Assembly: GCA_949297765.1 (NCBI GenBank)
Contig: CASFTV010000029.1
Span: 1-41,090 of the forward strand
Direction of reading: 5' to 3'
DNA from: an uncultured bacterium
GTDB lineage: Bacteria; Verrucomicrobiota; Lentisphaeria; Victivallales; UBA1829
Length of the DNA stretch: 41,090 nt
In this document: positions 1 to 41,090 of the stretch, one piece after another
Numbering within the stretch: the stretch's first letter is position 1
Layout of the letters: each line of letters opens with the position of its first letter
Position numbers and translations under genes: made by a program
Notes under the pieces: model-generated
The model's database searches: none
Told to the model about the DNA's origin: nothing
What the model saw: the letters and a program-made list of their open reading frames with translations, nothing else

Positions 1-88
1 AAAGAGCAACTCGTCATATGAAGCTTTGCTACACCTTGCCGCAACGGTTATAATTTATCGAAAACTTGCTGTTATTTAGGGATAGGTT

Positions 89-108
89 CTTAATGTGACT
101 TAATGTGA
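89..108 (+). repeat. Tandem 10-bp direct repeat, candidate activator site
   Basis: CTTAATGTGA occurs twice head to tail with no gap, at 89-98 and 99-108. It ends 27 bases before the -35 box of the promoter at 136-164. Two identical half-sites one helical turn apart upstream of a -35 box are a usual layout for a DNA-binding regulator. The repeat is seen directly; its role is inferred. Confidence 0.5.
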
Positions 109-135
109 AATAATTTCTTTCCTTTCTTTTTCCTG

Positions 136-164
136 TTGACAAAAAAGTTGTTTTCGAGTATAAT
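136..164 (+). promoter_or_regulatory. Consensus sigma70-type promoter for the GntR-pseudopilin-GH2 unit
   Basis: A perfect TTGACA (136-141) and a perfect TATAAT (159-164) are separated by 17 bases. The predicted start point near 171 leaves a leader of about 22 bases with AGGA before the ATG at 193. The flanks are AT-rich, unlike the GC-rich coding DNA around them. Confidence 0.85.
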
Positions 165-192
165 ATAAAAAAGAAAACAGGAAAATGAAACG

Positions 193-1289
193 ATGAAACA
201 ATCTGAACCCCGTCAAAACAGCCGTTACGGTGAATTATCCCGTACATTAATTCATGAGCTGCGGAGAGCCATTTCCTCGGGCGAATATCCGGTCGGCTCG
301 AAACTTCCATCCAACCGACAGCTTGCGGAACAGACGGCGGTCAGCCAGGTTACCGCCCGGATGGCGGTTCTTCAGCTTGTCCGGGAGGGGGTGCTGGAGG
401 TCCGGAAAAACTGCGGGACCTATGTCCGGAACGCACCGCTGGGGACGGTTGCGGAACAACGGGGAAATCCATCCCGGATCGGCGTGATTCTCTCTCCGTG
501 GGATACGGAAAATACGCCGGCATGGGACAGCAAAAGCAGTCTTTCGGAGATTTTCAAATACGTTTCCCGTCACGAGTGCCAGATCATGATTTTCTCCTAT
601 CCGCAATGGCGGAAATATGCGGAGGGCGCGCCGGAAGAACTGATTCTGCGGAACAATCTCGACACTCTGGTCTGGTTCTATACGGGACCGCACGAGGTGC
701 GTTTCATTCTTGAACTGGAACGTCTCCGCTTCCGTCAGCTGATCCTGAACCGCCGGACATTCGGAATCCGCTGTCCGGCCATCTGAATGACGAGGAAGGG
801 CTGGCCGGGGACCTGCTGAGTCTGCTGACCGCCGAAGAACGCGCTTCGCTGCTGATTATTTCGGCCGCAACCGATGTTCAGCCCTATGCGGACCGGGTCG
901 GCGCTCTGCGGAAAGAACTGGAAAAAACCGACTCCTTCCGGATGGAGAATCTCCTGATTCTGCCGGAGGCCAGAAATGAGGGAAATTTCCCTGAATGGAC
1001 TCGTTCCGTACTGAAAAACGAACTGGAAAGAATCCGTCCGAAAGCGGTTGTCGACTTTGCCGGATACATCAACTATCTTTCGCAGTTTCCGGATTCCTTT
1101 CTGGCGCAGATCGGGAATCCGCGCTTCATCAGCACCGCTCCTCCGACCGCGTGGGAGTGCCGGAGAAATTTCCATTATACCTGTTACAGCCCGGAACAGC
1201 AGGCCGTCAACCGGGCGATCCGCCAGTTCTTCGAAAAGGGAACGCGCGAACAGACCATCCGGCTGCCCTATATCCGGAAAGAAATATGA
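193..1289 (+). pseudogene. GntR-family transcriptional regulator, frameshifted
   Basis: The N-terminal part (193-786) carries a GntR winged helix (about residues 13-80: YGELSRTLIHELRRAI, then GSKLPSNRQLAEQTAVS and GVLEVRKNCGTYVRN), followed by the start of a periplasmic-binding-protein-like sensor. That frame stops at 784-786. The sensor continues in another frame from about 770 (LSGHLNDEEGLAGDLLSLL) to 1289. The two parts together would make about 365 residues, normal for GntR/LacI-type sugar-responsive regulators. The shift fits loss of one base, or gain of two, near 755-783; no long homopolymer is there to explain it. It may be a true inactivation or a sequencing error. A pseudopilin and a GH2-like gene follow, so it probably controlled them. 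Confidence 0.75.
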
Positions 1290-1325
1290 ACCATTCGAAA
1301 AAAACAGAGAAAGAAAGGGATCTCC

Positions 1326-2054
1326 ATGAAACGAAAATTCACCCTTGTAGAACTTCTTGTTGTAATTGCTGTGATTGCGATCCTGACATCGCTTCTGCTG
1401 CCTGCGCTGGGGAAGGCGCGCGCAACGGCCCGGAAGATCTCCTGCATCTCCAACATGAAACAGATCGCGCTCGGATTCGAACTCTACTGCGCCAGTTACG
1501 ACGACTACATCCCGAAACCGTTCGGACAGGTCCCGTGGGGCGGCAGCAGAAGCTGGCACAGTCTTGTCTATCCGCTCTTTCTCCCGCAGATCACCGGAGA
1601 GGAGTCCTTCCACGATTTTGATACAAAGGCCAGATTCTACTGTCCGGCGTTCGATAATCCGGCTGCATATCACAAACAGACAACCTACAGCATGAACGGC
1701 TATATGGGCGATAATCAGTGGTGGGGCGGCTCCACCCCCGCCCACACCCACGCAAGAAGAAATACGATCAGAAACGCCAGCGTGGTTTTTATTGTCGGTG
1801 AAAAAGGCGCCAACGCCGACTGGGGATATACCATTGTGAAAAACGCGTTCAAGAACTTTGAAGCCAATCTGGCGAGTTCCGAAGAAAGCGTCCTCAAGAC
1901 CCGGATTGAGCCGCGTCACTCCTATGGAGCCAACTTTCTCTATCTGGACGGACACGCGGGATACTCTTCGCGTTCGCAGATCCCGGCGTTTTCCGACATT
2001 GCCATCGGCAGGGATATTCCGCAGGCAAACTACGCGGGAAATTTCTATAACTGA
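1326..2054 (+). CDS. Prepilin-type N-terminal domain protein (pseudopilin, DUF1559-like)
   Basis: This 242-residue protein begins MKRK then [15 protein letters not shown], a class III prepilin signal: a basic stretch, a peptidase site before Phe, Glu at +5, and a hydrophobic helix to about residue 30. The C-terminal half has an H-x9-DG motif ([14 protein letters not shown]), typical of the greatly expanded pseudopilin-like proteins of Planctomycetes and Lentisphaerae. A prepilin peptidase would process it, leaving it inserted by its N-terminal helix. The start has GAAAGGGA upstream. It lies 36 bases after the regulator and 38 bases before the GH2-like gene, so it is probably co-transcribed with both. 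Its exact role is unknown; surface display or secretion linked to the hydrolase is an inference. Confidence 0.85.
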
Positions 2055-2092
2055 TTCTCACCCGGGCAATTCAACAGAAAGAAGAGAGATCT

Positions 2093-5000
2093 ATGAAGAT
2101 GCAGTTTTTTTCATTGCTGTTTTCCGGTGCGGCGGTCCTTTCCGCGGCTCCGCTTCTTCCGGGCATCAGCGATTTTTCGTGGGACGCTCCCGGAATCCGG
2201 AAAAATGCGGAACGGGAACAGGCGTGCCTGAACGGATACTGGGCGTTTTCTCCGGTCGCCGAATCCCTTGATCCCAATGCGAAGGCGCCCGCCGATCCGG
2301 CAAAATGGGGATTTGCCAAAGTGCCGTTCCCGTGGCAGACTCTGCGTCCGCTGAATCTGCCGAAGGAGGCTCCGAAAAAAGAACAATGGCATACGGCATG
2401 GTATCGGAGAACGTTTCAGGTGCCGGAAAACCGGAAAAACCGGAGGATCGTTCTGGAGATTCAGCACATTCAGACCCGCGGAAGAGTCTACGTCGATGGA
2501 AAGGAGGCGGGAAGCATCGTCTTTCCGGGCGGTTCGCTCGACATCACGGATCTGGTCCGGCCCGGAAGGGTTCAGGAGCTGACCATCCGGGTTTCGGCGA
2601 TTCCTTCTTCCGCCGAAGAGTATGTCATCATGGACATCAACAACATCTACAAGGTGGCATCGCGCATCCGGAACAAGGGGATTGTCGGGGACGTCTTTCT
2701 GAACATGGTGCCGGAAACCCGGATCGAACATACTCACTTCATCACATCCGTGGCGCGCAGGCGGATCACCTTCCATGTGATTCCGGCAAATCCGGCGGAG
2801 AGAAAACAGTACACCATCGAAGCGGAGATCCGGGATCCTTCCGGGAAAACGGTCCGGACCTTCCGGAGTCAGACTCTCTCAAAACAGACCCTGAAACAGG
2901 GCGGGTGGAAGTTCTCCGCTTCGTGGGAAGATCCGGAACTCTGGGATATTGACACACCGGAAAACATCTACACCGGCATTCTCCGCCTCTATGAAAACGG
3001 CCGCCTGACGGACATCACTCTGCCGGAAACATTCGGTTTCCGGGAGTTCACGATCCGGGGACAGGATTATCTCCTCAACGGAAAACCGATCCATCTTCTT
3101 GCATACATTCCCGGGAATTACAGCTATTTCTGGGCGTCGGACAAGTCCAGCCGCCCGCTGGCGGAAATGACTCTGAAACGTCTGAAGGCGATGGGATACA
3201 ATTTCGCAATCAGCGAGAACTACAACTTCAACGAGGGGGCCACCGGCTATATCCGGGGGTTCTTTGAAGCGGCCGACAGGACGGGATTCCTGCACTCTTT
3301 TTCGCTTCCGCATCCGCGGGCGTTCAACAGCGCGCTTGACACCGATCCGCAGAAGCGTGCGGAATACCGGAGAATGGCGGAATATCTGATCCGACTCTAC
3401 TGGAATCATCCGTCGCTGGTCATGTATGCGACGACGCACAACTGCACCGGTGCGTGGGGGGATCAGAATCCGATCCGTCTCGGCGGCGACTACGTCGCGG
3501 CAAAGGCGAAGGGCGAACGCGATCTCAAGGAGAAGAACCGCCGGAATGCCGAAGAAACGCAGAAGATCATCCGGACGATAGATGCGGAACATCCGGTCTA
3601 CATCCATTCTTCCGGAAGTCTCTGCGGACAGTACACGCTGAACATGTATTTGAACTGGGCGCCGCTTCAGGAACGCAGCGACTGGCTGGAGCATTACAGC
3701 CGGCACGGAAAAATGCCGCTGGCCCTTGTCGAATGGGGTCCGCCGCACAGCGCCTCGTTTTCCAGTTTCCGCGGATGGGTCTGGAGCCGTCCCAATGTTC
3801 AGACCGCATGGGATGCCGAATATGTTTCCGCCTGTTACGGAGACCGGGTCGGAGAGTGGACTCCTGAACGGATTGAACTGCTGGACCGGATCGTCAGAAA
3901 CGATGGAAAACCGATTCATTTCGGAAAATTCACGCTCTTTGAACGCTTCGGGATCGTGAACCGTCTCCAGGGGGATTTCTTCGCGGACAACTACCGTTCC
4001 ATGCGCGCCTGGAATCTCTCCATGATGCTTCCATGGGATTACGATTCCAATTATATCCGTGTTCCCGGAAACTGGCCGTCCAGAGAGTGGCCGGACCGTT
4101 ACAAAAATCTCAATGAGCCCGGACTTGTCCCGGATTTTGTCGGACACGACAAATATCCGCTGACCATCTATCCGGAAGCCTATCGCCTGAGCCATCTCGG
4201 AAAAGCCATTCAGTACTGGGGCGCCCCTCTGATCGGTTTCATCGGCGGCGGAAAGGTGTTCACCGAAAAGGAGCATGTCTATCTTCCGGGCGAGCGCATC
4301 GTCAAGACGCTCGTGATGATCAACGATAAACGCCGTGATCTGGATTGTGATTATCGCCTGAAAATCAAAGGCAATTCCGGATGGAGTTGTTCCGGAAACG
4401 TCCGGATTCCCGCCGGCGGACGCGCCTTCCGGCGCGCGGAGATCGCTCTGCCGGACCGGATGAAAAACGGAAACGGCGAACTGAACGCGGAGTTCCGTTT
4501 TTCCGACGGGACAGTGCGGAAGGATACATTTGCATTTCAGGTGATTTCCGCTCCCCCGCCGGCGGAGGGACGCTCCGTGATTGCGCTGTATGATCCGAAA
4601 GGATTGACGGAGGCTCTGCTGAAACGTCTGAAGGTCCGCTATCGCAAAGTCGGCCTCAAGGACGATCTTTCCCGCTGGAAGGCCGTGGTGATCGGACGGG
4701 AGGCGCTTTCCGCAAAAGGTGCTCTTCCAAATCTGGACGCGGTCCGCGACGGCCAGCAGGTGGTGATCTTTGAACAGCAGACCCCCGTTCTGGAACGGCT
4801 CGGCTTCCGCATCAACGAGATCGGACTGCGCAAACTGTTTGTCCGCGATGCCGGGAATCCGCTGCTGAACGGAATGAGTGAAACGCTCTTTGCCGACTGG
4901 CGCGGGGAATCCACTCTTCTGTCGCCGCTGCTCGACTACAACGAATTCTTCTGCCCGCCGTGGAAATGGTGCGGATTCAAGACCCATCGGGTCTGGCGCT

Positions 5001-5860
5001 GCGGAAACCGCGGATCTCTTGCCGATGCCCTGATTGAAAAACCGACGGTCGGAAACTTCCTTCCGGTCCTTGACGGCGGATTCTGTCTGCAGTACGCTCC
5101 GCTTCTGGAGTACCGGGAAGGAAAGGGGCGGATCGTGTTCTGTCAGCTCAATCTGACCGGAAGAAGCGAAACGGAACCTGCTGCAATGCGGATGGCGGCA
5201 AATCTGCTGCAGTCGCTGGAAAATCCTCCGGAAAACCGAAGCGCGCGCTGGAGCATTCTCGGAGGAGAAGCGTTCCGGCGCCAGATCGCTGAACTGGGAT
5301 TCCGGAATCCGTCGCCGGAGCGGGAGACGCCGGTCATCGTGGCCGGTCCCGGTGCGGAGAAGCTCCCGGATCTGACGAAGAGGGTCGAAAACGGCGCAAC
5401 GGTTCTCTGTTTCGGGCTCCGGGCAGCAGAACTGAATGCGCTGTTCCCGGGAAAAATCAACGCCCGGGACCGGAAGAATCAGACGTCGCGTCTTGCCGAT
5501 CTGAACCATCCGGACTTCGCGGGCATTTCCAACATGGATACCTATTTCCAGACCCGCCTGGAATATGCCGTCACGGGAAACGGCGCGGAACTGGAGCGCA
5601 TTGCGATCGGAAAGGGGACGGTCATCGTCTGCTCCGTCACGGCGGATATGCTGGATTACCGGAGACTCTTCCATCTGAGAACCTCGTTCCGGAGAAGAAG
5701 CAATCTGATGTCCCGTCTGCTGCACAATGCGGGGATCCCGTCGGAATGCGTTCTGCTGGAACGTTTCCGCTCTCTTCCCGGAAAGACTCCGTGGAAAAAC
5801 AGCTTTTACATTCAGGATCCTGTCGAAGAGGACAATCCGTATCGTTATTACCACTGGTGA
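2093..5860 (+). CDS. Secreted glycoside hydrolase family 2-like protein with C-terminal amidotransferase-like domain
   Basis: This 1255-residue protein has a signal peptide (residues 1 to about 19, ending LSAAP). A GH2 sugar-binding jelly roll follows at about 98-170 (WYRRTFQVPENR, VYVDGKEAGS), then an Ig-like sandwich, and a TIM barrel from about 316 (YLLNGKPIHLLAYIPGN) to about 650. Residues from about 830 resemble the class I glutamine-amidotransferase-like domains attached to some GH2 proteins. At the expected acid/base site (MYATTHNCTG) the usual Asn-Glu is Asn450-Cys451. The probable nucleophile, Glu547 in LVEWGPP, is present. It may therefore work by an altered mechanism, or bind rather than cleave. 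GAAGAGAG precedes the start; the gene is the last of the pseudopilin unit. Substrate unknown. Confidence 0.8.
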   Translation: MKMQFFSLLFSGAAVLSAAPLLPGISDFSWDAPGIRKNAEREQACLNGYWAFSPVAESLDPNAKAPADPAKWGFAKVPFPWQTLRPLNLPKEAPKKEQWHTAWYRRTFQVPENRKNRRIVLEIQHIQTRGRVYVDGKEAGSIVFPGGSLDITDLVRPGRVQELTIRVSAIPSSAEEYVIMDINNIYKVASRIRNKGIVGDVFLNMVPETRIEHTHFITSVARRRITFHVIPANPAERKQYTIEAEIRDPSGKTVRTFRSQTLSKQTLKQGGWKFSASWEDPELWDIDTPENIYTGILRLYENGRLTDITLPETFGFREFTIRGQDYLLNGKPIHLLAYIPGNYSYFWASDKSSRPLAEMTLKRLKAMGYNFAISENYNFNEGATGYIRGFFEAADRTGFLHSFSLPHPRAFNSALDTDPQKRAEYRRMAEYLIRLYWNHPSLVMYATTHNCTGAWGDQNPIRLGGDYVAAKAKGERDLKEKNRRNAEETQKIIRTIDAEHPVYIHSSGSLCGQYTLNMYLNWAPLQERSDWLEHYSRHGKMPLALVEWGPPHSASFSSFRGWVWSRPNVQTAWDAEYVSACYGDRVGEWTPERIELLDRIVRNDGKPIHFGKFTLFERFGIVNRLQGDFFADNYRSMRAWNLSMMLPWDYDSNYIRVPGNWPSREWPDRYKNLNEPGLVPDFVGHDKYPLTIYPEAYRLSHLGKAIQYWGAPLIGFIGGGKVFTEKEHVYLPGERIVKTLVMINDKRRDLDCDYRLKIKGNSGWSCSGNVRIPAGGRAFRRAEIALPDRMKNGNGELNAEFRFSDGTVRKDTFAFQVISAPPPAEGRSVIALYDPKGLTEALLKRLKVRYRKVGLKDDLSRWKAVVIGREALSAKGALPNLDAVRDGQQVVIFEQQTPVLERLGFRINEIGLRKLFVRDAGNPLLNGMSETLFADWRGESTLLSPLLDYNEFFCPPWKWCGFKTHRVWRCGNRGSLADALIEKPTVGNFLPVLDGGFCLQYAPLLEYREGKGRIVFCQLNLTGRSETEPAAMRMAANLLQSLENPPENRSARWSILGGEAFRRQIAELGFRNPSPERETPVIVAGPGAEKLPDLTKRVENGATVLCFGLRAAELNALFPGKINARDRKNQTSRLADLNHPDFAGISNMDTYFQTRLEYAVTGNGAELERIAIGKGTVIVCSVTADMLDYRRLFHLRTSFRRRSNLMSRLLHNAGIPSECVLLERFRSLPGKTPWKNSFYIQDPVEEDNPYRYYHW

Positions 5861-5880
5861 TTTGTCTTCCGGATCCGTTC

Positions 5881-5919
5881 TGCCCGGTTCGACTCTGATT
5901 CCTTCGGCCGGGCATTTTT
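5881..5919 (+). terminator. Rho-independent terminator after the GH2-like gene
   Basis: TGCCCGG (5881-5887) pairs with CCGGGCA (5908-5914), followed at once by TTTTT (5915-5919). The loop is 20 bases long. It begins 20 bases after the GH2-like stop codon. Confidence 0.65.
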
Positions 5920-6373
5920 CCCCTTTCTTCTGCCCGGGAAAATTTTTCCGGAAACAGCCGCTGTCCGCCTTCGTTTGAAATAATAGACCTGAATTGCCCC
6001 GACGAGAGAACATCTTCGTTATGAAACCGATCAACGAAAAGAAGAAGGAGCCGGAAACGTGAAATCTCTGTCAGGACGTTTTCTGACGCTCCCGGAACGG
6101 AAGGCGGCGGGAGATTTGTTCAGCAAGGCGCGTGCCGTTCAAGACCATCCGGCGGCATGCACCGGAGAGCGGTGCTTCAGCCGTTTTGCCGATGTCCACT
6201 GGAAATGCCTTTGACTTTTTCCGGAAGCGTGGTACTATACGATCAGATCCTCAACGAAGCGTGGTACAGCATAATCCCGGGGGGGGGGGCTGCCTGGCGG
6301 GGCCCCACGCCAAGCAGAACCATTTTTCTTTCTGTTCGAAATTCTGAATGGAAAATCTTTTTCGAGTCTTATC
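5920..6373. other. Non-coding stretch with an 11-G run and a possible promoter
   Basis: No convincing gene is seen here. TTGACT (6211-6216) and TACTAT (6233-6238), 16 bases apart, would make a fair promoter pointing right. GAAGCGTGGTAC occurs at 6224-6235 and again at 6256-6267. A run of eleven G lies at 6279-6289, followed by a small inverted repeat TGGCG/CGCCA (6295-6312). Bases 6313-6373 are AT-rich and directly precede the first CRISPR-like repeat, as a leader would. Confidence 0.4.
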
Positions 6374-6652
6374 ATTTCCCCATGCTTGTGGGGATAATCC
6401 ATAATCGGAAAGGTCGAGTTAAGCACTGGACGCCGTGCCACTCAAACCATCGAGGCGATAGCCGCGCCCGGCCGCTCCGATGACCGCAAGGGTAACAATA
6501 CCCCGCAAAAAGAAAAAAGCAAGGAAGTCTCCACTGAACACCAGCAAAAAACGGCGGAGTCAGTTTCCCTCATGGTTGTGGGGATGATCCGGCAAGCGTC
6601 AACGAGGCATCGCTCGCTGCCGTGTTTTCTCCATGCCCATCGGGATGACTCT
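6374..6652. CRISPR. Degenerate type I-E-like CRISPR remnant
   Basis: Two repeats of 28-29 bases are clear. One at 6374-6401 reads ATTTCCCCATGC then TTGTGGGGATAATCCA. One at 6563-6591 reads GTTTCCCTCATGG then TTGTGGGGATGATCCG. They match at about 24 of 28 positions and have the CCCCA/TGGGG dyad and the GGGGAT-ATCC end seen in type I-E repeats. A weaker copy at 6624-6652 (about 18 of 29 matches) begins exactly 61 bases after the second, which is the 29+32 unit length of type I-E arrays. The 189 bases between the first two copies hold no further clear repeat, only a doubtful one near 6435-6464. Decay toward the right suggests a leader on the left. No cas gene is present in the window. Confidence 0.45.
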
Positions 6653-6662
6653 CGGGGCGCAG

Positions 6663-7493
6663 TCAGGATAACTCAAACATGAGTCGGCCAAGTTCCAGAG
6701 CATACTTCAGTTTCAATCTCTGGATCGCCCGGGAATAAGGACAGCGTTCCCCGGGAACTTCAAAGTTGAACAACCCTTCGTATGTGCTTGCCTTCAGTTT
6801 TTCCATAAACGCCCTCCAGTTCACGGTGCCACGTCCGCAGGGAAACATGTGGTGATCCGCATTTCCCAGATTATCCGCGATGTGAAGCGCAATCAGCCTG
6901 TCCCCCGCTTCATCGAGAAACAGACAGGGATCGCCCTGAACCAGATTCAAATGCCCCGTGTCCAGACAGATCCCAAGCTCCGGACTCCCCACCTTTGAAA
7001 TCATCCGCAGAAGATCGGACGCAAACGGCTGGGTCGAGGGGATGTTCTCTATCGCTATCCGGATTCGGCTTCCCTCAATGGAACGGCAGAGTTCCGAAAG
7101 AGACGCCGCTGAAAGCTCTTCCGTTTTCTCCTGATCCATCCCCTGCTCCTGTGCGGTCCTTCCTCCACAGTGAAGGACCGCCGCCCGGACTCCGATCCGC
7201 TCATAAACCTCAAGTTCTTTTTTTAGAAAATTAAGAAATGAACGGCGTGTCGCCGGATCCGGATGCGCTATATCCGCCGTCAGGTGCAGATGGGCCTGCG
7301 AAAGAGAAAGTCCGCGGTCGGTGGCAAAATCCGCCAGTTCCGCTGCCGCACGCATTGGATTGCTCCGTTCCATCAGCACCTTCCCGTGTTCATCGGAAAA
7401 TTCGGCATACCGGTATCCGCATTCCGCCAGCGTTCCAATTGCCGATTCCGGAGAATCCTCCACAAGAAATGCTGTCCACATTGAAATTTTCAT
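6663..7493 (-). CDS. Sugar phosphate isomerase/epimerase-type TIM barrel protein
   Basis: This 276-residue protein is of the xylose isomerase-like / AP endonuclease 2 superfamily, whose members isomerise or epimerise keto-sugars, inositols or related polyols with a divalent metal. Likely metal ligands and catalytic residues are Glu149 (IAIENIP), Asp178 and His181 (CLDTGHLN), His204 (IALHIADN) and Glu245 (FNFEVPGE); His109 (LHCGG) is also typical. There is no signal peptide, so it is cytoplasmic. MKISMW (ATG at 7493) is preferred to the ATG 21 bases upstream because AGGA lies before it and the family starts this way. It is a single gene with its own promoter (7570-7598), next to the CRISPR-like remnant. 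The substrate cannot be told from the sequence. Confidence 0.82.
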   Translation of the reverse strand: MKISMWTAFLVEDSPESAIGTLAECGYRYAEFSDEHGKVLMERSNPMRAAAELADFATDRGLSLSQAHLHLTADIAHPDPATRRSFLNFLKKELEVYERIGVRAAVLHCGGRTAQEQGMDQEKTEELSAASLSELCRSIEGSRIRIAIENIPSTQPFASDLLRMISKVGSPELGICLDTGHLNLVQGDPCLFLDEAGDRLIALHIADNLGNADHHMFPCGRGTVNWRAFMEKLKASTYEGLFNFEVPGERCPYSRAIQRLKLKYALELGRLMFELS

Positions 7494-7569
7494 GGTTTCA
7501 TCTTTCCTGAACATCCCCTTCCGGAGCGCTGTTCATTTGTTGGAGTTTGTGTTCTTCGGGTTTTCTGTT

Positions 7570-7598
7570 ATTATATCCCGCGTTCAGAGATTTTTCAA
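7570..7598 (-). promoter_or_regulatory. Promoter for the isomerase/epimerase gene
   Basis: On the minus strand, TTGAAA (7598-7593) and a perfect TATAAT (7575-7570) are 17 bases apart. The start point would be near 7563, giving a leader of about 70 bases before the ATG at 7493. Confidence 0.65.
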
Positions 7599-8074
7599 TT
7601 CAGAAAATCTGGAAAACGAAATTCAGAACAGAAGATTCCTCCGGATTTTCCCATCCGGGAACAAGCCCTTCGCATCCTCCTGTTCCGGAATAAAAGAATT
7701 GCCTGAAAACAGAATCCGATTTCTTCTCTTCCGCGGAAGACTTCTCCGGAATGTTCCAGAGGGCGCCGGATGCGGCGAATGCGGATGAAGATGGTATCGC
7801 GGATATGGAAAATGGTTCCCCGCACAGACGGTGACTTTCCGTCGTAATACGGTTCCCGTTCTGTTCAGGAAAGCGGCCGGAATCCCGGAAGTGCAGTCGC
7901 TTCCGAGGAGAAAATCTTCTTGCCAGGACGGAAAAGACTCTGGTTAAAAAAATAACAAAAAAAAGATTTTCTCTGCAACCTTTTCCTTCCTGAAACGCTT
8001 TTAGGGTGAGAATGCCTGATGAAAGCCGGGCGCCGCAGGAAACAAAACAGACGAAGCAGGCGGGGAGATTCTGT
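7599..8074. other. Intergenic region upstream of the RiPP locus
   Basis: I see no gene here. The last 150 bases are A/T-rich (runs of A at 7946-7964). TTGCCA (7920-7925) with TTAAAA (7944-7949) after 18 bases is the only weak promoter candidate pointing right. The promoter of the RiPP genes is therefore not resolved by eye. Confidence 0.3.
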
Positions 8075-8356
8075 ATGAGCAGGGAAATGGTCAGAAAGTT
8101 CTATGAGGTTCTGAAAAGCGATGCCGTCACAGCCGGGGAATTCCGGGATCAGCTTGAATCCGCCGCGCCGGAGAGAATGGAGATCGCCGCGGCTCTTGCG
8201 GTGAAATTCGCCGCAGGGAAAGGCTATGTCTTCACCGCGGAAGAACTTCTGGCGTTTGACGGTGAGGCATTCGAACTCAGCAGAGAGGAACTGGAGAAGA
8301 TCAATGCCGCTGGAGCCGGAAAGGAAAAGCCGGTTTTCCTCTTTGGACTCCCATGA
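8075..8356 (+). CDS. Nif11-type leader peptide, putative RiPP precursor
   Basis: This 93-residue protein matches the Nif11-like leader pattern: MSREMVRKFYEVLKSD at the N-terminus, an acidic/hydrophobic middle, GKGYVFTAEELLAF at about 48-61, and ELSREELEKINAAGAG before the end. A double-Gly-like site (AAG or GAG) would leave a very short core, about KEKPVFLFGLP, with no Cys, Ser or Thr. The ATG at 8075 is chosen over upstream in-frame starts because GGGGAG (8062-8067) lies 7 bases before it and Nif11 leaders begin there. It is the first gene of the RiPP locus. The core is so short that the protein may be a decayed precursor or act in trans as a helper. Confidence 0.72.
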   Translation: MSREMVRKFYEVLKSDAVTAGEFRDQLESAAPERMEIAAALAVKFAAGKGYVFTAEELLAFDGEAFELSREELEKINAAGAGKEKPVFLFGLP

Positions 8357-8566
8357 ATCTGAAAAACGGTCCGAAAGAGGAAGAGAAAACGGTAACCCTT
8401 GTTTTCCCGGAGAGTTTTTCAGTCCTGAAAATAAACAGCAGTTCGCCGGAAAGATTTCAAAAAAGGAGGATTTTTTCTGCTTGTTTTTTCCCGTGAGAGG
8501 TATATGTTACCGCAACGGTTCCCGGAATAAAGTGAAACAGAAACGTGAAAAAGAAGGAGGTCGAAA
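8357..8566. other. Leader region before the first NHLP precursor
   Basis: No gene is supported. An AAGGAGGA at 8464-8471 looks like a ribosome site, but the TTG frame after it runs into the precursor gene in another frame and has no recognisable protein. TTGTTT (8481-8486) and TATGTT (8503-8508), 16 bases apart, is a weak promoter candidate that could give the precursors extra expression. Confidence 0.3.
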
Positions 8567-8884
8567 ATGGCTTGGACTCAAACAGAAATTGAAGCGTGTA
8601 TCGGAGCCTGCAAGAAAAAAGCGGCGGTCGATGCGGGATTTCGGAAGAAACTGCTGGCGGATCCGGCGGCAGCGGTGAAAGAGGTTTCCGGCAAGGAGAT
8701 TCCAGCCGGATTCAAGATCAAGATTCTGGAAAACGATCCGGCGTATGATGCAACGTTTGTTCTTCCTCCGCTGGTTTCGGGAAATGTCTCCGACAGCGAG
8801 CTGGACGAAGTCACCGCCGGCATCTGCGGATTGCAGAGCTGCGGAATGAAGGCTTGCGCTGCGGCGGAAAACGGAGCCAAGTAA
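8567..8884 (+). CDS. NHLP-leader RiPP precursor 1 (Cys-pentad core)
   Basis: This 105-residue precursor has a nitrile-hydratase-alpha-like leader (residues 1-85): FRKKLLADPAAAVKEVSGKE, then FKIKILENDPAYDATFVLPP, then SDSELDEVTAG. The C39 peptidase of the NHLM transporter should cut after TAG, leaving the 20-residue core ICGLQSCGMKACAAAENGAK. Core Cys lie at 87, 92 and 97, five apart, and the last residue is Lys. Two further Cys (11 and 15) in the leader are shared with precursors 2 and 3. The ribosome site AAGGAGG sits 8 bases before the ATG and is very strong. I infer that the SPASM radical SAM enzyme downstream modifies the core Cys pattern. Confidence 0.9.
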   Translation: MAWTQTEIEACIGACKKKAAVDAGFRKKLLADPAAAVKEVSGKEIPAGFKIKILENDPAYDATFVLPPLVSGNVSDSELDEVTAGICGLQSCGMKACAAAENGAK

Positions 8885-8902
8885 GTCTCTTCCGGCGGTT
8901 CT

Positions 8903-8922
8903 CCGGAGCGGACCCGCTCCGG
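8903..8922 (+). other. Perfect hairpin between precursors 1 and 2
   Basis: CCGGAGCG (8903-8910) and CGCTCCGG (8915-8922) form an 8-bp stem with loop GACC, 19 bases after the precursor 1 stop. No T run follows, so it is not a classical terminator. It may protect the 3' end of precursor mRNA or weaken read-through. Confidence 0.6.
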
Positions 8923-8970
8923 GACCGTTGGAACAATCAGCGAATAACGTGAAAAAGAAGGAGGTCGAAA

Positions 8971-9288
8971 ATGGCTTGGACTCAAACAGAAATTGAAGCA
9001 TGTATCGGAGCCTGCAAGAAAAAAGCGGCAGTCGATGTGGAATTCCGGAAGAAACTGCTGGCGGATCCGGCGGCAGCGGTGAAAGAGGTCTCCGGCAAGG
9101 AGATTCCAGCCGGATTCAAGATCAAGATTCTGGAAAACGATCCGGCATATGACGCGACATTTGTTCTTCCGCCGCTGATTTCGGGAAATCTCTCCGATCG
9201 CGAGCTCGACGAAGTCGCCGCCGGGATCTGCGGATTGCAGACCTGCGCGATGGATGCCTGCGGCGCTGCCGGAAACGGATCCAAATAA
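8971..9288 (+). CDS. NHLP-leader RiPP precursor 2 (Cys-pentad core)
   Basis: This 105-residue paralogue of precursor 1 has the same leader apart from six substitutions, the same leader Cys (11 and 15), and cleavage expected after AAG (residue 85). The core is ICGLQTCAMDACGAAGNGSK, again with Cys at 87, 92 and 97 and a terminal Lys. Positions that change between cores 1 and 2 lie between the Cys residues or in the tail (S/T, G/A, K/D, A/G, E/G, A/S), while the spacing is fixed. That is the pattern expected if the Cys residues are the modification sites. The ribosome site is identical to that of copy 1. Confidence 0.9.
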   Translation: MAWTQTEIEACIGACKKKAAVDVEFRKKLLADPAAAVKEVSGKEIPAGFKIKILENDPAYDATFVLPPLISGNLSDRELDEVAAGICGLQTCAMDACGAAGNGSK

Positions 9289-9335
9289 GATTCCGGAATC
9301 ATCCTTTGCAACAAAATCAATTCAGGAGAAAAATC

Positions 9336-9647
9336 ATGGCTTGGACACAGCAGGAGATTAATAACTGTATCGCCGCCTGCAAACGGAAAGCCGCCGTCGA
9401 TGCGGCGTTCCGGAAACAGCTTCTGGCGGATCCGGCCACGGCAATACGGGAACTTGCCGGCAAGGAAATCCCGTCGGGATTCCGGATCAAAGTATTGGAA
9501 AACGACCCGGAGTACGATGCGACATTTGTTCTTCCGCCGCCGATTTCGGGTAATCTTTCAGACAAGGAACTTGACGGTGTGACCGGCGGAAGCGTGTTGT
9601 GTCCCGTTGAGGTCTGCGCCGCAAACGTCTGCGGCGCGGATAAGTAA
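9336..9647 (+). CDS. NHLP-leader RiPP precursor 3 (Cys-pentad core, GG site)
   Basis: This 103-residue precursor has a leader alignable to precursors 1 and 2 without gaps (MAWTQQEINNCIAACKRKAA, then LADPATAIRELAGKEIPSGF, then LSDKELDGVTGG). It has a true double-Gly cleavage site at 84-85. The 18-residue core is SVLCPVEVCAANVCGADK, with Cys at 89, 94 and 99: the same five-residue spacing shifted by two, and again a C-terminal Lys. The ATG at 9336 is chosen over one 30 bases upstream because AGGAG (9324-9328) lies 7 bases before it and the protein then matches its paralogues from residue 1. It is the oldest-diverged of the three. Confidence 0.9.
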   Translation: MAWTQQEINNCIAACKRKAAVDAAFRKQLLADPATAIRELAGKEIPSGFRIKVLENDPEYDATFVLPPPISGNLSDKELDGVTGGSVLCPVEVCAANVCGADK

Positions 9648-9676
9648 TTCTGCATGAGCAGAGAAAGGATTCCGGG

Positions 9677-10975
9677 ATGATTTGGTCGAGATACAACCGG
9701 GTGTTCCAGTCGCAGAAACAGGGATGGGTGCTGTACAATGCTCTCTCCAATACGTTTCTTGCGCTTCCGGAACCCTTTGGCAAAACGCTGGAAGCTCTGC
9801 ATGCCGGGGACGAGTTCCGGTGCGATGATCCCGGATTGTCCCTGCAGCTGATCGCCGCCAAAGCCGTGGTCGATCCCGGCGAAGACGACCGCCTGCGCGA
9901 TGTCCTGCGGATGAAACGGCGGATGGCCGATTTCAGCGAACGCATGCTGCTGCTTACCGTGGCGCCGACTCGAAACTGCAACTTCGCGTGTCCTTACTGC
10001 TTTGAAGAAAACCGGGCCGGCATCAACATGAGCCGCGAAACCGAGGACCTCCTGGTCAGGTTCGCCGAACGCTTCCAGCCGGGACAGATGTTCGGCGTAA
10101 CCTGGTTCGGAGGGGAACCTCTGCTGCGGTTCGAACAGATCTGCCGTCTTTCCGACCGCTTCCGGGCTTTGGATTTCCGTCATTACCGCGCCTCGCTGAT
10201 TACCAACGGCTATCTGCTGGACGCGGAAAAGGCGGCGCAGCTTGAGGATCTGGCGATCCGGGAGGTGCAGATCACGCTGGACGGACCCGAAGAGGTGCAC
10301 GACCGGCGGCGGACTCTGGTTTCCGGCGGCCCGACCTTCCGGAAAATCCTCGAAAACATCGACACTCTGTTCGCTTCCGCCTGGACCGGCCATCTGCACC
10401 TGCGGGTCAATGTCGACCGGACCAACGCGGAGGACTACCACCGGATCTACAATTTTCTCTACGCCCGCTATCCTGAAAAGACGGAGCATCTGCACGTCTA
10501 TCCGGGAATCGTCCATGCGATGGGCAAGGAGAATCCGGATACCGCGTGCCTGTTCAATGTTGACGAGGCGGCCGATTTCCAGATCGAACAGTTCCGCCGT
10601 TACGGCGTGCAGAGCCATCCGTTTTATCCCGGACGGAAACTTTTCAACTGCATTGCGGCGCGGCGGAACGGTTATGTGGTCGGTCCCGGAGGAGAACTCT
10701 ACAAATGCTGGAATGATATCGGCATCGCGGAACGGATCGTCGGTCATGTCGATCCGGAAAAACCGTGGAACAATGAACTGCTCGCCGAGTGGCTGGAAGG
10801 ACAGAACGCGCTCAACGATCCGGAGTGCCTTGCCTGCGGCCTGATGCCGGTGTGCGACGGCGGCTGTCCGGCGCTGCGCCGCGAAAAGGCTCCCCACTGC
10901 TCGCGTTACCGGAATCGTCTTCCGGAACTGCTGGAGGCTCATTATGACGCAACCTGCCGGAACAGACACAATTGA
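9677..10975 (+). CDS. Radical SAM/SPASM peptide maturase
   Basis: This 432-residue enzyme starts with a small domain (YNRVFQSQKQGWVLYNALSN) like those at the start of many peptide-modifying SPASM enzymes. The radical SAM cluster motif is C101-x3-C105-x2-C108 (CNFACPYCFE), followed by FGGEPLL at about 160. A SPASM region binds extra Fe-S clusters: C325, C344, C384, C387, C393 and C397 (CLACGLMPVCDGGCP), plus a late Cys in HCSRYR. Relatives form Cys thioether or other crosslinks in RiPPs. It lies 29 bases after precursor 3 and before the GNAT gene, so I infer that it acts on the C-x4-C-x4-C cores, perhaps making a ranthipeptide-like product. Crosslink type and acceptor residues cannot be read from sequence. 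Confidence 0.88.
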   Translation: MIWSRYNRVFQSQKQGWVLYNALSNTFLALPEPFGKTLEALHAGDEFRCDDPGLSLQLIAAKAVVDPGEDDRLRDVLRMKRRMADFSERMLLLTVAPTRNCNFACPYCFEENRAGINMSRETEDLLVRFAERFQPGQMFGVTWFGGEPLLRFEQICRLSDRFRALDFRHYRASLITNGYLLDAEKAAQLEDLAIREVQITLDGPEEVHDRRRTLVSGGPTFRKILENIDTLFASAWTGHLHLRVNVDRTNAEDYHRIYNFLYARYPEKTEHLHVYPGIVHAMGKENPDTACLFNVDEAADFQIEQFRRYGVQSHPFYPGRKLFNCIAARRNGYVVGPGGELYKCWNDIGIAERIVGHVDPEKPWNNELLAEWLEGQNALNDPECLACGLMPVCDGGCPALRREKAPHCSRYRNRLPELLEAHYDATCRNRHN

Positions 10976-11918
10976 AATCGAATCGCTTCATCTTTTCAAT
11001 TTGAAGCATTACCGGTCGTTTTTCACCGTGCGCCAGCAGGCGCTTTTCGGAGATTCTCTTCCGGGCGGGAGGCATCGGCTGTTCGGCGCGCGCTGCGAGG
11101 GAGTCCCCGCGGGAGTGATATGGGCCGGGCCGGACCAGAATCCCGCCGGAGTGTTTCTCTTCCATCTCTATGTTGCGGAGGCGTTCCGGCGGCGCGGCAT
11201 CGGACGCAGACTGCTGGAGACGATCCGTTCCACGGCTGCCGAAGAGGGGTTCCGGGAGGTGTATGTACGCTTCCGTCGGAAAAACCGTGTCGAAAGTGCA
11301 TTGTGGAAGATGCTGGACACTTTTCCGGGACCGTGTGTCCGTCTGGAGACGGCATTCCGTCTGGAGCTGCCCTCCGGAGCAGAACGCGAACTGCGGGTGC
11401 GGACCCGGTCCGACCGGTGGAGCGTGGTCCCTCTGGAGACGGCCGTCGCCGCACTGGGAGAGGAACAGCGCACGGAGATGGCGGAACGGGAACGGCGTTT
11501 CCTGGAAGGACTCGGACGGCTTTCCCTGACGGATCCGGCAGAGTGGAAAAAATTCCTCCGCGAAGGAGTCTTTCTGGCTCCGTTCTGGAGTGATTCCGGA
11601 CTGCCCCGGTTCGGCCGGGCCTGTGTGGAACGTGCCACCGGACGGCTCGCCGGATGGATCGCCGGGGAGTTGACGGAAGGCGAACTGCATGTCCGCCGCG
11701 CGTTTGTGGAGCCGGAATTCCGCGGCGTGGAAGTGATGGCTCTGCTGGCCGAAGAGGCCTACGAATGGATGCATCGGACCGGCGGAGCTCTCCGCTGGGA
11801 GGTCAAATACTGGAACCAGGTGTTTCAGCGGGGATGCCTCCGCTACGCCGGACGCTTGAAAATCAATGAATCCATCGAGGATTGCGTTAAAATAATCCCT
11901 GCAAAATCAGGAGAATGA
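10944..11918 (+). CDS. Tandem GNAT-domain acyltransferase of the RiPP locus
   Basis: This 324-residue protein has two GNAT folds. The first has a clear acyl-CoA loop (VAEAFRRRGIGRRLLETI, about residues 76-93). The second is weaker (FVEPEFRGVEVMALLAEEAY, about 254-273). It overlaps the SPASM gene by 32 bases, which suggests translational coupling. GNAT enzymes next to NHLP precursors in selidamide pathways attach fatty acyl groups to Lys or ornithine side chains. Here precursors 1-3 all end in Lys and precursor 4 has one Lys in its core, so peptide acylation is a reasonable inference. Self-protection by acetylation is the other possibility. The second domain may be catalytically dead and serve in peptide binding. 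Confidence 0.75.
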   Translation: MTQPAGTDTIEIESLHLFNLKHYRSFFTVRQQALFGDSLPGGRHRLFGARCEGVPAGVIWAGPDQNPAGVFLFHLYVAEAFRRRGIGRRLLETIRSTAAEEGFREVYVRFRRKNRVESALWKMLDTFPGPCVRLETAFRLELPSGAERELRVRTRSDRWSVVPLETAVAALGEEQRTEMAERERRFLEGLGRLSLTDPAEWKKFLREGVFLAPFWSDSGLPRFGRACVERATGRLAGWIAGELTEGELHVRRAFVEPEFRGVEVMALLAEEAYEWMHRTGGALRWEVKYWNQVFQRGCLRYAGRLKINESIEDCVKIIPAKSGE

Positions 11919-11920
11919 GA

Positions 11921-12262
11921 ATGAGTAAAATCGAAGAAAATCTGATGAAGTGGAAAGAGGTCGAGGCAAAAGTGATCGCCCGGGCGCTGGCCGACGAGGC
12001 ATTCCGCACCCGTCTCGAACAGGATCCCCGCGAAACGATCGAAACCGAACTGCAGTGCAAAATCAGCGGCGATGTGACGTTCAAGGTCCGCGAGGAGGAA
12101 AACCCCGGCGAAATGACCATCCTGCTTCCGAAACTCCCGAAAAAAGAGGTGGGAGAACAGCTGAGCGACCGCGAAATCGACGATATCGTGGCGGCCGGAA
12201 ACATCGGAATCTCTGTCGGCATCGTGACAACCGACATCGTGCTGGTCAAGGGAATCGTCTGA
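11921..12262 (+). CDS. NHLP-leader RiPP precursor 4 (Cys-free, Val/Ile-rich core)
   Basis: This 113-residue precursor has an NHLP leader (ALADEAFRTRLEQDPRETIE, then GEMTILLPKLPKK, then LSDREIDDIVAAG) but is only distantly related to precursors 1-3. Cleavage after residue 93 would leave NIGISVGIVTTDIVLVKGIV: no Cys, ten Ile/Val, two Thr and one Lys. Such a beta-branched core recalls proteusins that are epimerised and C-methylated. The PoyD-type epimerase gene starts 20 bases downstream and the B12 radical SAM methyltransferase follows. The ATG at 11921 is preferred to that at 11915 because AGGAG (11909-11913) is 7 bases before it, against 1 base. Confidence 0.87.
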   Translation: MSKIEENLMKWKEVEAKVIARALADEAFRTRLEQDPRETIETELQCKISGDVTFKVREEENPGEMTILLPKLPKKEVGEQLSDREIDDIVAAGNIGISVGIVTTDIVLVKGIV

Positions 12263-12270
12263 GTTCAGAT

Positions 12271-12285
12271 GGAGGAGCACCCTTG
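12271..12285 (+). promoter_or_regulatory. Strong ribosome site that fixes a TTG start
   Basis: GGAGGAG (12271-12277) stands 5 bases before TTG (12283-12285). No ATG or GTG in this frame lies close by, and the protein resembles its family from this point. Confidence 0.8.
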
Positions 12286-13626
12286 AACTTCCCCGATTAC
12301 AAACGCTTTCTCGAATCCTACATGGGAGACGATGCCTTCCGGGAACATTTCGACCGCTCTCCCGCCGCCGCGCTGCGGGAAGCCGGTTTGAATCCGGAAT
12401 CAACGCCGGAATTTCTTCTGGCGGTCGGGGAGGGATGCCGCAGCCGCAACTTCCGTCCGGTCGTGGACCGCTTCCCGGATGAGCTGGCGGAACTGCGCCG
12501 GTTCGCCGCTGAACAGGAAAACGGAAATCCGTTCACGGTACGCTGCCGGAACGCCTGTTCCGATAATCCGCGCTTCGAAGCATGGCGGGAACGGCGCCGT
12601 CAGGGGAACCGCGCGGTGCTTCAGCCGATGTATTTCGACCGCGCGTTCAACATCGCTCTTGCCTGTGAACTCGGGGTCGGGTGTTCCGGACAATGCGGAT
12701 TCTGCTGCTTTGATGCGCCGCCTCTCCGGGAAAATTTCTGGTATACGCCGGAAAACCGGACCTTGTGGCGCGATGTGCTGAGGGTGTTTCGCAATCTGCT
12801 CGGCTCCCGGGCGGGGGCGGCGGCCCTCTACTGGGCAACCGATCCTTTCGACAATCCGGATCTGGAAAAATTCTATCAGGATTTTTATGAATGCAACCAT
12901 GTCTGGCCGCCGATCACGACGCGCTGGCCGCTGCGGGATCCCGCCCGGACCCGCCGCTTCGCCGCGGAAGGCCGCAGACACGGACAGCCCTGCTGCCGCT
13001 TTTCCCTGACGGAACGCGGGGAACTGCGCCGGTTTTTCCGGGAATTTTCCGCAGAGGAGACGATGGACTGGAGTCTTGTCCTGAACAATCCGGAGTCGCT
13101 GAACTGCTATTCCATCACCGGCCGGGCGCGGGAACTGCAATCCGGGAATCCTGAAAAGTGTCAGGAGGCGACAACCAGCAGTTGTCTTTCCGGATTTCTG
13201 GTGAATTTGTGCCGCCGGGAGGTCCGGCTGCTCTCTCCCTGCGCGCCGGATGAGGCAAATCCGTATGGATTCCATCTCTGGACGGAGGCAACATTCCGCG
13301 ACGCGGCGGAGCTGGAACAGCTGCTGGGGAAAATTCAGGAACGGTTTTTCCCGGAAGGACCGGAGGCTCTGCCGTTTCTGCGGTTGTCCTCCTGCTGGAC
13401 GCTGTCGGTTTCCGGCGGACATGCGGAATTGGTCTCCCGCTATCTGGTGCGTCGTTTTGATGTGTCGGATCCGGAGGCCGCTCTGCTGGAAAAATTGAAG
13501 ACCGGCATCTCCCGGGAAGAGTTCAACCGGGAGTTCGGCGGAATGCTGGCTCCGTTCGGATGCGTCGGCGGATTGCTTGAAACATTGTGGAAATCCGGCA
13601 TGCTGTCGGAGGAGGAAGACCATTGA
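12283..13626 (+). CDS. PoyD-type radical SAM peptide epimerase
   Basis: This 447-residue protein has the radical SAM motif C134-x3-C138-x2-C141 (CSGQCGFCC). After it come YWATDPFDNPDLEKFYQDF (about residues 185-204) and a TTRW..RDPARTRR segment, features I associate with the RiPP amino-acid epimerase family of PoyD (polytheonamide) and OspD. These enzymes abstract the alpha hydrogen and convert L- to D-residues in a core peptide. The first 40 residues (FLESYMGDDAFREHF, then RSPAAALREAGL) look like the start of an NHLP leader. The start is TTG behind GGAGGAG; its TGA overlaps the next TTG start by four bases. The natural substrate is probably precursor 4, directly upstream; action on the Cys-containing cores cannot be excluded. 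Confidence 0.82.
   Translation: MNFPDYKRFLESYMGDDAFREHFDRSPAAALREAGLNPESTPEFLLAVGEGCRSRNFRPVVDRFPDELAELRRFAAEQENGNPFTVRCRNACSDNPRFEAWRERRRQGNRAVLQPMYFDRAFNIALACELGVGCSGQCGFCCFDAPPLRENFWYTPENRTLWRDVLRVFRNLLGSRAGAAALYWATDPFDNPDLEKFYQDFYECNHVWPPITTRWPLRDPARTRRFAAEGRRHGQPCCRFSLTERGELRRFFREFSAEETMDWSLVLNNPESLNCYSITGRARELQSGNPEKCQEATTSSCLSGFLVNLCRREVRLLSPCAPDEANPYGFHLWTEATFRDAAELEQLLGKIQERFFPEGPEALPFLRLSSCWTLSVSGGHAELVSRYLVRRFDVSDPEAALLEKLKTGISREEFNREFGGMLAPFGCVGGLLETLWKSGMLSEEEDH
13608..13625 (+). promoter_or_regulatory. Strong ribosome site with TTG start overlapping the previous stop
   Basis: GGAGGAGG (13608-13615) lies 7 bases before TTG (13623-13625). The sequence TTGA joins this start to the TGA stop of the epimerase gene (13624-13626), so the two are translationally coupled. 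Confidence 0.8.
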
Positions 13627-15554
13627 ATCCTGTTGATATCACGCTGGTGAATATGCCCTTTGCAATGCCGCTGGTGGCTCCGCTCGGAATCAATGTCCTC
13701 TGCGGCGCCCTGCGCAAAGCCGGATTCCGTGTCCGGTGCAGATTTGCAAATATCGACTTCGCGGAACGGATCCCGGAAGAACTGTACGACTATCCGGCCT
13801 CCAACGGACTGAATGTGGATGTGATGCTGGGAGACTGGCTCTTCTCCGATTCCCTCTTCGGCCCGGATCCGGAACGCGACCGCCGTTTTCTGGAACTCCT
13901 GCGGGAAGAAAATAAACATGAACGGCTGATCTGGAACCGCCGTTATCACTCGCTGGACGATCTTCTGGGCGATCTGCCCCTGCTGAAACGCGAAGCAGTC
14001 CGCTGCGTGGAAAAGACCGCCGCCGCTCTGACGGACGGTTCCACCCGGATCGTCGGCTGCTCCAGCACCTTTTTCCAGCGGCTCGCTTCGCTGGCGCTTC
14101 TGAAACGGGTCCGCGAACGGAATCCCGAAGTGGTGACCTTTCTCGGCGGCGCCGACTGTGAACGGGATGCGGGAATGGAGGCGGCTCTCCGTTTTCCGTT
14201 CGTCGACTATGTTTTCTGCGGCGAAGGCGATTTGACCGTTCCGGAAATGGTCCGCCGGGTGCTGGAAAACAACCGTTCGGCGGAACTGCCGTTCGGCGTG
14301 TTCGACCGGGCAAAGGCGGAACGGGGAGTCCCCGAGGTCGCCTGCGTTCCCGGCGAGGCCATCGCGGAATCCGATCCAACCGATTATTATGAACGGATCT
14401 GCGGAAGCCGTCTGCATCGCGCCTCGGTGAAGAAATATTTTCTGGAAAGTTCGCGCGGCTGCTGGAAAGGAGAGAGACAGCACTGCAGCTTCTGCGGACT
14501 GAACGGAGAACGGATCGCCTATCGGCGCAAAGAACCGGAACGCGTGCTGGCCGAACTGCGCCGCGGATACCGGCAGTTCGGATGCCGGATCTTTCTGACC
14601 TCCGACACCGTGCTGGATTTGAACCGGATGCGCGGGCCGCTGCGCACATTCGGAGAGGAGGCCCCCGATACAGTTATCAGCTACGAGACCGTTTCAACCC
14701 TGACCGAAGAGCAGATCCGCTTTCTCTCCGACTGCGGCGTAATGGTGATCCAGAGCGGAATCGAAACCCTTCATCCGAACCATATCCGTCTTCTGAACAA
14801 GGGCAACGACACGCTGTCGAGCATCGCCCTGCTGAAATTCACGCTGGAAAACCGGATTCAGGTTCTGTGGAACATGCTCAGCGGAATCCCCGGCGATTCG
14901 CCGGAAGAATACCGCTGGGTGATGGAACTGGTCCCGAAAATCATCCATCTTCCGGGTCCGAACTGGGGGGCCATCCGTTTTGACAAGTTCAGTCTGTACT
15001 GGCGGGAACCGGAACGGTTCGGCCTCAAGCTGGAACCGATGAAGGGATACCGCATCCTGATGCCGGAAGAATCGGTCTCGCTGGATCGCTGGGCTCTTTT
15101 CTATGACAACCGCAATCCCGCCGCCTGCACATCTCAGGAAGAGATTGCCGAGGTCCGGAAAACGGTCGATGCGTGGTACCGGGATTCCCATCCGGCAAAG
15201 TATCATCTGGAATTTGCCGCTCCCGGCCTTCTGAGGGATACCCGTCCCTGTGCGGCGGTTGCGGAATACCGGCTTTCGCCCGTCGAACAGGCGGTTCTGC
15301 AGGCGGCGCGTTCTCCTGTCGCCCGGTCCGCCGTGGAGGCCTTGACCAAAAATTCTTCGCGGGCGATTGAAAAAATGAAGGAATACGGATATCTTATTGA
15401 AGTGGAAAACCGGCTGCTGGCTCTGCCGCTGATCCTTGCTTCCGAAGAGCGGATCGCAAAAAGCCGGCTGCGCTACCGCAGCCTGTTCGGAGGGCAGACT
15501 CCGCCCGCCGCCACGGTGAATGAGGAGATTCCTTTTATTGAGATCGGACGTTGA
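13623..15554 (+). CDS. B12-binding radical SAM RiPP C-methyltransferase (PoyB/PoyC-like)
   Basis: This 643-residue protein opens with a cobalamin-binding-like domain (about residues 1-200: ITLVNMPFAMPLVAPLGIN, later VTFLGGADCERDAGMEAAL and VDYVFCGEGD). The radical SAM domain has the unusual cluster motif C280-x7-C288-x2-C291 within SSRGCWKGERQHCSFCGLNG. That motif is the hallmark of the RiPP-maturation radical SAM methyltransferases related to PoyB and PoyC, which methylate unactivated carbons of core residues using methylcobalamin. A C-terminal winged-helix-like region follows (SPVEQAVLQAARS). It is coupled to the epimerase by the TTGA overlap. Likely targets are Val, Ile or Thr side chains in precursor 4. 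The exporter genes begin 12 bases later. Confidence 0.87.
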   Translation: MNPVDITLVNMPFAMPLVAPLGINVLCGALRKAGFRVRCRFANIDFAERIPEELYDYPASNGLNVDVMLGDWLFSDSLFGPDPERDRRFLELLREENKHERLIWNRRYHSLDDLLGDLPLLKREAVRCVEKTAAALTDGSTRIVGCSSTFFQRLASLALLKRVRERNPEVVTFLGGADCERDAGMEAALRFPFVDYVFCGEGDLTVPEMVRRVLENNRSAELPFGVFDRAKAERGVPEVACVPGEAIAESDPTDYYERICGSRLHRASVKKYFLESSRGCWKGERQHCSFCGLNGERIAYRRKEPERVLAELRRGYRQFGCRIFLTSDTVLDLNRMRGPLRTFGEEAPDTVISYETVSTLTEEQIRFLSDCGVMVIQSGIETLHPNHIRLLNKGNDTLSSIALLKFTLENRIQVLWNMLSGIPGDSPEEYRWVMELVPKIIHLPGPNWGAIRFDKFSLYWREPERFGLKLEPMKGYRILMPEESVSLDRWALFYDNRNPAACTSQEEIAEVRKTVDAWYRDSHPAKYHLEFAAPGLLRDTRPCAAVAEYRLSPVEQAVLQAARSPVARSAVEALTKNSSRAIEKMKEYGYLIEVENRLLALPLILASEERIAKSRLRYRSLFGGQTPPAATVNEEIPFIEIGR

Positions 15555-15566
15555 ACTGGGTGAAGA

Positions 15567-16898
15567 ATGAATAGAAATCTGTTCCGTAAAAATGCGATGC
15601 TCAAGGTTGCATCGCCGTTTGAATTGAACCGCCTGCTTTCCATTTTCAATGGACGCGAAGCGCTGGCGCTGCTGGCTCTGGGCGTGACGGTGATCGCCCT
15701 GCTGGCATGGGGCATCTTCGGCGTGATCTATGAACGGGTCAGCGGAAACGGCATAGTCATGCTGCAAAGTCAGTTTGATACCATTCAGGCCCCCGCCGGA
15801 GGAGTTCTGATCTCCTTTGATATCGAAACGGGAGATTTTGTCAAGCGCGGACAGATGGTCGGACGGCTCTTTTCATTTTCCGATCTTGAAAATCTGCGGG
15901 AAAAACATCAGAAGCTGGAAATGCTCCGGGGCAATCTTGCGGAGGTCCGCCGGCATACAGACCGGCTCCAGAAAGGAAATCAGACCCATATCCGGAAAAT
16001 GTCCGGAGTGCTGGATGAAACGATCGCCCATCTCGACAAGGAACTGGCATGGCTCGCGACGTTTGTCGAGAAAGGAGAGGAACTCGCCCGGCGCGGCGCC
16101 ATCTCGCAGAAACAGTGGCATGAGGATCAGGAACGGTATCACACCAAACTCAAAAGTCGGGCCGATTACCGGCTCAAAAAACTGGAGGAGGAAAACTCCT
16201 TCTCCGAAACGGAATTTTCCCTTGCCAAGGAGATCATGTCTGCGGAGGCCGAAGTGAAGTCGGCGCTCTTCGAAGTGGAGCAGCTCCGCAACAAACTGGA
16301 GTACAATACGCGGATCATCAGCGCACATTCCGGAACCGTGACCAGCGTGAATTATACCCCCGGCGCCATCGTCCCCGCGGAAGCAACCCTCGCCAGCCTG
16401 ATCGACCTCGATGACCAGAGCGATGAAACATGGGAGCTGTACGCGTATTTTTCCGTCGCCGACAGCAAGAGGATCCGTCCCGGCATGAGCGCCGTTGTGA
16501 CGCCCTCCTCGGTGAAGGCCGAACGCGACGGCTCCATCCGCGGCACGGTCACCCATGTCGGCACCTACATTCTTCCGGTGGAGTCCATCGACCGCACCTT
16601 CCGCAATGCCGCGTTCGCGCAGTATCTTCTCAAACAGTGTGCGAACATGCCGGTCGAGGTCCGCATCCTGATGTCCCGGGACCGGAACTCTCCAAACGGT
16701 TTCCGATGGACCTCCGGAGCCGGACCGGCAATTGAAATCAGCGCGGGAACTCTCTGCTCGGCAAGCGTTGTCGTGGAAAAGGATCCGCCGCTGGAACTGC
16801 TGTTCTCCGGACTGCGCAAATTCATGTTCGGACGGGGGGTGATGGAGGAGTTCCAGCTGAAAAACGCCCAAACCGGAGCCGGGGAGAACAATCCATGA
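15567..16898 (+). CDS. HlyD-family adaptor of the NHLM peptide export system
   Basis: This 443-residue membrane-fusion protein has a cytoplasmic N-terminus, one transmembrane helix at about 31-53 (ALALLALGVTVIALLAWGIF), and a biotinyl-lipoyl-like half (GGVLISFDIETGDFVKRGQ). A long charged alpha-helical hairpin follows (about 105-245), then the second lipoyl half (RIISAHSGTVTSVNYTPGA) and a beta-barrel region. It matches the secretion protein found with NHLP precursors and bridges the inner-membrane ABC exporter to the periplasm or outer membrane. The stop overlaps the next ATG by four bases. No TolC-like partner is in the window, so one elsewhere would be needed for release outside the cell. 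Confidence 0.88.
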   Translation: MNRNLFRKNAMLKVASPFELNRLLSIFNGREALALLALGVTVIALLAWGIFGVIYERVSGNGIVMLQSQFDTIQAPAGGVLISFDIETGDFVKRGQMVGRLFSFSDLENLREKHQKLEMLRGNLAEVRRHTDRLQKGNQTHIRKMSGVLDETIAHLDKELAWLATFVEKGEELARRGAISQKQWHEDQERYHTKLKSRADYRLKKLEEENSFSETEFSLAKEIMSAEAEVKSALFEVEQLRNKLEYNTRIISAHSGTVTSVNYTPGAIVPAEATLASLIDLDDQSDETWELYAYFSVADSKRIRPGMSAVVTPSSVKAERDGSIRGTVTHVGTYILPVESIDRTFRNAAFAQYLLKQCANMPVEVRILMSRDRNSPNGFRWTSGAGPAIEISAGTLCSASVVVEKDPPLELLFSGLRKFMFGRGVMEEFQLKNAQTGAGENNP

Positions 16899-19057
16899 TT
16901 TTCCGGAAAAAACGGGTCGAATGCCCGATGGTGCTCCAGATGGAGTCCGCGGAATGCGGTGCCGCCGCGCTGGCGATGGTCATGGCGTATCACGGCGTGG
17001 TCGTGCCGCTGGAACGTCTCCGCGATGAGTGCGGCGTGTCCCGGGACGGAAGCAAGGCATCCAGTCTTCTCAAAGTCGCGCGCAGCTACCATTTCCAGGC
17101 CAAGGGGTACCGGGAGGAAGAACTCGAGGCGTTGAACGGTCACGCTCTGCCGCTGATCCTTTTCTGGAATTTCAATCATTTTGTAGTCTATACCGGACGC
17201 CGGGGACGCAAATTCTGCATCAACGATCCCGCTCTCGGACCCCGTCTGGTGGATCCGGCGGAAATGGATGAATCGTTCAGCGGAATCCTGCTGGAGTTCA
17301 CCCCGGGGGAAGGCTTCCGGCGCTTCGGACACGAAAACTCGCTGGCGGGCGCTCTCTGGAAACGCCTGGAAGGATGCCGCGGGACTTTTTTTCTCCTTCT
17401 GCTGACCGGCCTTCTGCTGGTGCCGGGCAATCTGCTGACGCCGAATCTCTCGAAGATTTTCATCGACAACTTCATGATGGATGGCTTTTTCAACTGGGGA
17501 ACGCCGCTCATTACCCTTGCCGCTCTGACTCTGCTGGTTACGCTCTTCCTTACCTGGATTCAGTGCAACGGACTGGTTCGCCTGAATTTGAAGGTGGCTC
17601 TGACGGGATCTGCGATGTTCCTGTTCCGGGTCCTGCATCTTCCGGTGAGTTTCTTCTCCAGCCGTCAGAGCGGCGAACTGGCGACCCGTGTCCAGCTGAA
17701 CGACCGGGTCGCGGCATTCCTTTCCGAACAGCTGGCCGCCAATCTGCTCAGCTTGATTACACTCATTTTTTACGCTTTCCTGATGTTCTGCTACGATGCT
17801 GTCCTCGGGACTCTGGCCGCCGTGATGGGGGCGATGATTCTTCTCCTTCTGCAGCGGAAGCTCAAATCGCGGAAACTGCTCGGTCAGAGCATCCAGCTCG
17901 ATACGGGGATGCTCTACGGAACCACCACCACCGGAGTGATGCTGATCGAGACATTGAAAGCGTCCGGCGGCGAAAACGATTTCTTTTCCGGATGGAGCGG
18001 ATTTCAGGCAAGAAGTCTGCTCGGCCGCCAGAAACTGGAAGCCTCCACGGTTCTGCTCGGAACCTTTCCGAACAGCGTGCAGAAGATCACCGTGGCTCTG
18101 GTCACCGGACTCGGAGCCTTGCGGATCCTGGCCGGAAGCATGACCGGCGGAGCATATCTGGTGTTCCAGCTGATCCTCGGCAACTTTTTCGCTCCGCTCG
18201 AACAGCTGGTGAATATCGGCAATTCCCTGCAGGAGATCGACGCCGGACTGAAACGTCTGGATGACGTGATGACCTGCCGGGAAGATCCCTATTCGCTCGA
18301 GGAGGGCGCCTCCCATGCAGGAGAGCCGAAACCGAAGCTGGAGGGCCGTCTGGAACTTCGCAACGTGACCTTCGGATACAATCCCACCGCGGAACCGATT
18401 CTCCGCAATTTCAGTCTGACCGTGAATCCCGGGGAACGGATCGCCATCGTGGGTCCCTCCGGATCGGGTAAATCCACGGTGGCAAAGCTGATCGCGGGAC
18501 TGTATCCGCCGTGGAGCGGAGAGATCCGGTTCGACGGCAAGACGCGCGAAGCCTATTCCCATACGGAACTCTTCAACTCCTTTGCGATGGTCGATCAGGA
18601 TATTTTTCTGTTCCGCGGCACCATCTGCGACAATCTGACCATGTTTGACCGGTCCGTGCCGATCGTCGATGTGGAACGCGCCGCACGCGATGCGTGCATT
18701 CACGACCAGATCGCGGCGCGCAGCTACGGTTATTTTTCGGCGGTGGGGGAAGGCGGCGGAAACTTCAGCGGAGGTGAACGGCAGCGGCTTGAAATCGCCC
18801 GTGCCCTGGTGTCGAATCCCTCTCTTCTGCTGCTGGACGAGGCCACCAGCGCGCTGGACCCTGAAACGGAACAGCGGATCGACCGCAATCTGCGCCGTCG
18901 CGGATGCAGCTGTGTCATCATCGCGCACCGTCTCAGCACCATCCGGGATGCCGACCGGATCATCGTACTCGAACATGGCGAAATTGTGGAATCCGGAACC
19001 CATGAGGAACTGCTGGCCAGGAACGGTTTTTACGCCCGGCTGCTTGCAAATATTTGA
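16895..19057 (+). CDS. NHLM exporter: C39 peptidase / permease / ATPase
   Basis: This 720-residue protein carries an N-terminal C39 peptidase with catalytic Cys21 (MESAECGAAALAMV), His95 (NFNHFVVYTG) and Asp111 (INDPALGPR). A six-helix ABC permease spans about 165-440, and an ATPase follows with Walker A GPSGSGKST (520-528), signature FSGGERQRLEIARAL and Walker B LLLLDEATSALD. The peptidase should remove NHLP leaders after Gly-Gly, Ala-Gly or Thr-Ala-Gly while the core is exported. All peptidase and ATPase residues are intact. It is the first of two ABC proteins usual for NHLM systems and is translationally coupled to the HlyD gene (ATGA overlap at 16895-16898). Confidence 0.92.
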   Translation: MIFRKKRVECPMVLQMESAECGAAALAMVMAYHGVVVPLERLRDECGVSRDGSKASSLLKVARSYHFQAKGYREEELEALNGHALPLILFWNFNHFVVYTGRRGRKFCINDPALGPRLVDPAEMDESFSGILLEFTPGEGFRRFGHENSLAGALWKRLEGCRGTFFLLLLTGLLLVPGNLLTPNLSKIFIDNFMMDGFFNWGTPLITLAALTLLVTLFLTWIQCNGLVRLNLKVALTGSAMFLFRVLHLPVSFFSSRQSGELATRVQLNDRVAAFLSEQLAANLLSLITLIFYAFLMFCYDAVLGTLAAVMGAMILLLLQRKLKSRKLLGQSIQLDTGMLYGTTTTGVMLIETLKASGGENDFFSGWSGFQARSLLGRQKLEASTVLLGTFPNSVQKITVALVTGLGALRILAGSMTGGAYLVFQLILGNFFAPLEQLVNIGNSLQEIDAGLKRLDDVMTCREDPYSLEEGASHAGEPKPKLEGRLELRNVTFGYNPTAEPILRNFSLTVNPGERIAIVGPSGSGKSTVAKLIAGLYPPWSGEIRFDGKTREAYSHTELFNSFAMVDQDIFLFRGTICDNLTMFDRSVPIVDVERAARDACIHDQIAARSYGYFSAVGEGGGNFSGGERQRLEIARALVSNPSLLLLDEATSALDPETEQRIDRNLRRRGCSCVIIAHRLSTIRDADRIIVLEHGEIVESGTHEELLARNGFYARLLANI

Positions 19058-19063
19058 ACGCGT

Positions 19064-21784
19064 ATGAGAATAGATCGTATTGAACAACTGCTGAACGCCG
19101 TGGCGACCGGAGAAATCTCCTTTTCCGGCCGGTATCTTCCGCTGGATGATCCGGAGATCTGCTGGGTGGTCCTCTCCGGCGCGCTGAATCTTTTTTCGGC
19201 GCATGTGGCGCCGGACGGTTCCTGCGGCGCCAGACTGCCGCTCGGGACCGGGGACTGTCCTCTGCACAGCGTGGTCCCGGGTTCCGCTTCCGCTCCGGAA
19301 GACGACGGCCGTCGGATCCTCCTGGCGATGCCGCTGCCCGGCACACACTGTCTGAAGGTCCCCTGGACGGCTCTGGAGGCGCTCTGCCGCCGGGAACCCG
19401 AACTGGAGGAGTTCCGGCGTGCCGGACTGGAGCTCTGGCTGGAATGTCTCGGAGAATGCGGCAGTGCGGGCGCCTCCGTCATGGACCGGGCGGAGGAGCT
19501 GCGGCGCATCCTCCCGGAACGCTGCATGCAGGAGGCCCGGCAGAGAAACGATGCCGAACGGGAGCGCCTTCAGGCAAAACTCCGCGAAAAAGAGGCAAGT
19601 CTCCGGAACGCCATGAACCGGATCTGCAACGTGCTGCGGCCGACGGAACGCTTCCGTCTTCCTCCGCCGACCGGCGATGCCCTGTTCGATGCCTGCGCCG
19701 CCGCCGGGCACGGAATGGGGTTGACTCTGCGCTGTCCCGGAAAACACTTCTTTGCTTCCGCCGATTCTCCGGAGGACCGGATTCTCCGGATCTGCGACTA
19801 TAATCAGGTCCGCTGCCGGAAAGTGGAGCTGACAGAAGGGTGGGAACAGCAGGATTTTACCGCGTTTGTCACCTTCCGCCGGGAATCGGGCGCGCCGGTT
19901 GCCCTGCTCGGGCGCTGCGGGGACGAGGCCCGGATATTTGATCCGGCGGAAGCGCAGGTCCGTCGTCTTTCCCGGCAGGATGCCGCGGCGCTGTCGAAGG
20001 ACGGCTGGTGTTTCTACACTCCGTTTCCGCCGGGACGGATCACGGGCGGAAAACTGCTGGCTCTGACGTTCCGCGGAGCGCGCGGCGATCTCTCGACTCT
20101 GCTCTGGCTGATGCTGTTCGGCGCGCTGCTGAGCATGGCTGTGCCGATCATCAACGGCGTGATTTTCGGAACGGTGATTCCGACGGCGGACCGGGTGCTG
20201 CTGATGCAGCTCTTCGGAATTTCTCTTCTGTTTGCCCTCACTCAGGGGATTTTTGAATATGTGGAGTCCATTGCGATTCTGCGCATTCATGTCCGGGCGG
20301 AGTATACGCTTCAGGCGGCGGTCTGGGATCGGCTTCTGAATCTGCCGGCCCGTTTTTTCCGGGCGTTCAGCATAGGAGATCTCTCTGTCCGCAGTCTTGG
20401 GATCATGCAGATCGGCGAAATTTTATCGGTATCCACGATCAAGGCGGTGGTGGCGGGGGTGTTCTGTTTCCCGTCCCTGATACTGATGCTCTATTACGAT
20501 CTCCTGCTTGGTGCGATTTCCCTGCTGATTCTGATCGTTGTCCTGGGAATCTTTGCCGTGCTGGCGGTTCTGATGGTGCATCGCCATGTGCGCATTCTCG
20601 CTGCGGAAGGGGAGTTGAATGGAGAGCTGGTTCAGTTTTTCAACGGCATATCCAAAATCCGGACCGCGGGCGCGGAGAATGCCGCATTCGCACACTGGGC
20701 CGAGCGCTTCAGTTCTAAAAAACAGATTTACCGCTCCTTTGCCAACTGCCGCACTTTCGCAACGGTCGTGAACGCGGTGATTCCGGTGCTGACGATCGGA
20801 ACGGTGATTTCCATTGTGACCTGGCAGTATTTTCATGCGGAGAACGGCGAAGAACTCATGAGTTCCGCCGATTTTGTCAGTTTTGTTTCGGCGCTCGGGA
20901 TCGTCAGTGCGGCGGTGGGGCAGATGATCATGTCTCTGATTTCGGCGGTCAGCGCGATTCCGGTCTATCGGCGTCTTCGCCCGATTCTGGAGGCCGAACC
21001 GGAGAATGACATCGCCAAGCCGCCGCCGGGAAAACTCTCCGGAGCAATCGACGTCCGGAATATCTCATTCCGCTATGGACCGGATCAGCCTCTGATTCTT
21101 TCCGGGCTTTCGATGCAGGTCCGGCCGGGAGAATTCGTCGCGGTGGTTGGGGAGTCCGGTTCCGGGAAGTCCACGCTGCTCCGCCTGCTGCTCGGATTCG
21201 AAACGCCTTCCGGGGGAAGCATCACCTATGACGGTCAGGATGTCAGCCATGTGAATCTGCAGGCGCTGCGTTCCCGGATCGGCGTGGTGCTTCAGGACAG
21301 TCGTCTGCTGCCGGATTCCGTGCTGCGCAACATTGTCGGACACTCCGGAAAACTCACTGTCGACGACGCCTGGGAGGCCGCCCGCCTCGCAGGCTGCGAA
21401 CAGGATATCCGTGAAATGCCGATGGGAATGCACACCATGCTCTCGGTCGGCGGCGGTTCCGTTTCCGGCGGCCAGCGCCAGCGCATTCTCATTGCCCGGG
21501 CTCTGGCAAAGAAACCGGCGGTTCTGCTTTTCGACGAAGCAACCAGTGCTCTCGACAATGAAACGCAGGCCGTGGTCAGCGAGGGGATCCGGAAACTGAA
21601 CGTTTCCCGTCTCCTGATCGCCCACCGTCTCAGCACGGTGATGAACGCAGACCGGATCTATGTCCTGCACGAAGGGCGGATGGCCGAATGCGGAACCTAT
21701 CGGCAACTGATGGAACAAAACGGGATTTTTGCGAAGCTCGCCCGGCGGCAGCTCGCGGAAAACGGAGAGGAACCCGAAAAATGA
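19064..21784 (+). CDS. NHLM exporter: second ABC permease/ATPase with degenerate N-terminal domains
   Basis: This 906-residue protein ends in an ABC permease (about 345-640) and ATPase: Walker A GESGSGKST from Gly696, signature VSGGQRQRILIARAL, Walker B VLLFDEATSALD. The first 340 residues hold a nucleotide-sensor-like beta region, a charged helical stretch (about 165-190) and a fold reminiscent of a C39 peptidase (about 205-325). That last part lacks the ECG catalytic motif, so it may bind but not cut leaders. It probably forms a heterodimer with the preceding ABC protein, as in other NHLM systems. The start has no good Shine-Dalgarno sequence and lies 6 bases after the upstream stop, so reinitiation is likely. 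Confidence 0.88.
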   Translation: MRIDRIEQLLNAVATGEISFSGRYLPLDDPEICWVVLSGALNLFSAHVAPDGSCGARLPLGTGDCPLHSVVPGSASAPEDDGRRILLAMPLPGTHCLKVPWTALEALCRREPELEEFRRAGLELWLECLGECGSAGASVMDRAEELRRILPERCMQEARQRNDAERERLQAKLREKEASLRNAMNRICNVLRPTERFRLPPPTGDALFDACAAAGHGMGLTLRCPGKHFFASADSPEDRILRICDYNQVRCRKVELTEGWEQQDFTAFVTFRRESGAPVALLGRCGDEARIFDPAEAQVRRLSRQDAAALSKDGWCFYTPFPPGRITGGKLLALTFRGARGDLSTLLWLMLFGALLSMAVPIINGVIFGTVIPTADRVLLMQLFGISLLFALTQGIFEYVESIAILRIHVRAEYTLQAAVWDRLLNLPARFFRAFSIGDLSVRSLGIMQIGEILSVSTIKAVVAGVFCFPSLILMLYYDLLLGAISLLILIVVLGIFAVLAVLMVHRHVRILAAEGELNGELVQFFNGISKIRTAGAENAAFAHWAERFSSKKQIYRSFANCRTFATVVNAVIPVLTIGTVISIVTWQYFHAENGEELMSSADFVSFVSALGIVSAAVGQMIMSLISAVSAIPVYRRLRPILEAEPENDIAKPPPGKLSGAIDVRNISFRYGPDQPLILSGLSMQVRPGEFVAVVGESGSGKSTLLRLLLGFETPSGGSITYDGQDVSHVNLQALRSRIGVVLQDSRLLPDSVLRNIVGHSGKLTVDDAWEAARLAGCEQDIREMPMGMHTMLSVGGGSVSGGQRQRILIARALAKKPAVLLFDEATSALDNETQAVVSEGIRKLNVSRLLIAHRLSTVMNADRIYVLHEGRMAECGTYRQLMEQNGIFAKLARRQLAENGEEPEK

Positions 21785-23010
21785 AGAAAAAACATGTATG
21801 GCTTTTCCTGCTGCTGGCGCTGATTGGGATGACGCTCGTCTTTCATTCGGAAATCGCCACGCTTCTGCACCGCAATTTCATGGCGACGTTCAGTGAAATT
21901 CTGCCCTCCGATCCGGCAAAACAGCGGATGCGTTATTTGAAAAAACATCCGGGCAGACTGAATATTGCCGTCTTCGGACCATGGAAATATTACGAGCAGA
22001 ATGGATTTGTCCTCGACAAGGCGATCCGTCTGGCGTTCGATGAAGTGAATGCGGCCGGCGGAATTCTCGGACGGCGCCTCAATCCGGTCTGGGTCGACAA
22101 TGAAAATTACAGCACCATCGCTCAGGAGGAGGCGGAGAAACTGGCGGCGGATCCGTCGATTTTTGCGGTGATCGGGCCGATTACCTCCGGGCGGGTGCTC
22201 CAGTTCAACTCCCTGTTCGGCGATGTCGGAATGCTGGAGGTTGCTCCGCTCGCCCAGAGCGCCCGGATCAACCGCGGACAAATCAATTCCCTGCTTTTCA
22301 TGCCGATCGTTTCCGATCTGGATGAAAGCAGAGCTCTGGCCGCGTGGGCGGAAAAGAACAAACGCAACAACTTCCTGATCCTGAACGACGACAGCCGCTT
22401 CCCCATGAGCTACGGAAGTTGTGTGGAACAGTCCTTTTACGACAGTAATCTGCTGGTCTACGGCCGTGTGCTTTTCGATCAGAGCAGCAGCAAAAACTAT
22501 ATCCGCGATCAAGTCCGGCAGTATCTCGACTACTTCCCTGTGCAGAATATCATCTATCTGAGCAAGACCGGAGATGCGTCGGATTATGCCGATCTCGCGG
22601 AGCGGATTTTCGCTCGTCTGCCGGAAGGAACTCTCTGCTTCAACGAATTCGCTCCGCTGGACCGTCTGCTGAACGTGCACCGCAACCGCAGCCGGATTTT
22701 CCTGCCCGCCGCAATCCCGCTGAACGGAAAAAACCGGACGGAACTGCGCAAGTTTTTGAAAATCAAGGGGTATGAACGTGATTTTTTGTCGCTGATTGTC
22801 TATCGCTCTGTACATGTCTTCGCGGATGCAATCCGTCAGACCGGATCGCTTGATCCCGGAAAAATCGCTGAAACCATGCGCACCGGCGTGATGAAGACTC
22901 CTCTGGGCGATTTCCGCTTCTCTTCCAGCGGTTTCGAGGCAAATCCGCCGGTGGAGATCCTTTCTCTGGAGGAACTCGAAAAACGCTGGAAGGCCATCGC
23001 TGCCGAATGA
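21781..23010 (+). CDS. Membrane-anchored Leu/Ile/Val-binding-type solute-binding protein
   Basis: This 409-residue protein has an uncleaved-looking N-terminal helix at about 6-21 (VWLFLLLALIGMTLVF) followed by a type I periplasmic-binding fold of the LivJ/amide-binding class: LNIAVFGPWKYYEQNG, then VLDKAIRLAFDEVNAAGGIL, GRRLNPVWVDNENYS and FAVIGPITSGRVLQF. No LIV permease is nearby. The ATG overlaps the stop of the second ABC gene (ATGA, 21781-21784), so it belongs to the RiPP operon. A role in sensing, capturing or handing over the exported peptide is an inference; this gene is not part of the standard NHLM set as I know it. Confidence 0.82.
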   Translation: MKKKHVWLFLLLALIGMTLVFHSEIATLLHRNFMATFSEILPSDPAKQRMRYLKKHPGRLNIAVFGPWKYYEQNGFVLDKAIRLAFDEVNAAGGILGRRLNPVWVDNENYSTIAQEEAEKLAADPSIFAVIGPITSGRVLQFNSLFGDVGMLEVAPLAQSARINRGQINSLLFMPIVSDLDESRALAAWAEKNKRNNFLILNDDSRFPMSYGSCVEQSFYDSNLLVYGRVLFDQSSSKNYIRDQVRQYLDYFPVQNIIYLSKTGDASDYADLAERIFARLPEGTLCFNEFAPLDRLLNVHRNRSRIFLPAAIPLNGKNRTELRKFLKIKGYERDFLSLIVYRSVHVFADAIRQTGSLDPGKIAETMRTGVMKTPLGDFRFSSSGFEANPPVEILSLEELEKRWKAIAAE

Positions 23011-23014
23011 TTGT

Positions 23015-23041
23015 CCTGCGGGAGAATGCCGCTCCCGCAGG
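23015..23041 (+). terminator. Hairpin at the end of the RiPP operon
   Basis: CCTGCGGGAG (23015-23024) and CTCCCGCAGG (23032-23041) form a perfect 10-bp stem with loop AATGCCG, starting 5 bases after the stop codon. No T run follows, so it may be an inefficient terminator or an mRNA-stabilising end. Confidence 0.6.
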
Positions 23042-23376
23042 CGGAAAAGAGTTTCTTCCCGTTCCGTTCCGAAATCGCATCCGCTTTCGAGCGTCGCGGA
23101 AATGAACCCTGCGATTCTGCGGAATGCTGGATCCCAGACCGGTCTGCGGTTTCCCTATCCCGGAACGCATTGACCGGACGGATTGTTTTCCTCCGGATTT
23201 CTTCTTCCGTCCGCCGGGGGATTCCGCGGTGCGGAGGGGAGATGCAAAGTGGTTCTGTTCCGTCCGGAATGCAGGGTTTCCTGTTTTCAAACTTGAGGGA
23301 TTTTATGAAAATGAAAGAATGAATCATCTTTTTATCACATCATAACATGTTTGATATAAAAGAGATATATATTTAT
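23042..23376. other. Intergenic region before the symporter operon
   Basis: No supported gene. The sequence changes from GC-rich to strongly AT-rich near 23290. The reading frames present look like chance and show no recognisable protein. Confidence 0.4.
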
Positions 23377-23406
23377 TTGCATGAAATTGATTTTTTGCAT
23401 ATTGAT
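23377..23406 (+). repeat. Direct repeat overlapping the symporter promoter
   Basis: TTGCAT at 23377-23382 and 23395-23400 are each followed by ATTGAT (after GAA in the first copy, directly in the second). The second copy covers the -35 box at 23402-23407. It is a candidate regulator site; the assignment is tentative. Confidence 0.35.
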
Positions 23407-23430
23407 CTTTTCAGTCTTTTATGGTATAAT
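23402..23430 (+). promoter_or_regulatory. Promoter of the symporter-LacI-pseudopilin-lyase operon
   Basis: TTGATC (23402-23407) and a perfect TATAAT (23425-23430) are separated by 17 bases, with TGG just before the -10 making an extended -10 element. The start near 23437 lies upstream of the ATG at 23467 and rules out longer versions of the symporter. Confidence 0.75.
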
Positions 23431-23466
23431 TTATTCCGGAACAGAACAGAAGGAGAAGCTGGAGAG

Positions 23467-25230
23467 ATGATCGGTTTTTATGATTATGCGGTGATTGCGG
23501 TGTTTCTTGCGTTCATGGTGGGGATCGGGGTTTATTTCCGGAATGTCTGTAAAAACACGAGTGATTTTTTACGCGGAGGGGGATCCATGAGCTGGTATCT
23601 GTCGGGGGCGTCCAATTTCATGGTAACGTTCAGCGCATGGACCTTTGTCGGGTGTGCGGGGAAAATCTACAAGACAGGGACATTGCTCGTCATGCTGTTT
23701 GCCTTCAATGCGGCGGCGTATCTGCTGATCGCTCTCTTCTTTGCGCACCGGTTCCGGAGAATGCGGGTGATTACGCCGATTGACGCGGTGCGGCGGCGGT
23801 TTGGAAAAGGATCGGAACAGGTGTATGCATGGTATAATACCATCATCAGTTTTATTTTCGGAGGGCTCGGCCTCTATACGCTGTCGATTTTCCTTTCGCC
23901 GATTCTCGGGCTGAGCGTCAACGCCTCCATCTGGATTATGGGGCTGATTATCACCTTCCTGGCGGTGACCGGGGGAAGCTGGGCGGTGGCGGCATCGGAT
24001 TTTGTACAGGCGCTGATCGTCATGTCGATAACGATTGTCGCGGCGGTGCTGGTGCTGCAGATGCCGGAGGTGGGGGGACTTGCCGGATTCTTTGAAAAAA
24101 TTCCGAGTTATCATTTCAACTGGAGTGAAACTCTTTCCCCTCAGATCGTCGTCTGCTGGCTGATCGCGATTTTTCTCAATCAGATTTTCAGCGCGATCAA
24201 TCTGACCGCGGGAGCGAGCCGTTTTCTCTTTGTAAAAAGTGATCGCGATGCGCGGAAATCCGCGCTTCTGGTCGCCGCCGGATTCATCGTCGGACCGCTT
24301 TTCTGGTTCATTCCGCCGATGGCCGCCTCGTTTGTGATTCCCGATATTGCAACTGAGTTTCCGTATCTTCCGAATCCGGAGGAGGCATCGTATGTGGCGA
24401 TCTGCATGCGGGTGTTTCCCGCGGGATTGACCGGACTGCTTGCCTGCGGAATTTTTGCGGCGACCATGTCGTCGGTCAACACGTCGCTGAATCAGATCAG
24501 CGGAATTACGGGACGCAATATCTACCTTGCGCTGATCCGTCCGCAGGCGGGTGACCGGGAGCTGCTGCTGTTTGCGCGGATTGCAACCGTTGTTCTCGGA
24601 GTTCTTATGATTCTGCTCGGGATCTGGTTCTCCGTGGTGTCGAAGCTGCCGCTGTTTGAGCTGACTCTGCTGCTGGCGGGGCTGATCTCAATTCCGCTGA
24701 CCATGCCGCTGGTGCTGGGGATCTTTGTCCGGAAAACGCCGCAGTGGGCGGCCTGGAGCACGATTCTGGTCGGACTGCTTGCGGCATATCTGGTCAAGTA
24801 CCATCTGCCGATGCAGACCATTGCCGGGTGGATGGGAATCTCGCATCCTCTGACGCAGCAGGAGTCCGGCGATCTGCAGTTTGCACTGATGATTTTTCTG
24901 GTGTCGGGAATTTCCTGCGTCTGGTTTCTCGGATCGCGCTTTTTCGCGGGAAAAATCGGTCCGCAGAGAGAGAAGGAGGTTGCGGAATTCTTTCAGGATA
25001 TGGAAACCCCTGTTCTTCCGGATTCCGATGAACACGAGAATACCGACGGGATGCAGTACCGGATGCTTGGCATTCTTTCGCTGGCATACGGATTTGTGAC
25101 ACTGCTGGGCGTGCTGATCCCGAATCCGCCGGGAGGAAGGGCTTGTTTTGCCGTTATCGGCGGAGTCGCCGTCGTGATTGGAGCGCTGCTTTATTACAAC
25201 TACAGGAGAATGATCCGGTATGAAAAATAA
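23467..25230 (+). CDS. Sodium:solute symporter (SSS family)
   Basis: This 587-residue integral membrane protein has about 13 hydrophobic helices and SSS-family features: an N-terminal helix FYDYAVIAVFLAFMVGIGVY, the segment TSDFLRGGGSMSWYLSGASN, and a conserved central region with FAATMSSVNTSLNQISGI. It should bring a sugar, uronate or similar solute in with Na+. It leads an operon with a LacI regulator, a pseudopilin, a heparinase-type lyase and a DUF5703/GH95-like enzyme, so its cargo is probably a breakdown product of an acidic or fucosylated glycan; this is inference. The start is set by the promoter and by AGGAG at 23451-23455. It overlaps the LacI gene by 11 bases. Confidence 0.87.
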   Translation: MIGFYDYAVIAVFLAFMVGIGVYFRNVCKNTSDFLRGGGSMSWYLSGASNFMVTFSAWTFVGCAGKIYKTGTLLVMLFAFNAAAYLLIALFFAHRFRRMRVITPIDAVRRRFGKGSEQVYAWYNTIISFIFGGLGLYTLSIFLSPILGLSVNASIWIMGLIITFLAVTGGSWAVAASDFVQALIVMSITIVAAVLVLQMPEVGGLAGFFEKIPSYHFNWSETLSPQIVVCWLIAIFLNQIFSAINLTAGASRFLFVKSDRDARKSALLVAAGFIVGPLFWFIPPMAASFVIPDIATEFPYLPNPEEASYVAICMRVFPAGLTGLLACGIFAATMSSVNTSLNQISGITGRNIYLALIRPQAGDRELLLFARIATVVLGVLMILLGIWFSVVSKLPLFELTLLLAGLISIPLTMPLVLGIFVRKTPQWAAWSTILVGLLAAYLVKYHLPMQTIAGWMGISHPLTQQESGDLQFALMIFLVSGISCVWFLGSRFFAGKIGPQREKEVAEFFQDMETPVLPDSDEHENTDGMQYRMLGILSLAYGFVTLLGVLIPNPPGGRACFAVIGGVAVVIGALLYYNYRRMIRYEK

Positions 25231-26251
25231 CATTACGATTCTGGAAATTGCGCGGGAGGCGGGAGTGTCTCCAGCCACGGTGTCGCGGGTGAACAACAAT
25301 CATCCGAAGATCAGCCCGGAGACGGTTCGGAAGGTGCGGGACGTGGCCAAACGTCTGGGATTTGAGCTGAGGCCCTTCCATCTGCGGCAGAACCACACAA
25401 CCACCCTCCGGCGCAGGAAGTACCGCCAGATGCAGGTCGCACTGCTGACCCGTCTTCCGGCCACGGTCCTGAACGCCCCGATCTATTCCCGCGTGATCCG
25501 CGGCGTGGAGGAGGAACTGAGCGCCTGTGACTACAGCATGATCCTGCGCAATTTCAAGTGCAGTGAACCGTTTTCGAAACTGCCGCCCCGAATCGACGGA
25601 GCAATCCTTTTCGCGCTTTCCGGCGAGGATGAAAAATTCATCCGGGCTTTGCGGGAGATCCCGTGTGTCCGGATCATGGGGCGTCCGCGGGAGAATGATT
25701 TCTTCGATCACATCACCTACAACGATATCGCGGTCGGTCGTCAGGCGGCAGACTATCTCTGGGAACGGGGGCATCGAACTTTCCTGTGCATCCGCTCCAC
25801 CTTTCCCGGAAGAGAAGAGAGCTTCTGCCGGACAATCCTTGATAAAGGCGGCCGCCTGGAAATCCTCCAGGGGAAAAATCTGATTCTGGAAACAGGAGAA
25901 ACCCAGCTGGCAAATGTCCGGGAACTGGGGATGCTGCTGGATGAAATGAAGAACTTTCCCGTTCCTCCGACCGCAATTTTCGCTCCGGTGGATCTGATTA
26001 TGCTCGGCCTTTACCAGACTCTTCCTCACTGGGGATGGATTCCGGGCCGTGACGTGGAGATTGTCGGAGTCAACAATGAACTGGCATTTCTGAAAAATCT
26101 GAATCCCCGTCCGGTTTCCGTCGACATTCAGCCGGAGCGCATCGGCCGCGAAGCCGTGCGCCGTCTGCTCTGGCGAATCGACAACCGGAAGGAACCTCTG
26201 ACAAAACTGGAACTTGATCCCAAACTCACATCAAGGACGGATGCCTTATGA
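25220..26251 (+). CDS. LacI-family transcriptional regulator
   Basis: This 343-residue protein has a LacI helix-turn-helix at about 6-25 ([20 protein letters not shown]), a hinge region ([20 protein letters not shown]) and a ligand-binding domain of the periplasmic-binding type from about 65 ([10 protein letters not shown]) to about 330. It probably responds to a sugar from the polymer degraded by the neighbouring enzymes and controls the promoter at 23402-23430. AGGAG lies about 11 bases before the ATG. Its stop overlaps the pseudopilin start by four bases (26248-26251). The core domain shows normal family length and no damage. Confidence 0.9.
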
Positions 26252-26991
26252 AAAAACAGATTTTCACCCTTGTAGAACTTCTCATCGTCATTGCGATCAT
26301 CGCCATCCTGGCCGGAATGCTGCTTCCCGCATTGAATCTGGCTCGGGAAAAAGCGCAGACCATCCGCTGTTCCGGAAATCTCAAACAGCTCTCGCTGGGT
26401 CTGGGGCAGTACGGTCTGGAGAACGGAGATTTCTTTCCGCATATCGCCAACCCGGAGCCGATGGCGGAACCCATGCTGATCTGGGACGATCTCATCAACG
26501 ATTATGTCCCGAGTCCGCGGATGACGTCCGAGGAAAAAGAGGCAAGATTTGTCCGGATCAAGGGATCGGCCAACGCCTATTTCTGTCCGTCGGACCGGGC
26601 GGGCGTCTCCGCATACGGCGCAGATTTCTATCGGAGAACGTATGCTCTGACCCGAGGAACTTCCGATCCCGGAGAATACAATAAATTCCCCGGAATCTAC
26701 GGAGCCGGCGCATCGGTCAGACTGGGTGGAATCCGCTTCCCTTCCGCCACATTTTCCATCGTGGAAATGGTCTCCAGCACCAATACTCTGGGGTACACCT
26801 CCAACGCATCGGTCCAGAATGCCGCAAAGCAGTGGTCCGGCGACAGCAATCTGCATGGCCCCTACCGCTACAATTATGCCTGCGTCGACGGTCACGTCTC
26901 TCTGAGAAACAGCCGGGCGGATGATCCCGACGGTTCTTCCCAGTATAAGAACAGCAGTCCATGGAACGCCCGGCGGACGAAAATGCAGTGA
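26248..26991 (+). CDS. Prepilin-type N-terminal domain protein (second pseudopilin)
   Basis: This 247-residue protein begins MKKQI then [18 protein letters not shown], a class III prepilin signal with Glu at +5. A helix with [12 protein letters not shown] follows, and the C-terminus has a variant H-x10-DG motif ([14 protein letters not shown]). Pseudopilins of this kind are numerous in Lentisphaerota and often lie beside polysaccharide-degrading genes. It is translationally coupled to the LacI gene. The heparinase-type gene begins 126 bases later without a visible terminator. The role is unknown; as with the other two pseudopilins here, its position between a regulator and a secreted enzyme suggests a job tied to that enzyme. 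Confidence 0.87.
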
Positions 26992-27117
26992 ACATGTTTC
27001 CAACACATATCTCGCGACCGGTTCGGAGAACTTTCCGGATCCGGCCGCGGCAACAGAAAAAAAATCACGGATCCGGAGGATCGGTGTGTGGATGAAATGA
27101 AATACAAGGAGATTTTT

Positions 27118-30100
27118 ATGAAAAATGGAACAATGCGCCTTGCCGGTCTGCTTCTGCTCGCTGCCGGATGGTGTTTCTGCGGAGAACTTTCCCGGGTTTC
27201 GGATTTGAGCTTCTCCGCGAAGAAGATTCCGCGGGGAAACAATACCCATGACTCCCGGATTCCCAACGCAAATTGGAGTTATTTTCTGGTCAATGAATAT
27301 GGAAGATTCCTCTCTTCCCGGACCGGCCGCACCGATTGGTGTACGGCGTTTCGGTCGGACAAGATGCTGTCTTTGCCCCTGTCCGGGCCGGAGCGCTTTG
27401 AAAAGCGGCAGATCGTAAGAAAACAAAATGCAAATGCATTCGAAGCGTATCGCTACGGATTCGACCGGGACGCTCAATGGCTCTACTGGAACAAAAACAG
27501 CGAAAATCCTTCTCCGGATCTCCGTGGCGCTGCTCTGATTGCCTCCTTCACCGTTCCTGAATCCGGTCTTTATTCCGTTCGCGGCGAGGTGAAATGGGAA
27601 CAGTATGCCGGGGCGGAAATGAAACAGGCGGCATACGAAATCGGAATCCTGCACAGGGACAACACCTATACCCCGCTCTTTTACAAAGAGTTCCCGCCGG
27701 TGAAGGATCTCCGCAGAATTCAGGTCCTGGCCAATCTTTCGGAAGAGGCGAAACTGCAGAAGATTTCGTTGAAGGCCGGAGAGAAACTCTGCTTTATTTC
27801 CGCCGGTTCAAGAGCGAATTACCGGGGAATCAAAGTGTATGATTCCTCCGTGAAAATTGTCAGCGACAGCCTTCCGGGGGAATCCTCCGGCGCGGAAGAG
27901 GCGCTCCTGCGGAAACTGCTTCCGGAAGGAAAGGACGGAAAAACGGTCTCCGGATCGGGGAAAAACAGAATCTCCCTGGAGCGTTACAAACAGATTCTTC
28001 TGAAACGGATGGGGGAAGCTCCGGAGATCCGCCATCTTTACTTCTGGCTGCACGGGCCTGCCGACGCGGACGAACTGCTCCGGGGGATTCTGACCACCCG
28101 TCAGTACGGGAAATTCACCGATACGAAAACCCGGATCGGCCTTCCGGGAAACGTGCAGTGGTTCCGCTTTCCCGAAGACGGATACGATCTTCTGGTCCGC
28201 GATCTTTCCTCCATGCAGTGGACGAACAAGCTGGCGGAAAAATACAAAGCGACCGGTGATCCACGCTATCTCAAAGCCTGGATCGGATACTGGACGGATT
28301 TTGCGGAACACTGGCCGCGGCAGTATGAAACGATCCGGCGGAACCGGGAATATCTGGAACGGCTTCCGAACCATTCCATTCTCTGGTGCGACATTCCGCT
28401 GTATCTCGGCTGGCGCATTCAGGCGTTCCTTCAGGGACTGAACGCCATCAGCCGCCGTCCGGAGGCTGCCGCACAGATGGAAAATGGAAAATTTGCAGAA
28501 ATTCTTCTTCACATCATCGAATATGAGGCGGGAACTGCGGAACGGCAGCTGACGGAAAAAGAGTGGCTGCCGAATCAGCGTCAGCACTGCGCCATTCAAC
28601 TGTTCCTTCTGGGGTGTGCAATGCCGGAGTTCCGCGATGCCGCCCGCTGGAGATCTCTTGGACTGGAGAATGTCCTGAACAGCGGCATCCTCCCCGACGG
28701 GAGCGATATGGAACAGAGTTTCAATTACAATGCCGATCTTCCCGAAAAAATTTCGGAAATGCTGGCGGCCCTGCGGCAGCTCCCGCCGGATCAGCAGGAA
28801 ACCCTCCGGAATCCGCTTGAGAATATCTACCGCGGACGGTATTATTTTCTCCATTCTCTGGCGAAGCCGAACGGCGCATTGCCGATCGCCGGGAAAAACA
28901 ACACCTGGCGGGATTACGGAAAAGCGCAGCAATCCATGCCGGGACTCTCCAGCAGCGCGGAATTTTTCAAGGGTTCCAACGAGCCGCGCAACACCTCCGG
29001 ACTGCTTTCGGATTTTTCCCTTCTGCCGCTTTCGAAGCAGATTCGGGATTTTGTCTATGAGGGGCGGGGGACCCCTCCGGCGTTTCAGAGCATCACATTC
29101 CCGTTCGGCGGCTGGAGTGTGCTCCGCAGCGGATGGGATCGGAATGCCTTGTATGCCTTCCTGAAAAGTTCGCGTCCCGGAAACGGTCACTGGAGGGAAG
29201 GGGGGAACGGACTGGAACTTCATGCGCTCGGGCAGGCGCTTGTGGTGAATTCCGGCGGCGAAATGTATCATCCCGACCCGAAAATGAAGGAATACTGGAA
29301 CTCCACGGCGGCGCAGAATTCCATCAGCGTGGACGGATACGGACAGAAGAGTCATTGGGGAACAGAGATTCCGCGAGTCTGGCGGACCCCTGTCGGCGAC
29401 CGTTTCCTGACCGGCCGCGAATTCGATCTGATCGAGGGAACGTATGCCGGAACGTATGCCGGATGGAATTTTTACAGGGATGGCGCCAATGTCACGGAAT
29501 TCGACCGGAAACCATACCGGGAGGTCATTGACGACACCCGGCACCGCAGAACCGTGATTCTTGTCAAATCGGCGGGGATTTTCATTGTCCGGGATACGGT
29601 GAACTCCATCCGCCCGCACAGATTCACGCAGAGCTGGCTGCTTGCCCCGGAATATACGCCGGAAATGCTCCGGATTGAGGACGGCCGTGTGATGACCCGC
29701 CGTCCGGATTCCGTCAACGCCGCCTTCTATTTCTACGGGATCGGCGATTTGAAATTTTCCGTTCATTACGGGGTGTACCGGGATACTCAGATTCTCGGAT
29801 GGGTCGCTCTGCTGGCCGACCGGGAGAAGTGGCGCTTTACTCCGGCTCTCCACCTCTTCGCGGAATGGAACAGCCGCGGAACGAAGACTCTCTACACGGT
29901 GATCGTTCCTTTTCGCGGCGAAAATCGTGTCGTGAAGCAGACGCCGCTGCCGGACGGATTTGAACTCCAGCTGAAAAATGGTAAGAAGATTCGTCTCGCG
30001 GATGGAAAACTGAGCAGCGGCGGTTATGAACTTTCCGAACAGGGGGAAACCGGTTTCGGACGGACGATTCCCATAAAAATCCCGAAACTCTTCCGCTGGA

Positions 30101-30138
30101 TGCCGACGGAGAAAGGAGTCGTTCCCGCCTATGAATAA
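27118..30138 (+). CDS. Secreted heparinase II/III-family polysaccharide lyase
   Basis: This 1006-residue protein has a signal peptide (MRLAGLLLLAAGWCFC, ending near residue 21) and an N-terminal beta-rich carbohydrate-binding-like region. An alpha/alpha toroid spans about 330-650 and a heparinase II/III beta-sandwich about 660-950. Candidate catalytic residues are Asn486 and His490 (EWLPNQRQH), Tyr537 (SFNYN), His691 (GNGHWREGGNGLELHALG) and His702. Such enzymes cut uronic-acid polysaccharides by beta-elimination in the periplasm or outside the cell. The ATG at 27118 has AAGGAG 6 bases upstream and is preferred to starts 30 bases earlier. It overlaps the next gene by 8 bases. The precise PL family and substrate are not clear. 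Confidence 0.82.
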   Translation: MKNGTMRLAGLLLLAAGWCFCGELSRVSDLSFSAKKIPRGNNTHDSRIPNANWSYFLVNEYGRFLSSRTGRTDWCTAFRSDKMLSLPLSGPERFEKRQIVRKQNANAFEAYRYGFDRDAQWLYWNKNSENPSPDLRGAALIASFTVPESGLYSVRGEVKWEQYAGAEMKQAAYEIGILHRDNTYTPLFYKEFPPVKDLRRIQVLANLSEEAKLQKISLKAGEKLCFISAGSRANYRGIKVYDSSVKIVSDSLPGESSGAEEALLRKLLPEGKDGKTVSGSGKNRISLERYKQILLKRMGEAPEIRHLYFWLHGPADADELLRGILTTRQYGKFTDTKTRIGLPGNVQWFRFPEDGYDLLVRDLSSMQWTNKLAEKYKATGDPRYLKAWIGYWTDFAEHWPRQYETIRRNREYLERLPNHSILWCDIPLYLGWRIQAFLQGLNAISRRPEAAAQMENGKFAEILLHIIEYEAGTAERQLTEKEWLPNQRQHCAIQLFLLGCAMPEFRDAARWRSLGLENVLNSGILPDGSDMEQSFNYNADLPEKISEMLAALRQLPPDQQETLRNPLENIYRGRYYFLHSLAKPNGALPIAGKNNTWRDYGKAQQSMPGLSSSAEFFKGSNEPRNTSGLLSDFSLLPLSKQIRDFVYEGRGTPPAFQSITFPFGGWSVLRSGWDRNALYAFLKSSRPGNGHWREGGNGLELHALGQALVVNSGGEMYHPDPKMKEYWNSTAAQNSISVDGYGQKSHWGTEIPRVWRTPVGDRFLTGREFDLIEGTYAGTYAGWNFYRDGANVTEFDRKPYREVIDDTRHRRTVILVKSAGIFIVRDTVNSIRPHRFTQSWLLAPEYTPEMLRIEDGRVMTRRPDSVNAAFYFYGIGDLKFSVHYGVYRDTQILGWVALLADREKWRFTPALHLFAEWNSRGTKTLYTVIVPFRGENRVVKQTPLPDGFELQLKNGKKIRLADGKLSSGGYELSEQGETGFGRTIPIKIPKLFRWMPTEKGVVPAYE

Positions 30139-32440
30139 GATTGTTTTTGTCATGTGCGCCGTTTCTGCCGCGGTGCTTCTTTCCGCCGGAACGGTCCCTC
30201 CGGATGTGAAAGAGCGGATGACGGAGCTGAATCCCGTGTTTGCACGCTATGATGCCGATCCCGCCTGCATCATGCCGGTCGGAAGCGGCGATCTTACGGC
30301 AGTCGCCGGATTCGGAAACGGAATTGAACTGCAGCTCGGGAAGAGCGATTTCTTCGGACATGCAACGGAAAAGTATCATTATTCACCGCTTCCCCTTTCG
30401 CCGGGACGGGTCTGGATTTTCCCTGAACTCAGGGCGGAAGCTCTGACCTCCTTCCGCCAGGAGCTTGATCTGTTTCACGGATGTCTCCGGTTTGAACTGG
30501 GAACGGCGGAGGGAAATATCGACGTCGTGATCCGCGGCGTCATGGGGAAAAATACGCTGATGATCGACGTGACGGATGCGAGAAAAGTTCCCGGAAAAGC
30601 CTCTGTTCTCTACTTCAACCATCGCAGTCCGGAACTTTTGGAGCTCTCCGGCGGACGCATCCTCTGCAGGGAGACCAATTTTCTGCAGTCGAACAGCCGT
30701 CCGCTTCCGCCGGGGAAAAAGCCGTCCCCGACCGATTTGATTTACGGCCGGAGCCTTTATGTGGCGATTGCTCTGGAGCGGGATGCGCTTCTTCCCGCCG
30801 GGCGCGATGCCCATTCGATCTCCGCCCGCTCCGCCGGGGGAATGCGGAAGTACCGTTTTTTTGTCACAGCGGTGACTGCGCCTTTCGGAGATTCTGCGGA
30901 CGTCGCCGAACGGCAGACGGAGCTTATGAAACGGAAGAACATTGTTTCGGAGGAGGAGGCCTGGTGGCGGAATTTCTGGTCGCGCTCCTTTGTTGTTCTG
31001 CGGGGGGATTCGAATGCGGATGTTTTGAATCGTCTCTGGTATGTGAATCTGTACAGTCTGGCGATTTCGCACGGCGGGAGCTATCCTCCGCGTTTCAGCG
31101 GAGGGCTCGGGACTCTCCGGGACGACCATCGTTCCTGGGGACATGGATTCTGGTTTCAGAACCAGCGTCAGATCTCCTGGCCTCTGGGTGCGGCGAACCA
31201 TCCGGAACTGTGGCTCGAAGAGCTGATGTTTTACGACTCGTTCTTCGATTACCGCCAGAAGGAAACGGCGAAGATCGGAAAAGTCGGAATCTTCTTTCCC
31301 GAATGGCTTCCTGCCCGTGTGCTGGAAAAACAGAAACGGAAAATCACCCCTGTCACCGTCGAACTGCTGAAAAAACCGCTCGACATCCGTCTGGAATCCC
31401 GGAAAGGCGGCTATACCGGTCACATCTATTCCGCGGGAGCGGAGTGGATCTGCCTGATGGAGGATTATCTCCGCTATACGGACGATGCAAAGTTTGCGCA
31501 GGAAGTGTTTTCCCCCTGGCTCCACGAAATATCGCTTTTCTTTGTCACGTTCCTGAAAAAAGGTCCGGACGGGAGATTCCACATGGAACCTTCCGATGCC
31601 GTTGAACAGTTCCGGAAGGTCCGCGATCCAGCTCCGGATCTCGCAGGCGTGCGGAGGGTTTTTGAATGCGCTCTGGCCTACGGCCCCGGATTCGGATTTG
31701 AGCCTCTTCTGCTGGATGCGGTCCGGGAGCGCTATGAACGGCTTCCGGAACTGCCGGTCGGTTTTCAGGTCCGCACACGGAAACAGCAGGCTCTGATTGT
31801 TCCGGCGGATGTCTATGCGCCTCTGCGGGAGTTCCTCGACGACAAAGGATCTTATAATCAGGAAAATCCGGAACTGTACAGCATCTATCCGTTCGCGCTG
31901 ATCGACGCTTCCGCCCAGCCCGCGGACTATGAGCGCATGGTACGCACGTTCCGCATGAGAAATTATCCGAATCGCGCCGGATGGTCGCAGTGCGGTGTGC
32001 AGGCTGCGCGTCTCCGTCTGCCGGAGACGGTCGAGGTCCTGATGGATCATGTGAAACGCCATCAGCACTACCCCTATGGCGGGTGGAACAGTCCCGGGAA
32101 AAAACTCGCGGGAAGCCGTTTCGATGTTTCCGATGCCCCGTATCTGGATGCTCTCGGCGTGAATACCACGGCTCTTCAGGAGATGCTGCTGCAGAGTCAC
32201 TCCGGAAAAACGGAGCTGCTGCCCGCGGTCCCGCCGGACTGGAGCGGCAGGTTCCGTCTGCGCTCGCGGGACGGGTTCCTGTATGATGTTGAATTCGGTC
32301 CCGGAAGAACAGTCCGTTCCGTCCGGAGAATGCAGATGCTTCGTCCATTCTCCGCCTCGTCCGGAGCAAAGCATGTTTCGGAAAAAGAGCTTCGACCCAA
32401 GTCCGGTTCTCCGGCGGCTTCGGGAAAGGGAACTCCTTAA
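30131..32440 (+). CDS. Secreted DUF5703 / GH95-like glycosidase
   Basis: This 769-residue protein has a signal peptide (VFVMCAVSAAVLLSAG). Its N-terminal domain has the MPVGSGDLTAVAGFGNGIEL and LGKSDFFG pattern of DUF5703 and GH95-type proteins. A linker with AWWRNFWSRSFV (about 277-288) leads to an alpha/alpha barrel. HMEPSDAVEQF (Glu486 and Glu492) followed by DPAPDLAGVRRV is a likely active-site segment. GH95 members release fucose or related sugars from glycans; DUF5703 proteins are related but poorly characterised. It is coupled to the lyase gene by an 8-base overlap and ends the operon, so the two enzymes probably attack the same polymer. The last 40 residues are low-complexity and may be unstructured. 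Confidence 0.7.
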   Translation: MNKIVFVMCAVSAAVLLSAGTVPPDVKERMTELNPVFARYDADPACIMPVGSGDLTAVAGFGNGIELQLGKSDFFGHATEKYHYSPLPLSPGRVWIFPELRAEALTSFRQELDLFHGCLRFELGTAEGNIDVVIRGVMGKNTLMIDVTDARKVPGKASVLYFNHRSPELLELSGGRILCRETNFLQSNSRPLPPGKKPSPTDLIYGRSLYVAIALERDALLPAGRDAHSISARSAGGMRKYRFFVTAVTAPFGDSADVAERQTELMKRKNIVSEEEAWWRNFWSRSFVVLRGDSNADVLNRLWYVNLYSLAISHGGSYPPRFSGGLGTLRDDHRSWGHGFWFQNQRQISWPLGAANHPELWLEELMFYDSFFDYRQKETAKIGKVGIFFPEWLPARVLEKQKRKITPVTVELLKKPLDIRLESRKGGYTGHIYSAGAEWICLMEDYLRYTDDAKFAQEVFSPWLHEISLFFVTFLKKGPDGRFHMEPSDAVEQFRKVRDPAPDLAGVRRVFECALAYGPGFGFEPLLLDAVRERYERLPELPVGFQVRTRKQQALIVPADVYAPLREFLDDKGSYNQENPELYSIYPFALIDASAQPADYERMVRTFRMRNYPNRAGWSQCGVQAARLRLPETVEVLMDHVKRHQHYPYGGWNSPGKKLAGSRFDVSDAPYLDALGVNTTALQEMLLQSHSGKTELLPAVPPDWSGRFRLRSRDGFLYDVEFGPGRTVRSVRRMQMLRPFSASSGAKHVSEKELRPKSGSPAASGKGTP

Positions 32441-32488
32441 GGAAGGTGTCCGACCGGTGCCGGCGGCTCCCGAATCTTTCCGGGAACA

Positions 32489-32531
32489 CCGGAGAACGGA
32501 GGCCGGGGGAGATCCCCTCTCCATTCTCCGG
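32489..32531. terminator. Hairpin between convergent genes
   Basis: CCGGAGAACGGAG (32489-32501) pairs with CTCCATTCTCCGG (32519-32531) with one mismatch. An inner GGGG/CCCC (32506-32509 and 32514-32517) continues the stem. It lies between the + strand GH95-like gene and the - strand GH gene and may end transcription from both sides. There is no T run. Confidence 0.5.
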
Positions 32532-32556
32532 ATTCGCCGGTGCCGTTCCGGGCGTC

Positions 32557-35500
32557 TCAGTTCAGCGAGGCCCAGCCGAATTCATCCGGATTTTTCGCCC
32601 GGCCGATGCCGCCCATCCACTCCATCCAGCGGATTCGTCCTTTGCCGTCGTTTTCGTTGACCAGGAAGGCAAATCGGAAGAGCGTTCCGGAATTTCCGGA
32701 AATGCCGAGTCTGGCGAGCGGAAGTTCCGCCCGGTAGCGCGTGATCCCGTCCCGGTGGACGACGGTTGCGGGAACCTTCCAGAGTCCTTTGAGTTTCTCC
32801 TGCGGAGCAATATGCGCATATACGGAACCGGTGCCGTCTTTTCCGGAGAGAGTGAGTTCGGTATAGTTCCCGTCCAGAGAGAAGAAGGCGATCTGAATGC
32901 TGTCGTCGCGCCAGCCGTTTTCCGGGAGACTGTTCATGACATGACGGTCGTCGGTCACATCAATGGAAAGAAGGAGATTCCCGTTCCGGCGCGTCATGGC
33001 GAACGAGCAGGAGAGATCCTCCGGACCCATCCAGCGCGGGATGTGCGGATCGAAACTCATCTCATTGACCCGGTCCAGAGTGTTCAGCACGATTCGTTTC
33101 GCAGGAAGTGTGCCTTCCGCAACCGGATAACAGACATTGACGGTGACGGGAACTCTCCATTCCATGATTTGTTTCCCGAGAATCAGCTTCAGCGTTTCCT
33201 CCCGGGAGACCATCCCGTTGACGGCATCGGCCGGGACGGAAAAAGGAATGGAAAGAAGCTGTGTTTCCCCTGCTTTCAACGTTCTGCGTCCGCCCGCGTA
33301 CTGCAAATCGAGACTGCGGGAAAACGGATTGCGGACCTTGATTTCAACATGGGCGGTCCGGCCTGCGGCGCACCCGACAATCCGGCTCTGCGCGGCGATC
33401 GGCGCTCCGATCCGGTAGGCCCCCGCCGGACAGGAGACATAGATGACGTCATCCAGCGGGACCGTCGCGTAGCCGTTGTGGTTCGCAACCGGGATTTTCC
33501 TGCCGAAAAGATTCACGACCTCGAGCGTTCCGGCTCCTTCCAGCGCAAGCAGCTGACGTGTTCCGGCTATGCGCGGCCAGAGCGCAAGGACCTCGCGTTT
33601 CCCGTCCGTTGACCGGAAACGATAGATGTCGAGCTGCCTGTTTCCGGAGAGTTTTTCTCCGCGTCCGGTGTCGCCGAGGCGGCGGATCAGTTCGTTGTAG
33701 GCGACAAAGGATGGTTTCGGCCGGTTGTCGCTGGTGACCAGCCCGAACGAATCGTCCGCCATCGGATCCATATCCCAATAGTCCTGAAGAGTGAACCAGA
33801 TGTAAAATTCCGTATTGCGGCTTTTCGCATAGATGATTTTTCGGGCAAGCGTACCCGCCTGCCGCCGGATGGTGTCCGGAGCATATCCCGCCCGGTCGCC
33901 GGTTTCGGTGTTGCAGACGGGGACGTCCTTTCCGGCTTCCGCAAGCCAGGCTTCGACTTTCTCCTGACGTTCGACATAATCCGGAAGACTGCCGTGTGCG
34001 TGAAAGCTGGCAATGTCGTAATACTCTTTTGCGCGGAGGTAGGTGTCGCGGGAGAAATTCTTTTTTTCCCGCGGATGTTTGATGGTTACGCCGCCCGTGG
34101 TCAGACGGATCGCCGGAGCGGTCCGGTTGCGGGCTTCATGGATGATCCGGAATGCGGCAAGGTATTCGTCAAAAGTCCCGTTGTAAAAGTCCAGATCCGG
34201 TTCGTTCCAGAACTCGAAATAGCGGGCCGAAGCGAACGGCCTGAAGCACCCGAACACTTTCTCCATGTGGGAACGGAAGGCGGGAAGGATGGTCGGCGCA
34301 CCCCGGTGTTTTGGAACTTTCTGGGTATAGGCGGGGACTGTGTCCGTGTAGGAGATGCAGGCGAGCATGCCGAGTTTCTCATAAGTGTTCATATAGCGGC
34401 GGATCGCCGGAAAGCTGTCGGTCGTTCCTGTCTCGATGCGTCCGCCGGTGATGCAGAAACGTTCCATGTCGAATCCCGCAAGTTTTTTCCACTGGTTGTG
34501 AAGCGCGTTTTCCGCCTCGCCGTTCCACATGACGGTATCCTGAATGCCGAACCACATCGGCGTATGATTTTTCCGGCCGCTGTTCGGCTGGAAAACGGCG
34601 AACCAGTCCAGATAAGAACTTTTGCAGCGGTCCGAACGAAACGTTACATTTGCGTGATAACTGCCGATCTCCTGCGGAGGAAGCGTGAGGTCGGCCGGGA
34701 CGGAGCCGAACGGCGGAATCCGAACCTGCGTTTCCGCTGTTCCGGTGCAGCGCCCGCGATCGTCGCAAAGAGCGATGCTCAGTGTGCCGGCAATCTCCTC
34801 CGGGGCGGCATTCCGGAGACGGTAGGCCGCGCGCAGGGGCTTTCCCGGTTCGGAGGCCAGAGGCGCAAGGCGCGGACGGATCGTGACCGTACGCTGACGG
34901 CTGACGGTTCCTGTAAATGCAATGTCGTCGATCAGAATCTCTCCTTTTCCGGCGATGCCGTCCGCTTCAAAATGGATTTTGCTCAGCTTGTACGGCGGAG
35001 CAAAGCCGCGGATTGTGATCGGTGAACGGTAGCGTTTCCATCCGGCCATACCCAGTTCCGCGGGATGGGTCCGGAGCGTCCGGCCTGCGGAATCTTCCAG
35101 TGTGAAGGCGAAGCGTCCGCGGATCCCTCTGGAATCGGCATCGAATTCCACGGCGTCGGCAAAGACCTCCGGAAGAGAGGTCTTGGCCCGGCAGAAGTCA
35201 AGTTTTCCGGTCTTTGACGCATTGGCAAAGTCAAATTTCAACTTTCCGGCATATCCGTCGTCGCGGGAAGCGTCCGGTGTTGCGCTCAGCTCCAGATCGG
35301 CGGCAAACCAGCGTCCCGGAGTCGTGTTTGCCACCTCCCAGGTGCGCCAGGTGCCGACATCGGAAAAATCCTCAAGAACCAGCCGTCCGGCCGCACGGTT
35401 TCCCATCGGGTTCTTTCCCGGGACTGCTGGGGTGATTTCCGCAATCCACTCCGCAGGAAGGGCGGAATCGTAAATGCGGACTTCGTCAAGCTCGATCCGG

Positions 35501-36144
35501 CGAGTTCCGATCTGCTTCAGGCGTCCGAGCATCAGGGATTGGAAGGAGTCCAGGCGTTTCATCGGCGCGGGCCGTTCTGCAATTTTCCCGTCCACATAGA
35601 GACGGACCTTTCCGGCCTTCCCGTCGAAAATGATGGCGACATCGGACCAGGAATCTTTCTGCGGAGGGAGGTGTCCGGACCCCATGCCGGCCTCAAGAGA
35701 CCCTTCGCCTTTTGCCCGGACCGCGATTCCCGCCGGAATCGAATGTTCCGTGAATACCAGTTGCGCCCAGTCGCCCGGTTTCAGAGAATTGACCAGTCCG
35801 AAATTGAATGCCAGGCCGGAGGAAGGACCGTATTTGATCCGGCAGTAGATGGTTCCGCTCTCCGCAAGTTTTGCAAAGCGGGGCGCGTTTGAATGGACCG
35901 CATCCGCTGTAAGGACAATGGCGCCGCCGAGCTGAATGGTTCCGGAGGGATCCGCCCGGAAAAATCCGTCGGAGCCGAAAACCTCTTTTTTGAGTCGGAC
36001 TCCGCCGATGTCGTCGGTGAACATGGTATCTTCGCTGGAGGTGTCGTTGAATGTCCAGCGGGCGAGAAGGCCGCTGGTGAAATCCGCATGGGCACATCCC
36101 GCGGCAAGCAGCAGAAGGATCGGCAGTAATGTTCTTCGGTTCAT
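32557..36144 (-). CDS. Secreted LamG-containing clan GH-A glycosidase (GH39/GH51-like)
   Basis: This 1195-residue protein has an N-terminal secretion signal (LLPILLLLAAGCAHA; either a lipobox with Cys17 or a signal peptidase I site after AHA). A LamG/concanavalin-like domain (about 25-235) is followed by a carbohydrate-binding jelly roll (about 260-415) and a TIM barrel. The acid/base is Glu648 (FEFWNEPD) and the nucleophile Glu747 (CNTETGD), both in the positions expected for clan GH-A. The C-terminal 200 residues resemble a CBM9-type binding module (LLLSIDVTDDRHVMN, WRDDSIQIAFF). AGGAG precedes the ATG. It follows the third pseudopilin by 42 bases and is likely co-transcribed with it and the GH43/32-like gene. 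Substrate unknown, possibly a xylan-, arabinan- or host-type glycan. Confidence 0.8.
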   Translation of the reverse strand: MNRRTLLPILLLLAAGCAHADFTSGLLARWTFNDTSSEDTMFTDDIGGVRLKKEVFGSDGFFRADPSGTIQLGGAIVLTADAVHSNAPRFAKLAESGTIYCRIKYGPSSGLAFNFGLVNSLKPGDWAQLVFTEHSIPAGIAVRAKGEGSLEAGMGSGHLPPQKDSWSDVAIIFDGKAGKVRLYVDGKIAERPAPMKRLDSFQSLMLGRLKQIGTRRIELDEVRIYDSALPAEWIAEITPAVPGKNPMGNRAAGRLVLEDFSDVGTWRTWEVANTTPGRWFAADLELSATPDASRDDGYAGKLKFDFANASKTGKLDFCRAKTSLPEVFADAVEFDADSRGIRGRFAFTLEDSAGRTLRTHPAELGMAGWKRYRSPITIRGFAPPYKLSKIHFEADGIAGKGEILIDDIAFTGTVSRQRTVTIRPRLAPLASEPGKPLRAAYRLRNAAPEEIAGTLSIALCDDRGRCTGTAETQVRIPPFGSVPADLTLPPQEIGSYHANVTFRSDRCKSSYLDWFAVFQPNSGRKNHTPMWFGIQDTVMWNGEAENALHNQWKKLAGFDMERFCITGGRIETGTTDSFPAIRRYMNTYEKLGMLACISYTDTVPAYTQKVPKHRGAPTILPAFRSHMEKVFGCFRPFASARYFEFWNEPDLDFYNGTFDEYLAAFRIIHEARNRTAPAIRLTTGGVTIKHPREKKNFSRDTYLRAKEYYDIASFHAHGSLPDYVERQEKVEAWLAEAGKDVPVCNTETGDRAGYAPDTIRRQAGTLARKIIYAKSRNTEFYIWFTLQDYWDMDPMADDSFGLVTSDNRPKPSFVAYNELIRRLGDTGRGEKLSGNRQLDIYRFRSTDGKREVLALWPRIAGTRQLLALEGAGTLEVVNLFGRKIPVANHNGYATVPLDDVIYVSCPAGAYRIGAPIAAQSRIVGCAAGRTAHVEIKVRNPFSRSLDLQYAGGRRTLKAGETQLLSIPFSVPADAVNGMVSREETLKLILGKQIMEWRVPVTVNVCYPVAEGTLPAKRIVLNTLDRVNEMSFDPHIPRWMGPEDLSCSFAMTRRNGNLLLSIDVTDDRHVMNSLPENGWRDDSIQIAFFSLDGNYTELTLSGKDGTGSVYAHIAPQEKLKGLWKVPATVVHRDGITRYRAELPLARLGISGNSGTLFRFAFLVNENDGKGRIRWMEWMGGIGRAKNPDEFGWASLN

Positions 36145-36186
36145 GCAATAGCTCCTGTTGTTGAGATCAATGCGTGTTTTTGTGGA

Positions 36187-36957
36187 TTACCATTTCCGGA
36201 ATCCATGACTGTGAAGCTGGTTCAGGCCGACGTCGGAAACATGGGTGTCCAGCCAGAGGACATTTTTCCGCCGGACGTGGCGATAGGCCATCTCGAATCC
36301 GCTGCTTCCGTTGGCCGCATCGTAAATGTACTGCAGTTCGTTGCCGAGCTGTTTGCAGTCCTGGAACACCGCGTCATTCCCGTCTTTCCCGCTCACATAT
36401 CCTGATTCTGAAATAAGAGTAATAATGGAAGGTCGGGGGATAATCCCGTTTCCTCCCTCAAAGGTGCAGGTGGAGGAAGGCGAGGCCGCATAAGTTGCCG
36501 TGGGATTCCCCGCATCCCCGTAAACTACTCTGTTCGGAGTTAATTTATACCAGGCCGCCAGAGGGCCGAATCCGAACATCGAATAGCTGTTGCGGTCCGG
36601 CATGGACGGATTGAACTCCAGGGAAGGACAGAGCAGAACCCCGGATTCCCGGTTCCGTGCAACGGTCGGCCAGTCTCCCGGCGCCTTCTTCTTCATGTTG
36701 AGATAGGGCATGAGGAGCCAGTGCCAGGTGTTCAGATTGAACAGGTCGTAGCCCGCCTGCTTGGCCGGAGGAAAGAAATTCTGGTCACCTGCATAGACGA
36801 CCAGTGCCGTCCCGATCTGTTTCAGGTTCCCTGCACATTTTATCTTTGTGGCTGTCAGACGGGCCTTGTTCAGCGCCGGAAGAAGCATTGCGACCAGGAT
36901 GACAATGACAACAATGACGATGAGGAGTTCTATTAAGGTGAAGCTTCTGGATTTCAT
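36187..36957 (-). CDS. Prepilin-type N-terminal domain protein (third pseudopilin)
   Basis: This 256-residue protein begins MKSRS then FTLIELLIVIVVIVILVA, the class III prepilin signal with Glu at +5, then KIKCAGNLKQIGTALVVY. The C-terminal motif is H-x9-D with Thr in place of the usual Gly (RHVRRKNVLWLDTH). AAGGAG lies before the start. It sits between the GH43/32-like gene upstream and the LamG glycosidase downstream on the same strand. It is only distantly similar to the two other pseudopilins in the window outside the N-terminal helix, which suggests that each is specialised. Function in secretion or cell-surface attachment is inferred. Confidence 0.87.
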   Translation of the reverse strand: MKSRSFTLIELLIVIVVIVILVAMLLPALNKARLTATKIKCAGNLKQIGTALVVYAGDQNFFPPAKQAGYDLFNLNTWHWLLMPYLNMKKKAPGDWPTVARNRESGVLLCPSLEFNPSMPDRNSYSMFGFGPLAAWYKLTPNRVVYGDAGNPTATYAASPSSTCTFEGGNGIIPRPSIITLISESGYVSGKDGNDAVFQDCKQLGNELQYIYDAANGSSGFEMAYRHVRRKNVLWLDTHVSDVGLNQLHSHGFRKW

Positions 36958-37102
36958 ATTTCCTCTCCTTGAACTGGATGGATTCCGAAGGTCTGCTTCG
37001 GCAGTTTCCGTTTCCTGAAAAAAACCGGAGTGTGGTTGAATGGGGTTTTTGCGGCAGTTGTGAATTCGGACGGTTCCGTTCCGGGGGGCCTGTACTTTTG
37101 TG

Positions 37103-38110
37103 TCATGAGCGATCCTTTCCTGGAGATGTTGTCAAGAGGGTTGGCTGTGTTGTTCGGAAGGTCCGGTTTTCCGTGAAATCGGGGCCGTGGGTTCCTGCGG
37201 ATTCCTCTCCGGGATAATGCCATTGGAGCAGGTCGTCGCTCCAGGCGATTCCGATGCAGGCGTGCGTGTCGAAGACGACCGATTCATCTTCCGGGCCGAT
37301 CCCGTGGTAGAAGAGCAGGGCGCGTCCGATGTCCGGATTGTTCCGAAGATCCAGGACGAAGCCGGCGGTGAGACGGCCGCGTGCCCAGTCCCAGTGATTC
37401 TGACCGAGTGTGATCGGATCTCCCGGACTGTTCCAGTGTTCAAGATCGTCGCTGGTCTGAAGGGCGATGCCGTTTTCCGGAGAACTCCAGAGATAGTAGC
37501 GGTTGTCCGCGGAGACCACGCAGACATTTTCCCCGCCGTCCATCCGTCCGGCGAACGTCCACTCCTTCAGATTCCGGCTCCATGCGCGGGAGATTCCATT
37601 CTGCTTGAAGAAGCACCAGATTTTTCCGGGATCTTTGCGATCGAAGAACCAGAAGGGATCAATCATTCTTCCCATCCGCTTCTCCTGAACGCCCGGACCT
37701 TTCACCGGAAGCAGTTCGGGCGGCGACCAGCGATGCAGATCCGGGGAAGAGGAGCGGAAAAGCCGGCAGCGCTCATTGCCGAATTTTTCTCCGTTTTCGC
37801 GGCAGTAGGACTGGAAACAGAGATGATAACTTCCGTTGTAAAAAAGAATGTTCCCCGGGCTGGAATAGTTGCATCTCCGGTCTCTTACCGTGATTTTCCT
37901 GATGGGGGAGAACGAGTGGAAATCCCGGGTTTCCGTTGTTGCGACATAGAGGAAAACCGTTCCTCCGGGTTCCGTCTCCACCAGAGTGAAGAAGAGATGA
38001 AAGGTGCCGTCCTTGCAGCATACGCACGGATCGCGATAGGCGACTCTGTCGCTTCCCGCAAGAAGGATCGGACTTTTCAATGATTCCAGATCGTTCTGAA
38101 ACGCATTCAT
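37103..38110 (-). CDS. GH43/GH32-like beta-propeller glycosidase, no signal peptide
   Basis: This 335-residue protein shows repeated propeller-blade motifs (DGTFHLFFTL, NGSYHLCFQSY, PDLHRWSPPE, DDLEHWNSPG, DDLLQWHYPG). Asp27 in AYRDPCV and Asp151 in RMIDPFWFF sit where the base and pKa modulator lie in GH43/GH32-type enzymes. A catalytic Glu acid is not certain. It has no signal peptide, so it probably acts in the cytoplasm on imported oligosaccharides, unlike the secreted enzyme encoded downstream. It is the first gene of the minus-strand unit and shares a divergent promoter region with the AraC gene. GAAGGAA lies about 10 bases before the ATG. A phosphorylase of GH130 type is an alternative. 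Confidence 0.68.
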   Translation of the reverse strand: MNAFQNDLESLKSPILLAGSDRVAYRDPCVCCKDGTFHLFFTLVETEPGGTVFLYVATTETRDFHSFSPIRKITVRDRRCNYSSPGNILFYNGSYHLCFQSYCRENGEKFGNERCRLFRSSSPDLHRWSPPELLPVKGPGVQEKRMGRMIDPFWFFDRKDPGKIWCFFKQNGISRAWSRNLKEWTFAGRMDGGENVCVVSADNRYYLWSSPENGIALQTSDDLEHWNSPGDPITLGQNHWDWARGRLTAGFVLDLRNNPDIGRALLFYHGIGPEDESVVFDTHACIGIAWSDDLLQWHYPGEESAGTHGPDFTENRTFRTTQPTLLTTSPGKDRS

Positions 38111-38138
38111 AAAAATAACATTTCCTTCATTTTCCCAG

Positions 38139-38192
38139 TTGATTTGCTGTCTGTTCTGTTTATATTATATCTCAAAACAGGAGAAATCACAA
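38139..38192. promoter_or_regulatory. Divergent promoters with a shared -10 element
   Basis: To the right: TTGATT (38139-38144), 16 bases, TATATT (38161-38166), for the AraC gene. To the left: TTGTGA (38192-38187), 17 bases, TATAAT (38169-38164), for the GH43/32-like gene. The two -10 boxes overlap in the near-symmetrical TATATTATAT (38161-38170), so only one polymerase can bind at a time. Confidence 0.6.
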
Positions 38193-39088
38193 TGGCAGTT
38201 CCTGTAAAAAACATAACCAGAACTACATATATTCCCAAGGGATCCGTGGAACATATCGTTTCTCCGTCCATTGCGGGAGGCGGGAAACATTTCTCTTCGA
38301 TTGATCTGATGGGCGTCAGCTATCTTGTTCCCGGCTATCTGGTTGTCCGGACGCCGATGTATCCGTATCACGTTCTGCTGATGATCCGGCGCGGGACCCT
38401 GCATTTCCGGGATCATCCGTCGGAAGGGGGAGGGCAGGATTTCGGCAGGGGGAGTCTTCTGTTTCTTCCGGCGGGGACATGGTATCTGTATTCAGCCGAC
38501 GCACCGCTTGAACTGGTCTGGTTTCATCTGTGTCCGGAGGCGGGGGAGTGGCATTTTCTCCGGGGAATCGGACGGTTTGACGATGCGGCGGTCGATTTGG
38601 AGTGTCTGCGTTCGCTGATCTCCGTTCTGTACCGGGAGAGCAATGCGACGGTCAAGGATGAATCCGGTCTCTCCTGGTACGGGGTGCGGATGATAGAACT
38701 GCTTCTGCGGCGAATTCTCATCCGTTTTGCTCCGGAGGCGGAGAATGTCAAACGCGTGCGGCTTCTTTTTGAGTCCATCGAGGTGGCGCTTGAGAAAAAG
38801 TGGACTGTGACGGTCATGGCGCGACAGGCGGGAATCAGTCCGTCGGCGCTTTTTTCGGTCTCCAGAAATTGTTTCGGCGTTTCTCCGATGGCCCGTCTCC
38901 ATGAGCTCCGGATGAATGCGGCCGCCAATCTTCTGCGTCATACGACCTATAAACTCGATGCGATTGCGTCCATGGTCGGTCTGGGATGCGGATTTTCTCT
39001 TTCCCGGGCATTCCGCAAGTTTCACGGCATCAGTCCGCGAGACTACCGGAATGCTTCCGCGGAGAACCGGGACGAATCGGGGGACTGA
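38192..39088 (+). CDS. AraC-family transcriptional regulator
   Basis: This 298-residue protein has an N-terminal cupin-like sensing domain (about 20-130; PYHVLLMIRRGTLHFRDH, SLLFLPAGTWYLYSA) and a C-terminal AraC DNA-binding domain of two helix-turn-helix units (about 200-288; TVTVMARQAGISPSALFSVS, LDAIASMVGLGCGFSLSRAF, then KFHGISPRDYRN). It probably senses a sugar and controls the divergent GH43-pseudopilin-glycosidase operon. The ATG at 38192 is chosen because AGGAG (38179-38183) is 8 bases before it and because the predicted transcript starts near 38173; longer readings begin upstream of the -10 box. It ends 14 bases from the convergent kinase gene. Confidence 0.88.
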   Translation: MAVPVKNITRTTYIPKGSVEHIVSPSIAGGGKHFSSIDLMGVSYLVPGYLVVRTPMYPYHVLLMIRRGTLHFRDHPSEGGGQDFGRGSLLFLPAGTWYLYSADAPLELVWFHLCPEAGEWHFLRGIGRFDDAAVDLECLRSLISVLYRESNATVKDESGLSWYGVRMIELLLRRILIRFAPEAENVKRVRLLFESIEVALEKKWTVTVMARQAGISPSALFSVSRNCFGVSPMARLHELRMNAAANLLRHTTYKLDAIASMVGLGCGFSLSRAFRKFHGISPRDYRNASAENRDESGD

Positions 39089-39102
39089 AATCTTCTGCGG
39101 TC

Positions 39103-40752
39103 TCAGAGTTTTTCTTTTCCGGGAAGACTCGTTCCGGGAGATTTTTCTTTCCGTTCACAATAGAGAGCAAAATTGCGAATCACGAAAGAACCGGGATTTT
39201 CCGTTGCAAGATTCAATGCGAAACGGAAACTTTCCGGAGTTCCATCCTTTGCAATCTCCTCCAGGGAGAGTTCGACGACACAATGGCCGTTTGCATAATA
39301 TGAAAGTTTATTGTTTTCCCGCAGGATCCGATGCTCCCAGAGAAAGATCCGATCCCGTCTGGATGTTGCGCTGTCCATCCCAACTTTCAGCAGGGAATTG
39401 TTCCAGGATGCCCTGCGGAAAACGATATCCTCCGGAGAGACAGAATTCTCCAGCAGGAGATAAGTATTATGCTTCCAGTTGTCAAGAAGAATTCCTTCCG
39501 GAAAAACGGAATGAGGATACAGATAGAAGCGGAGAAGGCATTGATTGATGTTCCCCTCGGATGTGAAGATGATTTCAAAGTTGGAATCCAGCGGGATTTG
39601 CGGAAGTTCCAGAAACAGCTCTCTCCAGGAATCCTCGCTGTTTTCCGGTGCGGTCAGCATTCGGATTCCATCCGGATCCATGGAGAACAGATTGCGCGGT
39701 TCCGGATGGATTTTCCATGCGGAGGATGGAGAGTTCTCCATCGGATCAAAAAAAATCAGTCTGGCGGATGGAGCGGAAGGAAAGGGGGTGTTTTTCCTCC
39801 AGAGATGGTCGTTTTCCCGTCTGTTTTTCTGTCCGCTTTGAAATGCGGCGCCGGGAAAGATGGAGAAATACAGGAACCCTGAGCCTGCCAGGAGAAGAGC
39901 GAAGAGAAAAGCGGATTTCCTGAAATGCGGAAAACCGGAGGAGGAGATCGCTTTTGAAAACGCTTTTTCAAAGCTCTCCACGGTCTGAAAACGCTGTGTG
40001 TGATCCGGTGAACACGCCTGATTGATGAATTCATTCAAATTCCTCAGGGAGGAATCGTGGTAAAGTTCCGGCGGAAGCGAAGGAAAGGCGTCCGGAGAAT
40101 ATCCGCTGAGCATGCAGTAGAGAACTTTTCCGAGAGAATAGAGATCCTGGGCGCAGTCATGGACAGCCGTTGTGCCATACTTGAGAAGCTCCGGAGGAAG
40201 AAATCCCGGAGTTCCGGCAATGCTGATGGTTTGCGCGGAAGAGGCGACGAGTCCGAGATCTCCGATTTTTGCGACTCCTCCGCAAAAAAGAATATTTCCC
40301 GGTTTGATGTCTCTGTGGATCAATCCTGAGGAATGAATCTTTTTCAATCCGGAAAGGAGCTGCCGCGTAATGGCGATGAGATCATCTTTTTTGAATCTTC
40401 CGAATTTGTCAAGGCGGGCTTCAAGTGTATCGGGCTGATACTGCGCGGGATCACAGGAAAAGTTGTCTGCCGCTTCCATGGTGTACACAAAACAGTTTTC
40501 TTCATCGGTGATATGAAGGATCGGAAGCAGATGGGGATGTACTCCGATTTTCCGGCAGTAATTCTGGATTCCGCTGAATTCCCGTTTCCAGGCATTCCCG
40601 AGAAGGGCTTTGTCGACAACCTTTACTGCAAGTTTTCTGCCGACGGTGTCTTCTGCAAGCCAAACGGATCCGAACGCTCCTTCGCCGCAGATTCTCAGCG
40701 GCGTAATCCCTTTGAGGTGTGCAATGATGCTGAGCGTTTCTTCTTGAGTCAT
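39103..40752 (-). CDS. Transmembrane Ser/Thr protein kinase with extracytoplasmic jelly-roll-like domain
   Basis: This 549-residue protein has a complete Hanks-type kinase domain: Gly loop GEGAFGSV (23-30), Lys44 (LAVKVV), HRDIKPGN (His146, Asp148), DLG (Asp165) and GTPGFLPPE. One transmembrane helix lies at about 281-299 (FLFALLLAGSGFLYFSIF). The C-terminal 240 residues outside the membrane look like a concanavalin/DUF1080-type sandwich (LIFFDPMENSPSSAWKIHPE, NFEIIFTSEGNINQCLL, ENPGSFVIRNFALYCE) that may bind sugar. MTQEETLS is chosen as the start: GGAAGA lies upstream and the ATG overlaps the stop of the zinc-finger gene (ATGA, 40749-40752). It may phosphorylate proteins in response to a carbohydrate outside the cell; this is inference. 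Confidence 0.83.
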   Translation of the reverse strand: MTQEETLSIIAHLKGITPLRICGEGAFGSVWLAEDTVGRKLAVKVVDKALLGNAWKREFSGIQNYCRKIGVHPHLLPILHITDEENCFVYTMEAADNFSCDPAQYQPDTLEARLDKFGRFKKDDLIAITRQLLSGLKKIHSSGLIHRDIKPGNILFCGGVAKIGDLGLVASSAQTISIAGTPGFLPPELLKYGTTAVHDCAQDLYSLGKVLYCMLSGYSPDAFPSLPPELYHDSSLRNLNEFINQACSPDHTQRFQTVESFEKAFSKAISSSGFPHFRKSAFLFALLLAGSGFLYFSIFPGAAFQSGQKNRRENDHLWRKNTPFPSAPSARLIFFDPMENSPSSAWKIHPEPRNLFSMDPDGIRMLTAPENSEDSWRELFLELPQIPLDSNFEIIFTSEGNINQCLLRFYLYPHSVFPEGILLDNWKHNTYLLLENSVSPEDIVFRRASWNNSLLKVGMDSATSRRDRIFLWEHRILRENNKLSYYANGHCVVELSLEEIAKDGTPESFRFALNLATENPGSFVIRNFALYCERKEKSPGTSLPGKEKL

Positions 40753-41084
40753 TGTTCTTCCGTTTTTTTGTCCGGGTTTGTACAGATGGTTTTTGCTTTT
40801 TCCTCGGCCTCTTCCAAGCGGGTGATGCCATGCTTGAAGTCTTTCAAAAACTCTTTTCTGCTTTGTAGAACGCTTTCCAGATTCCGGCACTCTTCACATT
40901 CCCGAAGATGGCGGCGAAAACGGATCTTTTCAAAAAATCCGGTTTCCCCATCCTGGAGACGTTCAAAATCAGCTTCCGTTAAATGTTTTTCCGCCTCTTC
41001 TGCAGTTTGTGAAAAACTCGCCTCAAATGATGATTTTGAGATTGTTGTTCGGCAGATTGAAAATCTTGAGGCGCATATATTCAA
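40749..41084 (-). CDS. Small zinc-finger (anti-sigma-like) protein, possibly cut by the window edge
   Basis: About 110 residues are visible. HLTEADFERLQDGETG followed by RRHLRECEECRNLESVL has the H-x3-C-x2-C pattern of putative zinc-finger/anti-sigma proteins, then a charged helical tail. The only start codon in frame inside the window is a TTG at 41084, six bases from the edge, so the true start may lie outside. It is translationally coupled to the kinase gene (4-base overlap). In related bacteria such proteins often follow an ECF sigma factor gene; the last bases of the window are too short to show one. No transmembrane helix is present, unlike many anti-sigma factors. Confidence 0.6.
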   Translation of the reverse strand: MNICASRFSICRTTISKSSFEASFSQTAEEAEKHLTEADFERLQDGETGFFEKIRFRRHLRECEECRNLESVLQSRKEFLKDFKHGITRLEEAEEKAKTICTNPDKKTEEQ

Positions 41085-41090
41085 GATCTC

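Follow-up and report, generated by a model that had tools for sequence, protein, structure and literature searches.

A proposed hybrid NHLP RiPP locus in a Victivallales bacterium, with C-x-x-Z as its candidate crosslinking unit

A gut bacterium of the Victivallis group, whose genome belongs to the order of Victivallis vadensis, carries three tandem peptide precursors (P1–P3) with evenly spaced core cysteines. These lie in the window, by which we mean the whole analysed stretch of 41,090 nucleotides (contig CASFTV010000029.1, positions 1 to 41,090, forward strand). The explanation that we favour, with confidence slightly better than even, is a hybrid NHLP RiPP locus in which a SPASM enzyme forms C-x-x-Z thioethers on P1–P3 and a GNAT may acylate their last residue, a Lys. 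We infer the crosslinking, its carbon and acceptor, and the acylation from the genes, the leaders, the C-x-x-Z units, the Lys and the co-inheritance of the GNAT and SPASM genes, all of which are seen in the DNA. Specifically, the SPASM enzyme would bind the NHLP leaders of P1–P3, probably through its RRE-like N-terminal domain, and would then join the sulfur of each core Cys to the residue three positions downstream; as in ranthipeptides, the sulfur would most likely be attached at a beta or gamma carbon. With a single spacer residue separating successive C-x-x-Z units, Cys would seem to recur at every fifth position. The peptidase ABC transporter would cut after the GG/AG site and export the product, and the invariant Lys at the C terminus may receive the acyl group on its side chain.

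The operon is listed in Table 1. The SPASM gene lies directly behind the Cys precursors and is overlapped by the GNAT gene. No LanM or YcaO, as other Cys-modifying enzymes, was seen among the operon genes, and lanthionine or azoline chemistry was rejected on that ground. Upstream of P1, a small ORF (8078-8356) matches Nif11 weakly (21.8 bits, cut-off 23.8) and has no counterpart in the orthologous loci; it is possibly an additional or decayed precursor. Prepilin-like proteins are encoded at 26248-26991 and 36187-36957; they are unrelated to the locus, and the kind is also present at another locus of the set (L117).

Table 1. Genes of the putative RiPP operon in the window, with model scores in bits.
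Feature	Position	Strand	Observations
Precursor P1	8567..8884	+	NHLP leader; core ICGLQSCGMKACAAAENGAK after ..VTAG; TIGR03793 50.0 (cut-off 50.9)
Precursor P2	8971..9288	+	NHLP leader; core ICGLQTCAMDACGAAGNGSK after ..VAAG; TIGR03793 54.6
Precursor P3	9336..9647	+	NHLP leader; core SVLCPVEVCAANVCGADK after ..VTGG; TIGR03793 56.1
SPASM radical SAM peptide maturase, 432 aa	9677..10975	+	RRE-like N-terminal beta3-alpha3 fold; AlphaFold2 pLDDT 93; best fold CteB
GNAT acyltransferase, 324 aa, probably tandem GNAT	10944..11918	+	Pfam Acetyltransf_1 63.8, two stretches
Precursor P4, Cys-free NHLP	11915..12262	+	core ..NIGISVGIVTTDIVLVKGIV; TIGR03793 52.4
PoyD-type radical SAM epimerase, TTG start likely	12283..13626	+	TIGR04517 305 (cut-off 325)
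B12-binding radical SAM C-methyltransferase	13587..15554	+	TIGR03975 629 (cut-off 281.85)
NHLM HlyD-type secretion protein	15567..16898	+	TIGR03794 473, above cut-off
NHLM ABC transporter with peptidase domain (leader cleavage, export)	16895..19057	+	TIGR03796 1011, above cut-off
Second NHLM-type ABC transporter subunit	19064..21784	+	ABC_tran, ABC_membrane; orthologous to ABC2 genes of L114 and L115

The preliminary description had reported a C-x4-C-x4-C pattern and a C-terminal Lys in three precursor cores, and the reading frames, cores and coordinates are as given there. Both inter-Cys distances equal 5 in each of the three cores, a spacing with a chance of ~0.008-0.009 per core when three Cys are placed randomly in cores of the same lengths. 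The model of the NHLP leader, TIGR03793, is reached by P2, P3 and P4, with P1 slightly short of its cut-off, and the whole genome contains four NHLP precursors, all of them inside the window. For P3, the ATG at 9336 is the most likely start and is favoured over the mechanical TTG at 9306. The leader DNA of P1 and P2 is 93% identical; judged from this resemblance the two are recent paralogues, and thus not independent cases. The core DNA of P3 is only ~33% identical to that of the P1 and P2 cores, and P3 is therefore an independent case of the common Cys pattern. Compared with the orthologues, the P1 and P2 leaders (8567-9285) are closer to each other than to their L007 counterparts (82-83%), whereas the cores are 83-87% identical to their orthologues and 78% to each other at the DNA level. 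This pattern looks like concerted evolution, with gene conversion of the leaders around fixed core cassettes. Additionally, the leaders of P1–P3 (8567-8881, 8971-9285 and 9336-9644) carry a C-x3-C near the N terminus (EACIGACKKK), which is conserved in all Victivallales orthologues, is absent from P4 and the Clostridial relatives, and possibly serves in metal or redox binding or in recognition.

Across the relatives, the sequences point to the unit C-x-x-Z, rather than the spacing, as the best-conserved feature, and C-x4-C is thus not the fixed element that had been proposed. Here Z stands for D, E, N, Q, H, K, R, F, Y or W, with positions counted after the Cys. In the window, Z occupies +3 in 7/9 Cys units, against 0, 0 and 2 units at +1, +2 and +4. 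The units read C-PVE, C-AAN and C-GAD in P3, and C-GLQ and C-GMK or C-AMD in P1 and P2; the third Cys of P1 and of P2 has Ala at +3, followed at +4 by Glu in P1 and Gly in P2. The earlier remark that CX3D or CX3E spacing does not fit is accordingly true of all the cores except at that third Cys of P1 (CAAAE). Position +3 is likewise filled by Z in 18/23 distinct units of the Victivallales, in 10 of the 11 distinct units of the Clostridial NHLP peptides, in 17/28 units of one CefA tail (zero at +1, +2 and +4), in 31/43 units of the Clo7bot peptides and, more weakly, in the Bacteroidales (86/130, versus 66, 45 and 52/116 at the other positions). Permutation within units gives P values of 0.0007 for the window and 2e-4 for Clo7bot, the floor value of 5e-5 for the Victivallales, Clostridial, CefA and Bacteroidales sets, and no significant enrichment in the Wallbacteria and Oscillospiraceae peptide sets, all of these being uncorrected values for a position and a residue class picked post hoc and for units that are not independent within one peptide. 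Between orthologous cores, the +3 columns changed in 0/12 cases (with synonymous changes in 5) and the Cys columns also in 0/12, while the +1, +2 and +4 columns changed in 9/36.

Z is best assigned, on these alignments, to the preceding Cys; assignment to the following Cys is not favoured. Three features argue for this register: position -2 of the first Cys almost never holds a Z-class residue, Z also stands at +3 of the last Cys (CGADK, CALD, CGTHG, CAADATLK), and the L113 cores keep it across gaps other than 5. Indeed, Z is retained at +3 in units followed by a Cys at a distance of 6, 7 or 8 residues (CLVNMGC, CAAKGEVC, CLIDFGGAC). The Bacteroidales set is neutral in this respect, as its +3 signal at gaps >=6 fails to discriminate between the preceding and the following Cys. 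The spacing itself is strict only nearby: 24/25 Cys-Cys distances equal 5 in the Victivallales homologues, against 4/8 in the distant NHLP relatives L113 and L106, and strict spacing thus characterises the near clade rather than the system as a whole. Over all relatives, distances range from 4 to 10 residues, and a Cys at every fifth position was rejected as a general rule because relatives break the period. Unconserved Cys spacing in homologues, which the preliminary description had named as evidence against its own proposal, is thus found in the distant relatives, and Z at +3 persists there. A double-Gly precursor of Prevotella lacticifex (L048:5562-5801) also has Cys at every fifth position, with Tyr or His at +2 (CVYTMCNYSACSYNFCQYGFCRYDICKHAVC), a register that differs from C-x-x-Z.

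The window enzyme is well supported as a peptide-modifying SPASM enzyme by its predicted fold and its alignment. Across an alignment of 60 relatives, neither the seven SPASM cysteines nor the CX3CX2C motif varies; all of these relatives match the Clo7bot, TIGR04463 and CefB models (60/60 each), and 48/60 match PapB. The window enzyme itself comes closest to the Clo7bot maturase model TIGR04334 (201 bits, cut-off 600), followed by TIGR04463 (196 bits, cut-off 525), CefB NF038107 (151 bits, cut-off 600) and PapB NF047865 (100.4 bits, cut-off 340), and stays far below the cut-off of each. In its AlphaFold2 model the N-terminal domain resembles an RRE, and the best fold match is CteB (TM 0.67), the maturase of the ranthipeptide thermocellin, with anSME, ChlB and TigE (8vpo) next. 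As TigE, a good fold match, forms cyclopropylglycine, the fold does not prove a thioether; we consider thioether formation likely from the model and its kin. The earlier proposal of three repeated modifications by the adjacent SPASM enzyme therefore stands in part: the repeated units, the adjacent enzyme, its seven SPASM cysteines and its ranthipeptide-type kin all speak for it.

The same data can be read in other ways. In a sactipeptide-like system, the Cys sulfur would be joined to the alpha carbon of the +3 (or another) residue, where the side chain matters little, which would account for the occurrence of Q, K, H, Y, D, E and N as Z. The chemical variety of Z, Lys included, suits this reading; a Lys in the Z position, as in P1 (CGMK), is uncommon for a beta or gamma thioether and just as compatible with a C-alpha link, and almost every type of residue has been documented as an alpha-thioether acceptor (PMC8326336). 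Nevertheless, +3 in the NHLP cores is never Gly, Val, Leu or Ser and is Ala at only a few Cys, the nearest enzyme families are non-alpha thioether or uncharacterised maturases, and known sactipeptides are mostly hairpins with long loops, so we hold an alpha link to be unlikely. Slightly less credible still is another SPASM chemistry, such as a C-C crosslink at Z, Cys oxidation or dehydro-residues, with the Cys kept for disulfides or metal. The fold embraces varied reactions, since TigE with its cyclopropylglycine and anSME with its Cys oxidation are both top matches. Against it, Cys and Z are equally invariant in the orthologues, and CefA pentads without Cys mostly lack Z as well (1/7, versus 17/28 with Cys; Fisher P 0.04).

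Two further readings are far less probable. The period of five could be purely structural, a coil like the A[DN]Lxx pentapeptide repeat that carries no crosslink code, and the CefA pentads (CGADA CAANV) do resemble A(D/N)xxx and keep the period over ~35 repeats. However, neither the CefA tail nor the window cores match the Pfam pentapeptide models at E up to 1, three pentads per window core are too few for one beta-helix coil, and relatives lose the period yet retain C-x-x-Z; we regard this reading as very improbable. We give just as little credence to the view that the SPASM enzyme acts on P4 or some other peptide and that the core Cys are bystanders. P4 does belong to this operon, and two further radical SAM enzymes are encoded at the locus, but P4 has no Cys, every orthologous locus has the SPASM gene immediately after its Cys precursors, and the L113 locus has Cys precursors and a SPASM gene with no Cys-free P4 homologue.

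By analogy with described enzymes, the C-terminal Lys of P1–P3 may be acylated on its side chain by the GNAT, and the Lys of P4 (VLVKGI) could equally well be the target. Every NHLP core in the Victivallales clade terminates in Lys, and the GNAT gene occurs in the same 5/137 genomes of the order as the SPASM gene. GNATs in NHLP clusters acylate selidamides, which is the best precedent for the C-terminal Lys (PMC9505594, PMC13060382); in particular, the tandem GNAT NpuN acylates a Lys side chain (PMC13060382). The window protein carries a P-loop (RRRGIG) in its N-terminal half and a degenerate version of it in the C-terminal half, a division also shown by NpuN (PMC13060382). A search of the GNAT against PDB sequences gave no match, and its AlphaFold2 model is poor (pLDDT 49.6). 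Among the relatives, stops or frameshifts break up the GNAT gene in L009/L125. At L125 (G024:C36:7032-8081) it contains two TGA, one TAG and one TAA codons, with the SPASM, P4 and epimerase genes open, and the interruption there reflects either an assembly error or loss.

A second, polytheonamide-like product is likely to arise from 11915-15554, as judged from its genes. The P4 core is rich in Ile and Val, its V. vadensis counterpart being IGIAVGIVTTDIVLVKGIA, and the region also encodes the PoyD-type epimerase and the B12 radical SAM methyltransferase. The epimerase aligns with TIGR04517 over its full length, and the L113 relative scores 333 bits. The epimerase is absent from some proteusins, so that its missed cut-off does not exclude membership. 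The N terminus of the window epimerase looks like an NHLP-related leader domain (TIGR04509, 29 bits), giving the impression of a leader-like domain joined to the enzyme.

A scan for SPASM relatives across 84,980 species genomes returned 80 loci. The SPASM gene is found in 5/137 genomes of the order, besides one distant match at 31% identity. Orthologous loci in V. vadensis DSM 14823 (L008/L114) and in genome G126 contain the three Cys precursors, SPASM, GNAT, P4, epimerase, methyltransferase and exporter. For V. vadensis ATCC BAA-548, Haft et al. 2010 (PMC2887384) reported three NHLP precursors together with three transporter genes; we infer that these genes are the orthologous locus, as their numbers, order and spacing agree. 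In the tree, the window enzyme falls inside a five-row Victivallales clade with support of 100/100, and the grouping of this clade with the Clostridial NHLP, Wallbacteria and Chlorobi/Acidobacteria enzymes is weaker (82/72, then an open fork). The nearest NHLP-linked relatives outside the order come from Clostridia (L113, 43% identity; G212, two copies), and the majority of the remaining SPASM relatives are from Bacteroidales and have double-Gly leaders. No new NHLP/SPASM relatives were found in the genus of G137, the family of G212 or the phylum, and the system is therefore rare and patchy. In a plasmid search, the GNAT had no match and the SPASM enzyme matched only at 29-36% identity. The L113 locus, from a Mediterraneibacter-like MAG (5448-10058), encodes, beside SPASM and PoyD enzymes, three NHLP cores that contain Cys, and has a weak GNAT-like gene (20.4 bits). 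One of its cores, ISVLIGISACAAAIGIGGGCPADACAARASIK, combines an Ile-rich stretch with C-x-x-Z units, and epimerisation and crosslinking may therefore meet on one peptide.

The locus shares features with several known systems. The preliminary description had suggested a new core class; however, Cys-every-fifth spacing is already catalogued in other bacteria, as NCBIfam holds CefA (NF038108, Cys-every-fifth RiPP peptide) and CefB (NF038107). CefA is the only NCBIfam model touched by the window cores (P3 15.9 bits, P2 15.1, P1 none; cut-off 30). In the CefA/CefB example from Methylomagnum ishizawai plasmid pRS11DPr1 (L121), the pentads follow C-[GAP]-x-[DEN]-[AV], and CAANV and CGAD of P3 recur. 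CefA adjoins a SPASM maturase of the TIGR04463 family there, and a radical SAM C-methyltransferase shares its family name with the window methyltransferase. Unlike the window precursors, this CefA has no NHLP leader, and no GNAT stands among the displayed neighbour genes. The protein (L121:1744-3783, 679 aa) has ricin-B-like, crystallin and fascin-like domains, followed by ~35 in-register pentads, 28 of them Cys-initial. Clo7bot peptides (Clo7bot/CtpM, TIGR04334) likewise favour N, Y or D at +3, but their units often have a spacer of 0 (C-x3-C) or 2, and their leaders are short and non-NHLP. Ranthipeptides (freyrasin/PapB, thermocellin/CteB, NxxC) resemble the window system in their SPASM maturase and in Cys paired with acidic or amide acceptors. 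The NxxC crosslink spans three residues, Cys23-Asn20, in the direction opposite to C-x-x-Z (PMC8326336), and PapB tolerates Cys-Xn-Asp with n = 0-6 (PMC9413430). In contrast to the CX3D/E of PapB, the window motif C-x2-Z begins with the Cys and admits Q, K, H and Y as Z, and the leader is NHLP. Proteusins of the polytheonamide type have the same NHLP leaders, NHLM export, PoyD-type epimerase and B12 radical SAM methyltransferase, to which the window operon adds three Cys-pentad precursors and a SPASM maturase. Selidamide clusters (phaeornamide, kamptornamide, nostolysamide/NpuN) also pair an NHLP precursor with a GNAT; those examples are lanthipeptides acylated at Lys1 or Orn, whereas here the candidate Lys is last and the ring enzyme is radical SAM. 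What looks new is the NHLP leader, the terminal Lys with the GNAT, the mixed proteusin operon, and C-x-x-Z as a likely crosslink code. In the literature searched, no paper was found on Cys-every-fifth, Clo7bot, geopeptide, CefB or TIGR04463.

A bolder interpretation, which we consider rather doubtful, is a triple hybrid RiPP family that unites a proteusin leader, C-x-x-Z thioether rings of a spacing uncharacterised so far and an acylated C-terminal Lys, with C-x-x-Z as the general code of a large SPASM branch. That branch would comprise the Clo7bot, CefA, Bacteroidales double-Gly and NHLP peptides, in which spacers of 0, 1 or more residues would generate the various Cys-rich patterns. The Clo7bot, CefA and Bacteroidales relatives form large named families with no product described in the literature searched, and the common C-x-x-Z unit offers a concrete, testable crosslink rule for them. 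The present locus has the advantage of short cores, with three units in ~20 residues, and of an orthologue in the cultured gut species Victivallis vadensis. Acylation of the terminal Lys by the GNAT, if it occurs, would unite lipidation with thioether crosslinking, two kinds of RiPP chemistry, on a single NHLP scaffold.

What the first reader, a model, noticed from the sequence alone, without database searches (positions are those of the whole stretch)
11921..15554. Cys-free Val/Ile-rich precursor paired with an epimerase and a B12 radical SAM methyltransferase
The core NIGISVGIVTTDIVLVKGIV lies directly before a PoyD-type epimerase and a PoyB/C-type methyltransferase that are themselves coupled by a TTGA overlap. 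Beta-branched cores with D-residues and extra C-methyl groups occur in polytheonamides, where alternating chirality gives a channel-forming helix. At 20 residues this core is shorter and may form a small membrane-active peptide.
Basis: partly seen in the sequence, partly recalled or inferred. Interest (0 to 1): 0.78.

Follow-up and report, generated by a model that had tools for sequence, protein, structure and literature searches.

The report
Short D-amino-acid peptide cluster, gut Victivallales
A gut bacterium related to Victivallis carries a complete, strongly conserved gene set that probably makes and exports a 20-residue peptide with some amino acids flipped to the D form and extra methyl groups added; it works like the polytheonamide enzymes, but its two key enzymes belong to a divergent, unstudied branch.

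Summary
The precursor (11921-12262) is a real, selected gene: an NHLP leader, an AAG cleavage site and a 20-residue Cys-free core. Between genera the core keeps NIGI[SA]VG[IV]VTTDIVLVKGI[VA] while silent sites are near saturation. The next two genes encode a PoyD-like radical SAM protein and a B12 radical SAM protein of TIGR03975, coupled by TTGA. The first keeps CX3CX2C and the H-donor Cys (C301); its model matches the solved peptide epimerase EpeE best and ends in an RRE. Epimerisation plus C-methylation is the best reading. Corrections: the epimerase falls below the curated PoyD cut-off (305 vs 325 bits; eight others score 463-607), lacks an Arg invariant in 94 homologues and has PITTR for QTTTA; both enzymes sit on very long branches. 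The whole operon recurs in 5 of 137 Victivallales genomes, including Victivallis vadensis. A channel-forming helix is not supported. Side finding: a relative (G024) appears to read UAG as sense (TAG inside rpoC, carB, pheT; RF1 not found).

The parts
11921..12262 (+). Hydrophobic NHLP precursor: leader 1-93 ending LSDREIDDIVAAG, core 94-113 NIGISVGIVTTDIVLVKGIV
   Evidence: TIGR03793 52.5 bits; conserved in G024, G126, G134; strong purifying selection
12200..12259 (+). Core peptide, 20 residues, no Cys, 12 of 20 V/I/T, one Asp (12), one Lys (17)
   Evidence: sequence; composition
12283..13626 (+). Divergent PoyD-like radical SAM epimerase: CX3CX2C C134/C138/C141, H-donor C301, C-terminal RRE about 358-447
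   Evidence: TIGR04517 305 bits, cut-off 325; conservation; AlphaFold pLDDT 93.3; EpeE Z 10.0, RRE proteins Z 8-9.4
13623..15554 (+). Cobalamin-binding radical SAM C-methyltransferase (TIGR03975), CX7CX2C motif SRGCWKGERQHCSFC
   Evidence: TIGR03975 629 bits, cut-off 282; PF02310 and PF04055 above cut-off; motif in 56 of 59 homologues
10944..11918 (+). Tandem-GNAT acyltransferase, P-loop (RRRGIG) in the first domain; start overlaps the SPASM gene by 32 bases; target peptide unknown
   Evidence: PF00583 63.8 bits; profile match to tandem GNATs beside other epimerases, prob 95.7%; fold match to the clavulanate tandem GNAT, Z 16.2 over 262 residues
15567..16898 (+). HlyD-type membrane fusion protein of the NHLP exporter
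   Evidence: TIGR03794 473 bits, cut-off 156
16895..19057 (+). C39 peptidase/ABC exporter, expected to cleave after AAG
   Evidence: TIGR03796 1011 bits, cut-off 853; PF03412
19064..21784 (+). Second NHLP exporter ABC subunit
   Evidence: TIGR03797 908 bits, cut-off 709
21781..23010 (+). Periplasmic binding protein, conserved beside the exporter; possible sensor or self-protection
   Evidence: PF13458 74 bits; 81% identical in G056 and 72% in V. vadensis next to ABC2
8567..8884 (+). Cys-core NHLP precursor 1 (second product line)
   Evidence: TIGR03793 50.0 bits, just under cut-off 50.9
8971..9288 (+). Cys-core NHLP precursor 2 (second product line)
   Evidence: TIGR03793 54.7 bits
9336..9647 (+). 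Cys-core NHLP precursor 3 (second product line)
   Evidence: TIGR03793 56.1 bits
9677..10975 (+). Radical SAM/SPASM maturase, presumably for the Cys cores
   Evidence: SPASM TIGR04085 50.6 bits over cut-off 27; best subfamily models Clo7bot and CefB well below cut-off

Best explanation
A two-product NHLP (proteusin-type) gene cluster. In the line asked about, the epimerase uses a 5'-deoxyadenosyl radical to abstract an alpha-H from chosen core residues and C301 returns H from the other face, giving D residues; the cobalamin radical SAM enzyme adds methyl groups to unactivated carbons, most likely of Val/Ile side chains; the C39 exporter cuts after Ala-Ala-Gly and secretes a 20-residue Cys-free peptide. 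The tandem GNAT may add an acyl group to Lys17, or may serve the Cys peptides instead. Shown: genes, conservation, catalytic residues, fold, exporter. Inferred: both reactions on this core, number and place of D residues and methyls, target of the GNAT, and the peptide's role (probably antagonism or signalling between gut bacteria).
For: Leader and exporter models above cut-off. Synteny and all-or-none co-occurrence: NHLP leaders and the epimerase occur in exactly the same 5 of 137 genomes of the order. Core under purifying selection at near-saturated silent sites. CX3CX2C and C301 kept in all four copies; C301 conserved in 93 of 94 homologues, matching the single strictly conserved Cys372 of PoyD whose mutation stops epimerisation in vivo (PMC8326336). 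Best structural match is the peptide epimerase EpeE (Z 10.0, rmsd 4.2, 211 residues; five EpeE entries in the top six), tied with BtrN at 9.9, and a C-terminal RRE, as reported for OspD (PMC10858898). Methyltransferase 629 bits in TIGR03975 with B12 domain and CX7CX2C. A characterised pathway, pythonamide, uses the same pair to make D-Val/D-Ala and tert-Leu (PMC9259500).
Against: Epimerase below the curated cut-off; Arg invariant in 94 of 94 homologues is Ala/Gly, His123 is Asn, and QTTTA is PITTR, so chemistry or site choice may differ. Both enzymes on stems of 2.3-2.9 changes per site. Z 10 at 10% identity is modest. Most other epimerase+methyltransferase loci have cores of 34-65 residues. 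No product or activity has been measured. The enzymes could in principle act on the Cys peptides.
Confidence: 0.66

Rival explanations
1. The PoyD-like protein is no longer an epimerase: its changed active-site residues let it do another alpha-radical reaction (for example dehydrogenation, backbone cleavage or a non-Cys crosslink) on the same core.
For: Family-invariant Arg108 and the QTTTA motif are replaced in all four copies; TIGR04517 cut-off not reached; BtrN, a radical SAM dehydrogenase, ties with EpeE in the fold comparison.
Against: The H-donor C301 is kept, which an epimerase needs by current knowledge; EpeE heads the fold list with five entries in the top six; the core has no Cys for a thioether.
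Confidence: 0.17
2. The main modification is Lys17 lipidation by the tandem GNAT (selidamide/nostolysamide type); epimerisation and methylation are accessory.
For: Tandem GNAT with one P-loop resembles NpuN, which acylates Lys1 of nostolysamide (PMC13060382); profile match to GNATs encoded beside other epimerases; Lys17 is invariant in the core.
Against: Where this GNAT accompanies epimerases the core starts with Lys (10 of 11 loci); this core starts with Asn. The GNAT gene overlaps the SPASM gene and the Cys cores end in Lys in 11 of 12 copies, so it may serve them.
Confidence: 0.3
3. The two enzymes modify the Cys-core peptides, and the hydrophobic precursor is an unmodified partner peptide.
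For: One operon, shared leader family and exporter.
Against: The precursor lies directly before the two coupled enzymes; Cys cores are Gly/Ala/Cys-rich and have their own SPASM maturase upstream; cores beside other epimerase+methyltransferase pairs are Val/Ala/Thr-rich.
Confidence: 0.08
4. Polytheonamide-like channel: alternating L/D residues fold the core into a beta-helix.
For: Large beta-branched residues alternate with mostly small ones in NIGISVGIV; PoyD makes a 1,3 pattern (PMC8326336).
Against: 20 residues, Asp12 and Lys17 inside, no Asn N-methylation clamp, no PoyE/F/I homologue in the operon.
Confidence: 0.1

Closest known systems
Pythonamide pathway (EreA/EreD/EreB/EreI/EreM, PMC9259500)
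   Same: NHLP precursor, PoyD-type epimerase and B12 radical SAM C-methyltransferase acting on a Val-rich core
   Different: 46-residue core, plus N-methyltransferase and hydroxylase; no GNAT or Cys-core product line described
Polytheonamide pathway (PoyA/D/B/C)
   Same: Enzyme kinds and beta-branched substrate residues
   Different: 18 D residues and many more enzymes on a far longer core; PoyD defines the family that the window enzyme misses by curated score
Cyanobacterial short-core epimerised proteusins (OspA/OspD, landornamide type)
   Same: Short cores, NHLP leader, C39 exporter, epimerase with an embedded RRE
   Different: Most such loci seen here lack the C-methyltransferase
Rhizobial Nif11 cluster with epimerase, tandem GNAT and TIGR03975 enzyme (Mesorhizobium pMHb, L021, uncharacterised)
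   Same: Same three enzyme kinds side by side
   Different: Nif11 leader, 48-residue core beginning with Lys; epimerase and methyltransferase about 30% identical to the window's
Nostolysamide/selidamide GNATs (NpuN, PhaN)
   Same: Tandem GNAT with a P-loop only in the first domain (NpuN)
   Different: Lanthipeptide context and Lys1 or ornithine target; no Lys1 here

Membership tests
NHLP/proteusin RiPP | Nitrile-hydratase-like leader | tested here: met
   TIGR03793 52.5 bits over cut-off 50.9
NHLP/proteusin RiPP | Double-Gly-type cleavage site and C39 NHLM exporter | tested here: met
   LSDREIDDIVAAG before the core; TIGR03794/03796/03797 all over cut-off. Site is AAG, not GG
PoyD epimerase (TIGR04517) | Curated family score | tested here: not met
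   305 bits vs 325; V. vadensis 300; eight other members 463-607
PoyD epimerase (TIGR04517) | Radical SAM CX3CX2C | tested here: met
   C134, C138, C141 invariant
PoyD epimerase (TIGR04517) | H-donor Cys equivalent to PoyD Cys372 | tested here: met
   C301, 4 of 4 and 93 of 94; equivalence inferred because it is the only other near-invariant Cys
PoyD epimerase (TIGR04517) | Other family-invariant residues (Arg108, His123, QTTTA 210-214) | tested here: not met
   Ala/Gly, Asn, PITTR
PoyD epimerase (TIGR04517) | Epimerase activity | not testable with these tools
   needs D2O labelling
RiPP C-methyltransferase TIGR03975 (PoyB/C type) | Curated family score | tested here: met
   629 bits vs 282
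RiPP C-methyltransferase TIGR03975 (PoyB/C type) | B12-binding domain and CX7CX2C | tested here: met
   PF02310 35.5 bits over 32.1; motif
RiPP C-methyltransferase TIGR03975 (PoyB/C type) | Grouping with PoyB/PoyC themselves | not tested
   PoyB/C sequences were not among the fetched loci; stem 2.9 from all 56 others
Polytheonamide-type channel | Long core with Asn N-methylation and alternating D residues | tested here: not met
   20-residue core, one Asn, no N-methyltransferase in the operon; D pattern itself not testable here
Tandem-GNAT RiPP acyltransferase | Two GNAT domains, P-loop in the first | tested here: met
Tandem-GNAT RiPP acyltransferase | Lys at core position 1 | tested here: not met
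   core starts with Asn; only Lys is 17

The most novel reading that the evidence does not exclude
A distinct branch of the peptide epimerases, co-diverged with its own B12 radical SAM methyltransferase and a tandem GNAT, turns one fixed 20-residue core into a secreted, D-residue-bearing, C-methylated and Lys-acylated lipopeptide in gut Victivallales, with a site pattern set by the altered PITTR/Ala108 region.
Probability: 0.15. Interest if true: 0.78.

Novelty: new variant of a known kind. Interest (0 to 1): 0.5.

Why it matters
It ties a cultivable gut species (Victivallis vadensis DSM 14823) to a complete pathway for a short peptide that should carry D residues and extra C-methyl groups. 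Known pathways with both enzymes act on long cores, often from uncultivated organisms, so a fixed 20-mer with two maturases is a small, testable system for how these enzymes choose sites, and the changed family-invariant residues give direct mutational tests. The V. vadensis locus was already listed in 2010 as NHLP precursors plus exporter (PMC2887384), but that paper does not mention radical SAM maturases.

Tried and rejected
phmmer against PDB found no homologue of the epimerase or methyltransferase, nor did a profile of the GNAT. Plasmid collection: nearest epimerases 28-35% identical, nearest methyltransferases about 30%, nearest precursors are other NHLPs. Parent 2016/2018 papers on PoyC/PoyD are not held, so Cys372 is cited from a review. 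PoyD, PoyB, PoyC, EreD and AerD sequences were not obtained, so grouping with them was not tested. Rejected: chance ORF (selection, synteny); decayed epimerase (intact, high-confidence fold); GNAT pseudogene in G024 (its one in-frame TAG fits genome-wide TAG use). No suppressor tRNA for TAG was found in G024; a match of the pattern TTCTAA proved to be tRNA-Arg(TCT) and another set looks like tRNA-Lys(TTT). Residue-level mapping of the changed positions onto the model was not possible because coordinates are not exported. Literature searches for Lentisphaerae with proteusins, or V. vadensis with radical SAM, found nothing relevant.
Full report
What is there. The window (contig 29 of a 4.23 Mb, 98% complete genome of the order Victivallales) holds one operon-like run on the + strand: three Cys-core NHLP precursors (8567-9647), a SPASM radical SAM gene (9677-10975), a tandem GNAT (10944-11918), the hydrophobic precursor (11921-12262), a PoyD-like radical SAM gene (12283-13626), a TIGR03975 methyltransferase (13623-15554), HlyD, a C39-ABC exporter and a second ABC subunit (15567-21784), and a periplasmic binding protein (21781-23010). 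Junctions are tight: SPASM/GNAT overlap by 32 bases, GNAT and precursor are 2 bases apart, precursor and epimerase 20, epimerase/methyltransferase overlap as TTGA.

Among 137 genomes of the order, NHLP leaders occur in exactly the five genomes that hold the epimerase. Copies lie in G126 (L014), G134 = V. vadensis DSM 14823 (L015, overlapping L022), and, up to a contig end inside the methyltransferase, G024 (L016, overlapping L023); G056 (L017) has the part from the end of the epimerase on, because its contig stops there. The core reads NIGI[SA]VG[IV]VTTDIVLVKGI[VA]. Between the window and G024 it has 13 synonymous and 2 amino-acid changes; between V. vadensis and G024 14 and 2 (pS 0.77-0.83, pN 0.046). 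The leader is equally constrained. The epimerase over the same distance is 66% identical. So the precursor is translated and its sequence matters.

The epimerase. It matches TIGR04517 end to end at 305 bits, below the curated 325; V. vadensis gives 300, G396 in the same phylum 547, and seven others 463-607. I aligned it with 94 homologues. C134, C138 and C141 are invariant; C301 is the only other near-invariant Cys (93 of 94) and is taken as PoyD Cys372, described as the single strictly conserved Cys and as needed for epimerisation in vivo (PMC8326336). But Arg108 (94 of 94) is Ala/Gly, His123 is Asn, and QTTTA at 210-214 is PITTR in the Victivallales copies (one has S at 213). The four form one group with full support on a stem of 2.3-2.8 changes per site; the tree is unrooted and the branch long, so whether the group is sister to the sampled family or a fast branch inside it is open. 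The AlphaFold model is confident (pLDDT 93.3). A structural second look gives EpeE, a solved peptide epimerase, at Z 10.0 (rmsd 4.2, 211 residues), tied with BtrN at 9.9, and an RRE in residues 358-447 (LynD, ThcOx, TbiB1, Z 8-9.4). OspD is reported to carry an embedded RRE (PMC10858898). The N-terminal 40 residues weakly resemble NHLP-type leaders in this and other members.

The methyltransferase. TIGR03975 629 bits (cut-off 282), B12-binding and radical SAM domains over cut-off, CX7CX2C shared by 56 of 59 homologues found beside epimerases; again a long stem, 2.9. Only homologues next to epimerases were sampled, so a nearer relative elsewhere is not excluded.

The context of core length. In loci with an epimerase and a TIGR03975 enzyme, 34 cores have a median of 47.5 residues (range 17-65; only three are 25 or shorter); where no such enzyme is seen, 18 cores have a median of 14. 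The window combines the enzyme pair with a short core, which is unusual but not unique (17 residues in a Desulfarculaceae bin, L064; 24 in L044). Precursors were found by a regular expression, so these numbers are a survey, not a census.

The GNAT. It is a tandem GNAT (fold match to 2wpx over 262 residues, Z 16.2, model pLDDT 76.8) and its profile matches the tandem GNATs beside rhizobial and other epimerases (prob 95.7%, E 9.5e-9). NpuN, with the same layout, acylates Lys1 of nostolysamide (PMC13060382). In epimerase loci with this GNAT the core begins with Lys in 10 of 11, against 6 of 31 without (p 5e-5; after collapsing close relatives 7 of 8 against 4 of 25, p 5e-4). The window core breaks that rule, so the GNAT's target is open: Lys17, or the C-terminal Lys of the Cys cores.

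How it most likely works. Transcribed as one unit (inferred); leaders are held by the RRE (inferred from fold); the epimerase sets D residues and the methyltransferase adds methyls on the Val/Ile/Thr-rich core; the C39 exporter cuts after AAG and secretes the peptide. I put 0.66 on epimerisation plus C-methylation of this core. The ecological role is inferred only.

Comparison and novelty. It works like pythonamide and polytheonamide maturation (PMC9259500; PMC9505594). By membership it is an NHLP RiPP with a TIGR03975 enzyme, but the epimerase fails the curated test for the PoyD family, so I call it PoyD-like. V. vadensis was listed in 2010 as having three NHLPs beside the exporter (PMC2887384); the gene numbers there leave four slots for the five genes seen here in between, so one gene, perhaps the hydrophobic precursor, went unannotated (inference).

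Side finding. G024 (L016/L023) has an in-frame TAG in the GNAT, at a position that is Gln in V. vadensis, and two in a Cys precursor. In 1.21 Mb of G024, 68 of 121 long ORFs ending in TAG run on for 60 or more codons, against 58 of 517 ending in TAA or TGA (p 1.6e-24). Read-through ORFs include rpoC (TAG at codon 1012), carB (258, inside the ATP-grasp domain), pheT (365, 509, 733) and an AcrB-type pump (541). RF1 is over cut-off in the other four genomes and not found in G024, which has an RF2-like match; the bin is 78% complete. No CUA tRNA was found among the tRNAs I could read. A 2021 screen states that the then known bacterial changes all concerned UGA (PMC8629427). Contamination or bin error is not excluded, but the RiPP contig itself carries the signal. 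The window's own genome has RF1 and the window's genes read by the standard code.

Noticed in passing
G024 (MAG CO.O43.metabat-bins.8): L023:5322-5324; L152:6580-11028 (-); L144:8109-11411 (-); L141:616-3084 (-); L149:4617-7763 (+): UAG appears to be a sense codon in this relative: in-frame TAG in the GNAT, a Cys precursor, rpoC, carB, pheT and an AcrB pump; 68 of 121 TAG-ended ORFs run on 60+ codons vs 58 of 517 for TAA/TGA; RF1 not found although present in four relatives. Gln is only hinted at (GNAT site); no CUA tRNA found; bin 78% complete.
   Followed up: partly
L021, L039, L047, L060, L065, L066, L086, L087, L091, L095, L096: Tandem GNAT beside PoyD-type epimerases goes with Lys at core position 1 (10 of 11 vs 6 of 31 without), which suggests Lys1 acylation in these uncharacterised clusters.
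   Followed up: partly
window 8567-9647 and L014, L022, L023: Cys-core NHLP precursors have Cys at about every fifth residue (CX4CX4C) and end in Lys in 11 of 12 copies (the twelfth is one cut by TAG in G024); their SPASM enzyme scores against CefB and Clo7bot models but far below cut-off.
   Followed up: no
window 8060-8356: Nif11-domain ORF just upstream (PF07862 25.1 bits, cut-off 23.8) ending AAGAGKEKPVFLFGLP; no match in the held parts of the relatives' loci, so possibly a further precursor of this genome.
   Followed up: partly
L036, L043, L049, L065, L066, L078, L081, L091, L093: Two PoyD-type epimerase genes lie side by side in several loci, some in separate branches of the tree, hinting at division of labour.
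   Followed up: no
epimerase residues 4-38, window 12292-12396: The N-terminus of this and other PoyD-type epimerases weakly matches NHLP-type leader models (TIGR04509 29 bits; NF038399), as if a leader-like helix were built into the enzyme.
   Followed up: no
window 21781-23010: Periplasmic binding protein of the branched-chain amino acid type, conserved next to the exporter in G056 and V. vadensis; candidate sensor or self-protection protein.
   Followed up: partly
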